64,000 nt of DNA from an uncultured Bacteroidia bacterium. Its GTDB lineage: Bacteria; Bacteroidota; Bacteroidia; Bacteroidales; Prolixibacteraceae. This document shows positions 1 to 64,000 of the stretch, piece after piece; position 1 is the stretch's first letter, and the number at the start of each line of letters is the position of its first letter. The notes under the pieces were generated by a model. It saw nothing but the letters and a program-made list of their open reading frames with translations. It searched no databases and was not told where the DNA came from. The translations under genes were made by a program, and so were the position numbers. The stretch covers positions 62,001 through 126,000 of the forward strand of contig CAIXCY010000014.1 in assembly GCA_903918045.1 (NCBI GenBank). Direction: 5' to 3'.

Positions 1-519
1 AAAATCCGGACCAGGGAGGTTCCTTTTCTTCGTCGCAGGCTGGGTATCGTGTTTCAGGACTTCCAGTTGCTGACAGACAGAAGTGTCTATAAAAATTTCG
101 AATTTGTTTTAAAAGCCACAGAATGGAAGGATGAAAATGCAATAAAAGAACGGATTCAGGAAGTTCTATCAAAAGTCAATATGGAACATTCAGGATCACG
201 TATGCCTCATCAACTCTCCGGTGGCGAACAACAACGTATTGTAATTGCCCGGGCCTTATTGAATAATCCCGAAATTATACTAGCCGATGAGCCTACAGGA
301 AATCTTGATCCCGAAACATCGGAGGCCTTATTGAGGCTTTTGACGGAAATTCACCGCGAAGGGAAAACAATTATAATGGCGACGCACGATTATCCAATTA
401 TACAAAAATTCCCTGCCCGCAAGATTGTCTGTGAGGCAGGATCAATAAGGAAACTTGATGATGAAACCAACATGATTGATTTTGAATCATTACTTGATGA
501 ACCGCCATTAGACCAGTAA
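1..519 (+). CDS. ftsE: Cell division ATP-binding protein FtsE (5' truncated)
   Basis: ABC-type ATPase that pairs with the membrane protein FtsX at the division septum, where the complex controls peptidoglycan hydrolases. The frame is open from the first base of the window, so the N-terminus and the Walker A motif lie upstream. Visible in order are the FtsE-typical PFLRRRLGIVFQDF stretch with the Q-loop, the LSGGEQQR signature, the Walker B segment IILADEPTGNLDP, and the H-loop ATHD. The C-terminal tail ends in an acidic stretch. An internal GTG at 49 could be mistaken for a start, but conserved sequence continues upstream of it. No ftsX follows; murB is 62 bases downstream. The assignment to FtsE rather than a LolD-like ATPase rests on the FLRRRLG segment. 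Confidence 0.9.
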   Translation, partial: KIRTREVPFLRRRLGIVFQDFQLLTDRSVYKNFEFVLKATEWKDENAIKERIQEVLSKVNMEHSGSRMPHQLSGGEQQRIVIARALLNNPEIILADEPTGNLDPETSEALLRLLTEIHREGKTIIMATHDYPIIQKFPARKIVCEAGSIRKLDDETNMIDFESLLDEPPLDQ

Positions 520-581
520 AATGAGTTCAATCGATAATTTGACAATATCCCGCTTCAGAATCCAGGACAAAAAAATAAAGC

Positions 582-1604
582 ATGTTCCAGCTGTCGAATA
601 ACCAATCACTGAAAGAGAAAAATACTTTCGGAATAACAGCCACTGCAAGGTATTATCTGATTGTAAAATCAGAATCTGAACTTTATGAATTTTTTAAAAA
701 TAACAGATCAGCTATTCAGCTAAAGAGACTTTTCCTGGGAGCTGGAAGCAACCTTCTATTTCTTGACGATTTTAACGGGCTTGTTATTCATCCTTTGATT
801 GGTGGAATAAATTTAGTCCGCGAAAATAAATATCAGGTCGAAGTAGAGGCAGGTGCAGGTGTTTCGTGGGATAACTTCGTAGCTTTTTGTGTTGACAAAG
901 GTTGGCACGGTATTGAAAACCTATCTTTGATTCCAGGTAACACAGGAGCTGTACCGGTCCAAAATATCGGAGCCTATGGCGTCGAGGCAGGATCGGTAAT
1001 TTCAGAGGTCAAAGGGATCGATATTCCTTCTCTTAAGGATTACCACTATAATCATAAAGCCTGTGAATTTAATTATAGAACAAGCTTATTTAAAGAAAAA
1101 CTTAAAGAACAGTTTGTCATAACATCTGTTGTTTTCCGCCTTTCGAAGCAACCGAACTTTAAAATTCAGTACGAAGGATTGGAAGAGAAAATTAATCAGT
1201 ACGGAAAGACAAATCTTCAAAATATTCGTAAGGCAATCATTGCTATACGCCAATCAAAACTCCCCGATCCGGCCGTTTTTGGCAATGCAGGAAGTTTTTT
1301 CAAGAATCCGGTAGTTTCTGAATTGGTTGCCAATTCCTTGAAAAATTTATACCCTGAGCTACCGGTATATTCAATCGGACATGGAGTTGTAAAGTTAGCG
1401 GCAGGCTGGCTTATTGACAAGGCCGGCTGGAAAGGAAAGTCAGTGGGGAATGCTGCGGTTCACGAAAAACAGGCGTTGGTTTTAATTAATAAAGGGGGTG
1501 CTTCAGGAAAAGAGATCTTCAGGTTATCAGAATTGATCGCCGAAGATGTTTTGCAAAAATTCAATATTCATTTGGAACGCGAAGTTCAGGTAATTGGCGA
1601 TTAG
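582..1604 (+). CDS. murB: UDP-N-acetylenolpyruvoylglucosamine reductase MurB
   Basis: FAD enzyme that reduces UDP-GlcNAc-enolpyruvate to UDP-MurNAc with NADPH, the second committed step of cytoplasmic peptidoglycan synthesis. The 340-residue length and layout match the type I (E. coli-like) enzyme. The FAD-binding motif LGAGSNLLFLDD lies near residues 52-63, and IPGNTGAVPVQNIGAYG near 117-133. The substrate-binding YRTS has Arg near 166. The catalytic Ser lies in GSFFKNP near 238 and the catalytic Glu in LEREVQVIG near 334. The first ATG at 582 is used; there is no clear Shine-Dalgarno sequence, as is usual in this phylum. The gene follows ftsE on the same strand and converges with mltG. Confidence 0.95.
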   Translation: MFQLSNNQSLKEKNTFGITATARYYLIVKSESELYEFFKNNRSAIQLKRLFLGAGSNLLFLDDFNGLVIHPLIGGINLVRENKYQVEVEAGAGVSWDNFVAFCVDKGWHGIENLSLIPGNTGAVPVQNIGAYGVEAGSVISEVKGIDIPSLKDYHYNHKACEFNYRTSLFKEKLKEQFVITSVVFRLSKQPNFKIQYEGLEEKINQYGKTNLQNIRKAIIAIRQSKLPDPAVFGNAGSFFKNPVVSELVANSLKNLYPELPVYSIGHGVVKLAAGWLIDKAGWKGKSVGNAAVHEKQALVLINKGGASGKEIFRLSELIAEDVLQKFNIHLEREVQVIGD

Positions 1605-1724
1605 GTGCTATTAATCATTCCTTTGCGATCCACTCTAACCTCTCCCTTTCGCCACATCTCCTCTTCGCCCTTTCCCCCGACGTTCGTGCAGTCGTGGCTA
1701 TCTCTCCATCTCTCATTCGCCCTT
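1605..1724. repeat. C/T-rich low-complexity intergenic repeats
   Basis: The 120 bases between the convergent murB and mltG genes carry a strongly C/T-skewed stretch. Variants of TTCGCC and CTCTCC(C/A)TTTCGCC recur several times, for example around 1645-1660, 1664-1680 and 1716-1732. The run ends inside the last codons of mltG. It looks like imperfect tandem repetition rather than a clean terminator hairpin. No coding function is supported. Confidence 0.4.
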
Positions 1725-2786
1725 TCACCTCCAAATTTTATTTCTATTCAAGGCATTCTGATATTTCGCCGCATTCCGGTTATGCTCCGCAAGGGATTGC
1801 GCAAAATTGTGATGTCCCGAGAAGTCCTCCTTTGCACAAAAATACATATAGTTATGGTGTTCAGCATTTAGAACGGCATCAACACTTGCAATATCGGGGA
1901 AATTTATCGGACCGGGAGGCAACCCTACGTATTTATAGGTGTTGTATGGTGAATCAACGGAAAGGTATTTTGTCAGGATCCGTTTGATCTGAAAATCGCC
2001 TAACGCATATTTAACAGTAGGATCTGCCTGAAGTAACCAACCTTTTTTAATCCGGTTGATATACACACCTGCGATTCTTGGCTTTTCATCATTTTTAGTT
2101 GACTCCTCCTGAACAATCGAGGCGATCGTAACAACTTGCAATGGTGTCAGGCCCAAATCTGATGCCTTCTTTTTCCGCGCACTATTCCAAAAATGGTCGT
2201 ATTCAAATTTCATCCGTTCGATAAATTCACGTGGTGAGGTATTCCAATAAACCTCATACGTATTTGGAATGATTATGATCGGAAAGGATTCACAGGTAAA
2301 TCCAAGATCAGACGCTACCTTTTGATCATTTAAAACATTAATAAAAGCAGCTGAGTCAGCTTCAAGATAGTGGGATAAGCGCGCCGCCAAATCCTCCCTG
2401 AAGCGAATATTGTTAAAAGTTACCTTCACAGGAGTCTGTAAGCCAGATCTCAGCAGGTCTATCAATTGATTATTGCTCCACCCCCGTTTCAGCATATAGG
2501 CACCGGGTTGAACTCTCCTGGAATAATTCTTCCGCCCTGCAACCCATTTAAACGAATTAATATCTATTAAATATTTTCCATTTTTCAATGAATCCAATAA
2601 CTGATCAAATCCTGCACCGGTATGGATATACAATAACCCTGACTTTTCAACATTCGTTTTAAAGATAGCACGATAACTGCTGTATCCCCACGAGCCAACA
2701 ATGAGAATGAGACCAATTACAACCAAAATTATCCATTTCCAAAGTAGTGGTAGAGACCTCCTGTGTGGCAAAATATTAAAATTCAT
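1725..2786 (-). CDS. mltG: Endolytic murein transglycosylase MltG
   Basis: Inner-membrane lytic transglycosylase that cuts nascent glycan strands and is thought to set their length. One N-terminal transmembrane segment lies at about residues 16-34 after a basic start (PHRRS). The periplasmic YceG/MltG domain has the catalytic signature IASIVQEEST, with the probable catalytic Glu near 228. The conserved RIAGVYINR and LQADPTVKYALG motifs follow, and GLPPGPI and YFCAKEDFSGHH lie near the C-terminus. The 353-residue length is normal for the family. The gene is alone on the minus strand, converging with murB and divergent from the flavodiiron gene. Confidence 0.93.
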   Translation of the reverse strand: MNFNILPHRRSLPLLWKWIILVVIGLILIVGSWGYSSYRAIFKTNVEKSGLLYIHTGAGFDQLLDSLKNGKYLIDINSFKWVAGRKNYSRRVQPGAYMLKRGWSNNQLIDLLRSGLQTPVKVTFNNIRFREDLAARLSHYLEADSAAFINVLNDQKVASDLGFTCESFPIIIIPNTYEVYWNTSPREFIERMKFEYDHFWNSARKKKASDLGLTPLQVVTIASIVQEESTKNDEKPRIAGVYINRIKKGWLLQADPTVKYALGDFQIKRILTKYLSVDSPYNTYKYVGLPPGPINFPDIASVDAVLNAEHHNYMYFCAKEDFSGHHNFAQSLAEHNRNAAKYQNALNRNKIWR

Positions 2787-2838
2787 TCGGAATAATAATT
2801 ACATATAAAACGATAATTCACAAACATCTAAACAGTCA

Positions 2839-2846
2839 CAAAAGTA
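2839..2846 (-). promoter_or_regulatory. Candidate -7 element upstream of mltG
   Basis: CAAAAGTA on the plus strand reads TACTTTTG on the minus strand, matching the Bacteroidota -7 consensus TAnnTTTG about 50 bases before the mltG start. No good -33 TTTG is seen at the usual spacing, so support is partial. Confidence 0.35.
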
Positions 2847-2919
2847 CAAAATTTGACCGACAGAAATAAATTGGTCAGAGTTTCCGGGGATTTTTCTTAA
2901 CTCTTGATTCAATTATTTG

Positions 2920-2927
2920 TACTTTTG
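2920..2927 (+). promoter_or_regulatory. Candidate -7 element upstream of the flavodiiron gene
   Basis: TACTTTTG matches TAnnTTTG and lies 42 bases before the ATG at 2970. A -33 box at the right spacing is not evident. It has the same 8-mer as the divergent mltG element. Confidence 0.35.
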
Positions 2928-2969
2928 TCGGGTTAGAAAGTTAGTGAGTATTGATTATAAAAGAACGAA

Positions 2970-4196
2970 ATGCATCACATTAAGCTTGCCGAAAACATCT
3001 ATTTTCTTGGATTCAACGACCGTAGAACTGCTCTTTTCGAGAACATCTGGCCCATACCGAATGGAATTTCCTACAACTCCTATTTAATTGATGATGAAAA
3101 GATTGCCATTATCGATACTGCAGAAAGGCAGTTTATAGAGGATTATCTCGACAAGATTCAGACAATTATTGGCGACCGTCAGATCGATTATTTGATAATC
3201 AACCACATGGAACCTGATCATTCAGGTGCTTTAAAGGCGATTCGGAGCAGGTATCCTGAAATTACACTCGTGGGCAACAAAAAAACTTTTGGAATCATCG
3301 AAAGTTTCAGTATCGATCCGGGGAAGGTGCTGATGGTTCATGACAACGACACGCTTTCACTGGGGAAGACGACATTACAGTTCCAAACAATACCGATGGT
3401 CCACTGGCCCGAAACAATGATCACCTATGATGAAAATAATAATATACTTTTCTCCGGAGATGCCTTTGGAAGCTATGGTACCCTCGATGGCGGAGTTTTT
3501 GACGATGAGATAAACCTTGATTTTTACGAGGTGGATGTCATGCGCTATTTCACCAATATTGTTGGAAAATATTGCGCCCATACCCAACGGGCAATGAAAA
3601 AACTCGCACACCTTGAAATTAAAATGATTGCCTCTACCCATGGACCGGTATGGCGGACCGATTTAAACTGGGTATTGAGTCGTTATCAGAAATGGAGCAA
3701 TTACGAGATGGAGCAAGGAGTTGTAATCGTTTATGGCTCAATGTATGGAAATACTCAAAAAATGGCAGAGGTGGTTGCCCGGCAATTAAGTGAACGTGGG
3801 ATCAAGAACATCCGGGTTTACGACTCCTCAAAAACTCATTCATCCTATATCATAAACGATATCTTTAAGTATAAGGGGTTTATAGTAGGAAGTTGTGCAT
3901 ATAATAATGCACTGTTCCCCAATGTGGAAACATTACTCAAAACAATTGAGCACATGGCTCCAAAAGAACATTACCTTGGAATTTTTGGTAACTTCCTCTG
4001 GAACGGCGGCGGTGTAAACAACCTCAAAAAATTTGCAGAGATGATTAAATGGGAAATGGTTTACGATCCGATTGAAGAGAAGGGTGCCCTTAAACCCGAT
4101 AAATTCAGGATGTGCATTGAGCTTGGAGACGCAATGGCCGATAAATTGCTGCAGGAGCCAACCCCAAGGAATCCTGAAAATAGTCCCTGTCATTGA
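2970..4196 (+). CDS. fprA: Flavodiiron protein (FprA-type O2/NO reductase)
   Basis: Cytoplasmic enzyme that reduces O2 to water or NO to N2O and protects strict or facultative anaerobes. The N-terminal metallo-beta-lactamase domain carries the complete di-iron ligand set: H79, E81, D83 and H84 in HMEPDHSG, then H145, D164 and H224. The C-terminal flavodoxin domain starts near residue 251 and binds FMN through GSMYGNT (256-262). The 408-residue length is that of class A enzymes with no extra rubredoxin domain, so an external rubredoxin or similar donor is needed. The gene appears monocistronic. Whether O2 or NO is the preferred substrate cannot be read from the sequence. Confidence 0.93.
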   Translation: MHHIKLAENIYFLGFNDRRTALFENIWPIPNGISYNSYLIDDEKIAIIDTAERQFIEDYLDKIQTIIGDRQIDYLIINHMEPDHSGALKAIRSRYPEITLVGNKKTFGIIESFSIDPGKVLMVHDNDTLSLGKTTLQFQTIPMVHWPETMITYDENNNILFSGDAFGSYGTLDGGVFDDEINLDFYEVDVMRYFTNIVGKYCAHTQRAMKKLAHLEIKMIASTHGPVWRTDLNWVLSRYQKWSNYEMEQGVVIVYGSMYGNTQKMAEVVARQLSERGIKNIRVYDSSKTHSSYIINDIFKYKGFIVGSCAYNNALFPNVETLLKTIEHMAPKEHYLGIFGNFLWNGGGVNNLKKFAEMIKWEMVYDPIEEKGALKPDKFRMCIELGDAMADKLLQEPTPRNPENSPCH

Positions 4197-4388
4197 TCAT
4201 ATAAAATTAATTCTAAAAAACGACCTGTCGTATATACTTATATTTCTGATTATTATAAGGGCCTATTAATTTATTTAATGAATTGGGCCAATCACTGTTC
4301 CTTTTCCTTATTTTGATGTATGTTTGCAGAAAAGGACCTAATTAGCGTATATCCCTGTACGTGCTGACTATCGAAAAACTAAGTTTGA

Positions 4389-5072
4389 ATGAATGAATTA
4401 TTAGAATTAATATTACATACTGATCAGGCTTTAATGCGTATAGTCGCAGCCAATCTGACTGAGGCATACCTGATCCTTTTCCTGATCATTTTTAGTGAAA
4501 CAGGTTTGCTTATTTTTCCGTTTCTGCCAGGTGATGGATTACTTTTCTCTGCTGGTGTAATCTCTGCATCAACAGCACTAAATATTGTTTGGTTAGTTCC
4601 AATACTCATTCTTGCAGCTGTATTGGGTAACATGACCAACTATTTTGTCGGATCATTTTTTGGACATCACATCGAAAAAAGCCGTAACCGGTTTGTCCGA
4701 AAATATCTGATCCCCTATATTCATCGTACGCGCCATTTCTATGATAAATACGGTGCAAAATCGATTGTTGTTGGCCGTTTCTTCCCGGTGATCAGAACCT
4801 ACATTCCATTTTTTGCAGGACTTTCGGGATTTAAATATTCGGGATTCTTCCTTTTTACCCTTATCGGATCAGTTCTCTGGGTCCCTTTTTTCACCCTTGC
4901 AGGTTATTTTATTGGAGAAAATGCCTGGGTAAAGGATAACTATCTCCTTATTTTCCTGGGACTAATTATTGTTACACTTCTCCCTTTCTTTTATAATGTT
5001 ATCAAGCTCCTTTTCACCCGAAAAATCCGGCGAAAAAAGGGATCTAACCCAATTAAGTCAGATCGGATTTAA
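4389..5072 (+). CDS. DedA/SNARE-associated family membrane protein
   Basis: Polytopic inner-membrane protein of the DedA superfamily. Its members include undecaprenyl-phosphate and phospholipid flippases and proteins needed for membrane homeostasis. Family marks are FSETGLLIFPFLPGD near residues 38-51, with the acidic residue and FLPGD signature, and GRFFPVIRTYIPFFAG near 131-146, with the conserved GRF-P-R-T motif. Four or more hydrophobic segments are visible, and the tail is strongly basic. The 227-residue length is usual. The gene lies 47 bases before rmuC on the same strand. The substrate is unknown. Confidence 0.88.
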   Translation: MNELLELILHTDQALMRIVAANLTEAYLILFLIIFSETGLLIFPFLPGDGLLFSAGVISASTALNIVWLVPILILAAVLGNMTNYFVGSFFGHHIEKSRNRFVRKYLIPYIHRTRHFYDKYGAKSIVVGRFFPVIRTYIPFFAGLSGFKYSGFFLFTLIGSVLWVPFFTLAGYFIGENAWVKDNYLLIFLGLIIVTLLPFFYNVIKLLFTRKIRRKKGSNPIKSDRI

Positions 5073-5119
5073 ACGTTAATTTTGGGTTGGATTAAATCAA
5101 TCACTAATAAAAGAATCTT

Positions 5120-6481
5120 ATGACAGAAATGCTGATCCTAATCATCCTTCTGACCGTCAATATTTTGATAACTATTATTCTGCTGTTTCAAAATATTAAT
5201 AAAAATAATAGTCTAAATAATCAAATTAGTGAAATCGAGCTTAGTTTACTCAAAATTGAGAATGGATTTCGCGAAGATTTCAAAATTAATCGCGAAGAAA
5301 ATGGATCCATTGCAAAGGACAACAGAGCAGAATTAAACCAAACGCTCAAAGATTTCAGAAAAGAGCTTGCCGACACCCTTAAGGAGATAACCCTCCAGTC
5401 CAAAAATGATACTCTTCTGCTACGCGACTCACTGAGCAACTCGTTTAAGGGCTTTCAGGAGACCTTCGATAAAAACGTGGCATCATTTAACCAACTTCAG
5501 CGTGAAAAATTCTTGCTCCTTGGTGAGGAGCAGAAAAAAATGGTTGAAAGCACCGAAAAACGGCTTGAAGAGATCCGGGCAACCGTGGATGAGAAACTTC
5601 AGAAAACCTTAAATGAAAGGCTTGGACAATCTTTCGAATTGGTAGTCAGACAACTGGAAAATGTCCAGAAGGGTCTGGGCGAAATGCAAACACTTGCACA
5701 GGACGTGGGTGGGTTAAAAAGAGTACTGAGCAATGTAAAAATGCGGGGAAGCATTGGTGAAGTTCAGCTTGCTATGCTCCTGGAACAGATTCTTGCTCCG
5801 GGACAATATGAAGCCAATGTAAAAACCAAATCAGGAAGCGCCGAAGTTGTTGAATTTGCAATTAAACTACCTGGCCGTGACGACCAAAAATCAACGGTAT
5901 GGCTACCTGTTGATGCCAAATTCCCCAAAGATATTTACGAACAACTTCAGGACGCTCACGAAACAGGTGATCTTCAAAAAATTGAAACCGCACAGAAATT
6001 GCTCGAAAATACCATTAAAAAAATGGCTAAAGATATCCACGACAAATATATAGATCCCCCCAATACCACTGATTTTGGAATTATGTTTCTACCTTTCGAA
6101 GGGATATATGCTGAAGTTGTTCGCAGGGCGTCACTTTTGGATGAATTACAGCGAAATTATAAAATCGTCGTCACCGGCCCTACTACATTGGCAGCAATAC
6201 TTAACAGTCTGCAGATGGGTTTTAAAACCCTGGCGATCCAGCAACGTAGTGGTGAAGTCTGGAAAATTCTCGGGGCAGTTAAAAAAGAATTTGAACTGTT
6301 TGGAGGTTTGGTGGAGAAGGCACAAGGAAACATACAGACAGGTCTGAACCAACTGGACGATGTACTTGGAAAGAGGACTCGGGCCATTCAGCGGAGGCTA
6401 AAGGATGTTGAAGTGTTGGAATCGATCGACACAAAATTAATCCTGCCGGAATTGGGTGAAGATGAACTCTCTGATGAATAA
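5120..6481 (+). CDS. rmuC: DNA recombination protein RmuC homologue
   Basis: RmuC proteins limit recombination at inverted repeats and have a predicted PD-(D/E)XK nuclease-like core. An N-terminal hydrophobic anchor (about residues 3-23) is followed by a long predicted coiled coil (about 28-190, rich in E, K, L and Q heptads). The conserved RmuC core runs from about 200 to 400, with LKRVLSNVKMRGSIGE, the WLPVDAKFP motif and GPTTLAAILNSL. The C-terminus is acidic. The ATG at 5120 is chosen because it gives the membrane anchor. The length of 453 residues is normal. A TAATTTTG -7-like element lies at 5077-5084. Confidence 0.92.
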   Translation: MTEMLILIILLTVNILITIILLFQNINKNNSLNNQISEIELSLLKIENGFREDFKINREENGSIAKDNRAELNQTLKDFRKELADTLKEITLQSKNDTLLLRDSLSNSFKGFQETFDKNVASFNQLQREKFLLLGEEQKKMVESTEKRLEEIRATVDEKLQKTLNERLGQSFELVVRQLENVQKGLGEMQTLAQDVGGLKRVLSNVKMRGSIGEVQLAMLLEQILAPGQYEANVKTKSGSAEVVEFAIKLPGRDDQKSTVWLPVDAKFPKDIYEQLQDAHETGDLQKIETAQKLLENTIKKMAKDIHDKYIDPPNTTDFGIMFLPFEGIYAEVVRRASLLDELQRNYKIVVTGPTTLAAILNSLQMGFKTLAIQQRSGEVWKILGAVKKEFELFGGLVEKAQGNIQTGLNQLDDVLGKRTRAIQRRLKDVEVLESIDTKLILPELGEDELSDE

Positions 6482-6625
6482 TAAGTCATAAGAAGTAACC
6501 ATTCCAAAACTTTATACCAGGAGGTTAATTCCAAAATTAACCCAGACAAGATCGCCTGTCTCAAACTGGGATTTCCAAATAAATCAGTATCTTTAAGCAC
6601 ATTTAAGATTGGGATATTAGAATAG

Positions 6626-9535
6626 ATGGAACATGAAAATCGTTACTTCGGCCTTTCTGATGAAGAAGTTTTAGAAAACCGAAAGAAATATGGAAGTAAT
6701 CTGCTCACACCGCCAAAACGCGATCCCCTGTGGAAACTCTTTCTTGGCAAATTTGAGGACCCTATTATACGAATATTGCTTATTGCAGCATTCCTATCCC
6801 TGGGAATTGCATTTCTAAACAACGAATATGCCGAAACCATTGGTATTTTTTGTGCAATCATTCTGGCAACCGGAGTGGCATTCTGGTTTGAAGCGGATGC
6901 CAATAAAAAATTCGATATTCTTAACCAGGTCTCCGATGATACGCCAGTAAAGGTTATCCGCAATGGAAATATCTGTGAAATACCCCAGCAAGAAATTGTT
7001 ACAGGAGATATAGTGCTTCTTGGCACTGGTGATGAAGTCCCGGCTGATGGTGAACTCCTGGAGGCGATATCCCTGCAAATTGACGAATCATGTCTTACAG
7101 GTGAATCTTTAATTAGTAAATCTACAGATCCTTCCAATTTCGATAAAGAGTCTACTTACCCTTCAAACTGGGCGATGCGCGGTACCAAAGTTATGGACGG
7201 CCATGCCTTCCTCCATGTAAAAGCCATTGGTGATGCAACCGAATATGGTCAGGTCGCAAGACAAGCTACCGAACTATCCGGAGAGGAGACTCCTCTGAAT
7301 ATACAGCTTGACGGACTTGCCAAATTCATTGGCGTAATGGGTTTTGCCCTCGCAATACTGACATTCATTACCCTTTTTATAAAGGATCTTATTTTCAAGG
7401 CGCCATCTGATACCTTAACTGTTATTCAGTTAGGTTCAGTTGGGATCGTAATGCTTTCTGCCATGGTGGCATTGATAAAGATCTGGATGCCTATAATTTA
7501 TGATGGACTCGGACTATTGGGTATTGAAAAAGAGCTCCCTGAAAGCATTGGTTCAGGAAACTGGTTAAAATGGTTCGGAATCGGATTACTTACCTTTGTC
7601 CTGGCCATTTTATTTGGTTTCGCCGCCGGAATAGATCCGTTTAACCCGTTATCATGGGTTTCTATTCATATTGCCGGGAGAATACTCCAATATTTCATGG
7701 TGGCAGTAACCCTCATTGTGGTGGCTGTCCCTGAAGGATTACCGATGAGCGTTACACTTAGCCTGGCATTAAGTATGCGCAAAATGCTCCAGATGAATAA
7801 TCTCGTCCGTAAAATGCATGCTTGTGAAACGATAGGCGCAATAACCGTTATATGTACCGACAAAACTGGAACTTTAACGCAGAACAGGATGCAGGTCGCC
7901 AAAACAAATTTTTTTGGACTCAATGATCAACACCTGGATGATGAAAGATTGAGTATTCTGATCAAGGAAGGGATAGCTGTAAATGCAACAGCATACCTTG
8001 ACTTCTCTAATCCACGTGCCATTAAGACCTTAGGAAATCCAACGGAGGCAGCTTTGCTCCTTTGGTTGCATACTCATGGGGTAAATTATTTACAGCTACG
8101 AGAAAAGACAGACGTCCTCGGGCAACTTACCTTCTCAACTGAACGCAAATTCATGGCCACATTGGTACATTCACCATTATTAAATCAAAAGATTCTTTAT
8201 GTGAAAGGGGCGCCGGAGGTTATTCTTGCAAAAAGCAAGGAAGTGCTTTTGGGTGAAGGGGGGTCACTGAATAAAGATAATTCCGCTCACATTGATCAAT
8301 TGCTACATCGTTATCAGGATCAGGGTATGAGGACTCTTGGATTTGCTTACGAAATTGTGGAAGATGATTTGCCGCGATTTATTAATGGCGACCTAGCCAA
8401 TGCAAACCTCAATTTTTTGGGTATTGTTGCAATATCTGATCCGGTGAGGGAGGATGTTCCAAAGGCGGTCCAAAAATGTTTGAATGCAGGAATTGATGTT
8501 AAAATTGTCACCGGTGATACGTCAGGAACTGCAAAAGAGATTGGCCGTCAAATAGGTATCTGGAATCTAAGTGACCAAGGGCATAATATCATAACAGGCA
8601 TTGAATTTGAGGCTCTAAGTGATGAAGAGGCCGCAATCCGGATTCAACATCTTAAGATAATGTGCCGTGCACGTCCCTCCGATAAACAACGATTGGTCAG
8701 GCTTCTCCAACAGGGCGGATCGGTAGTTGCAGTAACCGGTGACGGCACTAATGATGCACCTGCTTTAAACTTTGCCCATGTCGGGCTTTCGATGGGTTCA
8801 GGAACCGCCGTTGCCAAAGAGGCAAGCGATATAACCTTGCTTGACGATTCGTTCAACAGTATTGCAACTGCGGTGATGTGGGGAAGATCATTGTATCAAA
8901 ATATTCAACGATTTATCCTCTTTCAGTTAACAATCAATTTAACGGCCCTGATCATTGTACTGTTAGGGTCCCTCATTGGGCATGAAATGCCACTGACGGT
9001 GGCCCAGATGCTTTGGGTCAACCTGATCATGGATACTTTCGCAGCCGGTGCCCTTGCCTCCCTCCCTCCAAATGAGAAAATAATGGAACATAAGCCAAGA
9101 AAATCAAGTGATTTCATCATTACAACAGCGATGAAAATTAATATTCTGTTCACCGGATTAACCTTTGTGGCGCTACTCATCAGCCTGCTGATCTATTATA
9201 AAGATGCTTCAGGAGAGATCACTCCACTTAATCTATCCCGGTTTTTTACAGTATTCGTATTGCTTCAGTTCTGGAATATGTTTAATGCAAAAGCCTTTGC
9301 AACAGGAAAATCGGCTTTCCATAAATTGGGCAAAAGCATTGGTTTTATTCTTGTCGCAACAATTATACTTACCGGGCAAATTCTGATTGTTCAATTTGGT
9401 GGAAATGTCTTCAGAACGGTACCGTTGTCGTTAAATGAATGGTTTTTAATTATTGGATCCACCTCCATCGTCCTTTGGATTGGTGAAGCCGAAAGGTTTT
9501 TTAAAGGGACTAAGCGGTCAAAGATTACACCTTAA
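6626..9535 (+). CDS. Calcium-translocating P-type ATPase, PMCA-like (P2B)
   Basis: Membrane pump that exports a cation, most likely Ca2+, using ATP. The domain order is complete: actuator loop with TGES (158-161), the M4 motif AVPEGLP (PEGLP 369-373), phosphorylation motif DKTGTLT (D412), the nucleotide-binding domain, the hinge TGDGTNDAP (704-712), and C-terminal membrane helices with LIMDTFAAGALASLPP in M6. The VAVPEGLP and M6 sequences resemble plasma-membrane Ca2+-ATPases rather than Na/K or Mg pumps. An extra hydrophobic block of about 70-90 residues lies between M3 and M4 (about 256-345) and probably adds two helices. The 969-residue length reflects this insertion. The gene stands alone. 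Confidence 0.9.
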   Translation: MEHENRYFGLSDEEVLENRKKYGSNLLTPPKRDPLWKLFLGKFEDPIIRILLIAAFLSLGIAFLNNEYAETIGIFCAIILATGVAFWFEADANKKFDILNQVSDDTPVKVIRNGNICEIPQQEIVTGDIVLLGTGDEVPADGELLEAISLQIDESCLTGESLISKSTDPSNFDKESTYPSNWAMRGTKVMDGHAFLHVKAIGDATEYGQVARQATELSGEETPLNIQLDGLAKFIGVMGFALAILTFITLFIKDLIFKAPSDTLTVIQLGSVGIVMLSAMVALIKIWMPIIYDGLGLLGIEKELPESIGSGNWLKWFGIGLLTFVLAILFGFAAGIDPFNPLSWVSIHIAGRILQYFMVAVTLIVVAVPEGLPMSVTLSLALSMRKMLQMNNLVRKMHACETIGAITVICTDKTGTLTQNRMQVAKTNFFGLNDQHLDDERLSILIKEGIAVNATAYLDFSNPRAIKTLGNPTEAALLLWLHTHGVNYLQLREKTDVLGQLTFSTERKFMATLVHSPLLNQKILYVKGAPEVILAKSKEVLLGEGGSLNKDNSAHIDQLLHRYQDQGMRTLGFAYEIVEDDLPRFINGDLANANLNFLGIVAISDPVREDVPKAVQKCLNAGIDVKIVTGDTSGTAKEIGRQIGIWNLSDQGHNIITGIEFEALSDEEAAIRIQHLKIMCRARPSDKQRLVRLLQQGGSVVAVTGDGTNDAPALNFAHVGLSMGSGTAVAKEASDITLLDDSFNSIATAVMWGRSLYQNIQRFILFQLTINLTALIIVLLGSLIGHEMPLTVAQMLWVNLIMDTFAAGALASLPPNEKIMEHKPRKSSDFIITTAMKINILFTGLTFVALLISLLIYYKDASGEITPLNLSRFFTVFVLLQFWNMFNAKAFATGKSAFHKLGKSIGFILVATIILTGQILIVQFGGNVFRTVPLSLNEWFLIIGSTSIVLWIGEAERFFKGTKRSKITP

Positions 9536-9540
9536 ATTCC

Positions 9541-9557
9541 TGATGACCTTGTCATCA
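9541..9557. terminator. Hairpin after the P-type ATPase gene
   Basis: TGATGAC-CTT-GTCATCA forms a perfect 7-bp stem six bases after the stop codon. A T-rich stretch follows only after about nine bases, so it is a weak intrinsic terminator candidate. Confidence 0.4.
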
Positions 9558-9793
9558 AGAGATACTTTTCCTGAATTTTTATCATACATTTCTGTCATTT
9601 TGACCTTTCTTCACCTCTATTATACCTCGATATGACAACAAAGAATAAGCTAAGTTAAAGTATGTTAATCAGACTAAACTATTGTGGAGATTTGTGCGTC
9701 TATCAGATAATTCCAACAGATATTGGCACACAAATTGTAAATTCAAATTGAACTTAATTTATAATTCAAAGATTAATAATTAAAAACCAAGTT

Positions 9794-11266
9794 ATGGACA
9801 GCATCAAAAAAATTGCAAAAACACTGGCAATTGCTTTTGCCGGGGCCATTATTGCCATCTTTATTTATTCAAAAATCAACCATGAATCACGCGAGGTCTT
9901 GCAAAGTGTTTCACCGGTTCAATTAACAAGTTATAATACTCCGCAGAGTCCCCAGGCACAATTGCCCGATTTAACTCAGGCCGCCGAGAAAAGTGTCCAT
10001 GCCGTAGTTCATATCACCACGAAAGTGAAGGCACAAAGTTATGGCGCAAATGAGAATCCTCTTTTCGATTTTTTCTTTGGTCCCAAGGGATATAATCAAC
10101 CCCGTGGAAATAACCAGGAACCCGAATATAATGTAGGATCCGGTTCAGGAGTAATCATAAGTCCCGAAGGTTATATCGTGACCAATAATCATGTTATTGA
10201 TGAGGCAGATCACATTGAAGTCACGTTAAATGACAACCGTAAATTTACTGCCAAAATTATTGGGCGAGATCCAAATACCGATATTGCCTTAGTGAAAATT
10301 GATGCGAAGGATCTTACCTACCTGGTTTGGGGAAATTCGGAAACCCTCAAACTGGGAGAATGGGTCCTGGCAGTTGGAAACCCTTTTAATCTAACTTCAA
10401 CGGTAACTGCAGGTATTGTAAGTGCAAAATCACGAAGTATCGGAATAATCAGCGGTCAACTACCATTGGAATCATTTATCCAGACTGATGCCGCCGTAAA
10501 CCCGGGAAACAGTGGCGGCGCGCTTGTAAATGCCATTGGGGATCTGGTCGGAATTAATGCAGCAATTGCCTCAAGAACAGGATCTTATTCTGGTTATTCC
10601 TTTGCCGTACCTGCTTCAATAGCCCGTAAAGTGGTTGATGATCTGAAACAGTATGGCGAGGTTCAACGAGCGTTACTGGGAGTTGAAATTAAAAATATTG
10701 ATGACGCTTTGGCCAAAGAAGAACATTTGGGGAAAATAGAAGGGGTGTATATTGGCAAAACTTCGGAAGATGGAGCCGCCCGTCAGGCCGGACTTAAGGC
10801 AGGTGATGTAATTGTTTCAGTGAATGGAAATCAAGTGAATACCGTTTCTCAGCTACAGGAACAAATAGCAAAATACCGGCCTGGTGATAAAGTTGCAATT
10901 AATGCCAAAAGAGATGGAACTCTGAAACAATTTAATGTTGTGCTACGTAATACCAAGGGAGATACTTCAATCGTTAAAGAATCATTCGCTGTATTAGGTG
11001 CTGAATTTGGTCCCATATCTGAAAAAGACAAGGAGCGGCTTAAAATCAATGAAGGGATGCAGGTATTGAATCTTAATAAAGGAAAGTTAAAGGAAGCAGG
11101 TGTAAAAATAGGATTTATTATTACAGACATAAACAAAATGGCTATTTCAAGTGTTGAAGATATAAAAAGAGTACTTTCGCAATCCACCAATAAAAAGCCA
11201 GTTTTAGTTGAAGGAGTCTACCCTGGAGGCGAATGGGCATACTACGTTTTTAAGCTGGAAGAATAA
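9794..11266 (+). CDS. htrA: HtrA/DegP-family periplasmic serine protease
   Basis: Do-like protease and chaperone that clears misfolded envelope proteins. The N-terminus has an uncleaved anchor or signal (about residues 8-26). The trypsin-like domain carries the triad H133 (TNNHVID), D163 (NTDIALVKID) and S240 (NPGNSGGAL). PDZ1 begins near 285 (LLGVEIKNID, GLKAGDVIVSVNG). A second, more diverged PDZ-like segment follows from about 395 to the end (LKEAGVKIGFIITDIN). The 490-residue length is normal for a two-PDZ HtrA. The gene lies just upstream of rpoD on the same strand but is separated by a rpoD promoter, so the two are probably independent. Confidence 0.94.
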   Translation: MDSIKKIAKTLAIAFAGAIIAIFIYSKINHESREVLQSVSPVQLTSYNTPQSPQAQLPDLTQAAEKSVHAVVHITTKVKAQSYGANENPLFDFFFGPKGYNQPRGNNQEPEYNVGSGSGVIISPEGYIVTNNHVIDEADHIEVTLNDNRKFTAKIIGRDPNTDIALVKIDAKDLTYLVWGNSETLKLGEWVLAVGNPFNLTSTVTAGIVSAKSRSIGIISGQLPLESFIQTDAAVNPGNSGGALVNAIGDLVGINAAIASRTGSYSGYSFAVPASIARKVVDDLKQYGEVQRALLGVEIKNIDDALAKEEHLGKIEGVYIGKTSEDGAARQAGLKAGDVIVSVNGNQVNTVSQLQEQIAKYRPGDKVAINAKRDGTLKQFNVVLRNTKGDTSIVKESFAVLGAEFGPISEKDKERLKINEGMQVLNLNKGKLKEAGVKIGFIITDINKMAISSVEDIKRVLSQSTNKKPVLVEGVYPGGEWAYYVFKLEE

Positions 11267-11302
11267 ATTTCAGCAACATAAAGAAATACCACCATTTTGG
11301 TA

Positions 11303-11333
11303 TTGTACAAAACCACAAATGTTTGTAACTTTG
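11303..11333 (+). promoter_or_regulatory. rpoD promoter (Bacteroidota-type)
   Basis: TTG at 11303-11305 and TAACTTTG at 11326-11333 are separated by 20 bases. This fits the phylum's primary-sigma consensus (TTTG - about 19-21 - TAnnTTTG) well. The rpoD ATG is 20 bases downstream, giving a very short leader. Confidence 0.6.
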
Positions 11334-11353
11334 CAAACTTTTAATCGGAGAGC

Positions 11354-12213
11354 ATGAGACAATTAAAGATTACAAAATCCATTACCAATCGCGAGAGTGC
11401 CTCGCTTGATAAATACCTTCAGGAAATCGGCAAAGAAGAGCTAATTACAGTTGAAGAAGAAGTAGAATTAGCCCAACGTATAAAAAAAGGGGATCAGGCA
11501 GCACTTGAGAAATTGACCAGGGCGAACCTCCGGTTTGTAGTTTCCGTTGCAAAACAATATCAAAATCAAGGCCTTAGCTTGCCAGATTTAATCAATGAGG
11601 GGAATCTCGGACTAATCAAAGCAGCTGAAAAATTTGATGAAACCCGTGGTTTTAAATTCATCTCCTACGCCGTATGGTGGATTCGTCAGTCTATTTTGCA
11701 GGCCTTGGCAGAACAATCGCGTATCGTGCGACTTCCGCTGAATCAGGTGGGTTCTTTGAATAAAATCAATAAGGCTTACTCCAAATTCGAACAGGAACAC
11801 GAAAGAAGACCATCGCCTGAAGAACTTGCAGAACAACTTGAATTACCTGCAGATAAAGTAGCTGATACATTGCGTGTTTCAGGAAGACATGTGTCTGTTG
11901 ATGCACCTTTTGTGGATGGCGAAGACAATAGTTTATTGGATGTCCTTATCAATAATGATTCCCCGAGTGCTGACAGAGTATTGATCGACGAATCGTTATC
12001 CAGAGAGATCGATCGTTCATTGACGACCTTAACAGAGCGCGAAGCAGATATCATCCGGATGTTTTCGGCATTGCCTGCCAGGAGATGACCCTCGAAGAGA
12101 TCGGCGAACGGTTTGGCTTAACCCGTGAACGGGTACGTCAAATAAAGGAAAAAGCAATCAGACGTTTAAGGCATACCTCAAGAAGTAAATTACTGAAGAC
12201 ATATTTGGGATAA
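11354..12213 (+). CDS. rpoD: Primary sigma factor RpoD, with a one-base frameshift near its end
   Basis: Primary sigma-70 factor of the short Bacteroidota type, lacking region 1.1. Region 1.2 ([16 protein letters not shown]), region 2 ([50 protein letters not shown]), region 3 and the start of region 4 ([12 protein letters not shown]) are intact. At 12062-12065 the run TTTT should be TTTTT. As given, the frame ends at 12088 with a false tail, while the next frame continues exactly with [34 protein letters not shown] and KLLKTYLG, stopping at 12213. Restoring one T gives 286 residues, the normal length. Since rpoD is essential and single-copy, a homopolymer sequencing error is the likeliest cause. 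Confidence 0.93.
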
Positions 12214-12244
12214 AATTCATTAAAAATATTTTATTTTTTTGTAG

Positions 12245-12264
12245 AGACGTACCGAGGTGCGTCT
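12245..12264. terminator. Hairpin between convergent rpoD and the HD gene
   Basis: AGACGTACC pairs with GGTGCGTCT (one G-U pair) in a tight hairpin. A T-run lies before it (12226-12241) and TTTACTCATTTTT after it, so it could terminate transcription in both directions. GTAGAGACG...CGTCT palindromes of this kind are also common as dispersed intergenic elements. Confidence 0.5.
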
Positions 12265-12298
12265 TTACTCATTTTTATCTGTATTCATTCGTGGGTAG

Positions 12299-12802
12299 TT
12301 ACAGACCAATATTGGGATAGAGAATCCGAAGGTATTGCAACCCTGATTCTGTTCTGAATATATTCTTTGCAAAATGGGCAATTTGATTTTCCGTCATTTG
12401 ATCCTCTGATGAATTTACCAAAAAATCAGCCTCAACCAACAATTGAAAATCCAGACCATCTACTGCATTAAAGGTATGATGCTTACTGATAATAAAGCAA
12501 ACACGATCAACTATAGCCTTACTGAAATTCAGCCCATTTAGAATGATCCTGGCAATGGGTGGACCTTCGTTTTCCTGGTCCTGACTGGAACATTTTCCAT
12601 ACATCATTTCCGCCCGATGGATACCAATATCATGAAGCAGGGCCGTTAACTCCAGAATTTCCTGTTGTTCGGAAGTTAATGCTTCATTGAGGCCAAGGTT
12701 TCTGGCATAACCATAAACTTTAAGCGAATGCTCAATACGCCTGAGGTCTCCTGCATTCTTTTCAATCATTGCCGTGGCAACCTTACCTATCCGATTATCC
12801 AT
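12299..12802 (-). CDS. HD-domain phosphohydrolase family protein
   Basis: Small cytoplasmic protein of the HD superfamily of metal-dependent phosphohydrolases; the substrate is unknown. The HD core is visible: RRIEHSLKVYGYA with the first His near residue 26, LLHDIGIH with the HD pair near 56-57, and ISKHHTF further on. The ATG at 12802 is chosen, giving 167 residues. It overlaps the uvrB stop by eight bases (ATGGATAA), a typical coupled arrangement. A longer reading into uvrB would add an unlikely N-terminus. The overlap implies cotranscription with uvrB, but that does not prove a role in repair. Confidence 0.82.
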   Translation of the reverse strand: MDNRIGKVATAMIEKNAGDLRRIEHSLKVYGYARNLGLNEALTSEQQEILELTALLHDIGIHRAEMMYGKCSSQDQENEGPPIARIILNGLNFSKAIVDRVCFIISKHHTFNAVDGLDFQLLVEADFLVNSSEDQMTENQIAHFAKNIFRTESGLQYLRILYPNIGL

Positions 12803-14822
12803 CCTGTCTTTGTTTAAGTAATTCCTTAAGCCGGTACATCTCATCACGCAAACGGGCAGCCTCAATAAAATCAAGCTCCTTGGCCGCTTTTGCCATCTCT
12901 TTCTGAGTCATTTGAATTGTTTTTTCCAGGGCATCGGTGGTCATGTATTTCACTACCGGATCAGCCGCCACATCACTCCGCTCAGGCGGGATATAAGCCC
13001 TGCCCATGGCCGATTTGTCAGGACGATATTCCAAACCGATGATTTCACGGGTTGGCTTAATAATCTGAGTCGGAGAAATACCATTGGCAATGTTATAATC
13101 ATGCTGCTTTATCCTGCGGTAATTCGCAGAATCAATGGTTCGCTGCATCGAATCGGTGATCTTATCGGCATACATGATCACACGCCCATTTAAATTCCGG
13201 GCAGCACGCCCGGCAGTTTGCGTTAATGAGCGCTCAGAGCGAAGGAATCCCTCCTTATCGGCATCCAGGATGGCGACCAACGAAACCTCCGGCAAATCGA
13301 GCCCTTCGCGCAAAAGATTGATCCCGATCAGCACATCAAATACCCCTTTACGTAATTGCTCCATAATCTCAACCCTTTCCATGGTATCGACATCCGAATG
13401 AATATACCGGCAACGGATATTCATCCGGTCAAAATATTTCTGAAGCTCTTCAGCCATCCTTTTCGTAAGTGTGGTAACCAGTACCCGTTCATTCTTCTCT
13501 GACCGAATATGAATCTCCTCCATCAAATCATCAATCTGATTAATCCTTGGCCTGATTTCAATCTGGGGATCCAGAAGCCCTGTCGGCCGTATGATTTGTT
13601 CAACAACAACACCCTCACTTTTCTGAAGTTCGTAGTCTGCCGGAGTTGCACTTACAAAAACAATTTGTTTGGCAACATCCTCAAACTCCTCAAATTTCAG
13701 AGGCCGGTTATCAATGGCAGCAGGTAGCCGGAAACCATAATCGACGAGGGTGACCTTCCGCGACCGGTCACCGCCATACATCGCATGAATCTGAGGCATT
13801 GTCACATGACTCTCATCAATCACCATAAGGTAATCGTCCGGGAAATAATCGAGCAGGCAGAATGGTCTCGATCCGGGAGCGCGGTTGTCAAAATAGCGGG
13901 AATAGTTCTCAATGCCCGGGCAATATCCCAATTCACGGATCATCTCAAGATCATAAGTTACCCGGTCTTCGATCCGTTTTGCCTCCACATGTTTTCCTGA
14001 TCGCTTGAAAAAATCGACATGTTCCACCAGATCATTCTGTATCTTTTTAATTGCCAGCTGTATACTATCCTTTGTGGTCACAAATATGGTGGCCGGATAG
14101 ATCACACAGTTATCCATGCTCTTAATGGCATAACCATTCTCTGCATTGAAGAGGGCGATCTCCTCAATTTCATCACCATAAAACACAATTCGTATCGCAT
14201 CATCGGCATAGGCAGGAAATATATCGACTGTATCACCTTTAACCCTGAAATTTCCACGTTGAAACAGGACCTCGCTACGTGAATACATCGCATCCACAAG
14301 TTTATGGAGAAAAACATTGCGACTAAAAATCTCTCCTACTTTTACAGATAAGACATTCGCATGAAAATCCTGCGGATTTCCAATTCCATATAAACACGAA
14401 ACTGATGAAACAACAACAACATCCCTTCTACCCGACAATAGTGCAGAGGTAGTGCTTAGCCGGAGTTTTTCAATCTCCTTATTGATCGATAAATCTTTCT
14501 CTATGAAGGTATCAGTAACGGGCAAATAAGCCTCCGGCTGATAATAATCGTAATAGGAAACAAAGTACTCTACTGCATTTTCGGGAAAAAACTGTTTCAT
14601 TTCACCGTAAAGCTGAGCAGCCAGGGTCTTATTGTGACTCAAAATCAAGGTCGGTTTTTGAACCTGCTCGATAACATTAGCCATTGTAAAGGTTTTCCCC
14701 GAACCGGTAACCCCCAGCAAAGTCTGATAGGGAATACCGGTCTGTACGCCGTCAACAAGCTGTAATATGGCCTCCGGCTGGTCTCCTGTTGGCTGGTAAT
14801 CCGAAACAATTTTAAAATCCAT
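12795..14822 (-). CDS. uvrB: Excinuclease ABC subunit UvrB
   Basis: Helicase-like damage-verification subunit of bacterial nucleotide excision repair. It loads with UvrA and then recruits UvrC. The Walker A motif GVTGSGKTFT lies near residue 39, the beta-hairpin YYDYYQPEAY near 92-101, and the DESH box near 335. The helicase motifs VSATPADYE, LREGLDLPEVSLVAILDADKEG (positions about 500-522) and QTAGRAARN follow. A C-terminal UVR domain (about 630-665) binds UvrC. The ATG at 14822 is preferred over an upstream in-frame TTG at 14834. The 675-residue length is standard. Confidence 0.96.
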   Translation of the reverse strand: MDFKIVSDYQPTGDQPEAILQLVDGVQTGIPYQTLLGVTGSGKTFTMANVIEQVQKPTLILSHNKTLAAQLYGEMKQFFPENAVEYFVSYYDYYQPEAYLPVTDTFIEKDLSINKEIEKLRLSTTSALLSGRRDVVVVSSVSCLYGIGNPQDFHANVLSVKVGEIFSRNVFLHKLVDAMYSRSEVLFQRGNFRVKGDTVDIFPAYADDAIRIVFYGDEIEEIALFNAENGYAIKSMDNCVIYPATIFVTTKDSIQLAIKKIQNDLVEHVDFFKRSGKHVEAKRIEDRVTYDLEMIRELGYCPGIENYSRYFDNRAPGSRPFCLLDYFPDDYLMVIDESHVTMPQIHAMYGGDRSRKVTLVDYGFRLPAAIDNRPLKFEEFEDVAKQIVFVSATPADYELQKSEGVVVEQIIRPTGLLDPQIEIRPRINQIDDLMEEIHIRSEKNERVLVTTLTKRMAEELQKYFDRMNIRCRYIHSDVDTMERVEIMEQLRKGVFDVLIGINLLREGLDLPEVSLVAILDADKEGFLRSERSLTQTAGRAARNLNGRVIMYADKITDSMQRTIDSANYRRIKQHDYNIANGISPTQIIKPTREIIGLEYRPDKSAMGRAYIPPERSDVAADPVVKYMTTDALEKTIQMTQKEMAKAAKELDFIEAARLRDEMYRLKELLKQRQDG

Positions 14823-14889
14823 AATTGAAGACAATATTAATTATTTAATGGTGAATGATTAATGGTTAATAGTTGTAAATACAGATTAA

Positions 14890-14949
14890 GCATTAACCAT
14901 TATCGAATTAACCATTATCGAATTATCCATTATCGCATTAACTATTATT
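14890..14949. repeat. Four tandem 15-base repeats upstream of uvrB
   Basis: Four consecutive 15-mers of the form GMATTAACCATTATC, with one to three differences, run from 14890 to 14949. The last copy contains the stop codon of the downstream-facing HAD gene. A related segment (TTAATGGTTAATAG) sits at about 14857-14873 in inverted orientation. Confidence 0.6.
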
Positions 14950-15559
14950 CTATTTCTTTTCCAATAGTGACATCATAATATTCCGTCACATCAACCCACA
15001 TCATCCCGGCACGTTCGGCGGCATCGAGTCCAAGTTGACCGTCTTCATAAACCTCACAATCCGAAGGTTGAACACCAATAAGTTCCGCAGCCTTTAGGAA
15101 GGTATCCGGAAAAGGCTTATGATTCACCACATCCTCGGCAGCCACAACATGTTCAAAACAATCTTTTACACCGGCGATTTCGAGGGTTTTCCACGCCAGG
15201 TATTGTGAGCCGCCCGTTCCGCATGCCATTGGAAGTTTACCTTTGAACTCCCTGATAATTTTAACAACAGGTTCAATAGGCTTAGCTTTATGCATATTTT
15301 GCTCGTAACGCTTCTCCTTCAGCAAGGTAAATGCCAGTTCATCAAAGTCAAGATTAAATTTAGCCTTAAGGTATTGACTTGTTTGAAAGGCTGGTATACC
15401 AGTTACTTCAACGAAAAGCTCAGGAGTAAAATCTATCCCTTGTTCGGCTGCTGTCTCTCTCCATGCGATAAAATGAACAGGCATTGTATCACAAATTGTT
15501 CCGTCGATATCGAAAATCAATCCCTTTGCAAGCGGATTTGGTGTTAATTCATTCTCCAT
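14945..15559 (-). CDS. HAD-superfamily phosphatase (beta-phosphoglucomutase / fructose-1-phosphatase-like)
   Basis: Cytoplasmic HAD hydrolase of subfamily IA. Motif I DIDGTICDT lies at residues 18-26 with both catalytic Asp. The MPVHFIAWRETA segment that follows is typical of the YqaB/beta-PGM group with a helical cap. The Thr/Ser motif II (ACGTGGS) lies near 113-119, a Lys motif (VNHKPFPDTFL) near 145-155, and motif IV YEDGQLGLDAA near 171-181. The 204-residue length is usual. The exact sugar-phosphate substrate cannot be assigned. It precedes uvrB on the same strand but is separated by tandem repeats. Confidence 0.82.
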   Translation of the reverse strand: MENELTPNPLAKGLIFDIDGTICDTMPVHFIAWRETAAEQGIDFTPELFVEVTGIPAFQTSQYLKAKFNLDFDELAFTLLKEKRYEQNMHKAKPIEPVVKIIREFKGKLPMACGTGGSQYLAWKTLEIAGVKDCFEHVVAAEDVVNHKPFPDTFLKAAELIGVQPSDCEVYEDGQLGLDAAERAGMMWVDVTEYYDVTIGKEIE

Positions 15560-15668
15560 ATTTATGCTTTATTTAATCCTCAAAAATAAGAATATAAAAG
15601 TTTATGGCTATTTTATTAAATTGTTAACTGCAAAATCCTTATTTTGCATTTTTATAAAAGTGATAAAA

Positions 15669-16103
15669 ATGACAAATGCACAGTTATATTTACCAACGGT
15701 ACTCCCGCAGTGGGGAATATTTGCCGGTGTGGTTTTACTTACGATTGGATATGTGGATAAACGGGAATTGTGGACGTTTATTGGGTGGATAACTTTAATA
15801 CTCGCCGGTTTGACTTCGCTCTATTTCAACCTTTTTGGTGGTATTTCAGCTTTGGGTGAATCCAGCGTTCAGGAGGTTGCCGGAGGGTTAATTACCTCTA
15901 CGGGGTGGCAGTGTGCTGCAGGCGGAATATTAGCTGTTTCCTCACTGCTACTTTTTCACTATAAATCCAGGCGTTATTCAACACTGGCAATACTTACTTT
16001 AATCTATTTTGTCCTGATCTTTTTCCTTTTCACTCAGGTTTCCGCATTGTCGGGAAAGATCAATAAAACAGAAATTCAGACACATCAGAAGGACGAAAAA
16101 TAA
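15669..16103 (+). CDS. Small integral membrane protein of unknown function
   Basis: I do not recognise a family. From the ATG at 15669 it encodes 144 residues with four hydrophobic segments (about 14-28, 35-56, 76-92 and 100-119) and a charged hydrophilic tail ending in KDEK. An earlier in-frame start at 15564 would add a hydrophobic, unlikely N-terminus immediately against the divergent HAD gene, so the later ATG is preferred. It lies 64 bases before the next small membrane protein in the same direction. Confidence 0.6.
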   Translation: MTNAQLYLPTVLPQWGIFAGVVLLTIGYVDKRELWTFIGWITLILAGLTSLYFNLFGGISALGESSVQEVAGGLITSTGWQCAAGGILAVSSLLLFHYKSRRYSTLAILTLIYFVLIFFLFTQVSALSGKINKTEIQTHQKDEK

Positions 16104-16167
16104 ATAGAAATAAATTGCGACTGATAGAAATAAAATGAAATAACAGCTATCATTTATAATCAACTAT

Positions 16168-16701
16168 ATGACAAATGAAATGAGTTCCGTTTGGGAGATT
16201 TTAAAGATAACGCTCCCTGCCTTAATCGTTTTTTTAACCGCTTATTTTCTAATCAGGGATATGCTTGAAAACGGACAGAAACAAAGGGAGTTTGAGTTCC
16301 GGATGAATAACAGTAAGAAGGTTACCCCTATCAGGCTTCAGGCTTATGAGCGGCTGGCATTATTATTGGAAAGGATCTCTCCGCAGTCGCTTCTGATCAG
16401 AGTCCCGCCGCATGATCTGACCTCCTCCGATTTTCATCATCAGTTACTGGCAGCTGTCCGGCAGGAATTTGAGCATAACCTCTCCCAGCAAATTTACGTT
16501 TCTCCGATCCTTTGGGAAACCATCCGTGGAGCGAGGGAGAACCTGATAAGTATTATCAACAAATCGGCAGAGGAGATCGGTCATGAAGCCCCTGCCCTGC
16601 TGCTGAGTAAAAAAATTATCGAAAATTATATCGACGAAGAGAACCAGGTTATCTTGATCGCGATGAATGAGCTTAAAAAAGAGATCGGAAAACTGTTTTA
16701 A
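16168..16701 (+). CDS. Conserved Bacteroidota protein with one N-terminal membrane helix
   Basis: A 177-residue protein with a single hydrophobic segment near residues 11-28 (ITLPALIVFLTAYFL) and a charged, mostly helical cytoplasmic domain (IRLQAYERLALLLERISP; QLLAAVRQEFEHNLSQQIY). Its look matches a family of short single-helix proteins found widely in Bacteroidota without an assigned function. That match is from memory and not verified. A strong hairpin follows 26 bases after the stop, so the gene ends its transcription unit. Confidence 0.65.
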   Translation: MTNEMSSVWEILKITLPALIVFLTAYFLIRDMLENGQKQREFEFRMNNSKKVTPIRLQAYERLALLLERISPQSLLIRVPPHDLTSSDFHHQLLAAVRQEFEHNLSQQIYVSPILWETIRGARENLISIINKSAEEIGHEAPALLLSKKIIENYIDEENQVILIAMNELKKEIGKLF

Positions 16702-16727
16702 GAAATCGTTTCGCCGGTTTAAGAGTG

Positions 16728-16774
16728 AAGCCCTGACTTGTTTTTGTAGGAACAATTCAGGGCTTTACTTTTGA
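16728..16774 (+). terminator. Intrinsic terminator-like hairpin
   Basis: AAGCCCTGA (16728-16736) pairs with TTCAGGGCTT (16756-16765) across a loop of about 20 bases and is followed by TTACTTTTGA. It closes the transcription unit of the two small membrane-protein genes. The next 300 bases (16775-17094) hold a short repeat and no supportable gene. Confidence 0.55.
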
Positions 16775-16795
16775 AATAATTAAAATCTTCGGTCA

Positions 16796-16843
16796 GCGAC
16801 CGGGTGACTTTCAATTCCTGAACAAAGTCATCTGGTCACTTTT
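16796..16843. repeat. GTCACCCGGTCAC-type repeats, left side of the decayed island
   Basis: GCGACCGGGTGACTTT at 16796-16811 and AAAGTCATCTGGTCACTTTT at 16824-16843 are two inverted copies of a short motif whose clean form is AAAGTCACCCGGTCACTTT. The same motif recurs near 20.0-20.1 kb on the other side of the decayed genes. Confidence 0.5.
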
Positions 16844-17094
16844 AGATATTACAAAGTTTTTGATAATCAATAAAATAACTTTTTTTATTCCCTGTTTTAA
16901 TTTTGTTTCCATAAATATGTTTAGTAGGTTTGTTGTACCTCAATCCTTAAATATAACCGATGAAAACCGACCGGCACCATTGTAAATCCAGCACCCCAAA
17001 GTCAACTCTCCAGGAGAGCATCCCCGGCGTATTCCGAGAAAATCAGGCAATTAGCATTCAGCTTAGTAGGCTAATATTTAAAGTCTAATCCAAA

Positions 17095-17265
17095 ATGGAT
17101 GCAATACTAAATAATCCGTTCCGGATACTTGGCTTACCGACCACAGACAGCGATAAAGAAATTGCCAAAAGAGTTTCTGACTTTCTTATTACTGCAGAAA
17201 TAAGAAAAAAAGTAATTTACAAGACTGACTTTCCAATTTTTGGTAAAATTGATAGCTACCTATAA
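17095..17265 (+). pseudogene. Truncated N-terminal fragment of a larger gene
   Basis: A 56-codon reading frame begins with a well-formed N-terminus (NNPFRILGLPTTDSDKEIAK). I recall this as the opening of larger Bacteroidota proteins that also contain a ...TDFP... segment. The frame stops after KIDSYL, at the edge of a markedly AT-richer stretch. The abrupt end, the lack of any continuation in the other frames, and the position next to other broken genes suggest a gene remnant. The family identification is from memory and tentative. Confidence 0.45.
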
Positions 17266-17302
17266 TTAAATTTATTCCAAGAGCTTATAAACCTTAGCCT
17301 GT

Positions 17303-18055
17303 ATGAAATTTAAACTTGATGCGGTATTTTTAAGATACCTTGAGGATATTGACAAGGTAGACCTTACTAATTCGTCTATTGAAGAAAATCGAATAATTAC
17401 TGAGCTAAAACACTTTAAGCCTTTGTATTTTGCATTTTGTAAAATAATTCCAGAATTACAAAGATTGACCATTAATAAAAAGTTGTCAAAAAACAATAAT
17501 GAAACGATTACTAAGTTTGGTGATTTAAAAAATCCACCAGACGAGATAGTGAAAAAATTAAATAGGTATGGAAGGGCAAATCTAAAAAATCAAAGTGTCC
17601 TATATGCATCATTTATTTTACCAACATTGATAAAGGAAACCAATCCAGATGTTGGTGATTTGGTTACTATTTCCAGATGGAAATTGAAAAATGAGGATAC
17701 CCCATTATTTGTATCACCAATCATTGATTATGCAAAATGTAAGGATTACCAACTTCTAGAAGTATTTGAAAAGGCTTTATTGCAAGAGCCAAAAGACTGG
17801 CAAGTTATGTTTTTTCAGCATTATTGCTTAACAGTTAAGCATTTTGGTAAGTATGTTGAAAGAGGTAAAGATATAAATTACATTTTCAGTGCACATTTGG
17901 CTGACAAAATTTTCCATGAAATATATGGAGGGAAAGTTGAAGCTAATATTTATCCGAGTGTTCATGATTCTGGTACTACAAGTAATATTGCAATTAAACC
18001 AGATGTTTTTAACGAAAAGTATGAAATTGAAGAAATAACCGAAAGTAAACTATGA
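17303..18055 (+). CDS. RES-domain-like protein (candidate NAD+-degrading toxin family)
   Basis: A 250-residue soluble protein. The segment GRANLKNQSVLYASFILPTLIKET (about 92-115) and the later YPSVHDSGTTSNIAIKP (about 220-236) resemble the RES fold: a conserved Arg, then Tyr and Glu, then a Ser followed by a small-residue NxA pattern. RES proteins include NAD+ phosphorylase toxins of RES-Xre modules. No Xre-type antitoxin gene lies next to it, and the first 90 residues are unlike classical short RES toxins. Base composition is visibly AT-richer than that of the flanking genes, consistent with transfer. The stop overlaps the start of a broken RhuM-like gene (ATGA). The family call is an inference from motifs. 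Confidence 0.5.
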   Translation: MKFKLDAVFLRYLEDIDKVDLTNSSIEENRIITELKHFKPLYFAFCKIIPELQRLTINKKLSKNNNETITKFGDLKNPPDEIVKKLNRYGRANLKNQSVLYASFILPTLIKETNPDVGDLVTISRWKLKNEDTPLFVSPIIDYAKCKDYQLLEVFEKALLQEPKDWQVMFFQHYCLTVKHFGKYVERGKDINYIFSAHLADKIFHEIYGGKVEANIYPSVHDSGTTSNIAIKPDVFNEKYEIEEITESKL

Positions 18056-18257
18056 ACGAACAAAGAGGTCATGCAGAAATCATCCTGTATCAAACCGAAG
18101 ATTGAACCACTAATTTTGAGGTTCGTCTTGAAGATGATACTGTTTGGTTATTGCAAAGATTAATAGGTTAAATATTCCAGAAAGCGAAGGCAACCTTATT
18201 GAGCATTTCAAAAATATATTTGAAGAAGGTGAATTATTGGAAAGGTATTCACAATGA
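18052..18257 (+). pseudogene. Degenerate RhuM-family gene
   Basis: The frame begins MNEQRGHAEIILYQTED, then hits TGA at 18102 where intact relatives have a Gly codon. The same frame continues TTNFEVRLEDDTVWL. After an internal loss, another frame gives EHFKNIFEEGELLERYSQ and stops at 18257. Both pieces match the start of RhuM-type proteins (YQTEDG.T..EVRLE..TVWL and HIKNIFEEGEL), which are about 330 residues long and occur on mobile and accessory DNA. A nonsense codon, a deletion and the missing C-terminal two thirds make this a pseudogene. Confidence 0.7.
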
Positions 18258-18323
18258 ACGATGAACTTCACTGTTTAGTATAACTCCTCCCCCATTTCGA
18301 AGCAATCTCCGGAGGTCGGAAAT

Positions 18324-18398
18324 ATCTTCGATGCGGCGGAAGATTGCTTCAATGCGACGGAAAACCGCCTCAATATGCCGGAATGTTTCTTCGTAACA
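18324..18398. repeat. Imperfect 21-base tandem repeat
   Basis: About three and a half copies of a 21-base unit of the form CTTCRATGCGRCGGAARAT..., with the CTT/CCT core at 18326, 18347, 18368 and 18389. They lie in the 382-base gap between the RhuM remnant and the next gene. The rest of the gap (18399-18639) holds no convincing gene and becomes AT-rich towards 18639. Confidence 0.5.
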
Positions 18399-18639
18399 GC
18401 AAAACGATCCGTTATAATTGCTGAAATGATCACCGAAATAGCGACCAAATGTTTCTATACAGCAGCCTAAATCTTTGAAATGGCGGAACTAGCCTTCAAT
18501 GGGACAAACCATTTTCTATGGGAGGAATACCCTGATATTTCATGAAAAAGAAAATACATTATTCATTTATTTTCTGTATATTTACTTATATAATTCCGTA
18601 ACTGCATAATATTCAACGCATTTTACTTACTTAAATTTA

Positions 18640-19368
18640 ATGAACATGAGACATCCCGAAGAGGTATTGCGCATCTTCCACAGAACGGATGAGGAGGTGT
18701 TGCAGCAGTCAGACCTTAAACTGGCTTCTTTTCTTGAGAACAAAAACCTGTTTATTGAACGCTTTCCCCAATTTGCCGATCCGTTTGCCGGTGATTGGGC
18801 AACAGTAACGGCGACTGCCCGGAGCATTCCTCCCGATTATGTGTCGGTTTCAAACCAATCAGGCGAAACAGAAGCGCTGATGAACCTTATGGAAAATGGG
18901 CGAAATCTTTATCAGACACTTATCCTTTATACCCAGCTCGCTTTCCCTGGGAATGTAGCCATGCTCCGGATTATGGGACATTCACAGTACGATTCTGCCC
19001 GGACTAATCAACTAAAATTACCTGTCTTACTTAAAACAGCCTATACCCAGGCCACTCTCGCTGAAAATAAACAGGCACTAATGGCCCAGGGGATGAAAGA
19101 AGCGGAGATCGAATCGTTATTAACCATGGCTGAAAGCATTATTAACCAGCAGATTATACAGCAAAAAGCGAAAAAAGGGCGTACCCTCGATGCAAATAAA
19201 CGAATCACTGCGCTTAACCTTGTCTGGTCAAAAATGGCGCTGGTATGCCAATGTGCCAAATTACTGTTCCAGAACGACGCCATCCACTACAACCTATTCC
19301 TGCTAAGTGATAGTCCGGCGCCAACAATACCTGAGCCAACACCTGCATTATTAAATAAAGCAAATTAA
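18640..19368 (+). CDS. Hypothetical protein, helical, Bacteroidota type
   Basis: I do not recognise a characterised family. The 242-residue protein has no signal peptide or membrane helix. It is predicted mostly alpha-helical, with a middle region rich in Leu, Thr and Gln (LPVLLKTAYTQATLAENKQALMAQGM; about 128-153) and a basic patch KAKKGRTLDANKR (about 176-188). It ends in a Pro-rich tail. Composition is close to that of the core genes, unlike the RES-like gene before it. The ATG at 18640 is followed three bases later by another in-frame ATG. Confidence 0.6.
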   Translation: MNMRHPEEVLRIFHRTDEEVLQQSDLKLASFLENKNLFIERFPQFADPFAGDWATVTATARSIPPDYVSVSNQSGETEALMNLMENGRNLYQTLILYTQLAFPGNVAMLRIMGHSQYDSARTNQLKLPVLLKTAYTQATLAENKQALMAQGMKEAEIESLLTMAESIINQQIIQQKAKKGRTLDANKRITALNLVWSKMALVCQCAKLLFQNDAIHYNLFLLSDSPAPTIPEPTPALLNKAN

Positions 19369-19471
19369 AATTGGATAATTAATCATTGATATCAGGTTAA
19401 AGATTAAAGATTCTTCATTAAACCACCAATGTCCAATTTACATTTTTTTTACCTTTACAAAAAAATGAAAA

Positions 19472-19654
19472 ATGATAACTAAAGATAAGCTTATACAGCT
19501 AATTGAGAATCTGCCCGAAAACTTTAGTATTGATGATATAATTGAGGAATTTGTGTTGCTCAGCAAAATTGAACAAGGTTTAGAAGATATTAAATATGGC
19601 AGAGCATATTCGGAAAATGAGGTGGCAGAAAAGATGGAAAAATGGCTCAAGTAA
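19472..19654 (+). CDS. Small antitoxin of a ParE-type toxin-antitoxin pair
   Basis: A 60-residue acidic protein (MITKDKLIQLIENLPENFSI...). The C-terminal half has the pattern GRAYSENEVAEKMEKWLK, typical of short Bacteroidota antitoxins paired with RelE/ParE toxins. Such proteins bind the toxin through this C-terminal segment and often repress their own operon. The next gene starts 13 bases before this one ends, the usual antitoxin-then-toxin layout. Identification rests on size, C-terminal pattern and the ParE-like neighbour. Confidence 0.7.
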   Translation: MITKDKLIQLIENLPENFSIDDIIEEFVLLSKIEQGLEDIKYGRAYSENEVAEKMEKWLK

Positions 19655-19948
19655 TTTGGTCCTATAAAGCCTACGAAGACTATCACGATATTATAGAATT
19701 TATTGCAAAGGATTCCGAGCAATATGCCTCTTTAATGGCTAAAAGAATTTGGAGCAAAAAGAATAAAGCTTAATCCAATGACAGCCAGAAAAGTACCGGA
19801 AGCAGGCTATCTTAACAATATCAGGGAAAGAATTCTTGGTAATTACAGGATTATTTTTCAGATCAGAAATGATGAGGTTTATTTATTAACGATACATCAC
19901 TCCTCCAAAAATCTAAGAAAAAGATCACTTTTAGAACAATTAAGATAA
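19642..19948 (+). pseudogene. ParE/RelE-type toxin, frameshifted
   Basis: It begins MAQVIWSYKAYEDYHDIIEFIAKDSE, a classic ParE N-terminus, and stops at 19773. From 19766 the next frame continues KLNPMTARKVPEAG, GNYRIIFQIRND and IHHSSKNLRKRS to the stop at 19948, which is the normal ParE C-terminal half. Removing one A from the AATAAAG at 19762-19768 joins both halves into a toxin of about 100 residues. The active form would block DNA gyrase or translation; as given it is disrupted. A sequencing error is possible but the surrounding region also contains other broken genes. Confidence 0.75.
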
Positions 19949-20007
19949 AAACAGCATCACCGATAAGACATCAGGCAATTTCCACCTCAATCAATGCCAG
20001 GCAATAG

Positions 20008-20082
20008 AGTGATCGGGTGACAGTGTCCATACATTAAAAGTCACCCGGTCACCTTCAAGTTTAAAGTCACCCGGTCACTTTC
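20008..20082. repeat. GTCACCCGGTCAC-type repeats, right side of the decayed island
   Basis: Three copies of the motif occur here: GTGATCGGGTGAC (about 20009-20021), AAAGTCACCCGGTCACC (20037-20053) and AAAGTCACCCGGTCACTTT (20063-20081). They lie between the broken toxin and the transporter gene and mirror the copies near 16.8 kb. Confidence 0.5.
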
Positions 20083-20094
20083 AAAATTCAAAAA

Positions 20095-21621
20095 CTAAAG
20101 CTCTACCCTCTTAAATTTCGGCACCAGCGAATGCATCACAAACCAGGCAATCAGATAGGCCAGGGCACAAAATGCAAAAACCATTGTATAGGCGGTGGTC
20201 ATATTATGCTGAACAATAGGATACTGAATAGATTTCAGCAAATTAAAGGAGACCGGATCAATACTCTGAACCTGCTTTGCCACCTCTGACGGAAGTCCAC
20301 CTAATTCAACCTTATCCAGGTTGATGATATCCCCGTGTTTATTAACCAGTTTCATTGCGCGGATCGAATCTGCAAAATCTCCCAGATGAGCAGCTTTTGC
20401 CTCTACCCATCCCTTTGCAATACCGGCATGACGGAAGCCGTCAAAAAGCCATCCGGCAGATTTATTAACCACAATACCACCAATTCCTCCGGCCATACCG
20501 CCAATACCGGTAACACTACCCACCGCTTTCTTGGGAAACATATCCGATACTGTAGTGAAAATATTGGCTGACCATGCCTGATGTGCGGCCGTTCCGATGC
20601 CAATGATCAGTACCGGCCACCAGTAGCTGATGGTGCCAAAATATTGAGCTGTCAAAACAACAAGCGGGAACAGCGCAATGGTGAGCATTGCCTTCATCCG
20701 TCCCTCATAGGGTTCATAACCTTTATTGATAAAATACATTGGGAACCATCCCCCACCAATACTTCCAATGGAGGACAACATATAGAGTACAGCAAGCGGA
20801 AAAGCGACGTCCATACCGGTCATCCCGTATTGAGCTTTCAGGTAGGCAGGTAACCAGAATAAGAAAAACCACCACACCCCGTCAGTCATAAATTTGCCAA
20901 AACTAAAGGCCCAGGTCTGCCTGAACTTTAACAACTCAAACCATGATATCTTTGTGTCATTGGCGGGACCATTTAATGCCTCTTCGGCAGCAGTATCCGA
21001 GTTAATATAACTAAGTTCCGGAGAACTTACCCTTTTGCTGCGCATCGGTATTTCATAAAGCCAGAACCAGAAGATCAGCCAGACAAATCCTATTCCGCCA
21101 ATAATGAGAAATGCAGCTTCCCATCCTAGGTGGTCGGCAATCCAGGGTACTGTCATCGGTGCTAGAATCGCACCTACATTGGTCCCTGAATTAAAAATCC
21201 CTGTCGCTAAGGCCCGCTCCTTTTTAGGAAACCATTCGGCCACCGTTTTTATCGCTGCAGGAAAGTTTCCCGATTCACCAAAACCCAAGACACCCCTGGC
21301 AATCATAAATCCACCCGTGCCTCGGGCAAGTGCATGGACCATTGCACCCACAGACCAAACAACCAACGATAAAGCATATCCAAGTTTTGTTCCCAGCCAG
21401 TCGATCAGTCTCCCGGCAAAAAGCATTGAAATAGCATATACAAACTGAAAAACAGAAACAATATTGGCATAATCCGAATCGCTCCAGTTAAATTGGACTT
21501 CGAGGCGGTCCTTTAAAAGACTCAAAACCTGCCGGTCAAGGTAGTTTACGGTCGTGGCAAAAAATACAAGGGCGCAAATGGTCCATCTGTATTTTCCGAT
21601 TGTCTGGTTAATCTGGTTCAT
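20095..21621 (-). CDS. exuT: MFS hexuronate transporter, ExuT-like
   Basis: Inner-membrane symporter of the anion:cation symporter family, taking up glucuronate or galacturonate with protons. Twelve hydrophobic segments are visible. The family signature lies at the start (TVNYLDRQVLSLL, about residues 24-36), with GRLIDWLGTKLGY in loop 2-3 and GFGESGNFPAAIKTVAEWFP near 113-132. The 508-residue length exceeds the usual 430-470 because of a hydrophilic insertion of about 80 residues (about 375-455) before the last helices. It is the last gene of the uxaE-uxaC-exuT unit, 15 bases after uxaC. The substrate is inferred from the neighbours. Confidence 0.88.
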   Translation of the reverse strand: MNQINQTIGKYRWTICALVFFATTVNYLDRQVLSLLKDRLEVQFNWSDSDYANIVSVFQFVYAISMLFAGRLIDWLGTKLGYALSLVVWSVGAMVHALARGTGGFMIARGVLGFGESGNFPAAIKTVAEWFPKKERALATGIFNSGTNVGAILAPMTVPWIADHLGWEAAFLIIGGIGFVWLIFWFWLYEIPMRSKRVSSPELSYINSDTAAEEALNGPANDTKISWFELLKFRQTWAFSFGKFMTDGVWWFFLFWLPAYLKAQYGMTGMDVAFPLAVLYMLSSIGSIGGGWFPMYFINKGYEPYEGRMKAMLTIALFPLVVLTAQYFGTISYWWPVLIIGIGTAAHQAWSANIFTTVSDMFPKKAVGSVTGIGGMAGGIGGIVVNKSAGWLFDGFRHAGIAKGWVEAKAAHLGDFADSIRAMKLVNKHGDIINLDKVELGGLPSEVAKQVQSIDPVSFNLLKSIQYPIVQHNMTTAYTMVFAFCALAYLIAWFVMHSLVPKFKRVEL

Positions 21622-21636
21622 TAATTGAGGGTTATT

Positions 21637-23043
21637 TTAAAAAGCAAAGTAATTATTTGCATTATTGTATGAAATATCCTGAACCATCTTTCCAAGGAAT
21701 TGAATATCACTAGGAATCTCCCCGTTTTCCACATCATTTCCGATCAGGTTGCAAAGGATACGACGGAAATACTCATGACGTGAATAGGAGAGAAAACTTC
21801 TTGAATCGGTAAGCATTCCTACGAAACGACTAAGCAACCCCAGATTAGAAAGGGTATTCAATTGATTAATCATTCCATCTTTCTGATCCAAAAACCACCA
21901 ACCGGAGCCCCACTGGATCTTCCCGGGTGTCACCCCATCCTGAAAATTACCTACCATGGTTGCCAAGACTTCGTTGTCACCCGGATTTAAATTATAAAGG
22001 ATAGTGCGTGTAAGTTTCTGGTTATATTCCAATCGATTCAGAAATTTTGAAAGCGCTGTTGCAACCGGATAATCTCCAATTGAATCGAAACCTTTATCTG
22101 CTCCGACACTTTCAAATAACCGGCTGTTATTATTTCGCATTGCACCAAGGTGATATTGTTGAGTCCAGTTGCGCGAATGATCCATAACCGCAAATACATA
22201 AAGCATTGCCGATTTAAATTTCAATATATCTTCAGGGGAAGGGACAACACCATTTCGGAGTGATTCGAAAATCCTCTTGATTTGCTCATCGGTATAATCG
22301 GCAGCATAAATTGTCTCAAGACCATGATCGGATAAGCGGCAGCCATTTTCATGAAAGAAAAGGTGTCGTTTTTCAAGAGCCTCCATAAAATGGTCAAAAG
22401 AGCTTATAGAAACCCCTGAAGCCACTTCCAGTTGATTTAGATATCCGTTAAAAATAGCGGGATCCTCGATTGCCATCGCCTTATCTGGTCGCCAGGCTGG
22501 AATAACTTTAACTTCGAATCCACTCTCTTTAATGGTTCTGTGGAATTCCAAAGAGTCAACGGGATCATCAGTTGTGCAAATTACCCTGACGTTCGCCTTC
22601 CGGATAATCCCTCGGCACGAAAAATCATCCTGATGCAACAATTCATTACAACGATCCCAGATCGGACGTGCAGTGGTTGGACTCAATAACGAATTAATTC
22701 CAAATGGGTTACGTAATTCCAAATGTGTCCAGTGATAAAGCGGATTTCGCATTGTGTAAGGTGCAGTCTCTGCCCATTTCTCAAATTTCTCCCAGTCACT
22801 AGCCTCGCCGGTACAAAAGCGTTCTGCTATACCATTGGTACGCATTGCCCTCCATTTATAATGATCGCCATGCAGCCAGATCTCGGTAAGATTATTAAAC
22901 CGACGATCTTCTGCGATCTCCTGCGGGGAAATATGACAATGATAATCAAAGATTGGCATCGGGGCGGCAAACTGATGATACAAGACTCTTGCAGTTTCAG
23001 TGTTTAGCAGGAAATCCTGATCCATAAATGGTTTCATAATCAT
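21637..23043 (-). CDS. uxaC: Glucuronate isomerase UxaC
   Basis: Cytoplasmic uronate isomerase that converts D-glucuronate to D-fructuronate and D-galacturonate to D-tagaturonate, the first step after uptake. It belongs to the amidohydrolase-like fold. FDYHCHISPQEIAED (about residues 33-47) carries the metal-binding HxH. CTTDDPVDSLEFH (about 170-182), VIPAWRPDKA and the C-terminal LTDSRSFLSYSRHEYFRR (about 420-437) are all family hallmarks. The 468-residue length is standard. The start could be at the first or third codon (MIMKPF). Confidence 0.95.
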   Translation of the reverse strand: MIMKPFMDQDFLLNTETARVLYHQFAAPMPIFDYHCHISPQEIAEDRRFNNLTEIWLHGDHYKWRAMRTNGIAERFCTGEASDWEKFEKWAETAPYTMRNPLYHWTHLELRNPFGINSLLSPTTARPIWDRCNELLHQDDFSCRGIIRKANVRVICTTDDPVDSLEFHRTIKESGFEVKVIPAWRPDKAMAIEDPAIFNGYLNQLEVASGVSISSFDHFMEALEKRHLFFHENGCRLSDHGLETIYAADYTDEQIKRIFESLRNGVVPSPEDILKFKSAMLYVFAVMDHSRNWTQQYHLGAMRNNNSRLFESVGADKGFDSIGDYPVATALSKFLNRLEYNQKLTRTILYNLNPGDNEVLATMVGNFQDGVTPGKIQWGSGWWFLDQKDGMINQLNTLSNLGLLSRFVGMLTDSRSFLSYSRHEYFRRILCNLIGNDVENGEIPSDIQFLGKMVQDISYNNANNYFAF

Positions 23044-23169
23044 TCTAATATAAGGGTATTTTAAAGTTCAATGATTCACGATAAATTAATTGTGAAAAAA
23101 GAATCTGGTAATTAGACAATCAGATATTTAGGAAATCCTTTCACTAAAAGCCTACAGCCTAATAGCCTA

Positions 23170-24420
23170 TCAATCTAATCCAAACAACCTTTTAAGATGT
23201 CTGTCAAAAAGATTTTCTCCGACACAATTTCCGATTATTTCACGATGAAGTTCAAGTAAGTCGGTGTAGGTTTCCCCGCATTCTGCTGCAATCTTATACC
23301 CGACGTGGATTAACTGCCTGAAACTTGGATTGTAATCGGGATGACCAGGTATGTGACGCAGGGTATTGGCGAATTTTTCACTACTCCAATTGTCAACTTC
23401 TGTCGCTGCAGGAAGTTCCTCCTGTCTAATATCGATAACATCTGCATAGGGTGCACACAGTTCATCCTGACGAGTTAGCGCCTCTTTATAAATATGCTTA
23501 GCGAGACCGAGACCCTCACCTCCTGCAAGTGCCAATCCGATAACCTCCTCAAGCCATGTGGTTCCTGCAGTTTTAACGTGAATTCCTTTGTCGTATTTCT
23601 TAATGATTCTGGAAATCTCCGGATAAATAGAAAATTTATCCGATCCGGAATGGACACTAAGTTTTAAATTGACAGGCAGCCCGAACTCCTTCACTGCATA
23701 ATCAATCACCAACACGTCTTCCTCAAATTCGCGGGAGAATTGAGCTACATCTCCAACATAATTAACCCCCTTATTAAAACGACCCGTAAACTTTGGGGCA
23801 ATGGTTTGCACAGGAATGGCCTGATCCGCAATCATCTTTAAAATAAAAAACAATTCTACCGGAGTTTGGGGGACTTCTACCTCATCCATCGACACCTCTG
23901 TTACGAAATTCTCTGCCCCTTTTTGAACTTTAATAAAATCATAGATTCTCCCGGCCTCGCCAATAGCTGCCAGGAATTTATGTGCAATAGTGGTAATCAA
24001 CAGATCGGATACCTCAAATGGCTCGTGGATTCCGGGAATGTTCAAAATACCGGAATATCTTTTGCAGGATATTATAAATGCTGAAATTTCTTCCTCACTG
24101 GAAACAGTCCCAATCTTACTTGCCACATCGAGTGTGAAAAAGTCTGATGCAGTAATAAATCCCTGCACATTTGAAAGATTAATATGATCTGCATCCACAA
24201 AATAATTGCCGCCAAAAGATAATGCCTTGACTGCAGCGTCTGCTTCAATCCGTGTATCTTCAGGCTTTGAATGGATATAGGAATGCTCCCTATTCGACTT
24301 ATTCCATACAGGAACAATTGCCACTCCTGCAGCATTTGCCCTTATTATCGCCTTCAACTGTGCTTCTCCCTGGTGCCCAAACCTGTCACCAATCCCCAAA
24401 CTGTATTTTTCTATCTTCAT
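23170..24420 (-). CDS. uxaE: Tagaturonate epimerase UxaE
   Basis: Metal-dependent epimerase that interconverts D-tagaturonate and D-fructuronate, so that galacturonate and glucuronate share the later steps. The 416-residue sequence matches the UxaE family in its opening (LGIGDRFGHQGEAQLKAI, about 8-25), a middle DADHINLSN, and a conserved KLSVHSGSDKFSIYP segment followed by HVKTAGTTWLEEVIGLAL (about 285-302). With UxaC, it takes the place of the tagaturonate reductase/altronate dehydratase branch found in enterobacteria. It is the first gene of the leftward unit, downstream of the LacI-type operators. Confidence 0.88.
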   Translation of the reverse strand: MKIEKYSLGIGDRFGHQGEAQLKAIIRANAAGVAIVPVWNKSNREHSYIHSKPEDTRIEADAAVKALSFGGNYFVDADHINLSNVQGFITASDFFTLDVASKIGTVSSEEEISAFIISCKRYSGILNIPGIHEPFEVSDLLITTIAHKFLAAIGEAGRIYDFIKVQKGAENFVTEVSMDEVEVPQTPVELFFILKMIADQAIPVQTIAPKFTGRFNKGVNYVGDVAQFSREFEEDVLVIDYAVKEFGLPVNLKLSVHSGSDKFSIYPEISRIIKKYDKGIHVKTAGTTWLEEVIGLALAGGEGLGLAKHIYKEALTRQDELCAPYADVIDIRQEELPAATEVDNWSSEKFANTLRHIPGHPDYNPSFRQLIHVGYKIAAECGETYTDLLELHREIIGNCVGENLFDRHLKRLFGLD

Positions 24421-24500
24421 CGTTCTAATATTTACTAATCTCCTAATTAGGTCTAATCTATAACTGCTTACTTAAATTGCAATACATTTTTGCATTATTC

Positions 24501-24514
24501 CGTGTCCGTTCACG
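24501..24514. promoter_or_regulatory. LacI-family operator, copy 1
   Basis: CGTGTCCGTTCACG: a 14-base inverted repeat (CGTGT...TCACG, one arm mismatch) with the central CpG usual for LacI-family sites. It is nearer the uxaE side. Confidence 0.65.
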
Positions 24515-24589
24515 AAAGTAGAGTGTTTCAATCTAATCTCAAAATTAAAAGGTGGAAAACCGGTCATTTATGTTTTTAAACATTTTTTC

Positions 24590-24603
24590 CGTGTCCGTAC
24601 ACG
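24590..24603. promoter_or_regulatory. LacI-family operator, copy 2
   Basis: CGTGTCCGTACACG: perfect CGTGT/ACACG arms around a central CpG. It differs from copy 1 at one base and lies 89 bases away, and sits just upstream of a -7 element facing the lacI-type gene. Both copies are preceded by TTC. Confidence 0.7.
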
Positions 24604-24622
24604 ATAATTGAAAAAATCAAGC

Positions 24623-24630
24623 TAGTTTTG
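24623..24630 (+). promoter_or_regulatory. Candidate -7 element for the lacI-type gene
   Basis: TAGTTTTG matches TAnnTTTG and lies 20 bases after operator copy 2, so a bound repressor would cover the -33 region. The spacing to any upstream TTG is shorter than ideal. Confidence 0.45.
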
Positions 24631-24731
24631 CAAACAATTATACACAATTTCATCTGATGAAGAAATAATAATTACATTTATAGATTAGGATAATTTAGTT
24701 TTATCAATGTTTAATCTAAAATATACTGCGG

Positions 24732-25784
24732 GTGAAAAAAAATATCAGAATTCTGGATATCGCATTGAAGGCTGGTGTATCGATAGGGACCGTTGACAGG
24801 GTCCTTCATAATCGAGGTGAGGTATCAACTGAAACCAGGGATCGAATTCTTAAGATTATACAGGATTCAGATTACAGGCCTAATATACTTGCGAGTTCAC
24901 TGGCGTCAAAAAAAATAATTACAATAGCTTCATTAACTCCCAAGGCTTCCGGGAAAGATTCATTCTGGGCAAAACCTCAGGAGGGGATTGAAAAAGCAGT
25001 TGAAGAGATGTATCAATATGGGATCAGATTGCAAGCTTACCATTTCAAGATGGAGGATCCGGCATCATTTACCCGTGAAGCGGATAAGCTACTAGCTTCA
25101 ACACCCGATGGCATACTATTGGCTCCATGGGGCAAACGTGAATCACTTCAATTTACACAATTGCTGGACGAACGTTCACTTCCCTATGTTTTTATTGATT
25201 CAAACCTTTCTGAGGCCAATCCGATCAGCTTTATCGTCCAGGATTCAGTTCAAAGCGGATTTCTTGCAGCCAAACTCATCGATTATGGTATTGCCCCAAA
25301 AAGCAATATACTGATGATTCATATTACCAAGGACCTTCAAAATGCCAATCACCTGCTTCAACGCGAAACCGGATTTCTGAACTATTTCGAATCTGTGAGT
25401 CAGAAGTCCCACCGGATTATAAAAATGGAGGTCTCAGCTGATGATATTATCAGAACCGCAAGTCTGAATACCAGTATTGCCAAGGTTGATGTAATCGATG
25501 CAGTATTTGTCACAAACTCCAAGGTACACCTTGTCGCCCGCTTGTTTGACTCTTATGAGGTCCGACCCAAAATTATTGGCTACGATTTAATCCCTAAAAA
25601 TATCGATCTGCTTCAGCATGACAAAATCGATTTCCTTCTTAATCAAAATCCCGAAAAACAAGGGTTTGTAGCCACAAATATCCTTTTTGACCAGCTCGTC
25701 AGAAAAGAGAAAGTAAACAAATCAAATTATACGGCTATTGATATTATCACAAAAGAAAATTTCAAGTATTATATCGGTATCTGA
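24732..25784 (+). CDS. LacI-family transcriptional regulator
   Basis: DNA-binding repressor, probably controlling the hexuronate genes on both sides. The N-terminal helix-turn-helix (RILDIALKAGVSIGTVDRVLHNRGEVS, residues about 5-31) and hinge (DYRPNILASSLASKK) are typical. A periplasmic-binding-protein-like sensor domain runs from about 60 to the end (EANPISFIVQDSVQSGFLAAKLI). It starts with GTG at 24732; no in-frame ATG precedes the HTH. The two palindromes just upstream are its likely operators. The inducer is probably a uronate or an intermediate (inference). Confidence 0.88.
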   Translation: MKKNIRILDIALKAGVSIGTVDRVLHNRGEVSTETRDRILKIIQDSDYRPNILASSLASKKIITIASLTPKASGKDSFWAKPQEGIEKAVEEMYQYGIRLQAYHFKMEDPASFTREADKLLASTPDGILLAPWGKRESLQFTQLLDERSLPYVFIDSNLSEANPISFIVQDSVQSGFLAAKLIDYGIAPKSNILMIHITKDLQNANHLLQRETGFLNYFESVSQKSHRIIKMEVSADDIIRTASLNTSIAKVDVIDAVFVTNSKVHLVARLFDSYEVRPKIIGYDLIPKNIDLLQHDKIDFLLNQNPEKQGFVATNILFDQLVRKEKVNKSNYTAIDIITKENFKYYIGI

Positions 25785-25826
25785 CATTTAACACGTATTC
25801 AAAAAATATCAAATTAGTATAAAATC

Positions 25827-26678
25827 ATGAAGAAATTTTCCTTTGATGACCTGAATGGAAAAGTTTGTGTAGTCACCGGTGGTTCCGGTATTATCGGGAT
25901 CTCAATCATCAAAGCTCTGGCGTCGGTTGGTACCAAGGTCGCCATCCTTGGCCGCAATGAAGAACGGGCAAAATCCGTTGCTGCAGAACTGGCACAAGAG
26001 TTCAATTGTGTGATTATCGGTGTAAAAGCCGATGTGCTTAATAAAGAATCACTTATAAAGGCAAAAGAAGCGATAAATGCACAACTGGGCCCCATTGACC
26101 TTTTAATTAATTGTGCGGGAGGAAACTCCCCCCTTGCCACGACCCAGGTGGAGCAAATGCAGGAATCTGATCTTTCGGACCTTGACAAAACGTTTTACGG
26201 CTTGCAGATGGAAGGGTTCGACCAGGTTTTCGACTTAAATTTCAAGGGAACAGTTCTCCCCAGTATGATATTGACGAAGGATATGCTTGAAAAAGGGGCC
26301 GGAGTGGTGCTGAATATCTCCTCGATGAATTCATACCATCCCCTCACAAAAATTCCGGCATACTCTGCAGCCAAAGCGGCGGTAAATAACTTTACTGAAT
26401 GGCTGGCTGTTCATTTTGCGAAAGTAGGCATCAGGGTGAATGCCGTTGCACCAGGGTTTTTTATTTGTAACCAAAACCGGTTTCTTGTAATTGATGAGCT
26501 GACAGGGGATTATTCTGCACGGGGTAAAAAAATCGTGAACAACACCCCGATGGGTAAATTCGGAGACCCGGATGATCTGCAGGGGGCTGTTTTATACCTG
26601 CTTTCCGATCTTTCCTCTTTTGTGACAGGAATTGTGATTCCCGTTGACGGAGGATTTAATGCTTATGGGGGTGTATAA
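25827..26678 (+). CDS. SDR-type D-mannonate oxidoreductase (fructuronate reductase)
   Basis: Short-chain dehydrogenase likely to reduce D-fructuronate to D-mannonate with NAD(P)H, as in Bacillus-type uronate pathways (YjmF-like), instead of the long-chain UxuB. The cofactor motif TGGSGIIG lies at about residues 17-24, NCAGG near 95-99, the catalytic Ser near 165-166, and YxxxK at Y179/K183. A long stretch between the NAG motif and catalytic Ser (EQMQESDLSDLDKTFYGLQMEGFDQV region) is typical of this subgroup. The C-terminal VPVDGGFNAY-like end is present. The spacing of 42 bases from the lacI-type gene suggests one operon. Confidence 0.85.
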   Translation: MKKFSFDDLNGKVCVVTGGSGIIGISIIKALASVGTKVAILGRNEERAKSVAAELAQEFNCVIIGVKADVLNKESLIKAKEAINAQLGPIDLLINCAGGNSPLATTQVEQMQESDLSDLDKTFYGLQMEGFDQVFDLNFKGTVLPSMILTKDMLEKGAGVVLNISSMNSYHPLTKIPAYSAAKAAVNNFTEWLAVHFAKVGIRVNAVAPGFFICNQNRFLVIDELTGDYSARGKKIVNNTPMGKFGDPDDLQGAVLYLLSDLSSFVTGIVIPVDGGFNAYGGV

Positions 26679-26723
26679 TACCATTCTGTAAATATTAACT
26701 ATTAAATTTAAAATACATACAAA

Positions 26724-27803
26724 ATGGCCCTTTCATTAAAAAAAGATTTTGCCTGGTCATTGCTCGTCCCAACAAGTATGGGAGTCCGCATTACACCTGT
26801 TAACGGTCAACCCGTTCATTGCAGCGATTTATTCCAAATGTACGCTTCGAGTGCAGAGACAAATGTTGCATCCATTGCTTCATACCTTGGATTACCCGTT
26901 AAAGTGCTCACCACTTTTGTAAAAGATAGTCCTATTGCTCAATTTATAAAAAGCAATCTAAGGAGTCGGAATATGACTTATGAAGGGCCCGAAGTGCCTC
27001 AAGGCGATCCCTGGGGTTATCGTCATCAATTTAATATTGCAGACAGTGGTGTTGGTGCCCGAGGTCCGCGAGTACAGAATGACCGTGCAGGAGAGGTAGG
27101 AAGAACCCTGGCGGTAAAAGATTTTGATCTGGAACGCATTTTCGGAGAAGAGGGTGTCCAGATAGTTCATCTTTCAGGATTAATTGCTGCCTTATCTCCG
27201 GAAACAAGTGAGTTTTGCCTCCAAATTGCACGTTTCTCAAAAAAATACAATACCCGGATTTCCTTCGACCTGAATTACCGTGCCTCATTTTGGAAAGGGA
27301 GGGAAGCCGAACTAAGTGCATTATTTAACGAAATCGCTTCATTATCAGACATCCTGATTGGCAATGAAGAAGATTTCCAACTCTGTCTTGGAATTGAAGG
27401 TCCGGAGGCAGGTGGAAAAGGGATAGAGTCCGAAATCGATGGATTTAAAGGGATGATTGGCAGGGTGAAGGAGACCTATCCTCATGCTTCAGTTTTTGCG
27501 ACAACGCTGCGTCAGGTGATCAGCTCCAACGAACATTTATGGGGAGCGATAATGCTCGAAGGGGAAAACTGGCACATAATTGAGGCTCGGAAAATTGCTG
27601 TTCTTGACCGGATTGGTGGCGGAGATGGCTTCGTAGGTGGATTACTCTATGGAATACTTAAGGAATGGGCCCCGGAGAAGTGGCCTCAGTTTGGCTGGGC
27701 CACCGGAGCTCTTGCCACAACTTTCCTCACGGATTATGCGCAACCTGCTGACGAAGAAATGGTTTGGAGTATCTGGAAAGGAAATGCAAGAGTCAGACGC
27801 TAA
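26724..27803 (+). CDS. kdgK: PfkB-family sugar kinase, 2-dehydro-3-deoxygluconokinase-like
   Basis: Ribokinase-fold kinase, best matched to KDG kinase (KDG to KDPG). The N-terminal half contains the substrate-binding pattern (YASSAETNVASIASYLG, about 32-48). The ATP and catalytic motif DRIGGGDGFVGGLLYG has the catalytic Asp at 301. FDLNYRASFW (about 184-193) is typical of KdgK relatives. The 359-residue length is slightly longer than usual. A gluconate- or mannonate-phosphorylating activity is an alternative, since no mannonate dehydratase that would supply KDG is encoded nearby. The position inside the uronate operon is firm; the exact substrate is not. Confidence 0.78.
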   Translation: MALSLKKDFAWSLLVPTSMGVRITPVNGQPVHCSDLFQMYASSAETNVASIASYLGLPVKVLTTFVKDSPIAQFIKSNLRSRNMTYEGPEVPQGDPWGYRHQFNIADSGVGARGPRVQNDRAGEVGRTLAVKDFDLERIFGEEGVQIVHLSGLIAALSPETSEFCLQIARFSKKYNTRISFDLNYRASFWKGREAELSALFNEIASLSDILIGNEEDFQLCLGIEGPEAGGKGIESEIDGFKGMIGRVKETYPHASVFATTLRQVISSNEHLWGAIMLEGENWHIIEARKIAVLDRIGGGDGFVGGLLYGILKEWAPEKWPQFGWATGALATTFLTDYAQPADEEMVWSIWKGNARVRR

Positions 27804-27912
27804 AAACAAATCTTTATTCTAAGTTAGAAAAAAGATAAGCCTTAAATATTTATCTTTAGAAACTAACCAGCCTGGTTTTTCGCTAAAAAAACAAAGGCTT
27901 AAATCCAAAGAG

Positions 27913-29202
27913 ATGATCTATATCCAAACAGGTTCAGCAACGGCAGATCTTTCGCCAAATGATTTAAAAGAGGGATTGTTTACCGCTTTTACTCTTCTAG
28001 GTAAGAAAAAGAAAATTTTGGCCATTCCCCCCGATTTTACCAGACTTCCATCGCGGGCAGGAGAATTAACCCATTATGCATATGATTATTATGGGGAAAA
28101 ACTGACAGATATTTTACCTGCGTTGGGTACACATACATCAATGACAGCGAATCAGATTACTGAAATGTTTGGTGATATCCCGCATTCACTATTCCGCAAT
28201 CACGACTGGCGCAATGATGTAATAACGCTCGGAGAGGTTCCGGCTGAATATATCCGCGAAGTTTCAGGTGATGCCGTAGACTTTGCATGGCCTGCTCAGG
28301 TCAATAAATTACTCGTCGAGGGCGGCTTTGATCTGATTCTTTCAATTGGGCAGGTCGTTCCACACGAAGTGGTTGGAATGGCCAATCACAACAAAAATAT
28401 TTTTGTCGGGACCGGCGGCGCGGAGGGGATTAATAAAAGCCATTTTATTGGTGCAGCCTTTGGAATGGAAAAAATGATGGGCAGAACCCAAACACCCGTT
28501 CGAAGGATATTTAATTATGCAAGCCATCACTTTGCAAAACATTTACCAATACTTTACATTCTCACAGTTGTGGGAATGGATAATGCGGATGGATCTTTAA
28601 AAGTGCGCGGATTATTTATTGGCGATGACAAGGAAGTTTTTAAAGCAGCGGCTGCCCTTTCCTTGGAGGTTAACTTTAATATGTTAGATCGTTCAATGAA
28701 AAAGGTCGTAGTCCACCTTAATCCTGCAGAATTTAAATCCACCTGGTTAGGAAATAAGTCAATCTATCGGACCAGAATGGCCATTGCAGATGGTGGAGAA
28801 CTCATTGTACTGGCACCCGCCTTAAAAGAATTTGGCGAAGATCCTGAAATCGACCGGTTAATCCGGAAATATGGCTATTTCGGAACACCGGAAACCTTAA
28901 AAGCTGTAAGGGAAAATGATGATCTGAAAAATAATTTAAGCGCCGCAGCGCACCTGATTCATGGCTCCTCGGAAGGGCGTTTTTCGGTAACCTACTGTCC
29001 GGGTAATGAAAAGGAGAATCTGACTAAGGAGGAAATCGAAAGTGTCGGTTTTAAATATGGCAATCTTGAAGAAATGACAAGTATTTACGATCCTTCCAAA
29101 CTAAAAGATGGGTGGAATACCACCACCGAAGGTGAAGAATTTTATTACATATCCAATCCTGCCCTGGGACTTTGGGCAGTTCGTGAACGATTTAAAGGTT
29201 AA
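27913..29202 (+). CDS. LarA-superfamily nickel-dependent racemase/epimerase homologue
   Basis: Member of the lactate racemase (LarA/DUF2088) superfamily, whose characterised members use a nickel-pincer nucleotide cofactor to racemise or epimerise 2-hydroxyacids. The GTHTSMT motif (about residues 75-81) matches the LarA GTHRPMT region. VVPHEVVGMANHN followed by GTGGAEGINKSHF (about 156-184) holds the His and a Lys in the cofactor-binding area, though the spacing differs from classical LarA. The length of 429 residues is usual. D-gluconate 2-epimerase activity has been reported in this superfamily, and the epimer of gluconate is mannonate, the product of the SDR two genes upstream. The cofactor genes larB, larC and larE are not in the window. 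Confidence 0.8.
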   Translation: MIYIQTGSATADLSPNDLKEGLFTAFTLLGKKKKILAIPPDFTRLPSRAGELTHYAYDYYGEKLTDILPALGTHTSMTANQITEMFGDIPHSLFRNHDWRNDVITLGEVPAEYIREVSGDAVDFAWPAQVNKLLVEGGFDLILSIGQVVPHEVVGMANHNKNIFVGTGGAEGINKSHFIGAAFGMEKMMGRTQTPVRRIFNYASHHFAKHLPILYILTVVGMDNADGSLKVRGLFIGDDKEVFKAAAALSLEVNFNMLDRSMKKVVVHLNPAEFKSTWLGNKSIYRTRMAIADGGELIVLAPALKEFGEDPEIDRLIRKYGYFGTPETLKAVRENDDLKNNLSAAAHLIHGSSEGRFSVTYCPGNEKENLTKEEIESVGFKYGNLEEMTSIYDPSKLKDGWNTTTEGEEFYYISNPALGLWAVRERFKG

Positions 29203-29208
29203 AAAAGA

Positions 29209-30204
29209 ATGATTTTAGATGAGGTAAAGTGGGGGATAATCGGCTGTGGTGATGTGACTGAGGTAAAGAGTGGTCCACCACTTCAACTGACACCACACTC
29301 AACATTGGTAGCAGTAATGCGGCGAAACGGAGCCCTTGCAGAAGATTACGCCAAACGGCATAATGTTCCCAGATGGTACAACGATGCTGATGAGTTAATT
29401 AATGATCCGGAAGTCAATGCAGTTTATATAGCCACACCGCCCGATGCCCATCTTGAATACGCGGTCAAAGCGATGCGGGCAGGAAAAGCAGTTTACGTTG
29501 AAAAACCGATGGCCAGAACTTTTGCCGAATGTGAGAAGATGATCCGGGTTTCAAATGAAACCGGAGTTCCTTTATATTCTGCATATTACAGAAGAACGCT
29601 GCCGGCCTTCCTGAAAGTAAAAGAATTAGTTGATTCCGGATCTGTCGGATCGATCAGGCTCGTGAATGTACGGTTCTACAGCCCCCCGGAAAACGATTCA
29701 GATAGCCAGGTGGCGCCATGGCGATATCGACCTGAAATTTCAGGCGGAGGTTTGCTGTTTGATCTGGCGTCACATACACTCGATTTTCTTGATTTTATCT
29801 TCGGGTCAATTGAAAAAATAAAAGCAACGGCCTTAAACCAGGCAAACCTCTATGCCGCTGAAGATCTCGTGATGGCAAACTGGATCCATGATTCAGGCAT
29901 AGCAGGAACCGGTACCTGGTGTTTTGCAACTTCAGATAAAAACAACCTTGATGAAGTTGAAATTATTGGAGACCAGGGCCGGATAATCTTTTCAACATTT
30001 AAATCAGTTCCGGTGGTTCTCGAAAACCGTTCAGGCCGTCAAGAATATCCTTTTGAAAGACCCAAACATGTCCAAAGTTACCTAATGGCGAAAATCGTAT
30101 CTGCATTACGTGGTCAGGGTGAATCTCCGTCCACCGGTGTAACAGGGGCACGAACGAATCTGGTAATGGATGAAATGGTTAAAAACTATTATCATAAGGA
30201 ATAA
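29209..30204 (+). CDS. Gfo/Idh/MocA-family NAD(P)-dependent oxidoreductase
   Basis: Sugar or sugar-acid dehydrogenase of the glucose-fructose oxidoreductase family. The Rossmann motif GIIGCGDVTEV lies at residues 9-19, and IATPPDAH near 74-81. The diagnostic EKPMA has Lys at 99. The C-terminal half carries the family's substrate domain with GGLLFDLASHTLDFLDFIFG (about 180-199), including the conserved Asp and His of the active site. It starts seven bases after the LarA-like gene, so cotranscription is very likely. The substrate is unknown; a sugar acid is plausible from context. Confidence 0.85.
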   Translation: MILDEVKWGIIGCGDVTEVKSGPPLQLTPHSTLVAVMRRNGALAEDYAKRHNVPRWYNDADELINDPEVNAVYIATPPDAHLEYAVKAMRAGKAVYVEKPMARTFAECEKMIRVSNETGVPLYSAYYRRTLPAFLKVKELVDSGSVGSIRLVNVRFYSPPENDSDSQVAPWRYRPEISGGGLLFDLASHTLDFLDFIFGSIEKIKATALNQANLYAAEDLVMANWIHDSGIAGTGTWCFATSDKNNLDEVEIIGDQGRIIFSTFKSVPVVLENRSGRQEYPFERPKHVQSYLMAKIVSALRGQGESPSTGVTGARTNLVMDEMVKNYYHKE

Positions 30205-30225
30205 AAAACATAGTAAAAGACTGTA

Positions 30226-31347
30226 ATGAAGATCATTATTGATGATAAGATCCCATATATCAAAGGTGCACTCGAGCCTTTTGCAGAAGTAGTTTATCTT
30301 TCGGGAGATCGGACTACGCCGGAGATTGTAAAGGATGCTGATGCGCTTATTACCCGGACACGCACGAACTGTAATGCACAGCTTCTATCCGGATCAAGTG
30401 TGAAATTTATTGCAACTGCCACAATTGGATTTGATCATATTGACACTGAATACTGCGACCAATCAGGAATTACATGGACTAATGCTCCCGGTTGCAATTC
30501 AAAATCAGTTGTACAATATATTGCATCAGCACTCGTGGTTTTAGCCGATAAAAAAGGTTTTCAGCTCAAAGATAAAACCATCGGTATTATCGGGGTTGGA
30601 AATGTTGGAGCCAAGGTCGCACGTCTATGTGAAATATTAGGAATGAAGGTCCTGCTTAACGATCCTCCCCGTGCCAGGGCTGAGGGGAAAAAAGCGTTTG
30701 TAGAATTAGATGAACTTCTTGAAAAAGCCGATATCATAACATTACACGTCCCCTTATATATGGATGGAACCGATAAGACTTTCCATCTGGCCGACGAAGC
30801 GTTTTTTAAGGCTGCTAAAAAAAATCCAATTATTATTAACTCCTGTCGGGGTGAGGTAACCAATACGGAAGCGTTGAAAACGGCCCTCAAATCCGGCGCG
30901 GTGTCAGGAGCCGTTATTGACTGTTGGGAAAACGAGCCCTTACTTGATCGGGAGCTCCTTAATCTTGTAGATCTGGCAACACCACATATTGCAGGTTATT
31001 CCAGAGATGGAAAAGCCAATGGGACAAACATGAGCATCAGAGCCTTGAGCAAGTTTTTTAATTTAGGCATTAACAACTGGAAATGTTCCAATGTAGAATT
31101 CCCGCCATCTATTGATATCTATATCGATGGTACAGGTAAATCAACGCAACAAATTCTTACTGAGGCAATTTTATCTACTTATGATATCTGGAAAGATGAC
31201 CTCCGGTTAAGAGAATCTGTTGAGACCTTTGAAAAGCAGCGGGGAGACTATCCTGTCAGGCGTGAATTTCCAGCATTTAAAGTCTTTTGCAAAATCAGTA
31301 ATATCAAAGCAATACATAAACTGAATCAACTTGGATTTAAACTTTGA
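30226..31347 (+). CDS. pdxB: Erythronate-4-phosphate dehydrogenase PdxB
   Basis: D-isomer 2-hydroxyacid dehydrogenase that oxidises 4-phosphoerythronate in the DXP-dependent pathway to pyridoxal phosphate. It is distinguished from generic relatives by the whole PdxB pattern: IIIDDKIPY at the start, TATIGFDHID (about 65-74), APGCNSKSVVQYI (about 89-101), GIIGVGNVG (about 122-130), LHVPLYMDG, INSCRGE, DCWENEP and TPHIAGYSRDGKANGT (about 251-266). A C-terminal dimerisation tail is also present. The 373-residue length fits. Its place inside a uronate operon, 21 bases after the Gfo/Idh gene, is unexpected. Confidence 0.9.
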   Translation: MKIIIDDKIPYIKGALEPFAEVVYLSGDRTTPEIVKDADALITRTRTNCNAQLLSGSSVKFIATATIGFDHIDTEYCDQSGITWTNAPGCNSKSVVQYIASALVVLADKKGFQLKDKTIGIIGVGNVGAKVARLCEILGMKVLLNDPPRARAEGKKAFVELDELLEKADIITLHVPLYMDGTDKTFHLADEAFFKAAKKNPIIINSCRGEVTNTEALKTALKSGAVSGAVIDCWENEPLLDRELLNLVDLATPHIAGYSRDGKANGTNMSIRALSKFFNLGINNWKCSNVEFPPSIDIYIDGTGKSTQQILTEAILSTYDIWKDDLRLRESVETFEKQRGDYPVRREFPAFKVFCKISNIKAIHKLNQLGFKL

Positions 31348-31406
31348 GAGAATAGAAATAAATAGAAATTTCAACATTTAAAACATAAAAAACAACAAAA
31401 TCACAA

Positions 31407-32855
31407 ATGAAAAAAGCAGATATTGGCCTGATAGGCCTTGCAGTGATGGGTGAAAATCTTGTTCTTAATATGGAGAGCAAAGGATTTACGGTTGCAGTCT
31501 ATAACCGTACAATTGACAAAGTAGACAAATTTGCGACCGGACGTGGTGCAGGCAAAAATTTCATCGGTTGCCATTCGATAGCAGATCTTTGTGCAAACCT
31601 TGAACGTCCTCGAAAGGTGATGATGCTGGTGAAGGCAGGTACACCGGTTGATGATTTTATTGAGCAGATTATCCCTCATCTGGAACCCGGAGATATCATT
31701 ATCGATGGTGGGAACTCCCATTTTCCAGATACGATCCGCCGCACAAACTATGTTGAAAGCAAAGGTCTATTATTTATAGGTACTGGTGTTTCTGGTGGGG
31801 AAGAGGGCGCCTTACTTGGTCCTTCGATGATGCCGGGGGGATCACCTGCAGCATGGCCCGCTGTAAAAACAATTTTTCAGGCAGTTGCTGCCAAGGTAAA
31901 TGGTGAACCTTGCTGCGATTGGGTTGGCGAAAACGGTGCAGGCCACTTTGTTAAAATGGTCCATAATGGTATCGAATACGGCGATATGCAGATTATCTGC
32001 GAAGCATATCAGTTAATGAAAGAGCTGCTTGGAATGACCGCAGACGAGATGCACGACACATTTGCCGAATGGAACAAAGGGGATTTGGACAGCTATCTGG
32101 TTGAAATAACCCGCGATATTCTGGGGTTCCGTGATGAAAATGGCGAGGCTCTGGTTGAAAAAATTCTTGATACTGCAGGTCAAAAAGGGACCGGAAAATG
32201 GACCGGCGTGTCAGCCCTGGATTTGGGAATACCTCTGACATTAATCGGAGAATCTGTCTTTGCACGCTGTCTTTCTGCTCAAAAGGAGCTTCGTGTAAAA
32301 GCTTCCAAATTCCTCAACGGTCCGGATAAATTATTTAAAGGTGACAAGGTTCAGTTTCTCAGCGACCTCAAAGATGCGTTGCTTGGTGCAAAAATCATCT
32401 CCTATGCACAAGGTTACGATTTAATGGGTGAAGCGGCAAAAGAGTACAAATGGATTCTTAACAATGGTGGTATTGCCCTGATGTGGCGCGGCGGATGCAT
32501 AATTCGCTCGGTATTTTTAGGTAAAATCAAGGAGGCTTTCAACAATAATCCAAAGCTTGAACATTTACTTCTTGATGAATATTTTAAAGATACCATTGAA
32601 AAAGCTCAGTCCGGATGGCGCCGTGTAGTTGCTGCAGCAGTAACCAATGGTGTACCTGCACCTTGCCTGGCTACTGCCCTCACCTATTTTGATGGTTTCC
32701 GCAGCGAACGGTTACCAGCCAATCTGCTTCAGGCACAACGGGATTATTTCGGCGCTCATACCTACGAACGAGTGGACAAACCACGCGGTCAGTTTTTCCA
32801 TACAAACTGGACCGGACGCGGCGGCGATACAGCCTCAACAACTTATACAGTTTAA
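31407..32855 (+). CDS. gnd: 6-phosphogluconate dehydrogenase, decarboxylating
   Basis: Cytoplasmic enzyme of the oxidative pentose phosphate pathway: 6-phosphogluconate plus NAD(P)+ to ribulose 5-phosphate and CO2. The cofactor motif GLIGLAVMGENL lies at residues 7-18, followed by YNRT, which suggests NADP preference. IIDGGNSHFPDT lies near 97-108, FIGTGVSGGEEGA near 124-136, and the catalytic Lys in HFVKMVHNGIEYGDMQ near 186-201. The C-terminal YFGAHTYER and FHTNW motifs are also present. The 482-residue length is that of the long enterobacterial type. A strong terminator follows 22 bases after the stop, closing the operon. Confidence 0.95.
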   Translation: MKKADIGLIGLAVMGENLVLNMESKGFTVAVYNRTIDKVDKFATGRGAGKNFIGCHSIADLCANLERPRKVMMLVKAGTPVDDFIEQIIPHLEPGDIIIDGGNSHFPDTIRRTNYVESKGLLFIGTGVSGGEEGALLGPSMMPGGSPAAWPAVKTIFQAVAAKVNGEPCCDWVGENGAGHFVKMVHNGIEYGDMQIICEAYQLMKELLGMTADEMHDTFAEWNKGDLDSYLVEITRDILGFRDENGEALVEKILDTAGQKGTGKWTGVSALDLGIPLTLIGESVFARCLSAQKELRVKASKFLNGPDKLFKGDKVQFLSDLKDALLGAKIISYAQGYDLMGEAAKEYKWILNNGGIALMWRGGCIIRSVFLGKIKEAFNNNPKLEHLLLDEYFKDTIEKAQSGWRRVVAAAVTNGVPAPCLATALTYFDGFRSERLPANLLQAQRDYFGAHTYERVDKPRGQFFHTNWTGRGGDTASTTYTV

Positions 32856-32877
32856 GGTAAAAAGTCATACTATTCAT

Positions 32878-32912
32878 GGCGCTGCAACCTCACGTTGTGG
32901 CGCCTATTTTTT
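32878..32912 (+). terminator. Intrinsic terminator after gnd
   Basis: GGCGCTGCAAC pairs with GTTGTGGCGCC (two weak positions) around CTCAC and is followed by TATTTTTT. It ends the rightward uronate operon. The next 178 bases are AT-rich with no gene seen. Confidence 0.8.
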
Positions 32913-33090
32913 ATAGGAGATTTTCCAATCCGAAAAGTCCAAATTAAATTGCTACAGGGAATGGAAATAGATTGTTAATAATTCTATCTAAACTTTGAAT
33001 AGAAGAAAAACGGATTAATGACCACAATATTAAAGGTCCAATTATTTTAAATAAACAAAAAATATTATATTTCGGACTAAATAATATGCC

Positions 33091-34209
33091 ATGGAAACAA
33101 AATTTGCTCCAGCTGAAAGAAGTGCCTTTTTCGAGGTATTGCAAAGTCAATTAAGCTTAGAAAAGATTACTTACCTCAATGACATATTTTGTTCCCTTTC
33201 ATTTATTTTCTGTATTCTAAATGAGAACAGGCAAATCGTATATTCCAACGATGTATTATTGAAAACTCTTGAAGTTGAAGATGTTGAGCAGATTCTAGGC
33301 AAACGTTTCGGCGAAGCAATCAATTGCCGCTTTTCATTTGAAGAGCAAGGTGGATGCGGAACCTCTGAGCATTGTCGCTATTGCGGAGCTGTGAATTCAA
33401 TGCTTCAATGTCAAAGGACCGGTTTCAAAACGACTTCCGAATGCCGGATAAGGAGAATTGTTAAAGGGGCGGAGAGTTTTTTGGATGTTGAGGTAACAGC
33501 CACACCTTTTATACATGAAAATTCAAAATATATCATATTCTCATTAATCGATATTACAGATCGCAAGAGAAGGGCTATCATTGAAAAGATATTTTTTCAC
33601 GATATTTTGAACGTCACATCAGGTTTACAAGGCTTTTTTGAGATCTTTGATTCGATTAACAAAGAGGATCAGCGAGACTTTATTCAGATGGGTGCATCCT
33701 TATGTCAGCAAATCATCGACGAAATCGGCACACAAAGATTGCTTGCACAAGCTGAAAATCACGAATTAATCGTCAATTCCAAACCTATCGAGAGTCTTGC
33801 ATTTATTCAACATATTGCTGCAGATTTAGCATTCCTGGAGGTTGCAAAGGGAAAGCATATTGTTATCAGCAATAACTCAGAGGCTTTAAGTCTCGAGAGC
33901 GATCCGATCCTGTTGAGAAGGGTCTTAAACAATATGGTTAAGAATGCCCTCGAGGCAAGTGCTGACGGGGAAACAGTTTCACTTACCTCAGTAAAGGATG
34001 GAAAGAAAGTTAGATTTGAGGTGCATAATCCTAAGTTTATCCCACGAGAGATTGAGATGCAGGTTTTTATGCGCTCTTTTTCCACAAAAGGGACACAGCG
34101 GGGAATCGGAACCTACAGCATGAAAATCCTGGGTGAACAACATTTGGGAGGAGTTGTCGATTTTACAACCTCAGAAAAGGAAGGGACGACATTCTTTATT
34201 GAGCTTTAG
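33091..34209 (+). CDS. PAS-domain sensor histidine kinase with Cys cluster
   Basis: Cytoplasmic sensor kinase without membrane helices. The PAS domain (about residues 28-155) contains C79, C89, C95 and C98 (GGCGTSEHCRYCG), which could bind a metal or Fe-S cluster or act as a redox switch. The phosphoacceptor H-box FFHDILN has His at 170. The ATPase domain carries the N-box NMVKNALEAS (N285) and a G-box TKGTQRGIGTYSM (about 336-348), so the kinase looks active. The 372-residue length is compact. No response regulator gene lies beside it, so its partner is unknown. Confidence 0.85.
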   Translation: METKFAPAERSAFFEVLQSQLSLEKITYLNDIFCSLSFIFCILNENRQIVYSNDVLLKTLEVEDVEQILGKRFGEAINCRFSFEEQGGCGTSEHCRYCGAVNSMLQCQRTGFKTTSECRIRRIVKGAESFLDVEVTATPFIHENSKYIIFSLIDITDRKRRAIIEKIFFHDILNVTSGLQGFFEIFDSINKEDQRDFIQMGASLCQQIIDEIGTQRLLAQAENHELIVNSKPIESLAFIQHIAADLAFLEVAKGKHIVISNNSEALSLESDPILLRRVLNNMVKNALEASADGETVSLTSVKDGKKVRFEVHNPKFIPREIEMQVFMRSFSTKGTQRGIGTYSMKILGEQHLGGVVDFTTSEKEGTTFFIEL

Positions 34210-34471
34210 TTACCTATTTTCGCAACAAGTACTGCTATTCCATACACTTGGACATTTGTACAATTGATACATATATACTATCTTTCTATTATTCATATAT
34301 ATATATAATAATTCATGATGGATAATTATTAAAAAACGCTTAATTATCTCCTAAACAGTTCAAAATCCATCTAAAACTTAAAATGAATTTTATAATTGAA
34401 AAATAATTGACGATAACATAATTATATTCAATAAAAAACTATAATTTCACAAGAACTTAAACACATTAAAG
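34210..34471. other. AT-rich intergenic region without a recognisable gene
   Basis: The 262 bases between the kinase gene and a small ORF are very AT-rich, with TATATATATA runs near 34296-34306. No hairpin with a T-run or tRNA-like structure is evident. Confidence 0.4.
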
Positions 34472-34654
34472 ATGAATCAAATTAAGAAAGCGTTGTTAGA
34501 TTCTGTTATCATCGGCGGTCTTATAATGATTACTGCAGTTGTTATAAATGTACCAATTTATAAAGTTTTAATTCCAATATCAGCAATTGCCATTTACAAT
34601 TTTGGTAAAGCTTCATTTAATCTGTATAAAGATAATAAGGGGAATGTAAGCTAA
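34472..34654 (+). CDS. Possible small membrane protein (60 residues)
   Basis: A short frame with a basic N-terminus (MNQIKKALLDS) and two hydrophobic stretches (about 9-27 and 30-43), then a charged tail YKDNKGNVS. The pattern is that of a genuine small membrane protein rather than random sequence. No family is recognised. AAAG five bases before the ATG is a weak ribosome-binding candidate. Confidence 0.45.
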   Translation: MNQIKKALLDSVIIGGLIMITAVVINVPIYKVLIPISAIAIYNFGKASFNLYKDNKGNVS

Positions 34655-34703
34655 ACTATTTCATGAAGTATTGGATAGAGAATTTCAAACTATTTTAATC
34701 TGA

Positions 34704-35042
34704 TTAACGTTCAATTTTCTCAACCACGACGGCCGTACCATAAGCAAGAACTTCAGTGAGTCCATTCATTACCTCATTGGCATCGTACCTCATACTAATA
34801 ATTGCATTGGCGCCTAATTCGGCTGCGTGCTGAATCATCAATTGTAAGGCCTCTTCGCGGGCATTCTCACACAATTCGGTATAAATAGCACTTTTCCCAC
34901 CAAAGATTGTCATAAACCCTCCTGCCATATTCCCTAAAATGCTTCGGGAACGCACTGTTATTCCCCTTACAAGTCCCAATTGCCGAACAATCCGATAGCC
35001 TTCAAGATTCGTGCTTGTTGTAATCAATGTAGTGTTTCTCAT
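34704..35042 (-). CDS. YbjQ/UPF0145-family protein
   Basis: Small cytoplasmic protein of the YbjQ family, described as a putative heavy-metal-binding domain of unknown role, with a pentamer-forming fold. Family marks are GYRIVRQLGLVRGITVRSRSI (about residues 15-35), ENAREEALQLMIQHAAELGANAII (about 59-82), MRYD and the YGTAVVVE end. The 112-residue length is standard. It lies 47 bases after the serine-hydrolase gene on the same strand and may be cotranscribed with it. Confidence 0.85.
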   Translation of the reverse strand: MRNTTLITTSTNLEGYRIVRQLGLVRGITVRSRSILGNMAGGFMTIFGGKSAIYTELCENAREEALQLMIQHAAELGANAIISMRYDANEVMNGLTEVLAYGTAVVVEKIER

Positions 35043-35089
35043 AATGATTAAGGTATTTTTATTAAATTAAAAAGTTGATATTTCACTGA

Positions 35090-36382
35090 TCAGTCATCCA
35101 AAGCCGAGCTAATAAGCTGGCGGAATTTCCAGCCAGTATTATCATTGGTTGGACCCTGCGTCTGTTTCAAAAGGATTCCGATGATTTTTTCTTTTGGATC
35201 GGCAAAATATTGGGTATTAAAATATCCACCCCATTCAAAGGTTCCGGCACTGCCGAGATCACCCCTCTCCTCTCCGTTCTGCGAAACGACTGAGAAAGCC
35301 AGCCCGAAAAATTTGTCACTCCCGCCAAAAAGTGTACCACTCTGGTTACTTAAAATGGTTTGAATTGTTGACCTGCTTAGGATTCTTACCCCGTTAAGTT
35401 CGCCACCATTCAGATACATTTGCAAGAATGTGGCGTAGTCTTTAGCCGTACTTGACAGTCCGGCGCCACCGGAAAAGTAGCTTCGAGCCCCTTTAACAGG
35501 GTATTCGGGATCGTAAAAAGTTACCGGATAACGACTCCATTCCCCTTTTCCATTTTTTTGCTGAACAGAAACCAGCCGGCTTGCCTTTTCTGAAGGGAGG
35601 TAGAACCAGGTATCATTCATCCCAAGCGGATCAAAAAGATGTGTGCGCAAATACCTGTCAAATGGCATGCCTGAGACCACTTCAATCAAATAGCCCAAAA
35701 CATCAAGACCTTCACTATAGGTCCACTTCTCACCGGGATTATTATGCAATGGTAATTTGGCAAGTTTCCTGACACTCTCTTCAATCGTTATTTTTTCGGT
35801 TGTAAATACATCTGTAACACCCGCTTTCTGATAAATCATCTTAAACCGTTCATCCCCGTCAATAACGCCATAACCAATCCCTGAAAGGTGGCTCAAAAGT
35901 TGACGGATCGTTATTTCTCCGGTTGCCGGAGTCGTAACATAGGAAGTATCTTTATATTGGAAGCTTTTTAAAACCTGAGGATTCTTAAATTCCGGAATAT
36001 ACTTTGAAATCGGATCGTCAAGTTTAAATTTTCCTTCTTCCCACAGCATTAACACCGCCGTCGAGGTAATCGCCTTCGTTTGTGATGCGATCCGAAAAAT
36101 ATCATCCCGTTTCAAAGTAAGGTTACTCTGATTATCCGCTTTTCCAAAAGCCTTGAATAAGACTATCTTACCCTTTCGGGCTACCAGAGCGACAATTCCG
36201 GGGACCTCCCCATTTGAAACTGCTTCGGCACACATTGTCTCGATCCTGGCCAACCTCTCCACTGAAAATCCAACACTTGCCGGATTTCCCTCTGTCAATA
36301 ACGGAGAAACATTCGTCGATTTAGTCTGGGCAAAAAGTGAAAGTGTAAAAGCAGAAAGCAGGATGACGATTAAGCTTTTCAT
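35090..36382 (-). CDS. Exported serine hydrolase, beta-lactamase class C/EstB type
   Basis: Periplasmic or exported penicillin-binding-fold hydrolase with a signal peptide (residues 1-19, ending SLFAQ). The catalytic SxxK is SQTK (S100, K103). The second motif is YSEGLDVLGYLIE (about 218-230), whose YSxG form is typical of EstB-like esterases rather than true beta-lactamases. The WGGYFNTQYF segment near 384-393 replaces the KTG motif. The substrate could be an ester, a peptide or a beta-lactam-like compound. The 430-residue length is normal. The promoter lies in a striking inverted repeat shared with the CLC gene. Confidence 0.85.
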   Translation of the reverse strand: MKSLIVILLSAFTLSLFAQTKSTNVSPLLTEGNPASVGFSVERLARIETMCAEAVSNGEVPGIVALVARKGKIVLFKAFGKADNQSNLTLKRDDIFRIASQTKAITSTAVLMLWEEGKFKLDDPISKYIPEFKNPQVLKSFQYKDTSYVTTPATGEITIRQLLSHLSGIGYGVIDGDERFKMIYQKAGVTDVFTTEKITIEESVRKLAKLPLHNNPGEKWTYSEGLDVLGYLIEVVSGMPFDRYLRTHLFDPLGMNDTWFYLPSEKASRLVSVQQKNGKGEWSRYPVTFYDPEYPVKGARSYFSGGAGLSSTAKDYATFLQMYLNGGELNGVRILSRSTIQTILSNQSGTLFGGSDKFFGLAFSVVSQNGEERGDLGSAGTFEWGGYFNTQYFADPKEKIIGILLKQTQGPTNDNTGWKFRQLISSALDD

Positions 36383-36408
36383 AAGATCCAGTTTAAATTG
36401 TAAAAAGA

Positions 36409-36441
36409 CAAATTTAGCAAAATAAAATAAAGCTAAATTTG
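36409..36441. promoter_or_regulatory. Divergent -7 elements forming a perfect inverted repeat
   Basis: CAAATTTAGC (36409-36418) and GCTAAATTTG (36432-36441) are perfect 10-base inverted repeats separated by 13 bases. Each contains TAAATTTG reading outward, a match to TAnnTTTG: leftward for the serine hydrolase (ATG at 36382) and rightward for the CLC gene (ATG at 36449, almost leaderless). Confidence 0.6.
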
Positions 36442-36448
36442 CACTACG

Positions 36449-38224
36449 ATGAGAAAAATAACTAGTGTCATATCCTTTATCAATTCATGGCGTTTAAAGC
36501 ACCTCAATGAACGTGAGATGTTGCTGATCTTAAGCTTTGCAGTTGGATTGCTGAGCGGATTTGCTGCAATTATTCTGAAAAATCTGATATACCATCTTGG
36601 GAAGCTTTTAACACAGAATTTCACCTCTTATTCAGAGAGTTACCAATATCTGGCCTACCCGGGATTGGGGATTCTTATCACGGTGCTGTATGTCAGGTTT
36701 TTTGTCAAGGATGATATTGGACATGGAGTGACCAAAGTTCTTGAATCAATTGCCAATAAGAAAGGGAGGATGCGGGCGCATAATATGTTTACCTCAATCA
36801 TCTCCAGTACGATAACCATTGGATTTGGAGGTTCGGTTGGTGCCGAAGCTCCGGTTGTTCTAACCGGATCGTCTATTGGGTCGAACATTGCCCGACGATT
36901 TAATCTCAGTTATCATACAATGACCGTGCTTATTGGTTGTGGAGCTGCAGGTGCAATTGCAGGTATTTTCAAGGCACCATTGGCAGGAATCTTATTTGCC
37001 ATAGAAGTTTTGATGCTTGACATGTCGATGACTTCTTTACTTCCCTTATTGATCTCGGCCTCTACATCTGCCTCGCTCGCCTATTTTTTAATGGGCAGCG
37101 CACACCACTTTGATTTTCAAATTGATAAGGCATTCAATGTCGCCAATATCCCCTGGTATATCGTTTTAGGGATCTTTTGCGGATTATTTGCATTTCTTTT
37201 CACGCAGGGGAACTTGTATATTGAGGGGCGTTTTCATAAAATGAAAAACCCGTATTTAAAAGTGATTACTGGCGGAACTTTACTTGGTATATTTATATTT
37301 CTCTTTCCTTCACTCTGGGGCGAGGGTTATTTCACAATAGATCAGATACTCACAGATGCAGGTTCAAATATTTTGAATAATTCACTCTTTGTAGGATTTA
37401 AAGAGAACAAGTTCATCCTGATTGGGATGATCTTGCTGATAATGCTTGTGAAAATTATTGCAACGGCTACAACCACCGGTTCTGGAGGGAGTGGCGGAAT
37501 TTTTGCCCCGTCTTTGTTTTTGGGAGGTATGGCTGGATTTTTTGTATCATCAATACTTAATGTGAATGGCACGATGGTTCCTGCCCGAAACTTTGCGTTA
37601 GTTGGAATGGCGGGGATGATGGCCGGAGTGATGCAATCACCGATGACTGCAATATTTCTAATTGCGGAGATAACCGGAGGATTTGGTTTACTTATTCCGC
37701 TTATGATCACCTCTGCAACGGCCTACCTTACTGTAAAACCGCTGTTGCCTCATTCACTTTACCATATGCGCCTGGCTCAACGTGGTGAATTAATCACCCA
37801 TAACAAGGATAAGGCTGTACTGACGCTTTTAAAACTGAAAAATGTGATAGAAACCGACCTTCGAACGGTGAATGTTGAAAGTACACTGGGAGAACTGGTT
37901 CGAATAATCTCGACCTCAAAGCGAAATATTTTTCCTGTGATAGATCATGAAAAAAACTTCTGCGGAGTAGTGCTATTGGATGATATCAGGGAATTTATGT
38001 TTGACAGAGAACGTTACGCAACCACACTGGTCAAGGATTTAATGATTATGCCTCCTGAAATTATTGCACCCGATGAGAAGATGGAAAATGTGATGAAGAA
38101 ATTTAGTGATAGCGGCGTATGGAATCTACCCGTTATAAATAATCGGAAATACATTGGTTTCATTTCAAAATCAACTATCTTTAACGCGTACCGGGCAGAA
38201 TTAGTCCGGTTCTCGGAAGAATAA
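36449..38224 (+). CDS. CLC-family chloride channel/transporter with two CBS domains
   Basis: Integral membrane CLC protein moving Cl- or a related anion. The selectivity motifs are GSVGAEAP with the gating Glu at 133, GIFKAPLAGILFAIEVL (about 174-190), and GSGGSGGIFAPSLFLGG (about 344-360). Two C-terminal CBS domains (about 455-590) may bind adenine nucleotides. The residue following the conserved Glu in the AIEVL motif is Val (187), where H+-coupled CLC exchangers such as CLC-ec1 have the internal proton Glu. This favours channel-like or uncoupled transport (inference). The length of 591 residues fits a CBS-bearing CLC. Confidence 0.92.
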   Translation: MRKITSVISFINSWRLKHLNEREMLLILSFAVGLLSGFAAIILKNLIYHLGKLLTQNFTSYSESYQYLAYPGLGILITVLYVRFFVKDDIGHGVTKVLESIANKKGRMRAHNMFTSIISSTITIGFGGSVGAEAPVVLTGSSIGSNIARRFNLSYHTMTVLIGCGAAGAIAGIFKAPLAGILFAIEVLMLDMSMTSLLPLLISASTSASLAYFLMGSAHHFDFQIDKAFNVANIPWYIVLGIFCGLFAFLFTQGNLYIEGRFHKMKNPYLKVITGGTLLGIFIFLFPSLWGEGYFTIDQILTDAGSNILNNSLFVGFKENKFILIGMILLIMLVKIIATATTTGSGGSGGIFAPSLFLGGMAGFFVSSILNVNGTMVPARNFALVGMAGMMAGVMQSPMTAIFLIAEITGGFGLLIPLMITSATAYLTVKPLLPHSLYHMRLAQRGELITHNKDKAVLTLLKLKNVIETDLRTVNVESTLGELVRIISTSKRNIFPVIDHEKNFCGVVLLDDIREFMFDRERYATTLVKDLMIMPPEIIAPDEKMENVMKKFSDSGVWNLPVINNRKYIGFISKSTIFNAYRAELVRFSEE

Positions 38225-38292
38225 TTAACAATCGTTGAAATCTTAACCGGTAAAGTTCCTTAAAGTACCAATGAGATTTGGTTTATAAACAG

Positions 38293-38300
38293 TAAATTTG
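38293..38300 (+). promoter_or_regulatory. Candidate -7 element for glyA
   Basis: TAAATTTG, 29 bases before the glyA ATG, matches TAnnTTTG. A TTTG at 38277-38280 is closer than the usual -33 spacing. Confidence 0.4.
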
Positions 38301-38329
38301 CATCGAAAATTTATCCATACCAAGAAAGA

Positions 38330-39610
38330 ATGAAACAGGATACACAGATTTTTGAAATTATAGAGAAAGAGAGACAAAGACAGCTGCATGGGATTGAGCT
38401 AATTGCATCAGAAAATTTTGTTTCGGAACAGGTTATGGCGGCCATGGGTTCATGTCTGACCAATAAATATGCAGAAGGATATCCTGGGCACAGGTATTAT
38501 GGAGGATGCCAATTTATTGACGAAGCAGAGCAATTGGCGATCGACAGGCTGAAAAAGCTCTTTGGGGCCGAATATGCAAATGTTCAGCCACATTCAGGCG
38601 CTCAGGCGAATATGGCAGTCCTGATGACTGTCCTCAAACCCGGCGACACCTTTATGGGTCTTGATTTATCCCATGGCGGGCACCTTTCGCATGGATCACC
38701 GGTTAATTCATCCGGTTTGCTTTACCATCCGGTTGCCTATGGTGTTAAGGAAGATACCGGTCTTGTTGACTACGATATGATGGAAGAAGTTGCCTTAAAA
38801 GAACTTCCTAAACTGATTATCGCTGGCGCTTCGGCATATTCGCGTGAATGGGATTATCAGCGGATGCGTAACCTGGCTGATAAGATTGGTGCACTTCTTA
38901 TGGTCGATATGGCACATCCCGCGGGACTGATTGCTGCAGGTTTACTTGAAAACCCGGTAAAATATGCACATATCGTCACTTCGACAACCCATAAGACCTT
39001 GCGTGGTCCGCGTGGAGGAATTATTCTTTTAGGCAAGGATTTTGAAAATCCGTGGGGACTTACGACCAAAAAAGGTGAGCTTAAGATGATGTCATCGCTT
39101 CTCGACTCAGCAATATTCCCCGGAATTCAGGGCGGTCCACTGGAGCATGTAATTGCTTCGAAGGCAATTGCATTTGGAGAAGCACTTGAACCCGAATATA
39201 AAGATTACCAGATAATGGTTCAGAAAAATGCCCGGGTTATGGCTAAGGCCTTTATTGACAAAGGATATAAGGTAATTTCAGGTGGAACAGACAACCATTC
39301 AATGTTGATCGACCTGCGCACCAAATTCCCTGACCTTACGGGCAAGAAAGCTGAGAATGCATTGGTTTTGGCAGATATAACAATTAACAAGAACATGGTT
39401 CCTTTCGATTCGCGTTCTCCGTTCCTTACTTCCGGTTTGCGTGTCGGAACTCCTGCTATTACAACCCGCGGAATGAAGGAGGAGCATATGGCATTGATCG
39501 TCGATCTGATTGATGAAGTACTCCAAAATCCGGAAAACGAAAGTGTAATCACTGATGTGCGGGGAAGAGTTAACAAAATGATGGAAAGTTTCCCAATGTT
39601 CGCGTGGTAA
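38330..39610 (+). CDS. glyA: Serine hydroxymethyltransferase GlyA
   Basis: PLP enzyme that converts serine and tetrahydrofolate to glycine and 5,10-methylene-THF, the main one-carbon source. All family marks are present: [11 protein letters not shown] (about residues 20-30), [15 protein letters not shown] (about 45-59), the PLP-binding [12 protein letters not shown] with Lys at 222, FPGIQGGP near 265-272, and [10 protein letters not shown] near 375-384. The 426-residue length is normal for this phylum. A bidirectional terminator separates it from the convergent tsaD. Confidence 0.97.
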
Positions 39611-39629
39611 TTTAAACAACAAAATAGAT

Positions 39630-39658
39630 AAAAAAGGATCGCAAAACGATCCTTTTTT
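39630..39658. terminator. Bidirectional terminator between glyA and tsaD
   Basis: AAAAAGGATCG (39631-39641) pairs with CGATCCTTTTT (39647-39657) around CAAAA. It has a T-run on each strand, so it can end both convergent genes. The tsaD stop codon overlaps its right edge. Confidence 0.85.
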
Positions 39659-40691
39659 ATTTCAAGGTTACCCGTGAATAAGGAGTTGCATCGTGTGAGG
39701 CAAATTCATTTTTCAGATATTTAAAATAACCCGTGATTGCGATCATTGCCGCGTTATCGGTGGTGAATTTAAACGGCGGTATATGCATATCCCACTCATG
39801 TTTCTCAGCCGCCTTAATCAGTGCAGCTCGTAAACCGGAATTTGCTGAAACACCGCCTGCCACTGCAATGGTCCTGATCCCGGTCTCTTTAGCAGCCAGT
39901 TTAACCTTTATCATTAATACCTGGATAATTGTCTCCTGAATCGAGGCACAAATATCCAACTGGTTTTCAACGATGAAATTAGGATTTTCAGCAATTCGGT
40001 CCCGAATAAAATATAGGAACGAAGTTTTGAGACCGCTGAAACTATAGTCTAATCCAGGTATTCTGGGCTTTGCGAAAACGAATGCTTTTGGATTTCCCAG
40101 CTTTGCAAATTTGTCAATAAGAGGTCCACCGGGATAGGGTAATCCAATAACTTTTGCACATTTATCAAACGCTTCTCCTGCCGCATCATCTATCGTTTGT
40201 CCGATAACCTCCATATCGAGATAATCACGGACAATAATGATCTGTGAATTACCACCAGAGACAAGCAGGCATAAAAATGGAAATGTCGGATCTTTCTTCG
40301 TCACTGAGGGCTCCTTTAAAAAGTGAGCCAGAACATGGCCCTGTAGATGGTTCACCTCAATAAGCGGGATTTGTCGGGCTAAGGCAAAACCTTTCGCAAA
40401 GGAGGTACCAACCAATAATGATCCAAGTAATCCTGGACCTCTTGTAAAGGCAACTGCTGAAATATCACTTACAGTTATTCCTGCTTTCCTGATTGCAAGA
40501 TCTACCACCGGTATAATATTTTGCTGATGAGCCCTTGACGCCAATTCGGGTACTACACCCCCATATGCCATGTGAATTGCCTGGCCTGAAACCTCATTGC
40601 TTAAAATCACTTCATTGCGGATAATCGCCGCGGCCGTATCATCACACGAAGATTCAATTCCCAGAATTATTATATCCTTATTCTTTCCCAT
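39657..40691 (-). CDS. tsaD: tRNA N6-adenosine threonylcarbamoyltransferase TsaD
   Basis: Catalytic subunit of the TsaB-TsaD-TsaE machinery that transfers threonylcarbamoyl to A37 of ANN-decoding tRNAs. The ASKHA fold is shown by ILGIESSCDDTAAA (about residues 9-22), GGVVPELASRAHQ (about 44-56), the metal-binding NHLQGH (about 113-118), LLVSGGNSQ (about 143-151) and VAGGVSANSGLR (about 275-286). The 344-residue length is standard. It is divergent from the TamB-like gene. Confidence 0.96.
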   Translation of the reverse strand: MGKNKDIIILGIESSCDDTAAAIIRNEVILSNEVSGQAIHMAYGGVVPELASRAHQQNIIPVVDLAIRKAGITVSDISAVAFTRGPGLLGSLLVGTSFAKGFALARQIPLIEVNHLQGHVLAHFLKEPSVTKKDPTFPFLCLLVSGGNSQIIIVRDYLDMEVIGQTIDDAAGEAFDKCAKVIGLPYPGGPLIDKFAKLGNPKAFVFAKPRIPGLDYSFSGLKTSFLYFIRDRIAENPNFIVENQLDICASIQETIIQVLMIKVKLAAKETGIRTIAVAGGVSANSGLRAALIKAAEKHEWDMHIPPFKFTTDNAAMIAITGYFKYLKNEFASHDATPYSRVTLK

Positions 40692-40823
40692 CCTTACTAT
40701 TTATACTGTTTTAGCCATTTTCTGCAAATATCTCTTTCGTCGATCCTCAAAAAATGTTATTTTTAGAAAAAAATAAAATTTTCTTTCCGTATTTACGGTC
40801 TAAGATTATAAAAACTCAAAAGT

Positions 40824-43800
40824 ATCAAAAAAAGGTTTAAAATATTACTCTATTCCGTTTTTACGCTCTTTGCTTTATATCTGGGAGCCTATCTGTTTTT
40901 TCGTTCGGAAAAAATACAGACAATTGTTGCACAATGGTTTACTAATCAATTATCTCAAACTTATAAAGCGAAGATCAGTGTGGGGGGCGTCAATATATCC
41001 TTATTTAAGAAGATTGTTCTTGAAAAAGTGATGATTGAAGACCAAAATCGGGACACTCTGTTTTATATTGGCAGCATTAAACTGCAAATTGACAGTTTAG
41101 CCCTTTTAGAAAGGAGGGTCCATTTTGGCGACCTTAACTTTGAAGATTCGAGGATCAACATTCTGAAAGATTCTAAAGGATATAATTTCGATTTTCTAAA
41201 AGGGTCAGAAACCTCAGAACCTGACACCCTGCCGCCATGGCATATTACATTCACTAATTTGTACTTTCTAAATTCAAGGATAAGCTACAAAAACATAACC
41301 CAACAGGATACTTTGACTAATGGAATAAATTTCAATGACTTATCAATTAACAAATTAAACCTTTCTGTTGTAAATTTTCATCAGTCAGATTCAGTGACTA
41401 CCTTTTTTCTGGACAATGCCTCAATTTATGAAAAATCAGGATTCACGATTGGGGATTTGAGATTTGCCGGACGTATTGACAAAACAGGATTTGAGCTTTC
41501 GAATATGACCCTGGTTTCAAATCATTCGCATATCGAAGCCAATAAAATTAAGATCTCTAAAAATAAGCTTTTTGGAGTTGATTCCCTCTTTTCAGAAAAG
41601 AGTCAGACCTTAACAAACCGTTATATCATTGACAGTGAATTTAAAGAATCGAGGGTTTCGCTTACTGATTTATCGTATGTGATACCTGAACTTTGGGGAA
41701 TGAATGAACCGATTCATTTTTCAGGAGGAATAAAAGGGACGCTTAGCAGTTTGAAATTCAAGAAAATAAATTTCAGGATTGGACAGGAAACACAGGTAAA
41801 TGCAGATCTTGAATTACGGGGATTGCCTGTCTGGAAAAACACATTTATCTTCTTTAAACTCTATGATAATATATTTAACTTTAATGATTTAGCAACTATT
41901 CGGCTTCCGGATAGTTCTCCCAAAAGATATTTGAAAATCCCACCGGAGCTTTTAAATGAAGTGAGAGTAACCTACCAGGGAAATTTCAGTGGGTTTCCAT
42001 CCGATTTTGTTGCCTATGGAACGCTGGATGGCAGCCTGGGGAAATTGACAACCGACCTGGCAATCCGTCCAAAAAAAGATGGTGTAATCGATTTTCAGGG
42101 GAGTATTAAAGCGACCTCCTTTCAGGCAGGAAAATTACTCGATTATTCACCCCTTGGAGCGGTCTCGTTGGAGATTAAAGTCAATGGTTCACGCTCCGGA
42201 CTCAACAAATTTAATGCCCTAATAGCGGGCAATATCGACAGTCTTTATTTCAATAATTACAGAATTGATTCGATTTTTGTCGATGGAAAGGCACGTGACC
42301 GCAGTTTTGAAGGTGAATTAAATGTTCAGGATAGTAACCTGAAAATGACTTTTTCAGGAAAAGCCGATTTTGCAGGAGCTATACCTGAATTCAATTTTGC
42401 CTCTACAGTTGAGAAAGCAAATCTGGTAATTCTTGGTCTTGAAAAGGATCGCAAAATTGCAGATTTGTCACTTAAGATCAGCGCGAACTTTACAGGTGAC
42501 CATATTGACAATATTAATGGAAAGATAAATCTTGAAAAGTTTAAATTTATAAGGGACAATAAAACTTTTGAGGTTCATGATTTTGTGCTGAAGACCTCAA
42601 ACAGTGCCGAAAAGAACAATATCACATTAAGGTCAGATATCGCCGATGTAACCATTGACGGAAAATATCTCTTTGGAGAGTTTGATCTCACCTTCAGGGA
42701 TTATCTGCATCATTTTTTACCTTCCGCAAAAATCCCTTTTTCCGACAGGACCTCAACTGGTAAGAATGCATTTAAATTTGATATCAGGATAAAAAAAGCT
42801 GAAGAATTAGGAGACTTTTTTGTTCCCGGATTAGTTGTCAAATCGCCTGTCGTTCTTACTGGAAGCATCGATTCTGACAGAAAAATCCTCACTATGGATG
42901 GTGCCATTAATGAATTCATTTTCAAAAAGAACCAGGCAAAAGGGGTTACAATTAATTCACGAAATATTGACAATAATTGGTTATTCAGAATCGGAACAAA
43001 AAGCGCCTTGCTGGGAGGTGCAGTAGCCGTGGAGAATTTCTCAATAAACAATACACTCGACCACGACAGTCTCAATACAACGATTAACTGGAACAATACA
43101 GCAGTGCCAACGTACTCCGGAAAACTCGATCTTTTAGGAGTCTTTTCCAAGAATAAAAAGGGGAATAGCCTGGTTGACATCTACCTAAATCCATCAAAAA
43201 TTTGGTTAGCCGATTCCTTATGGCAAATCGAAAAGAGTCACCTCCATCTCGATTCCGCTGCGATAGCCATTGACAACTTTAGCATCCATCACAAACAGGA
43301 AAAATTCAGAATATTCGGAAAAGTAGCTGACAACTCATCAGATAAAATCAATATTGAATTTACAAAGGTCAGACTTAGTAACCTCGATTTTTTACTTGGT
43401 GAAGATATCGGGATCTATGGAGAATTAAACGGAACAACCGAAATCGCTGATCCATATCGCTCCCTTTTTCTTACCAGCCAGATGAAAGTTTCAGATTTCA
43501 CTTATCTTGAGAAGAATTTTGGGGATATTATGCTCGATAATAGCTGGGATCAGGAGAAAAAGAAATTGAATACCTCGTTAAAACTGGTTAAGGATTCAAA
43601 AGCATGTTTTGATTTAAAGGGATATTTTCAACCTCAGGGAGATACCCTAAATTATCATGCCACTTTTACGGATTACCCGCTCGAGTCGTTACTACCTATT
43701 CTGGGCAGTTTTGCCAACCGGATTGAGGGAAAAGGAAACGGGCAGGTCAATGTTTTGGGGAAACTTTCTTTCCCAAAATTCTATGGAAATGTTGCGGTTA

Positions 43801-45299
43801 CTAATGCAAAAATCGGAATTGAATATACAAAGGTGATCTATTCGTTAAATGACACTGTAAGATTCGCAGGGGACTCCATCAATTTTAAAAATATCCTTGT
43901 AAATGATGCCGAAAAAAACAAGGCAAGATTTAATGGGACTATAACTCATAATCTGTTCAACCACATGACCTATGATTTATCTGCAAATACAGATAACATA
44001 ATGGTATTAAACACATTAACTAGCGACAACAATTATTTTTATGGACTGGTACACGGAGCAGGTATATTCCGCCTCTCAGGCAAAGCTGCTAACCTGCGGC
44101 TTGATCTGGAATTGAAAACTAAGCCTGGCACTCAGGTAAATGTCCCTATTGAAAATCCCGAATCGGCAAATCAATACGATTTTATCCGTTTTGTTAAAGC
44201 CGATTCACTGGAACAGGAAAATAAAACCGTAACACGGATAATCAATACCGGTGGCTTAGAGGTTAATTTGGACGTAACAGCGACCCCCGATGCCAAGGTT
44301 CAGATGATCTTCCGTTCAACAGTAGGCGATGCTATTAGCGGCACCGGATCGGGAGACCTCCGTTTTAAATATGACAAGGAGGGAAATTTCCTGATGTATG
44401 GTGACTACAGGATCGATAAAGGGGAATATATGTTCACCCTTCAAAATGTGCTGGTCAGAAGGTTCCATATTGAGCAGGGTGGCCTGATCTCATGGAACGG
44501 TGATCCATATGGCGCTATTGTTGATCTTGATGCACTCTACACGATCAAAGCTCCAATAAATTATCTGTTAATTAATTATAATCAGAACGATAATTCGCGC
44601 CGAATTCCGGTGCAGTGTAAGATTAACCTATCCAAAAAACTGTTAAATCCGACAGTTAAATTTGATATCAACTTTCCCACCGCAGACGAAAGGACGAAGG
44701 ATGAACTCCAGCAATTTATCAGCACCCAGGATGATATCAACCGTCAAATGGTCTCCTTAATGGTGATGGGTCAGTTTTTTACACCTGAATATCTGAGAGG
44801 AAGACAAGATTTTCAATCGAGTACCGGAAGTGTTGTTGGGTCAACAACATCCGATATTCTGTCTAACCAGCTTTCCAACTGGCTATCCCAGATTAGCAAT
44901 GACTTCGATATTGGATTCAACTATCGTCCAGGTGATCAGGTCAATGCCAATCAAATGGAGTTTGCATTAAGTACACAGATCCTCAACGATCGGGTAACGA
45001 TCAACGGGAATATCGGGAATAATAGCAACCTCCAATCAAATGCGACGAATCCCGTTGTAGGAGAAGTTGAAGTTTTTGTTAAACTGAATCAATCGGGCAA
45101 ATTACAACTTAAGGCATACAACAGAGCCAATGATGATCTTATTTACGATACATCGCTCTACAAACAAGGTATAGGCCTTTCGTTTCGGGAAGAATTCAAT
45201 ACCCTGAGCGATTTATTTGACCATTATCGCTCTAAAAAGAATAAAATTAAAATACCTATGAAATTGGATTCCTTAAATAAGGTAACGAATCAACACTAA
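40824..45299 (+). CDS. TamB-like translocation/assembly module protein (AsmA superfamily)
   Basis: Very large periplasm-spanning protein, about 1490 residues, anchored in the inner membrane. Its relatives form a long hydrophobic groove that bridges to the outer membrane, moving lipids or aiding outer-membrane protein assembly. An N-terminal helix (FKILLYSVFTLFALYLGAYLFF) is followed by an extended beta-rich body, and the C-terminal DUF490/TamB domain includes GDAISGTGSGDLRF and GDYRIDKGEYMFTL (about residues 1170-1200). The helix is encoded in frame upstream of the first GTG at 40980, but no ATG, GTG or TTG precedes it. ATC at 40824 sits where ATG would be expected, so the start is uncertain. 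Confidence 0.85.
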   Translation: MKKRFKILLYSVFTLFALYLGAYLFFRSEKIQTIVAQWFTNQLSQTYKAKISVGGVNISLFKKIVLEKVMIEDQNRDTLFYIGSIKLQIDSLALLERRVHFGDLNFEDSRINILKDSKGYNFDFLKGSETSEPDTLPPWHITFTNLYFLNSRISYKNITQQDTLTNGINFNDLSINKLNLSVVNFHQSDSVTTFFLDNASIYEKSGFTIGDLRFAGRIDKTGFELSNMTLVSNHSHIEANKIKISKNKLFGVDSLFSEKSQTLTNRYIIDSEFKESRVSLTDLSYVIPELWGMNEPIHFSGGIKGTLSSLKFKKINFRIGQETQVNADLELRGLPVWKNTFIFFKLYDNIFNFNDLATIRLPDSSPKRYLKIPPELLNEVRVTYQGNFSGFPSDFVAYGTLDGSLGKLTTDLAIRPKKDGVIDFQGSIKATSFQAGKLLDYSPLGAVSLEIKVNGSRSGLNKFNALIAGNIDSLYFNNYRIDSIFVDGKARDRSFEGELNVQDSNLKMTFSGKADFAGAIPEFNFASTVEKANLVILGLEKDRKIADLSLKISANFTGDHIDNINGKINLEKFKFIRDNKTFEVHDFVLKTSNSAEKNNITLRSDIADVTIDGKYLFGEFDLTFRDYLHHFLPSAKIPFSDRTSTGKNAFKFDIRIKKAEELGDFFVPGLVVKSPVVLTGSIDSDRKILTMDGAINEFIFKKNQAKGVTINSRNIDNNWLFRIGTKSALLGGAVAVENFSINNTLDHDSLNTTINWNNTAVPTYSGKLDLLGVFSKNKKGNSLVDIYLNPSKIWLADSLWQIEKSHLHLDSAAIAIDNFSIHHKQEKFRIFGKVADNSSDKINIEFTKVRLSNLDFLLGEDIGIYGELNGTTEIADPYRSLFLTSQMKVSDFTYLEKNFGDIMLDNSWDQEKKKLNTSLKLVKDSKACFDLKGYFQPQGDTLNYHATFTDYPLESLLPILGSFANRIEGKGNGQVNVLGKLSFPKFYGNVAVTNAKIGIEYTKVIYSLNDTVRFAGDSINFKNILVNDAEKNKARFNGTITHNLFNHMTYDLSANTDNIMVLNTLTSDNNYFYGLVHGAGIFRLSGKAANLRLDLELKTKPGTQVNVPIENPESANQYDFIRFVKADSLEQENKTVTRIINTGGLEVNLDVTATPDAKVQMIFRSTVGDAISGTGSGDLRFKYDKEGNFLMYGDYRIDKGEYMFTLQNVLVRRFHIEQGGLISWNGDPYGAIVDLDALYTIKAPINYLLINYNQNDNSRRIPVQCKINLSKKLLNPTVKFDINFPTADERTKDELQQFISTQDDINRQMVSLMVMGQFFTPEYLRGRQDFQSSTGSVVGSTTSDILSNQLSNWLSQISNDFDIGFNYRPGDQVNANQMEFALSTQILNDRVTINGNIGNNSNLQSNATNPVVGEVEVFVKLNQSGKLQLKAYNRANDDLIYDTSLYKQGIGLSFREEFNTLSDLFDHYRSKKNKIKIPMKLDSLNKVTNQH

Positions 45300-45534
45300 C
45301 CGCATTAGAAAAATCAGAGATATATTGCACCCTTGCAGTAGAATGGATGATTAGCGGTGAACACTACGCGAATAATTCACAACTTTTAAGAAATGGCAAA
45401 GTATGAAGGTTCATTTGAATTCGCTATTTTTGCCCACATCAGCGAGGTGAATATTCTATTATAATATTTGCTTTGTAGAAAACAGAGGGTTATCATTGAC
45501 ATCAATCCAAACGGGGAGTAAACTTTATATTATA

Positions 45535-46458
45535 ATGACATTTACCAATAGCCAGAAAACAGGAGTAATTGCGACAGTATTTTTTCATGGAATGCTTTTG
45601 CTTTTTCTATTGTTAATGGTATTGACCCTTCCAGCTCCCCCTCCACAAGAGGAAGGTTTTCTGGTTGATTTTGGGAATTCTCCAACAGGACTGGGGTTAG
45701 AGGAGCCTTCTGCAGCGGAGGGTATTGAAAAATTAGCAGCTACAAAAAAAGTTGCACCTGTCACTCATTCGGTAAGCAAACCCAAACCATCCAATAAAGC
45801 CCAGGATAAGGGGGATGAAGACTTATTAACTCAGGAGTATGAAAAGACAGTCCAGCTTGCTGCAAATGCGAAGAAAAAAATTATAAGGGAGAATAAACTA
45901 AAGCTAGATGAGGAACGGCAGCTAAAGGCCCGTGAAGAGCAACAACGCAGAGATGAAGCCTTCGAGAAACAGAAGCAAGAGGCTGAGGAGAACAGAATAC
46001 GACAGGATCAGGAGCGGAAAATTGGTGCAATCAACTCGCGTGCAAAAAATGCTTTCGGTGGAGGGAAAACCGATAACGGATCCAAAAGCACAAGTCAGGG
46101 AAATACCTATGGCAGTGGCAATCAGGGAAGCCCTGATGGCACTCCCGGAGCGAATCAGTATGGAATTGGAGGGGGAGAAGGAAAAGGGATTTCCTATAAC
46201 TTATCCGGTCGGAATGCACGGTCTCTTCCAAAGCCCGCTTTCCCGGGTAATGAAGCCGGGATCGTCGTAGTGGAGGTGACTGTAGACAAATTTGGGAAAG
46301 TTACAAAGGCATTGCCGGGCGTCAAGGGATCCAACACCGTTGATCCTGATCTGCTTGAAGCAGCCAGAAAAGCAGCGTCAGCAGCAAGTTTTAATACAGA
46401 CAGGAATGCTCCAGCTTATCAAAAGGGAACTATTACTTACCATTTTATACTCCAGTAA
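45535..46458 (+). CDS. TonB-like energy transducer
   Basis: Inner-membrane protein that links proton motive force to outer-membrane receptors. The N-terminus has one membrane helix (about residues 10-33) followed by a Pro-rich stretch. A charged predicted coiled coil rich in E, K, Q and R (about 100-165), a Gly/Ser/Asn-rich linker (about 172-215), and a C-terminal TonB-C domain (about 222-307; VVVEVTVDKFGKV) follow. The ATG at 45535 is chosen because it starts just before the helix; an in-frame TTG at 45496 adds 13 unlikely residues. No ExbB or ExbD gene lies beside it, so it must borrow a motor encoded elsewhere. Confidence 0.82.
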   Translation: MTFTNSQKTGVIATVFFHGMLLLFLLLMVLTLPAPPPQEEGFLVDFGNSPTGLGLEEPSAAEGIEKLAATKKVAPVTHSVSKPKPSNKAQDKGDEDLLTQEYEKTVQLAANAKKKIIRENKLKLDEERQLKAREEQQRRDEAFEKQKQEAEENRIRQDQERKIGAINSRAKNAFGGGKTDNGSKSTSQGNTYGSGNQGSPDGTPGANQYGIGGGEGKGISYNLSGRNARSLPKPAFPGNEAGIVVVEVTVDKFGKVTKALPGVKGSNTVDPDLLEAARKAASAASFNTDRNAPAYQKGTITYHFILQ

Positions 46459-46766
46459 GCAGTTGTCATATTTGATTTCCAGATTTAAGTAGCACTGCCA
46501 GTTTCACCTTCGCTGTCATAAAATTTCTTTAAACATTCATAAGACACGTTAAATATCTAAAAATAGTTCGCCAGGCCTAAATATAATTTCCAATTTGATT
46601 GTATCTTTATGGGCATTGTATTCGGGATGGCATTCCAAAAGAGCATCCGGCTAATGTTTTGAACAGGCTAAATCGATCGATAATTGAATACGCCGGTATC
46701 AAATAAAATTGAGAGTTGAAGATTCTTATTGATTATAAATTATCATAAATTCTAAACTTGAATATT
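46459..46766. other. Intergenic region, nothing recognised
   Basis: The 308 bases after the TonB-like gene contain no convincing gene, tRNA or terminator. The last 80 bases are AT-rich and probably hold the promoter of the next gene. Confidence 0.4.
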
Positions 46767-47423
46767 ATGAATATTTCATCCTACCCCGAACGTGAATTGC
46801 TTAAGATTGCTTCAGGATTTAAAAAACATCTGAAAGATAAATTTCCAGCCATGAAAGGCGATAGTTCTGGAATGGGCAACGATTTCATTTATAAATTTAA
46901 GGCGTTATTTTACGAAATTCAGGCTCATCCATGGGAGCCAGAAGCAGAAAACTTAACTGCTAAATATAAACTCGATCTTGACGCGCTTATCGAACAGTTA
47001 AGAAATTTTCTGCTGATTTTCCGGTTTTACCTGCAAAAGGCATTTCCTTATGATTCTGAATTATGTGAATCTTTCGGATATGTGCAGGTGGAAAAGGTAA
47101 CTCATGATTATGCTGAATTACGATTATTTCTTGAAAGAACATTAAATCTGATTAGTGAGAAAAGAACTTTCTTAAGAACGGCCAATTGTCCGGAATCAAC
47201 TCTGGAAGAGATTATAAGCTTTTCAAATCAGATTACCGAAGTTCATGATGAAATGTTGAAATATTCTCAAAAGCAAGAGCTTCAGAACCGCACCTATCAG
47301 AATAATATGAAGGAGCTCTTTAAATTGATGGAGATAGTCCATGAGGCTGCCTCAAAAAATCTTCAGGATGACCCTGAATCGCTCCGACATTTAACTTTTC
47401 CCTCTAAAGAATACATCCACTAA
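46767..47423 (+). CDS. Hypothetical helical protein
   Basis: I do not recognise a family. From the ATG at 46767 it encodes 218 residues with no signal peptide or membrane helix. It is predicted almost entirely alpha-helical, with charged amphipathic segments (DALIEQLRNFLLIFRFYLQKAF region, about 75-95, and ELRLFLERTLNLISEKRTFL, about 118-137). An in-frame TTG at 46758 is a less likely start. It stands alone between the TonB-like gene and the convergent cell-wall-peptide genes. Confidence 0.55.
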   Translation: MNISSYPERELLKIASGFKKHLKDKFPAMKGDSSGMGNDFIYKFKALFYEIQAHPWEPEAENLTAKYKLDLDALIEQLRNFLLIFRFYLQKAFPYDSELCESFGYVQVEKVTHDYAELRLFLERTLNLISEKRTFLRTANCPESTLEEIISFSNQITEVHDEMLKYSQKQELQNRTYQNNMKELFKLMEIVHEAASKNLQDDPESLRHLTFPSKEYIH

Positions 47424-47563
47424 CGAAAGCAAAATAGAAATAATGTCGTTGGTAAAAATCCTTTGGGAGAAAAGAGTAACGGTTCTCAAACCGGAATGAT
47501 GAGGGTAACCTGTTTACTTCTGATACCCCCATTATAATTATAAATCTTTATCCGGAAGGATAC

Positions 47564-48703
47564 CTATTTTAGCTGAACCCCTATACCGGGTAAATCAGAT
47601 AAGGTTATTTTTCCATTTATTACCTGAACACCGCTAAACAGATCATTGCTAATCAATAAATTACCATCCAGATCGGCCCAGTCTGCAAGGGGAGATAATT
47701 GTGCAGCGGCAGATACGGCGCACGATGTTTCTGTCATACAACCAATCATCACCTTCATTCCCATGATCTTAGCCATGGTGGCCATCTTAAAGGCATTCCG
47801 CATTCCTCCGCATTTCATTAATTTGATATTAATACCGGAATAGACTTTATTAATTGAAAGCAGATCACCAACAGTCTGAACAGCCTCGTCTGCCATAATT
47901 GGGAGAGGACTGTTTTCTGTCAGCCATGCCATATCCTCAATTGCAAGTTTACTCATGGGTTGCTCAATAAACACAACTCCCTGGCTGGCAAGCCAATGAA
48001 TCATATCCAGAGCCATCTGCCGGTCCTTCCATCCCTGATTAACATCAACACACAATGGTTTATTCGTAACAGAGCGGATGGCTGTAATCATCTCTTTATC
48101 ATTATCCCTCCCTAATTTGACCTTTAATATTTTGAAAATATCCGCCTCCGCAACTTTGGACTTCACAACCTCAGGGGTATCCATGCCAATTGTGAAGCTT
48201 GTATTGGGTGTTCTAGCCCGGTTTAATCCCCACAGTTTATGCCATGGCTTTTGCAATATCTTACCTACCAGATCGTGCAAAGCAATATCCACTGAAGCTT
48301 TGGCTGCGTGGTTTCCGGAAGCCAAATCATCAATATATTGGGTGATATCCTCCAATTCAAAGGGATCACTGAAGGATGACAGGTCGACCTTTTTGAGAAA
48401 TTCAGTGGCAGTCTGATGACTCTCACCCAGATAAGGAGGCATACTGGCTTCCCCGTAACCAATAATTCCATCATATTCGATTTCAGTGAGCATAACCGGA
48501 GTAGAAGTTCGCGAATTATTTGCAATTGTAAAGACATGCTTTAACTGAAGGTCATAGGGGCGAAAGCGCAACTTCAACGGTGAACCTTTCGATGATTTTT
48601 CAACTGAAGGATGAGCACTGCCCATAGCTGAACGAGCAGCCGGAAGGAGTATACTTCCACCGGCTAAACCACTGTATTTCAAAAAGTCACGTCTGTTACC
48701 CAT
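47564..48703 (-). CDS. Tat-exported L-Ala-D/L-Glu (dipeptide) epimerase
   Basis: Enolase-superfamily enzyme of the muconate-lactonising subgroup that epimerises dipeptides such as the L-Ala-D-Glu released from peptidoglycan. A twin-arginine signal (RRDFLK at residues 4-9, then a hydrophobic stretch) implies export, unusual because the best-known homologues are cytoplasmic. The catalytic KVK pair is K194/K196, metal ligands are D220, E247 and D272, and the second catalytic base K294 lies in NIKLMKCGG. The 379-residue length includes the leader. It is the last gene of the leftward set with NlpC/P60 and transglutaminase-like proteins. Confidence 0.85.
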   Translation of the reverse strand: MGNRRDFLKYSGLAGGSILLPAARSAMGSAHPSVEKSSKGSPLKLRFRPYDLQLKHVFTIANNSRTSTPVMLTEIEYDGIIGYGEASMPPYLGESHQTATEFLKKVDLSSFSDPFELEDITQYIDDLASGNHAAKASVDIALHDLVGKILQKPWHKLWGLNRARTPNTSFTIGMDTPEVVKSKVAEADIFKILKVKLGRDNDKEMITAIRSVTNKPLCVDVNQGWKDRQMALDMIHWLASQGVVFIEQPMSKLAIEDMAWLTENSPLPIMADEAVQTVGDLLSINKVYSGINIKLMKCGGMRNAFKMATMAKIMGMKVMIGCMTETSCAVSAAAQLSPLADWADLDGNLLISNDLFSGVQVINGKITLSDLPGIGVQLK

Positions 48704-48723
48704 TCTAAAATTATTTTAACGAA

Positions 48724-49890
48724 TTAATACCACTGATGCATTTTTATAGTCCAATAGCCCGGTTCGGGTAAGGCCCCGATGATTCTTCTGGCACCTACAA
48801 TATTCGAGCAAAGGTCACTATTAAAATTGGCCCTGTTTTTATTAAGGCTATTAATATGTACGCTTCCCGATTCATGGATCAATTCACTATTTCCGATGTA
48901 AATACCAACATGGTTAACCCGAAAAGGCTGTTTGGAACCAAAAAAAAGTAAATCCCCTTGCTTTAGATTATCGAAACCTCTGGATAAATCAACCTCAACA
49001 CCGTGACGAATTTGTTGTGAAGCATCCCTTTCGAGAATTATGCCGTTAAGAAAACATACGGTTTTAACAAAACCACTGCAATCCATCCCTTTGGAGGAGG
49101 TTCCTCCCCACAAATAAGGGAAACCCAAAAACTGTTTTCCATCTACAATCATCCTTTCGCTTCTAAGTGAGACAGAATCTTTCCATTGGTTAAAGTTTAA
49201 CCAATTCAACCCCGGAACATATCCAACTCTCCCATCTGGCAGGATGACCTGAGTCATGCCATGATTTTCAGAGTTCCGGATAACAATGGCCCCTGCAACC
49301 AGGTCACTTATTACCCCTTTTTTCTGAGGATCAGCATAGATTTCACCTTCACTTAACCTGCAAATCAATCGGTTAGCTTTTCGCCAGTTAAGAATCTCTA
49401 AATAGCTCATTGGCTGAACTGCTGATTTATTGGTCCAACCGATATAACGATCGGGTGTCTGAATCAGGAACCATCCATCCTCATCCTTCAAAATACGGAC
49501 AGGTGTACCCATTATTGCCTGAGAAACCATTTCGGAGGCATGGCCAGGTTTGCTTCTCATATTGGCTACGCTTAACGAAATAAGTCCCCACCATTTTTCA
49601 AGGTGTACCGTATCCGGAATAAGTACAGTACTATCAATAATATCAATCCCTTTTTTTGTGAAAAAATTCAACACTGCGGTATTCGCTGCCGGAAACATCG
49701 ATTCCCCTCTTAAAACCAGCTTTGCTCCTCCCCTTTCGATCAAATTAAGATCGCAGATACCGATCCGTCTGTCAGGAACCACACGCCGAACAATACTATC
49801 AACATCGCTTTGGAAGGAAGGGACTGACCTTGACTGACAACTTAGAAACAAAAACAGTAAGGCCCCTGAAATGGAGAATATATTTTTCAT
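48724..49890 (-). CDS. NlpC/P60 peptidase lipoprotein with SH3-like domains
   Basis: Envelope cysteine peptidase, likely cutting gamma-D-Glu-L-Lys/Dap bonds of murein peptides in the manner of YkfC. The signal peptide ends in a lipobox LFLSC (Cys 18), so it is a predicted lipoprotein. Two SH3b-like segments occupy about residues 98-235 (SVANMRSKPGHASEM and GRVGYVPG regions). The catalytic domain has C271 in MDCSGF, H327 in NHVGIYIG and H339. The 388-residue length matches YkfC-type proteins. It precedes the dipeptide epimerase by 20 bases, and both act on the same class of peptide. Confidence 0.87.
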   Translation of the reverse strand: MKNIFSISGALLFLFLSCQSRSVPSFQSDVDSIVRRVVPDRRIGICDLNLIERGGAKLVLRGESMFPAANTAVLNFFTKKGIDIIDSTVLIPDTVHLEKWWGLISLSVANMRSKPGHASEMVSQAIMGTPVRILKDEDGWFLIQTPDRYIGWTNKSAVQPMSYLEILNWRKANRLICRLSEGEIYADPQKKGVISDLVAGAIVIRNSENHGMTQVILPDGRVGYVPGLNWLNFNQWKDSVSLRSERMIVDGKQFLGFPYLWGGTSSKGMDCSGFVKTVCFLNGIILERDASQQIRHGVEVDLSRGFDNLKQGDLLFFGSKQPFRVNHVGIYIGNSELIHESGSVHINSLNKNRANFNSDLCSNIVGARRIIGALPEPGYWTIKMHQWY

Positions 49891-49984
49891 AAAAAAAGTC
49901 GTTTTATTCCATGATGCTTAATAAGCAGACAAAATTAGCATTAATTTAATCGGGTGTCGGGAAGAATAAAATTTATAATCGTGG

Positions 49985-51424
49985 TCAGTATTTAACATCC
50001 ATTTGATAATCCCATTGGTTAAAGTAAAGGTTGCCACCTTTCCATTCCACCTCACCCCGCTGGAAATCATACGGCTCCGATCTGGCGAATTTCTTTTCAG
50101 GTACGAGACTGGAAGCAATCCCGTCATTTACAATCAAACGGTAGGAATCTATTCCACTGATATAAAATTCTTTTAACCGAATATCAGTTGATTTCTGAAG
50201 GTTAAACGACATGTCCAGGGGAACCCATCCGATCCCATCGTAATAAACCTCACACCAGTCATGGAGGTTTACTGCACCTGGATGCATCATCCAGCCACTT
50301 TGCCATTTTACAGGGATTTGCTCGTACCTGGCCATTGTCATAAACAACAACGTTTGCATTCCACAATCTCCCCGTTGGTTGGCAAGTACATAACCGGGGA
50401 TAAAAGGGATAATCGAATACTCCAGGGCGCCAGTCCAGATGATTTTGTCATTGATCCAGTAATAGATTCTTCTTACTTTTTCCACTTCATTTGTCGCACC
50501 CGCTACGATACTGTCTGCCAAATGTTTAATCTCTTTTGTGAAAACAATTTGGGGATATTGCTCAGCCGTATACCTGCTAAAATTGGGAGGGGGTCTAATT
50601 CCTGAATGTTTTTGCAAATTATTCAGATCGAAATATTGGGACCTTGAAACGTATTCAAACTGCAGCTCAAAAACCAACGGTTTTCCCTTTACAGATTTCT
50701 GTTCAAGGTAAATTGAACGCTGCTCAACAGAATCAGGTGCGATGAAGTAGTTGGAAGGGAAAGTATTCTTCAACCGAACACCACTCTGACGGAGATGGTT
50801 CTCATGTGGCCATGGTAACCAGCATCTTACTGTTTCACCATCAGGGACAGCATCGGCTTTAACCTTTAGCTGATAATTAACTTTCAATTTGACTGGCATT
50901 ACTGGTCTCCCATCGGGTCTGCTTAACGGAACTATTTTACCAGTATGATCAAGACAAAAAGCGGATTGCACATCACTGGTTTTATCATCAACCGGAAGAA
51001 GATTCCTACTTTTGAGAATCAATTTAAGATTTGGAACTGCCCGTTTAAAGTAATACCTTTTCCTATCAATTACTCTAAATTCAAGCCAGTTATTCCTATT
51101 CCAAAGCTCACTGTCTGCAACCGAATACCCACGTAATTCCCTTTTTAGAATTACATCGAGCTCCCTGCCAGTCAATGAAAAATCGGCTTTAATCCGGTTG
51201 GCAACATCGATCAGCGATTTAAGTTTAACCGTTGTGACTGGATCAGGGTTGCCAAAGGCTAACAGCAAGTCAGCCCCATGTATTGCATTTGTCAGCTCAC
51301 CTTTATTAAAATCATCGGTGAGCTCGGCCAAGTTTCTGAACGATTGTTTATGGTTTGTACAAGCTGTAAAAAAAAATAATATAACTACGACGTTAAATTG
51401 AAAAAACCATCTCATAAAAATCAA
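49985..51424 (-). CDS. Transglutaminase-like domain lipoprotein
   Basis: Envelope protein with a transglutaminase-like cysteine protease core. The signal peptide is followed by lipobox FFTAC (Cys 22). The catalytic triad is visible as C354 (RGDCGMQ), H388 (NLHDW) and D404 (VPLDMSF), so it is probably active as a peptidase or amidase rather than a crosslinker. The N-terminal 330 residues form a beta-rich region typical of Bacteroidota transglutaminase proteins. It lies 94 bases before the NlpC/P60 gene on the same strand, which suggests a shared role with cell-wall peptides. Confidence 0.82.
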   Translation of the reverse strand: MIFMRWFFQFNVVVILFFFTACTNHKQSFRNLAELTDDFNKGELTNAIHGADLLLAFGNPDPVTTVKLKSLIDVANRIKADFSLTGRELDVILKRELRGYSVADSELWNRNNWLEFRVIDRKRYYFKRAVPNLKLILKSRNLLPVDDKTSDVQSAFCLDHTGKIVPLSRPDGRPVMPVKLKVNYQLKVKADAVPDGETVRCWLPWPHENHLRQSGVRLKNTFPSNYFIAPDSVEQRSIYLEQKSVKGKPLVFELQFEYVSRSQYFDLNNLQKHSGIRPPPNFSRYTAEQYPQIVFTKEIKHLADSIVAGATNEVEKVRRIYYWINDKIIWTGALEYSIIPFIPGYVLANQRGDCGMQTLLFMTMARYEQIPVKWQSGWMMHPGAVNLHDWCEVYYDGIGWVPLDMSFNLQKSTDIRLKEFYISGIDSYRLIVNDGIASSLVPEKKFARSEPYDFQRGEVEWKGGNLYFNQWDYQMDVKY

Positions 51425-51784
51425 ATTGTCACCCTGAAGTGTAGTAAACTAACATTTAAAGCGGAATATTTATAACCCAAATTAGGCAAAATAAGTATAC
51501 AGTATTTTTTTTACTTAGAGATAATATTCTTACAAAGAAATGATAACTTATTATTTTATAACATATTATACCATTTTTTAAGTATAAAAATTTTAAAATA
51601 TATTAAGAATAATTATAAATTATAGCAATTGATACTTACTCTGTGCAAAGTACATAGATTAATCCATACATTCGACAATTCTATATTCAAAAGGTTTAAA
51701 GCGATGGTTTCTGCAGATAATTAATTTCAAATGAATATTATTAAAGGAGACCAGAAAATTTTATAAACATTAAAAAAAGAACAG
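51425..51784. other. AT-rich divergent promoter region
   Basis: The 360 bases separate the leftward cell-wall-peptide genes from the rightward cytochrome operon. The sequence is extremely AT-rich (most of 51470-51640). It must contain the promoters for both units, but I see no full match to the phylum consensus and no RNA-like structure. Confidence 0.45.
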
Positions 51785-52570
51785 ATGACCCGGATTGTTT
51801 ACCGTTTGTACTTAACGATTTATGTGATTTCAGTATTAACAGCATTGATTGGGATAGGTTATTATGGCTTTTCGTTCTATCGGTTACCGATCGAAGAGCG
51901 ATTCTACAGTCCTGATTACGCATTACTTAAACCAAGCGGGCTCATTGGACATGGATTAGGAATTATAGGTTCTTTACTTATTACCCTTGGCGTTTTTTCC
52001 TATATGGCAAGAAAACGGTTGAAGGTTTTTTCAAGGTTGGGATTGATGAAACATTGGCTTGAATTTCATATTTTTCTGTGTGCCCTTGGACCGGTCTTCA
52101 TCCTGTATCATACCTCTTTTAAATTTGGTGGAATAGTATCTGTAAGTTTCTGGAGCCTTGTAGCCGTTGTTGCAAGCGGTGTTGCCGGTCGCTTTATTTA
52201 CCTGCAAATACCACACAGTATTGAGGGGCGGGAATTAAGCCTGCGTGAAGTCGAGGAGATGAAAGATGAGCTTATTGTCTCATTCCAGCAGAAGTATAAT
52301 ATTGATATTTCAGAACTGAATTCGGGGAATGCTGCAGCTATAGAATCGGAAATTAAAGCGAGAAACTTATCCAGAGGAGAGTACAAAACTGTAAAACAAC
52401 TGATTAAAAGTCAACGAAAACTTGTCAAGCGGATTGAACGGCTTGATTTTATGCAGAATATTTTCAAATACTGGCACGTTGCTCACTTGCCCTTTGCATT
52501 AATTATGCTGATAGTAATGATTATACATATTATTGTTGTATTGACATTAGGATATAAATGGATATTTTAA
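51785..52570 (+). CDS. b-type-cytochrome-like membrane protein of the multihaem operon
   Basis: A 261-residue inner-membrane protein with five hydrophobic helices (about residues 8-30, 54-75, 90-110, 116-137 and 232-257). Candidate haem-b ligands are His in or near helices: GLIGHGLG, KHWLEFH, ILYHTSF, WHVAHLPF and IIHIIVV. A charged, helical loop of about 85 residues (about 142-228) separates helices 4 and 5 and is probably cytoplasmic. No exact family is recognised; it resembles the membrane subunits of ferric-reductase or cytochrome-b561-type systems. It is the first gene of the operon, three bases before the Fe-S flavoprotein, suggesting the two form a complex. Confidence 0.7.
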   Translation: MTRIVYRLYLTIYVISVLTALIGIGYYGFSFYRLPIEERFYSPDYALLKPSGLIGHGLGIIGSLLITLGVFSYMARKRLKVFSRLGLMKHWLEFHIFLCALGPVFILYHTSFKFGGIVSVSFWSLVAVVASGVAGRFIYLQIPHSIEGRELSLREVEEMKDELIVSFQQKYNIDISELNSGNAAAIESEIKARNLSRGEYKTVKQLIKSQRKLVKRIERLDFMQNIFKYWHVAHLPFALIMLIVMIIHIIVVLTLGYKWIF

Positions 52571-52573
52571 GGT

Positions 52574-53905
52574 ATGAATGTATTAATTGAAGAAGTTATA
52601 ATTTACGGATTTGCCGCTCTTCTTATTGCAGGTGTCCTGATAATTTATATCAGAAAGCAAATGAGGGAATCGAAGGTTGTTGAAGAGAAGATTCTTGTCG
52701 CAAAAGAAGAGGGGCTATACGAACCGGTTTCACTTTATCCGGTAGTCGATCCGTACAGATGCATCAAAAGTGGCGCTTGTATTGATGCGTGCCCTGAACA
52801 CGACATTTTGGGAATCAGAAACGGCAAGGCTACGATCATCAATGCTTCCCATTGTATCGGTCATGGTGCATGCTTCCGGGCCTGTCCCGTTGAAGCCATA
52901 TCACTTTTTATCGGGACTGATAAACGGGGAGTCGACCTTCCTCACATTAACCCGAATTTTGAGTCTAACGTACCAGGGATTTTTATTGCCGGAGAACTAG
53001 GGGGAATGGGATTAATTAAGAATTCTGTAAAACAAGGGAATGAGGCAGTTGAAAATATTTTTAAATCATTAAAAAAAGAGGCCCTGGCAACCTACGATTT
53101 AATTATCGTGGGAGCTGGTCCGGCAGGCATTTCTGCAGCACTGGCTGCAAAAAAATTAAATATAAATGCATTGGTGTTGGAGCAGGATACCCTCGGCGGA
53201 ACTGTTTTTACTTTTCCGAGGGCAAAAATAGTGATGACCTCTGAAATGGATATCCCCTTGCATGGCAAAGTAAAACTTCATGAAACCTCCAAGAAACAAT
53301 TGCTTGAGTTATGGAAGAGTATATTAAGCAAGAATTCAATTCAGATTCAGGAAAACTCAAAGGTGGAAGCCATTACTCCTGAGGGTAATATATTTAGGGT
53401 AGAAACAGGAAATGGAGAAACAATGACTACCAAAACCATCTTACTTGCCATCGGTCGACGTGGGACTCCGCGGAAACTTAATGTCCCGGGTGAAATCTCT
53501 GAGAAGGTTGCTTACCGTCTACTTGAGCCTGAATTGATCAAAAATAAAAAAATCCTGGTAGTCGGAGGTGGAGATTCTGCCATTGAATCTGCATTATTAT
53601 TAACTGAGCAAAATAAAGTCACCCTCTCATACCGAAGCAATACATTTAGCAGGCTTAAACCCAAAAATACAATTGCCATAAATAATGCAATAAAAAACAA
53701 TCTGATCGAAGTTTTATTCAGTTCCAATGTGATAAGTATCGAATCTGACACTATTTTATATACAAAAGGGGATTCTGAGGAGGTTTACAAACTTGAAAAT
53801 GATCTCGTTTTTATTTTTGCAGGGGGAGAATTACCGATCCAATTTCTAAAAAAAATCGGCATTGAAATTACGACCAAATATGGTGAAGCAATTTTAAAAC
53901 ATTAA
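52574..53905 (+). CDS. Membrane-anchored ferredoxin/FAD oxidoreductase with variant cluster motifs
   Basis: One N-terminal helix (about residues 9-27) is followed by a basic stretch, so the rest is probably cytoplasmic. Two ferredoxin-like motifs follow: C63-x2-S66-x2-C69-x3-C73-P and C94-x2-H97-x2-C100-x3-C104-P. In both, the second Cys of a classical 4Fe-4S site is replaced. From about 173 a thioredoxin-reductase-like fold has GAGPAG (180-185) for FAD, a second VVGGGDSAIES for NAD(P), and LAIGRRGTPRKLNVPGE. No redox CxxC is present. It probably passes electrons between NAD(P)H or a similar carrier and the membrane cytochrome encoded three bases upstream (inference). Confidence 0.82.
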   Translation: MNVLIEEVIIYGFAALLIAGVLIIYIRKQMRESKVVEEKILVAKEEGLYEPVSLYPVVDPYRCIKSGACIDACPEHDILGIRNGKATIINASHCIGHGACFRACPVEAISLFIGTDKRGVDLPHINPNFESNVPGIFIAGELGGMGLIKNSVKQGNEAVENIFKSLKKEALATYDLIIVGAGPAGISAALAAKKLNINALVLEQDTLGGTVFTFPRAKIVMTSEMDIPLHGKVKLHETSKKQLLELWKSILSKNSIQIQENSKVEAITPEGNIFRVETGNGETMTTKTILLAIGRRGTPRKLNVPGEISEKVAYRLLEPELIKNKKILVVGGGDSAIESALLLTEQNKVTLSYRSNTFSRLKPKNTIAINNAIKNNLIEVLFSSNVISIESDTILYTKGDSEEVYKLENDLVFIFAGGELPIQFLKKIGIEITTKYGEAILKH

Positions 53906-53968
53906 TCCAGGAAGTACAATATAGAAAGAAATTCCTGAATAAAAGTCAATAAGTCAAAGACTAATTCA

Positions 53969-55576
53969 ATGATATATAGACCTTTAATACTTTTGCTAAT
54001 TACAATCCTGTTTGTAAAATGGAGCGTATTTGCGCAGATTTCACCCGGAGAACTGAGTAAATCGCACTCCTTCCTCGAGGGTGTAAGCAATTGTACCAAA
54101 TGTCACGATTTAGGAAATAAAGTTACAAGGGATAAATGCCTGGATTGTCACAAAGAGATTAAAAGTGATATTCGTCTAAAAAAAGGGCTCCATTCTACGG
54201 TTGAGCTACTATCAAAAGATTGTTTTGCCTGTCATAACGATCATCATGGCCAAAATTTCAAGATGATTAAATTTGATAAAGCGACCTTTAACCATACAAA
54301 TATCGGTTTTGAGTTAAAAGGGGCTCATTCAAAGGAAGATTGTAAAGGATGCAATTGCAATATATGTCATAAGGCTGCATTTATTAAGGATCCCGAACTT
54401 AAAAAAAAGAGTTCAACCTATTTAGGTTTAAACCGGGAATGTCTTTCATGCCATGAAGATTTCCACAAGGGCAAAATGTCTCCAAATTGTCTTAACTGCC
54501 ATGGATTTGATACCTTTAAAAAGGCTGCGGGATTTGATCACAACACAACGAAATATCCTTTGACAGGAAAACATAAAACAGTAAGTTGTGAAAAATGTCA
54601 TAAGCCGGCTTCAGTAAACGGAAAGAATGAGCAGCGTTTCGATAACCTGCTGTTCAATAGTTGCACCAATTGTCACAAAGATGTCCACGAAGACAAATTT
54701 GGACAGGATTGTAAAAAATGTCATACCGAGGAGTCTTTTCATCTAATCAAAGAAACAGGCAATTTCAACCATGACAAAACCGATTTTAAACTTGTTGGTA
54801 AACATCAGGCTTTGGATTGTAAAAAATGTCATAAAAGAAATCTGATTGATAAAATCAAATCTGAACATTGTTGGGACTGTCATGCTGATTATCATAAAAA
54901 CGAATTCACTAAAAATGGGGTGATGCAGGACTGCGACCAATGTCATAACAATAATGGTTTTACAGAGACTCTCTATACAATTGAAAAACATAATACGTTA
55001 AATTTCAAGCTCGAAGGGGGTCATCTCGCAACGCCTTGCATTGCATGTCACATGAAGCAGGAAAAGTGGACCTTCGTAAAAATTGGCAGCTTATGTATTG
55101 ATTGTCATCAAAATACGCACAAGGGATTCATTCAGGAGAAGTATTTTCCAAATGGAAAATGCACAGAATGTCATACGATAAACAATTGGAAAACACCTGA
55201 ATTTGATCATTCCAGAACCAATTTTAAACTTCAGGGGGCGCATGGCAAGGTAAAGTGTACCACATGTCACTATCTTAAAAACGAAACCGGAATAATAATA
55301 CAAAAGTTTGAAGGCCTTTCAATGGATTGTGTGAATTGCCACAAGAATTCTCATGAAAGTCAATTTGATATCAATGGAAAAACAGATTGCTTAAGATGCC
55401 ATGGATTAGATAACTGGAAACAGACCATATTCGATCATAAACAGGCAAGATTTAAACTCGAGGGGGCTCACCTAAAAGTAAGTTGTGAGAAATGCCATAA
55501 AGAGGTTATCAATGCAAACGGTAAATTTATTGTATATAAAAACAACAAGCTATTATGTTCAGACTGTCATCGGTAA
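53969..55576 (+). CDS. Secreted multihaem c-type cytochrome, 20 CXXCH motifs
   Basis: A Sec signal peptide (residues 1-22, ending VFAQ) precedes 535 residues in total. I count 20 CXXCH haem-attachment motifs, from CTKCH near 42 to CSDCH at the end. At least six times it contains the module F-D/N-H-x4-F/Y-x-L-x-G-x-H-x4-C-x2-C-H, shared with the two larger cytochromes downstream. One site reads CKGCN-CNICH, where an extra Cys pair lacks His. The protein is probably the periplasmic electron carrier of the system. The stop codon overlaps the next gene by 22 bases. Confidence 0.92.
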   Translation: MIYRPLILLLITILFVKWSVFAQISPGELSKSHSFLEGVSNCTKCHDLGNKVTRDKCLDCHKEIKSDIRLKKGLHSTVELLSKDCFACHNDHHGQNFKMIKFDKATFNHTNIGFELKGAHSKEDCKGCNCNICHKAAFIKDPELKKKSSTYLGLNRECLSCHEDFHKGKMSPNCLNCHGFDTFKKAAGFDHNTTKYPLTGKHKTVSCEKCHKPASVNGKNEQRFDNLLFNSCTNCHKDVHEDKFGQDCKKCHTEESFHLIKETGNFNHDKTDFKLVGKHQALDCKKCHKRNLIDKIKSEHCWDCHADYHKNEFTKNGVMQDCDQCHNNNGFTETLYTIEKHNTLNFKLEGGHLATPCIACHMKQEKWTFVKIGSLCIDCHQNTHKGFIQEKYFPNGKCTECHTINNWKTPEFDHSRTNFKLQGAHGKVKCTTCHYLKNETGIIIQKFEGLSMDCVNCHKNSHESQFDINGKTDCLRCHGLDNWKQTIFDHKQARFKLEGAHLKVSCEKCHKEVINANGKFIVYKNNKLLCSDCHR

Positions 55577-58311
55577 TTATAGCTTTAATGCTATCATTCA
55601 ATGCCGTCGCTCAATCACCACACGGGAGTAAATTGAATATAAAGTGTGATGTATGCCACGATCCGAATAACTGGGCCATGAAGGTTGAAGGTAGCACTTT
55701 CGACCACAATCAAACCAGCTATCCCTTAACAGGTCAGCATTTGACTGTGGATTGCAAACTGTGTCATGTAGATCTGATTTTTTCGAATGCTAAACCGACA
55801 TGTACCTCCTGCCACATGGATATGCACCAGCAAACAGTTGGAAATGATTGTGAAAGGTGTCACACTCCCAGATCATGGATTGTTAAGAATATTTTTGAAA
55901 TGCATCAATTAACCAGATTCCCTCTTAATGGCATTCATGCACAAACAGATTGTTATCAGTGCCACAAGTCAGCTTCACTGCTCCGTTTTGATCCAATGGG
56001 AACCGCTTGTTCCGACTGTCATTTAAAGGATTACACTATGGCAAATCAACCATCGCATATCCTTTCAAAATTTCCAAAGGATTGTTTTCTTTGTCATACT
56101 GAAAAAACATGGCAACCTGCCAAATTCAATCATAACGTAAACACCTCTTTTCCGTTAAATGGCGGTCATCAGGGTATTGATTGTGTGCTTTGCCATTCAA
56201 AAGGGTATACAATTTCGTTGACTTCTTGCGTCAGCTGTCACCTTACCGATTTCAATGCATCAAGGGACCCGGCGCATATAGCAGCCAAATTTTCGAATGA
56301 CTGCAAGGCCTGTCATACGGAGGTTTCCTGGAAGCCAGCAAGTTACAACCACAATACAGCCACATCTTTTCCTTTGACTGGCAGTCATGCAGGAGTAGAT
56401 TGCATCAGTTGTCACACGAAAGGGTATAGTGGAATTTCAAGTGATTGTGTAAGTTGCCATTTACTAAACTATAATTCCACAACTTCTCCATCCCACGTTG
56501 CTGCCAAATACTCGACGGATTGTAAGATATGTCATTCAGTTACGGCATGGAAACCCGCAACATTTGACCATAATATAGCAACATCTTTCCCGCTGACAGG
56601 CGCCCACTTTGGCGTAGATTGCATCAATTGTCATGCGAATGGCTATACGAGTACTTCAACGGCCTGTGTAAGTTGTCATTTAACTAATTATAATGGTTCA
56701 ACGAATCCTGGTCATATTGCAGCAAAATTTTCAACAGACTGCAAGACCTGTCATAATGTTACAGCCTGGTCACCTTCAACGTTTAATCACAATGTCTCAA
56801 CCTCTTTTCAGTTGGCAGGAAGTCATCTGGGATTAACATGTCTGAAATGTCATACAATGGGTTATGCCGGTATCTCCTCAGATTGCGTGAGTTGTCACCT
56901 CGCAAATTACAATGCAACCACAAATCCTTCGCATGCAAGTGCAAAATACTCTACGGAATGCAAATCATGCCATAATGTAACGGCATGGAAACCAGCTACA
57001 TTTGATCACAACAGCACATTATTCCCTTTAACGGGAGCCCACATCGGGGTAGATTGCATCCTTTGTCACTCCAAGGGATACGCAGGAACATCGACGGTCT
57101 GTGTCAGTTGTCACCAGACCAATTATAGTGCATCTACAAACCCCTCGCATGTGAATGCGAAATTTTCGACAGACTGTAAAAGTTGCCATTCGGTAACAGC
57201 CTGGAAACCTGCTTTATTCAATCACAATACCGCAACAACATTCCCTTTAACCGGTGGGCATGTGGGATTGGATTGTATCACTTGTCATGCGACAACTTAT
57301 GCCGGGACTCAAACTACATGTGTTAGTTGCCATCTGGCAAAATATAATGCAACTACCAATCCAGGCCATGTTTTAGCAAAGATCTCAACAGATTGTGCAA
57401 CATGCCATACTTCCATAGCGTGGTCGCCTGCTACATTCAATCACACTACGGGAACAACATTTCCGCTGACCGGAGCACATATCACAGTCAGTTGTGTCGG
57501 GTGTCATTCGAAAGGATATGCTGGAATTTCAACAACCTGTGTAAGTTGTCATTTGGCAAATTATAATGCATCTACAAATCCGGCACATGCTGCCGCCAAG
57601 TTTCCGACAACCTGTGAGAATTGCCACACCTCGGTAGCATGGGCACCATCAACGTTTAACCACGCGACCGCGACCACCTTTCCGTTAACGGGGGGACACG
57701 TTGGGGTAGCGTGTGTCAGTTGTCACACAACAGGATATGCTGGTATATCAACAACTTGTGTTAGTTGCCATTTAACCAATTATAATGCAACAACCAATCC
57801 GGGTCATGTTGCGGCAAAATTCTCAACAGACTGCGCGACATGCCATACGGTAACGGCATGGCTTCCTGGAACTTTCAACCATACTACCGGGACTACCTTT
57901 CCGCTTACCGGAGCCCATACCGGGTTAAGCTGTATCAGTTGTCATGCCACGGGATATGTTGGAATAGCCACAACATGTGTAAGTTGTCACTTAGCTAAAT
58001 ACAATGCAACAACGAATCCGGCTCATTCGGCTGCAAAGTTTCCTACAGACTGTGAGACTTGTCATACTGCGACCGTATGGACCACATCAACCTATAATCA
58101 TGATTCACAATTTTTCCGCATAAACAGTGGAAAACATAACGGACAATGGACTTTATGTAGTGATTGCCATACAAGTGCCACGAATTACGCGATATTCAAT
58201 TGTCTGCAATGTCATACACACAATCAGGCAACTACAGATTCAGAGCACAAAGGAAAAACCGGCTATGTTTACAACAGCACAAACTGCCTCTCGTGTCATC
58301 CTAAAGTTTAG
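55555..58311 (+). CDS. Large repeat-built multihaem cytochrome, 37 CXXCH motifs
   Basis: It encodes 918 residues with a Sec signal peptide (residues 1-19, ending AVAQ). I count 37 CXXCH motifs. An N-terminal domain of about 220 residues (seven haem motifs, with LLRFDPMGTAC) is closely paralogous to the start of the protein at 60206. It is followed by repeats of about 73 residues, each with three CXXCH motifs and three additional conserved His (NPxH, FNH, GxH). A short C-terminal cap (CSDCH, CLQCH, CLSCH) ends the chain. No sorting domain is seen. The likely location is the periplasm or cell surface as an electron wire. The start overlaps the previous gene by 22 bases, so translation is probably coupled. 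Confidence 0.93.
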   Translation: MFRLSSVIIALMLSFNAVAQSPHGSKLNIKCDVCHDPNNWAMKVEGSTFDHNQTSYPLTGQHLTVDCKLCHVDLIFSNAKPTCTSCHMDMHQQTVGNDCERCHTPRSWIVKNIFEMHQLTRFPLNGIHAQTDCYQCHKSASLLRFDPMGTACSDCHLKDYTMANQPSHILSKFPKDCFLCHTEKTWQPAKFNHNVNTSFPLNGGHQGIDCVLCHSKGYTISLTSCVSCHLTDFNASRDPAHIAAKFSNDCKACHTEVSWKPASYNHNTATSFPLTGSHAGVDCISCHTKGYSGISSDCVSCHLLNYNSTTSPSHVAAKYSTDCKICHSVTAWKPATFDHNIATSFPLTGAHFGVDCINCHANGYTSTSTACVSCHLTNYNGSTNPGHIAAKFSTDCKTCHNVTAWSPSTFNHNVSTSFQLAGSHLGLTCLKCHTMGYAGISSDCVSCHLANYNATTNPSHASAKYSTECKSCHNVTAWKPATFDHNSTLFPLTGAHIGVDCILCHSKGYAGTSTVCVSCHQTNYSASTNPSHVNAKFSTDCKSCHSVTAWKPALFNHNTATTFPLTGGHVGLDCITCHATTYAGTQTTCVSCHLAKYNATTNPGHVLAKISTDCATCHTSIAWSPATFNHTTGTTFPLTGAHITVSCVGCHSKGYAGISTTCVSCHLANYNASTNPAHAAAKFPTTCENCHTSVAWAPSTFNHATATTFPLTGGHVGVACVSCHTTGYAGISTTCVSCHLTNYNATTNPGHVAAKFSTDCATCHTVTAWLPGTFNHTTGTTFPLTGAHTGLSCISCHATGYVGIATTCVSCHLAKYNATTNPAHSAAKFPTDCETCHTATVWTTSTYNHDSQFFRINSGKHNGQWTLCSDCHTSATNYAIFNCLQCHTHNQATTDSEHKGKTGYVYNSTNCLSCHPKV
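56227..58066 (+). repeat. 219-base coding repeats in the 37-motif cytochrome
   Basis: About eight and a half in-frame units of 219 bases (73 codons, one of 72) tile this part of the gene, each anchored on CVSCH. Copies differ at many third codon positions while the Cys and His are kept, indicating selection on the protein and age since duplication. The last units alternate STDCATCH with FPT-C-E-CH types. Confidence 0.85.
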
Positions 58312-58362
58312 TTAATGATAAATAATACTAAGATAATCAGCCGGATAAATAAAATAAATAAT

Positions 58363-60012
58363 ATGAAGGCAGTTATATTCATTATTATTTCCTTGTGGTT
58401 TTCAAATAATATCTTTGGTCAAACAGAAGAGGTTATTTTAAAAGGGACTATTTCCTATATGAGTTCCCAGAACGTATATGTAAAATTCCCTGGTACGGAA
58501 GGAATACGTATTGGAGACACATTGTTTGTTGCGCGTAACAACCTTCTTATACCCGCTTTAAGGGTAAATAATCTCTCATCGGTTTCTTGTGTAGGATCAC
58601 TTATCGGGCTAATATCGCTTTCACTTTCGACTCCCCTGTTTGTAAAGGTTAAAATAGAAAGGAAAAAAGACGAAACAGTCAGAAAGGAATTCAATGAACC
58701 TGTTTCTGTGAACGATCAGGCGATAACTCAGATTCATAAAAATACAGTTCCCCAAAGGGACAGGTCTCAGATCGATGGCAGACTGGCTCTATCTACCTAT
58801 TCTACGATTTCAGGGCGAAACACAGATCAGAGGTATCGCTACAATTTGTCGATGAATGTTCAACATATCAACGATTCGAGGGTTTCATTGGAAAGTTATA
58901 TCTCCCTGACTCACAAATCAACCGAATTAAACCTGATCGGACATGACCTGAATAAGTATTTGAAAATATACAGTTTAGCGCTAAAATACGATTTTAGCAG
59001 GAATACAAATCTAACTGTGGGGAGAAAAGTGAATTTGAATATGGCTAATGTCGGAGCCGTGGATGGGCTTCATTTTGAGACTGCTTTGCAAAACTTCACT
59101 TATGGTGCAGTTTTAGGATCCCGCCCGGATTTTTTTGATTATAGCTTTAATCCCAAATTAATGCAATTTGGATTTTTTACGGCACACAATATTCAAAAAG
59201 AGAATGGAAACATGCAAACATCGCTTGCATTTTTCGACCAGATGAATAATTTTAAAACGGACAGGCGGTTTGCTTATTTACAGCACAGTAATTCGCTGTT
59301 AAAAAAACTGGATCTCTTTTGTTCCTTTGAATTTGATTTCTACACGATGGTAAATTTAAGACCCACCAATACGCTGGATCTGACAAGTACCTACATTTCG
59401 CTAAGGTACAAGCCATGGAAAAAACTCGCCCTATTTGTTTCCTATGACGCGAGAAAAAACATCTATTACTACGAAACATTTAAAAATCAAATTGATAGTA
59501 TAATAGACAGGGAATCTAGACAAGGATTACGATTCCAATTTACCTACCGTCCCGCAAAATTCCTCAACTGGGGAGGTTCAGGAGGGTACCGCTTCCAGAA
59601 ATCGGATCCGACACCCAGTATCAATGCGTATACCTATTTTAGTTACACACAGGTTCCTCTGATTCTTTCTTCGGTAACATTAAATGCCACTTACTTAAAA
59701 TCGGGTTATATCGATGGAACAGTTTATGGTATGTCGATCTCACGTGATCTTATCAACGGGAAAGTATATACAGAGTTGCAATATCGTCTTGTCAATTACA
59801 CCTATAAGAACTCTCATACTACCTTGCGGCAAGACATTGCTGAACTAAGTCTTTCCTGGCGAATTGCGAAGAAATTGACACTTTCGGCCGATTTTGAAGG
59901 GACTCATGAGCCGGGGAATAATTATGGACGAATCTATATAAGTATCATTCACCGAATTGGTGGAGGTATAAAAGCAAATAACAAAAGGTTTTCAAAAGTG
60001 CTGCGTTTCTAA
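58363..60012 (+). CDS. Outer-membrane beta-barrel candidate of the cytochrome operon
   Basis: From ATG at 58363 it encodes 549 residues with a Sec signal peptide (ending IFGQ). A small N-terminal beta-rich domain (about 20-80; VYVKFPGTEGIRIGDTLFV) is followed by a charged linker. A long region (about 130-549) of alternating polar and hydrophobic residues, with many aromatic residues at strand ends, ends in Phe, as beta-barrels of the outer membrane do. It contains no CXXCH motif. Lying between two giant multihaem cytochrome genes, it may be the porin that lets a cytochrome cross the outer membrane, like MtrB/PioB in function but without recognisable sequence similarity (inference). Confidence 0.7.
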   Translation: MKAVIFIIISLWFSNNIFGQTEEVILKGTISYMSSQNVYVKFPGTEGIRIGDTLFVARNNLLIPALRVNNLSSVSCVGSLIGLISLSLSTPLFVKVKIERKKDETVRKEFNEPVSVNDQAITQIHKNTVPQRDRSQIDGRLALSTYSTISGRNTDQRYRYNLSMNVQHINDSRVSLESYISLTHKSTELNLIGHDLNKYLKIYSLALKYDFSRNTNLTVGRKVNLNMANVGAVDGLHFETALQNFTYGAVLGSRPDFFDYSFNPKLMQFGFFTAHNIQKENGNMQTSLAFFDQMNNFKTDRRFAYLQHSNSLLKKLDLFCSFEFDFYTMVNLRPTNTLDLTSTYISLRYKPWKKLALFVSYDARKNIYYYETFKNQIDSIIDRESRQGLRFQFTYRPAKFLNWGGSGGYRFQKSDPTPSINAYTYFSYTQVPLILSSVTLNATYLKSGYIDGTVYGMSISRDLINGKVYTELQYRLVNYTYKNSHTTLRQDIAELSLSWRIAKKLTLSADFEGTHEPGNNYGRIYISIIHRIGGGIKANNKRFSKVLRF

Positions 60013-60205
60013 CCTTACAGGAGCTACATTTTCTTATGATAATAAATTAATAAGCCACAACCAATTAAGAATGAATCTGTATTGTCGAATACAAGCAATT
60101 AATTACTAATAACCAAATATTTACACATAACTTCGGCTTTACATTTTGTTAATCTAATATTGCGATATACTTTTATTATTTATAATATTATGTTATTTAA
60201 ATAAT

Positions 60206-63200
60206 ATGAAAAAGCTCTGGTTCGTGATCCTTGGTATTTTAATTTCAATAAATTTAAGTGCTCAATCTCCACATGGCGATAAGCTTAAACTTAAATGTGA
60301 TGTTTGTCATACTTCACAAACCTGGGTTATAAAAGGTGAAAATAATCGTTTTGATCATACCACAACCAAATTCCCGTTGGTTGGTCAACATGGAACCATC
60401 AATTGCAGGAATTGTCATACTAACCTTATATTTTCCAATACGAATTCGAACTGTATTTCCTGTCACAAGGATATTCATGAGCAAACAGTTGGTCAGGAAT
60501 GTGATCGGTGTCATACACCAAATTCCTGGGGAGTGAAAAATATCGGTGCGATTCACCAGCGAAGCAGGTTCCCGTTAAACGGTCAGCATGCTAAAGTTGA
60601 TTGTTATTTGTGTCATAAGTCATCCTCTTTGCTTCGGTTTGATCCAATGGGAACGGCATGTTTGGATTGCCATGCGAAGGAGTACCTCGCAACGAGTCAG
60701 CCATCGCATCAGTTATCAAAATTTCCAACTGATTGCTTTTTGTGTCATAATGAAAAAGCCTGGAATCCTGCCAAATTCGATCATAATACGGCAACTAACT
60801 TCCCTTTAACCGATAGTCATGTCGGTCTGTCTTGTATTAGTTGTCATGCCGGCGGATATGCCAGGACGGCTACAGAATGTGTCGCGTGCCATATTAAGGA
60901 TTACAATTCAGCGGCTAATCCAAGCCATTTAGCAGCCAAATTTTCGACAGATTGTGAACTATGTCACAACGAAACGAATTGGAAACCTTCGTATTTTAAT
61001 CATAACACAGCCACAACGTTTCCTTTGGCCGATGGTCATCTTAAGGTTGCCTGTATCAATTGCCATACAAAAGGTTACGCCGGAACGTCACCTGAATGTA
61101 GTAGCTGTCACATTACCAACTATAATTCGACGACAAATCCAAATCATATAATTGCAAAGTTCTCTACCGATTGTAAGGGCTGTCATACTTCCTCCGGATG
61201 GAAACCTGCATTGTTTGATCATAATATCAATACTACTTTTCCATTGAACGGAGTCCATTCGTCGGTTTCTTGTGCGTTGTGTCATGTAAAAGGTTATGCC
61301 GGCACACCTTTTGAATGTGTTGGATGTCACTTGCCGAATTTCAATGCTACTACGATGCCATCGCATGTAACAGCGAAATATCCAACTAACTGCAAAATAT
61401 GTCATACTGCAACTGCCTGGAGACCATCAAATTTTGATCACAATACGAACACTGCATTTCCGCTTTCAGGTGCTCATATTGGATTGGCTTGTATCAGTTG
61501 TCATGCGCAAGGTTATGCTGGGATCCCAAATCAATGTGAGAGTTGCCATCTAACCAATTTTAATCAAACCACCAATCCTGGTCATGTTGCCGGGAAATTC
61601 CCCATTGAATGCAAATCCTGTCATATGACAAGCAGCTGGAAACCTGCCACATTCAAACACAGCTCCAGTCCAATTCCAGTTGGTGTTGAATGCATAACAT
61701 GTCATTTAAATGATTACAATGCGACTTCAAGCCCAGGACATATTACCTCAAAATTCTCGACCGATTGTCAAATTTGCCACAACGTTTCAACCTGGTCACC
61801 AGCCTTATTCAATCACACAACAGGCACTACATTCCCCTTAACAGGTGCTCACATTAGTTTATCCTGTATGAAATGTCATTCAAAGGGGTATGCAGGAACT
61901 TCAACTGATTGTTCAAGTTGTCATCTGGATAATTACAATGCAACAACTGAACCGATACACTCAGTGGTAAAGTTCCCCACAAGTTGTGAGACTTGTCATA
62001 ATTCGATAGCATGGATTCCTTCATCTTTCAATCATAATATTGGCACAAACTTTCCTTTAACCGGATCGCATGTTGGGGTAGCGTGCATCAGTTGCCATGC
62101 AACCAGTTATGCAGGCATATCTGCGAATTGTGTGAGTTGTCACATTGCAAATTACAATGCATCAGTGAATCCGCCTCATGTTGCTGCAAAATTTTCCACC
62201 GATTGTAAGACATGTCATTCCGCTACTGGTTGGTCCCCAGCCTTATTTAATCATAATTTAGCCACGAGTTTCCCATTAACCGGAGCTCATACCGCAGTAT
62301 CTTGCTCAAGTTGTCACTCGAAAGGATTTGTTGGGATCCCTATGACATGTGTAAGTTGCCATTTAACAAACTACAATGCTTCGACAAATCCTTCTCATTC
62401 GGCAGCAAAATTTCCAACAACTTGTGAGGTTTGTCACACTACCAATGGATGGACTCCATCCACATTTAATCATAATACAGGGACATCTTTTCCATTAACA
62501 GGGGCACATATCAGTGTTTCCTGCGCCAGTTGTCACACCAACGGATATGCAGGAATCCCTGCCACCTGTATAAGTTGTCATTTAATAAATTACAATGCCT
62601 CTACAAATCCCCCTCACTTAACGGCCAAATTTTCAACTGACTGCAAGACATGTCATACTGTTATAGCCTGGTCACCTGCAACGTTTAATCACTCAATAGG
62701 AACCACTTTCCCGCTCATCGGTGCCCATAGTGGAGTATCTTGCATCAGTTGTCATTTAAAGGGTTATGTTGGAATTGCAACAACCTGTAATAGTTGTCAT
62801 TTAGAAAATTACATTTCGACCACCAATCCGGCACATGCCACAGCCAAATTCCCGACAACCTGTGAATCATGTCATACCTCAACAGCTTGGTCTCCCTCAA
62901 CATTCAATCATAATACAAGCACGACTTTCCCATTAACAGGGGCACATATTGGTGTAACATGCAGTAGTTGTCACGCCAATGGGTATGCAGGAATTGCAAC
63001 CACCTGTGTAAGTTGCCATTTAGTAAACTATAATGCATCGGCAAATCCACCTCACTTAGCAGGAAAATTTTCAACTGACTGCAAAACCTGTCATTCTAAT
63101 ATTGCATGGTGGCCCGCTTCATTTAATCACTCAACTGCGACTACATTTCCTTTAACAGGCGCACATATTGGGGTTAGTTGTATTAGTTGTCATGCAACAG

Positions 63201-64000
63201 GATACGTAGGAATTGCAACGACGTGTGTCAGTTGTCATATCACCAACTATAATGCAACGACAAATCCGGCTCATGGTGCAGCCAAATTTCCGACCACCTG
63301 CGAAACATGTCATACTTCAACATCGTGGTTACCATCGACTTTTAATCACAATACAAATACGACATTCCCGTTGGCCGGGGCACACATAGGAATTACCTGT
63401 ATCAGCTGCCATGCCAATGGCTATGGAGGGATCTCAACCACCTGTGTAAGTTGCCACTTATCTAATTTTAATGCAACAGCAAATCCTCCTCATGTATCTG
63501 CGAAATTTTCAACCGATTGTAAGACATGCCACACCGTAAATGGCTGGACGCCGGCCACATTTAATCACACGACAGGAACCACATTCCCCTTAACAGGTGC
63601 CCACATAAACCTAACCTGTATCAGTTGTCATTCAAAAGGGTATGTCGGAATTGCAACTACCTGTGTGAGTTGTCATTTAACAAATTATAACGCCACTACC
63701 AATCCGGCACATGCAGCTGCGAAATTCCCAACAACCTGTGAGACTTGTCATACCTCAACAACGTGGTCTCCATCCACATTTAATCATAATACAAGTACAA
63801 CCTTTCCACTGGCAGGGGCACATATCGGAGTAACCTGCATCAGTTGTCATTCGAAAGGGTATGCCGGGATTGCAACCACCTGTGTCAGCTGTCATCAGGC
63901 TGATTATAATGCAACAACGAATCCTGCTCATCTGGCAGGCAAGTTCTCCACCGACTGCAAAACCTGTCATACCGTAACAGCCTGGCAACCATCAACCTTT
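60206..64000 (+). CDS. Giant multihaem cytochrome, at least 51 CXXCH motifs (3' truncated)
   Basis: The frame opens with ATG at 60206 and is uninterrupted to the end of the window: 1265 residues with no stop. A Sec signal peptide (ending LSAQ) leads into an N-terminal domain (KCDVCH...LLRFDPMGTACLDCH) paralogous to that of the 37-motif protein. Then come about 14 three-haem repeats of 73 residues. I count 51 CXXCH motifs in the visible part. Each full repeat also has conserved NPxH, FNH and GxH histidines, matching the number of haems. One repeat near residues 470-500 is shortened and has only two motifs. The protein is likely exported as a very long electron-conducting chain; its total size is unknown. 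Confidence 0.92.
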   Translation, partial: MKKLWFVILGILISINLSAQSPHGDKLKLKCDVCHTSQTWVIKGENNRFDHTTTKFPLVGQHGTINCRNCHTNLIFSNTNSNCISCHKDIHEQTVGQECDRCHTPNSWGVKNIGAIHQRSRFPLNGQHAKVDCYLCHKSSSLLRFDPMGTACLDCHAKEYLATSQPSHQLSKFPTDCFLCHNEKAWNPAKFDHNTATNFPLTDSHVGLSCISCHAGGYARTATECVACHIKDYNSAANPSHLAAKFSTDCELCHNETNWKPSYFNHNTATTFPLADGHLKVACINCHTKGYAGTSPECSSCHITNYNSTTNPNHIIAKFSTDCKGCHTSSGWKPALFDHNINTTFPLNGVHSSVSCALCHVKGYAGTPFECVGCHLPNFNATTMPSHVTAKYPTNCKICHTATAWRPSNFDHNTNTAFPLSGAHIGLACISCHAQGYAGIPNQCESCHLTNFNQTTNPGHVAGKFPIECKSCHMTSSWKPATFKHSSSPIPVGVECITCHLNDYNATSSPGHITSKFSTDCQICHNVSTWSPALFNHTTGTTFPLTGAHISLSCMKCHSKGYAGTSTDCSSCHLDNYNATTEPIHSVVKFPTSCETCHNSIAWIPSSFNHNIGTNFPLTGSHVGVACISCHATSYAGISANCVSCHIANYNASVNPPHVAAKFSTDCKTCHSATGWSPALFNHNLATSFPLTGAHTAVSCSSCHSKGFVGIPMTCVSCHLTNYNASTNPSHSAAKFPTTCEVCHTTNGWTPSTFNHNTGTSFPLTGAHISVSCASCHTNGYAGIPATCISCHLINYNASTNPPHLTAKFSTDCKTCHTVIAWSPATFNHSIGTTFPLIGAHSGVSCISCHLKGYVGIATTCNSCHLENYISTTNPAHATAKFPTTCESCHTSTAWSPSTFNHNTSTTFPLTGAHIGVTCSSCHANGYAGIATTCVSCHLVNYNASANPPHLAGKFSTDCKTCHSNIAWWPASFNHSTATTFPLTGAHIGVSCISCHATGYVGIATTCVSCHITNYNATTNPAHGAAKFPTTCETCHTSTSWLPSTFNHNTNTTFPLAGAHIGITCISCHANGYGGISTTCVSCHLSNFNATANPPHVSAKFSTDCKTCHTVNGWTPATFNHTTGTTFPLTGAHINLTCISCHSKGYVGIATTCVSCHLTNYNATTNPAHAAAKFPTTCETCHTSTTWSPSTFNHNTSTTFPLAGAHIGVTCISCHSKGYAGIATTCVSCHQADYNATTNPAHLAGKFSTDCKTCHTVTAWQPSTF
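60830..64000 (+). repeat. Alternating 219-base coding repeats (438-base higher-order unit)
   Basis: Three-haem units of 219 bases run head to tail to the window end. From about 61.75 kb the central motif alternates strictly between FSTDC(K/Q)xCH and FPT(T/S)CExCH, and linked residues alternate too (for example FPLTGAH with FPLAGAH in the last units). The effective repeat is therefore a pair of 438 bases. Copies differ in many synonymous positions. Confidence 0.85.

Follow-up and report, generated by a model that had tools for sequence, protein, structure and literature searches.

The analysed DNA, referred to here as the window, is a stretch of 64,000 nucleotides (positions 62001-126000 of contig C14, genome G000) that ends inside the gene of a giant multihaem cytochrome, an identity proposed earlier from the sequence alone and supported by the present comparisons. 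In our opinion, with a probability of roughly 0.6, this protein is a secreted cytochrome c7-type polymer that works both as an extended conductor and as a store of electrons in a trans-envelope conduit of the PCC3 type. This reading draws on the haem motifs and unit structure, the order and conservation of the genes, the predicted fold of a beta-barrel, and the homologues that the membrane protein and the two types of cytochrome have in clusters of Pseudomonadota.

The gene cluster and the three-haem unit

The giant is the last member of a six-gene cluster, in which it follows genes of a membrane protein, an Fe-S/FAD oxidoreductase, a 20-haem cytochrome, a 37-haem array and a beta-barrel (Table 1).

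Table 1. Features of the cluster in the window (positions are those of the window)
Feature	Positions	Strand	Evidence
Putative quinol-reactive di-haem cytochrome b, inner-membrane, PCC3/PCC4-type 'IMP', 261 aa	51785..52570	+	motifs
4Fe-4S dicluster + FAD/NAD(P) pyridine-nucleotide oxidoreductase, 443 aa	52574..53905	+	Pyr_redox_3 3.9e-43, Fer4_10 6.7e-10
20-haem cytochrome, putative periplasmic, 535 aa	53969..55576	+	20 CXXCH; Cytochrome_C7, Cytochrom_c3_2 above cut-off
37-haem c7-like array, paralogue of the giant, 918 aa	55555..58311	+	37 CXXCH; Cytochrome_C7 1.2e-39
Predicted outer-membrane beta-barrel 'porin', 565 aa, small N-terminal beta domain	58315..60012	+	AlphaFold2 model
Giant c7-like array, N-terminal 1265 residues, 51 haem motifs	60206..64000	+	Cytochrome_C7 4e-49
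Sec-type signal peptide of the giant, probable cleavage after LSAQ	60206..60265	+	by-eye reading of translation

The sequence-only reading had described an open frame with 51 haem-binding motifs and a Sec signal peptide, running off the window. Translation from the ATG at 60206 gives 1265 codons free of stops to the window end, a motif scan of this translation returned the same 51 CXXCH, and the N-terminus, MKKLWFVILGILISINLSAQ, looks by eye like a leader for Sec and signal peptidase I. The gene does extend further: the contig holds 223 nt more, over which the frame stays open and the count rises to 54. The translation of 60206-64000 contains 102 Cys and 102 His and neither CX3CH nor CX4CH motifs, and the 1339 residues encoded on the contig include 108 Cys and 108 His, that is, one extra His per haem, at 24.5 residues per haem. 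The 54 motifs are not a product of chance, since shuffled versions of these 1339 residues contained 0.72 CXXCH on average and 4 at most (300 shuffles). Elsewhere in the window, two or more such motifs were found only in the frames 53939-55573 (20) and 55540-58308 (37); the sequence-only reading of the giant names neither these frames nor the cluster around it or its three-haem unit.

Judging from motif spacing and profile matches, the giant is a polymer whose repeated unit is cytochrome c7-like, with 73 residues and three haems. The spacing of 33-15-25 between haem motifs is repeated along the chain, and Pfam Cytochrome_C7 (PF14522) matched with 164.7 bits at a cut-off of 24.8, which places c7-domain repeats in the protein. 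The triheme nanowire domain TIGR04257 scored 34.8 bits with the giant and 32.9 with the 37-haem protein, below its cut-off of 40. In 77 segments of four units each, taken from the window and 17 loci, no Cys or His of a CXXCH motif varies, and neither do three additional His in every unit; three c-type haems per unit, each ligated by two histidines, would be the expectation. A four-unit profile matched the solved cytochrome 3ov0, which we take to be GSU1996, over residues 26-317 (E 2.9e-10). The four-unit model, predicted without haem, was of middling quality (pLDDT 71.8, pTM 0.44) and gave no convincing match in the PDB (best Foldseek E 8.9, Z of at least 2 in 0 of 2 chains). Units of the giant resemble the next but one more than the next, with permutation p of 0.03 for 16 units and of 0.0036 when only the last 10 are taken, a choice made after looking, and this is only suggestive of a higher-order alternation, which was not seen in the 37-haem paralogue (0.543 at lag 1 and 0.538 at lag 2).

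In the membrane protein, WX3HX13H occurs twice, at residues 91 and 230, and SGXXG lies at 51 and 131 (SGVAG). Simple hydropathy indicates hydrophobic stretches at 3-32, 50-76, 90-143 and 226-261, of which 90-143 could fit two helices. This protein matched nothing in Pfam or NCBIfam and has homologues in the same cluster of other genomes. The best NCBIfam match of the Fe-S/FAD oxidoreductase was YpdA with 163 bits, far under the cut-off of 340. The gene of the 37-haem array overlaps that of the 20-haem cytochrome by 22 nt, and its product is 60% identical to the giant over the first 220 residues. In single-sequence searches of solved structures, the 20-haem protein matched only 8k9e (E 0.0032) and the 37-haem protein nothing at E 0.01; in a comparison with the families named for the MtrCAB and OmbB-OmaB-OmcB conduits, both scored 38-43 bits with the DmsE-type TIGR03508, the cut-off of which is 192.

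The AlphaFold2 model of the barrel (pLDDT 79.5) has 22 strands in residues 152-548 and matched outer-membrane barrels of the PDB with Z up to 19.1, which speaks for the fold only and not for function. The barrel had no hit in Pfam, and the porin families of Pfam and NCBIfam did not match it; MtrB/PioB-type porins were absent from the 50 matches listed for the model, which excludes nothing. A cytochrome c assembly protein (PF01578) is present in the genome of the window, as is this family in 9 of 14 control genomes.

The contig break and the number of haem sites

Contig C14 ends at position 126223 with the giant still in frame, and another contig of the same genome, C274, starts inside an array of the same kind, which has 30 motifs before its stop. 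On a single contig of the close relative G004 (locus L010), the left cluster of C14 recurs at a distance of 1.1 kb from the NagZ-like gene that is also the right-hand neighbour on C274. Because this gene order sets the flanks of C14 and C274 side by side, the whole giant gene most likely encodes at least 84 haem sites, across a putative join of the two contigs.

It is rather improbable that the two ends belong to two genes or that the array was misassembled, so that the real protein would be nearer 54-60 haems. C14 and C274 do not overlap, no contig bridges the break, and the two arrays have no exact stretch longer than 18 nt in common; the first base of C274 is also that of a 98-nt exact repeat (positions 1 and 439), the kind of place where assembly from short reads is not reliable, and tandem pairs of array genes occur in the relatives L014, L018 and L116. 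Against this, C14 breaks off when a unit has only its first haem and C274 resumes with the second, the spacing of the flanks in G004 favours one gene, and in G010, which was assembled independently, the array end and the neighbour gene are nearly identical (98.7% of DNA and 99.7% of protein, respectively). As for the part inside the window, where mis-assembled repeats had been named as a danger, false expansion is unlikely, since the units differ clearly at the DNA level: the best pair in the giant is 78% identical and the longest exact repeat in its C14 part is 26 nt.

The C274 part contains 29 extra His for 30 motifs, one fewer than the rule of one per haem. The presence of at least one extra unit between C14 and C274 was also considered from a comparison of the C14 tail with the head of the near-identical G010 array, in which only 117 of 162 columns match. 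This argument was weakened, since C274 and G010 also differ there (81-97% identity in the first 300 nt and 98-100% later) and blocks may have moved, and 84 is the number claimed.

Relatives and known conduits

By its motifs and homologies, the cluster of the window matches the PCC3 porin-cytochrome conduit and would be a Bacteroidota member of this known kind, which was reported mostly from Proteobacteria (PMC5566968). Two WX3HX13H and SGXXG are the motifs given for the PCC3/PCC4 membrane protein (PMC5566968), and PCC3 clusters, including those of Gallionellaceae (PMC10734462), share with the window such a membrane protein, a barrel gene, a very large second cytochrome of variable length and repeats rich in Thr, Ser and Ala. 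The PCC3 membrane protein has about 300 aa and five transmembrane helices, and that of the window has 261 aa and four hydrophobic stretches, one of them long enough for two helices; the periplasmic cytochrome of PCC3 carries about 21 haems (21-27 in Gallionellaceae), compared with 20 in the window protein, which is homologous to 21- and 24-haem ones. The giant, with its residues per haem, falls within the 22-39 reported for PCC3, and the 22 modelled barrel strands compare with up to 42 predicted for PCC3 porins (PMC5566968). In contrast to PCC3, the window has a Bacteroidota host, an Fe-S/FAD gene inside the run and, in addition to the 37-haem array, another one that follows the barrel.

Among 398 genomes, 31 matched, and in the five with the strongest matches, all of Pseudomonadota, homologues of the membrane protein, the 20-haem cytochrome and the arrays lie close together. 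The membrane protein matched these clusters with E from 2e-13 to 9e-24, the 20-haem protein is 30-33% identical to their 21/24-haem proteins, and the arrays are homologous to their second cytochromes. The window barrel had no BLAST match at E 0.01 among the frames of these stretches, two of which stop at contig ends, and three candidate barrel frames had no telling family match.

In the Bacteroidota family in which this type of cluster is common, 60 of 140 genomes matched. All five partner types occur together in 20 of 48 named loci, several others being cut by contig ends and the most distant ones having no partners. Distinct near-full-length homologues of the membrane protein contain two WX3HX13H in 50 of 52 cases and SGXXG somewhere in all 52. 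Apparent fusions of membrane protein and cytochrome in L025, L034 and L039 were rejected: stop-to-stop frames overlap there, and the matches sit in different frames.

Burkholderiales also have two large cytochromes, of 24 and 49 haems, beside a porin, and the larger one varies by apparent gain or loss of CXXCH-containing domains (PMC7399161). Compared by description, its 49 haems stand against 54 on the contig and probably at least 84 in the giant, and its porin, unlike that of the window, is called OmbB-like (PMC7399161). Three-haem domains in one chain, as in the giant, are described for GSU1996 of Geobacter in the available part of PMC10138318; according to the same part, Geobacter c7 polymers, unlike the giant in size, have 12 haems (GSU1996, GSU0592) to 27 (GSU2210) and are periplasmic storage devices.

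The statement that few known cytochromes have so many haems is fair and needs one qualification: the giant is near the largest counts that we found reported, i.e. 85 in a proteobacterial PCC3 protein (PMC5566968) and 86 in both Desulfuromonas acetexigens (PMC12133095) and ANME-2c (PMC9012536). The latter two resemble the giant in haem number of a single chain; the ANME-2c protein differs from it by S-layer and pectin-lyase-like domains (PMC9012536). The suggested span of tens of nanometres for an extended chain would fit about 1 nm per haem, as derived from MtrA with its 10 haems over about 100 angstrom (quoted in PMC5566968).

Proposed role and chain length

In the preferred reading, electrons of the quinone pool and/or NAD(P)H would enter through the membrane protein and the Fe-S/FAD protein, pass to the 20-haem cytochrome in the periplasm and then, through the beta-barrel, to the 37-haem array and the giant at or beyond the outer membrane. 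The giant, conducting along its length and storing electrons, would reach an extracellular acceptor or donor.

It seems unlikely, though deserving of attention, that the arrays instead stay in the periplasm as capacitors, with the barrel serving another role or the 37-haem protein only. The arrays flank the barrel gene, and the periplasm is narrower than a straight chain of 84 haems at about 1 nm per haem, which could, however, bend or coil. Moreover, the arrays are homologous to the PCC3-like second cytochrome, assigned to the cell outside by PMC5566968. What suits a capacitor is the plain Sec-type leader of the giant, in which no lipobox, surface anchor or C-terminal sorting domain was seen by eye, together with its 12-haem match 3ov0, of a class described as periplasmic storage proteins; this role is proposed for the 12- and 27-haem c7 polymers of Geobacter in the available part of PMC10138318.

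The conduit of the preferred reading may possibly work for uptake rather than export, with reduced iron, metal or a partner cell as the source of the electrons. The first proposal of PCC3 came from work on iron oxidisers (PMC5566968), and the cluster, with a 16-haem array (L015), is carried by Prolixibacter denitrificans; Prolixibacter strains are reported, in the available part of PMC8368055, in nitrate-dependent corrosion of metallic iron. The title of the latter paper names nitrite as a causal factor, which speaks against direct uptake, and electron direction is not readable from the cluster.

Complete arrays in relatives range from 9 to 64 haems, and 48 of 56 fit 1+3n while 8 do not. This sample is not random: most of the loci L107-L124 and L154-L171 were chosen for open frames that were long or broken, copies that did not match the N-terminal domain were dropped, and frames were measured from stop to stop. 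The 20-haem class keeps to its size, with 20 haems in 45 and 23 in 9 of the 62 distinct complete copies among matches over at least 450 of 535 residues (45 of 71 without this limit). Such a class beside arrays of variable length is what one would expect of a protein that bridges a gap of constant width and a partner that is free to lengthen.

Tentatively, the post-barrel array may be a cable that can be lengthened, secreted as one chain with well over 84 haems and tuned in length during evolution by the gain and loss of blocks of three and six haems, even between near-identical strains, with the rest of the conduit fixed in size. If so, at 1 nm per haem it would measure some 80 nm or more, no longer haem wire made of a single chain being known, and its relatives would be a natural series of lengths. 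The arrays do form a series, which advances mostly by three haems at a time and reaches 64 on intact contigs and more in the genome of the window. It thereby becomes testable whether the length of a haem chain sets how far or how fast electrons are transferred outside the cell, or how many can be stored. PCC3-like clusters are common in this Bacteroidota family, and cultured carriers such as P. denitrificans and, with a 13-haem array, Draconibacterium mangrovi (L017) offer tractable hosts.

The giant cytochrome and its repeat unit

The sequence-only reading described a giant haem-array gene beginning with ATG 60206 and possibly continuing well past the window, and translation and motif counting bear this out: the frame runs through 1265 codons without a stop to the window end, contains 51 CXXCH (haem-binding) motifs there, and is still open at the end of the contig, C14 (126223). 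Up to that point the product has 1339 residues with 54 CXXCH, 108 Cys and 108 His, that is, one His per haem beyond the motif His; shuffled sequences contained a mean of 0.72 CXXCH, compared with the real 54. The window covers C14 from base 62001 to base 126000; the source genome, G000, consists of 5.36 Mb in 281 contigs (completeness 98.8%, contamination 3.99%).

An irregular N-terminal part is followed by CXXCH spacings of 33-15-25, giving a 73-residue unit with 3 haems; one unit, marked by a spacing of 27, has two haems only. The Pfam model Cytochrome_C7 scored well over its cut-off on the giant, and the narrower NCBIfam triheme model TIGR04257 scored under its own. Four-unit segments were compared across the window and 17 public loci; in the 77 used, out of 82 non-redundant ones, all CXXCH Cys and His and three extra His per unit are invariant, as is expected for bis-His ligation. 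Among solved structures, the profile of these segments matched the 16-haem cytochrome 1z1n (E 1.3e-11) and residues 26–317 of 3ov0 (E 2.9e-10), which we take to be the 12-haem GSU1996, followed by eight weaker multihaem cytochrome matches. Mean divergence between the giant's units is 0.28 at codon positions 1+2 and 0.59 at positions 3, which fits a protein maintained by selection.

Probable continuation into a second contig

Another contig of the same genome, C274, begins within a like array of 718 codons, stopping at 2158, with 30 CXXCH and 29 His beyond the motif His. Its final spacings, 35-15-26, resemble the 35-15-28 of the 37-haem paralogue; the complete multihaem frames of the collection end in 35-15-28 in 24 cases and in 35-15-26 in 5 (duplicates counted). 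Directly past this array, on the opposite strand, lies a 1005-aa gene, judged by eye to be NagZ/beta-lactamase-like, then further genes on that strand. This NagZ-like gene also comes after the array ends on contigs of genomes G009, G010, G012 and G017. Since one contig of the relative G004 (locus L010) carries both the conduit cluster, with a barrel match at 12635–14236, and a NagZ-like match at 15352–18285, the end of C14 and the start of C274 are most simply read as two parts of one gene. The haem phase agrees between them. Joined, they would give 54 + 30 = 84 CXXCH over a length of 2057 residues, with 24.5 residues for each haem, and the real haem number could be above 84.

The break between the contigs can be attributed to repeats, because bases 1–98 of C274 (locus L008) recur exactly at 439–536, an offset of 438 nt or two units, with 96.7% identity over 180 nt. 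This is a recent duplication of a six-haem block at the contig start, and the near-identical assembly G010 differs from C274 in exactly the stretch of the 98-nt repeat. A post-barrel array could be followed from its start in four members of the genus (G000, G009, G014, G017), and each breaks off at a contig end, so that no intact copy of the giant was found.

The probable conduit cluster and its relation to PCC3

Six genes of one direction, the giant last, form the cluster in the window.

Genes of the conduit cluster in the window
Gene	Start	Direction	Remark
Membrane protein	51785	same as giant	
Fe-S/FAD oxidoreductase	52574	same as giant	
20-haem cytochrome	53969	same as giant	
37-haem array	55555	same as giant	22-nt overlap with 20-haem gene
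Barrel	58315	same as giant	AlphaFold2 model
Giant array	60206	same as other five genes	

The 37-haem gene starts within the final 22 nt of the 20-haem gene (55555–55576), and the corresponding matches at loci L009, L010 and L011 likewise overlap, by ~19 nt, which suggests translational coupling. The barrel model, built from 22 sequences (pLDDT 79.5, pTM 0.60), has 22 strands in its barrel part and aligns with outer-membrane barrels, the best at Z 19.1 over 333 residues with an rmsd of 4.8, so the predicted fold, as distinct from function, is that of an outer-membrane beta-barrel. A cytochrome c assembly protein is encoded elsewhere in the genome.

The published conduit type PCC3 is described as combining a porin with two cytochromes, an extracellular one with a median of 34 and a maximum of 85 haems and a periplasmic one with a median of 21; its membrane protein bears two WX3HX13H motifs and SGXXG (PMC5566968). 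The membrane protein of the window has the same motifs, and among 52 distinct, nearly full-length homologues both WX3HX13H were found in 50 and an SGXXG in all 52. Homology was examined using the unit profile against 398 genomes of Pseudomonadota, the phylum of the Porphyrobacter-labelled record L054; 31 matched, and the five strongest were inspected. In each of the five stretches a membrane-protein homologue carrying two WX3HX13H is encoded next to a homologue of the 20-haem protein (24-haem in four, 21-haem in one). A second multihaem protein has 11, at least 19, 34, 27 and at least 8 haems, two of these running off their contigs; an Fe-S/FAD homologue lies within three stretches, and the window's barrel had no match in the five. 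We conclude from the membrane-protein motifs and these homologous clusters that the window holds a PCC3 relative from Bacteroidota, the proteins of PMC5566968 being compared by description.

The most likely electron path, in one direction or the other, would link the pool of quinone or NAD(P)H with the cell exterior by way of the membrane protein and Fe-S/FAD protein, the 20-haem protein, the barrel and the arrays; the giant would be the putative outermost conductor and an electron store.

Comparable systems are reported for Burkholderiales (24- and 49-haem cytochromes with a porin, varying in length; PMC7399161) and Gallionellaceae (PCC3; PMC10734462). Cytochromes of 86 haems are reported for Desulfuromonas acetexigens (PMC12133095) and ANME-2c (PMC9012536), and of up to 33 for Borgs (PMC11208441); a survey lists gene neighbourhoods totalling over a hundred motifs (PMC11475568), and c7 polymers offer a further precedent (PMC10138318). 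The open-access literature searched yielded no paper joining PCC3 porin-cytochrome with Bacteroid-, or Prolixibacteraceae with multiheme and extracellular electron transfer, each a weak sign of absence, most subscription papers lying outside it.

Distribution and size of the arrays

Counting the window's own genome each time, the giant was matched in 9 of 18 genomes of its genus, and its N-terminal domain in 60 of 140 family genomes and, in many cases weakly, in 100 of 395 genomes across the phylum. Mariniphaga, Prolixibacter and Draconibacterium all belong to Prolixibacteraceae, Bacteroidota (NCBI taxonomy). Searched with this domain, the species-genome collection gave 48 loci, mostly labelled Bacteroidota, with Ignavibacteria, Calditrichota, Gemmatimonadetes, Acidobacteria, Nitrospirae and others among the remaining labels; all five partner types occur together at 20 of them.

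The 56 distinct complete array frames have 9 to 64 haems, the largest intact one being at locus L154 of genome G358, and their haem numbers leave, on division by 3, a remainder of 1 in 48, 0 in 5 and 2 in 3. The 20-haem class is much steadier (20 haems in 45 and 23 in 9 of 62 distinct complete copies). Since this protein is nearly constant while the arrays vary freely, the pattern would fit a gap of fixed width across the periplasm and open space on the outer side.

At L010, ~1.1 kb (14236–15352) separates the barrel from the NagZ-like gene, the giant being absent at this place. G004 has a second array-plus-barrel stretch (L113, contig C115, 6026–8407), where an array end precedes a diverged barrel of 39% identity. 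In the genus member G014 (L114, contig C22, 1934–6791) no array separates the 20-haem gene from the barrel; a single array was seen there, beyond the barrel and cut off by the contig end. At L014 (13614–14669), L018 (9965–11014) and L116 (9987–11021) the long array is followed immediately by a second, short array gene of 13 haems, which precedes the barrel. In L042, labelled Nitrospirae, a frame of 1410 codons with 51 CXXCH (7886–12115) starts like the 20-haem protein and continues array-like to the contig end, and may represent the periplasmic part fused to the array part.
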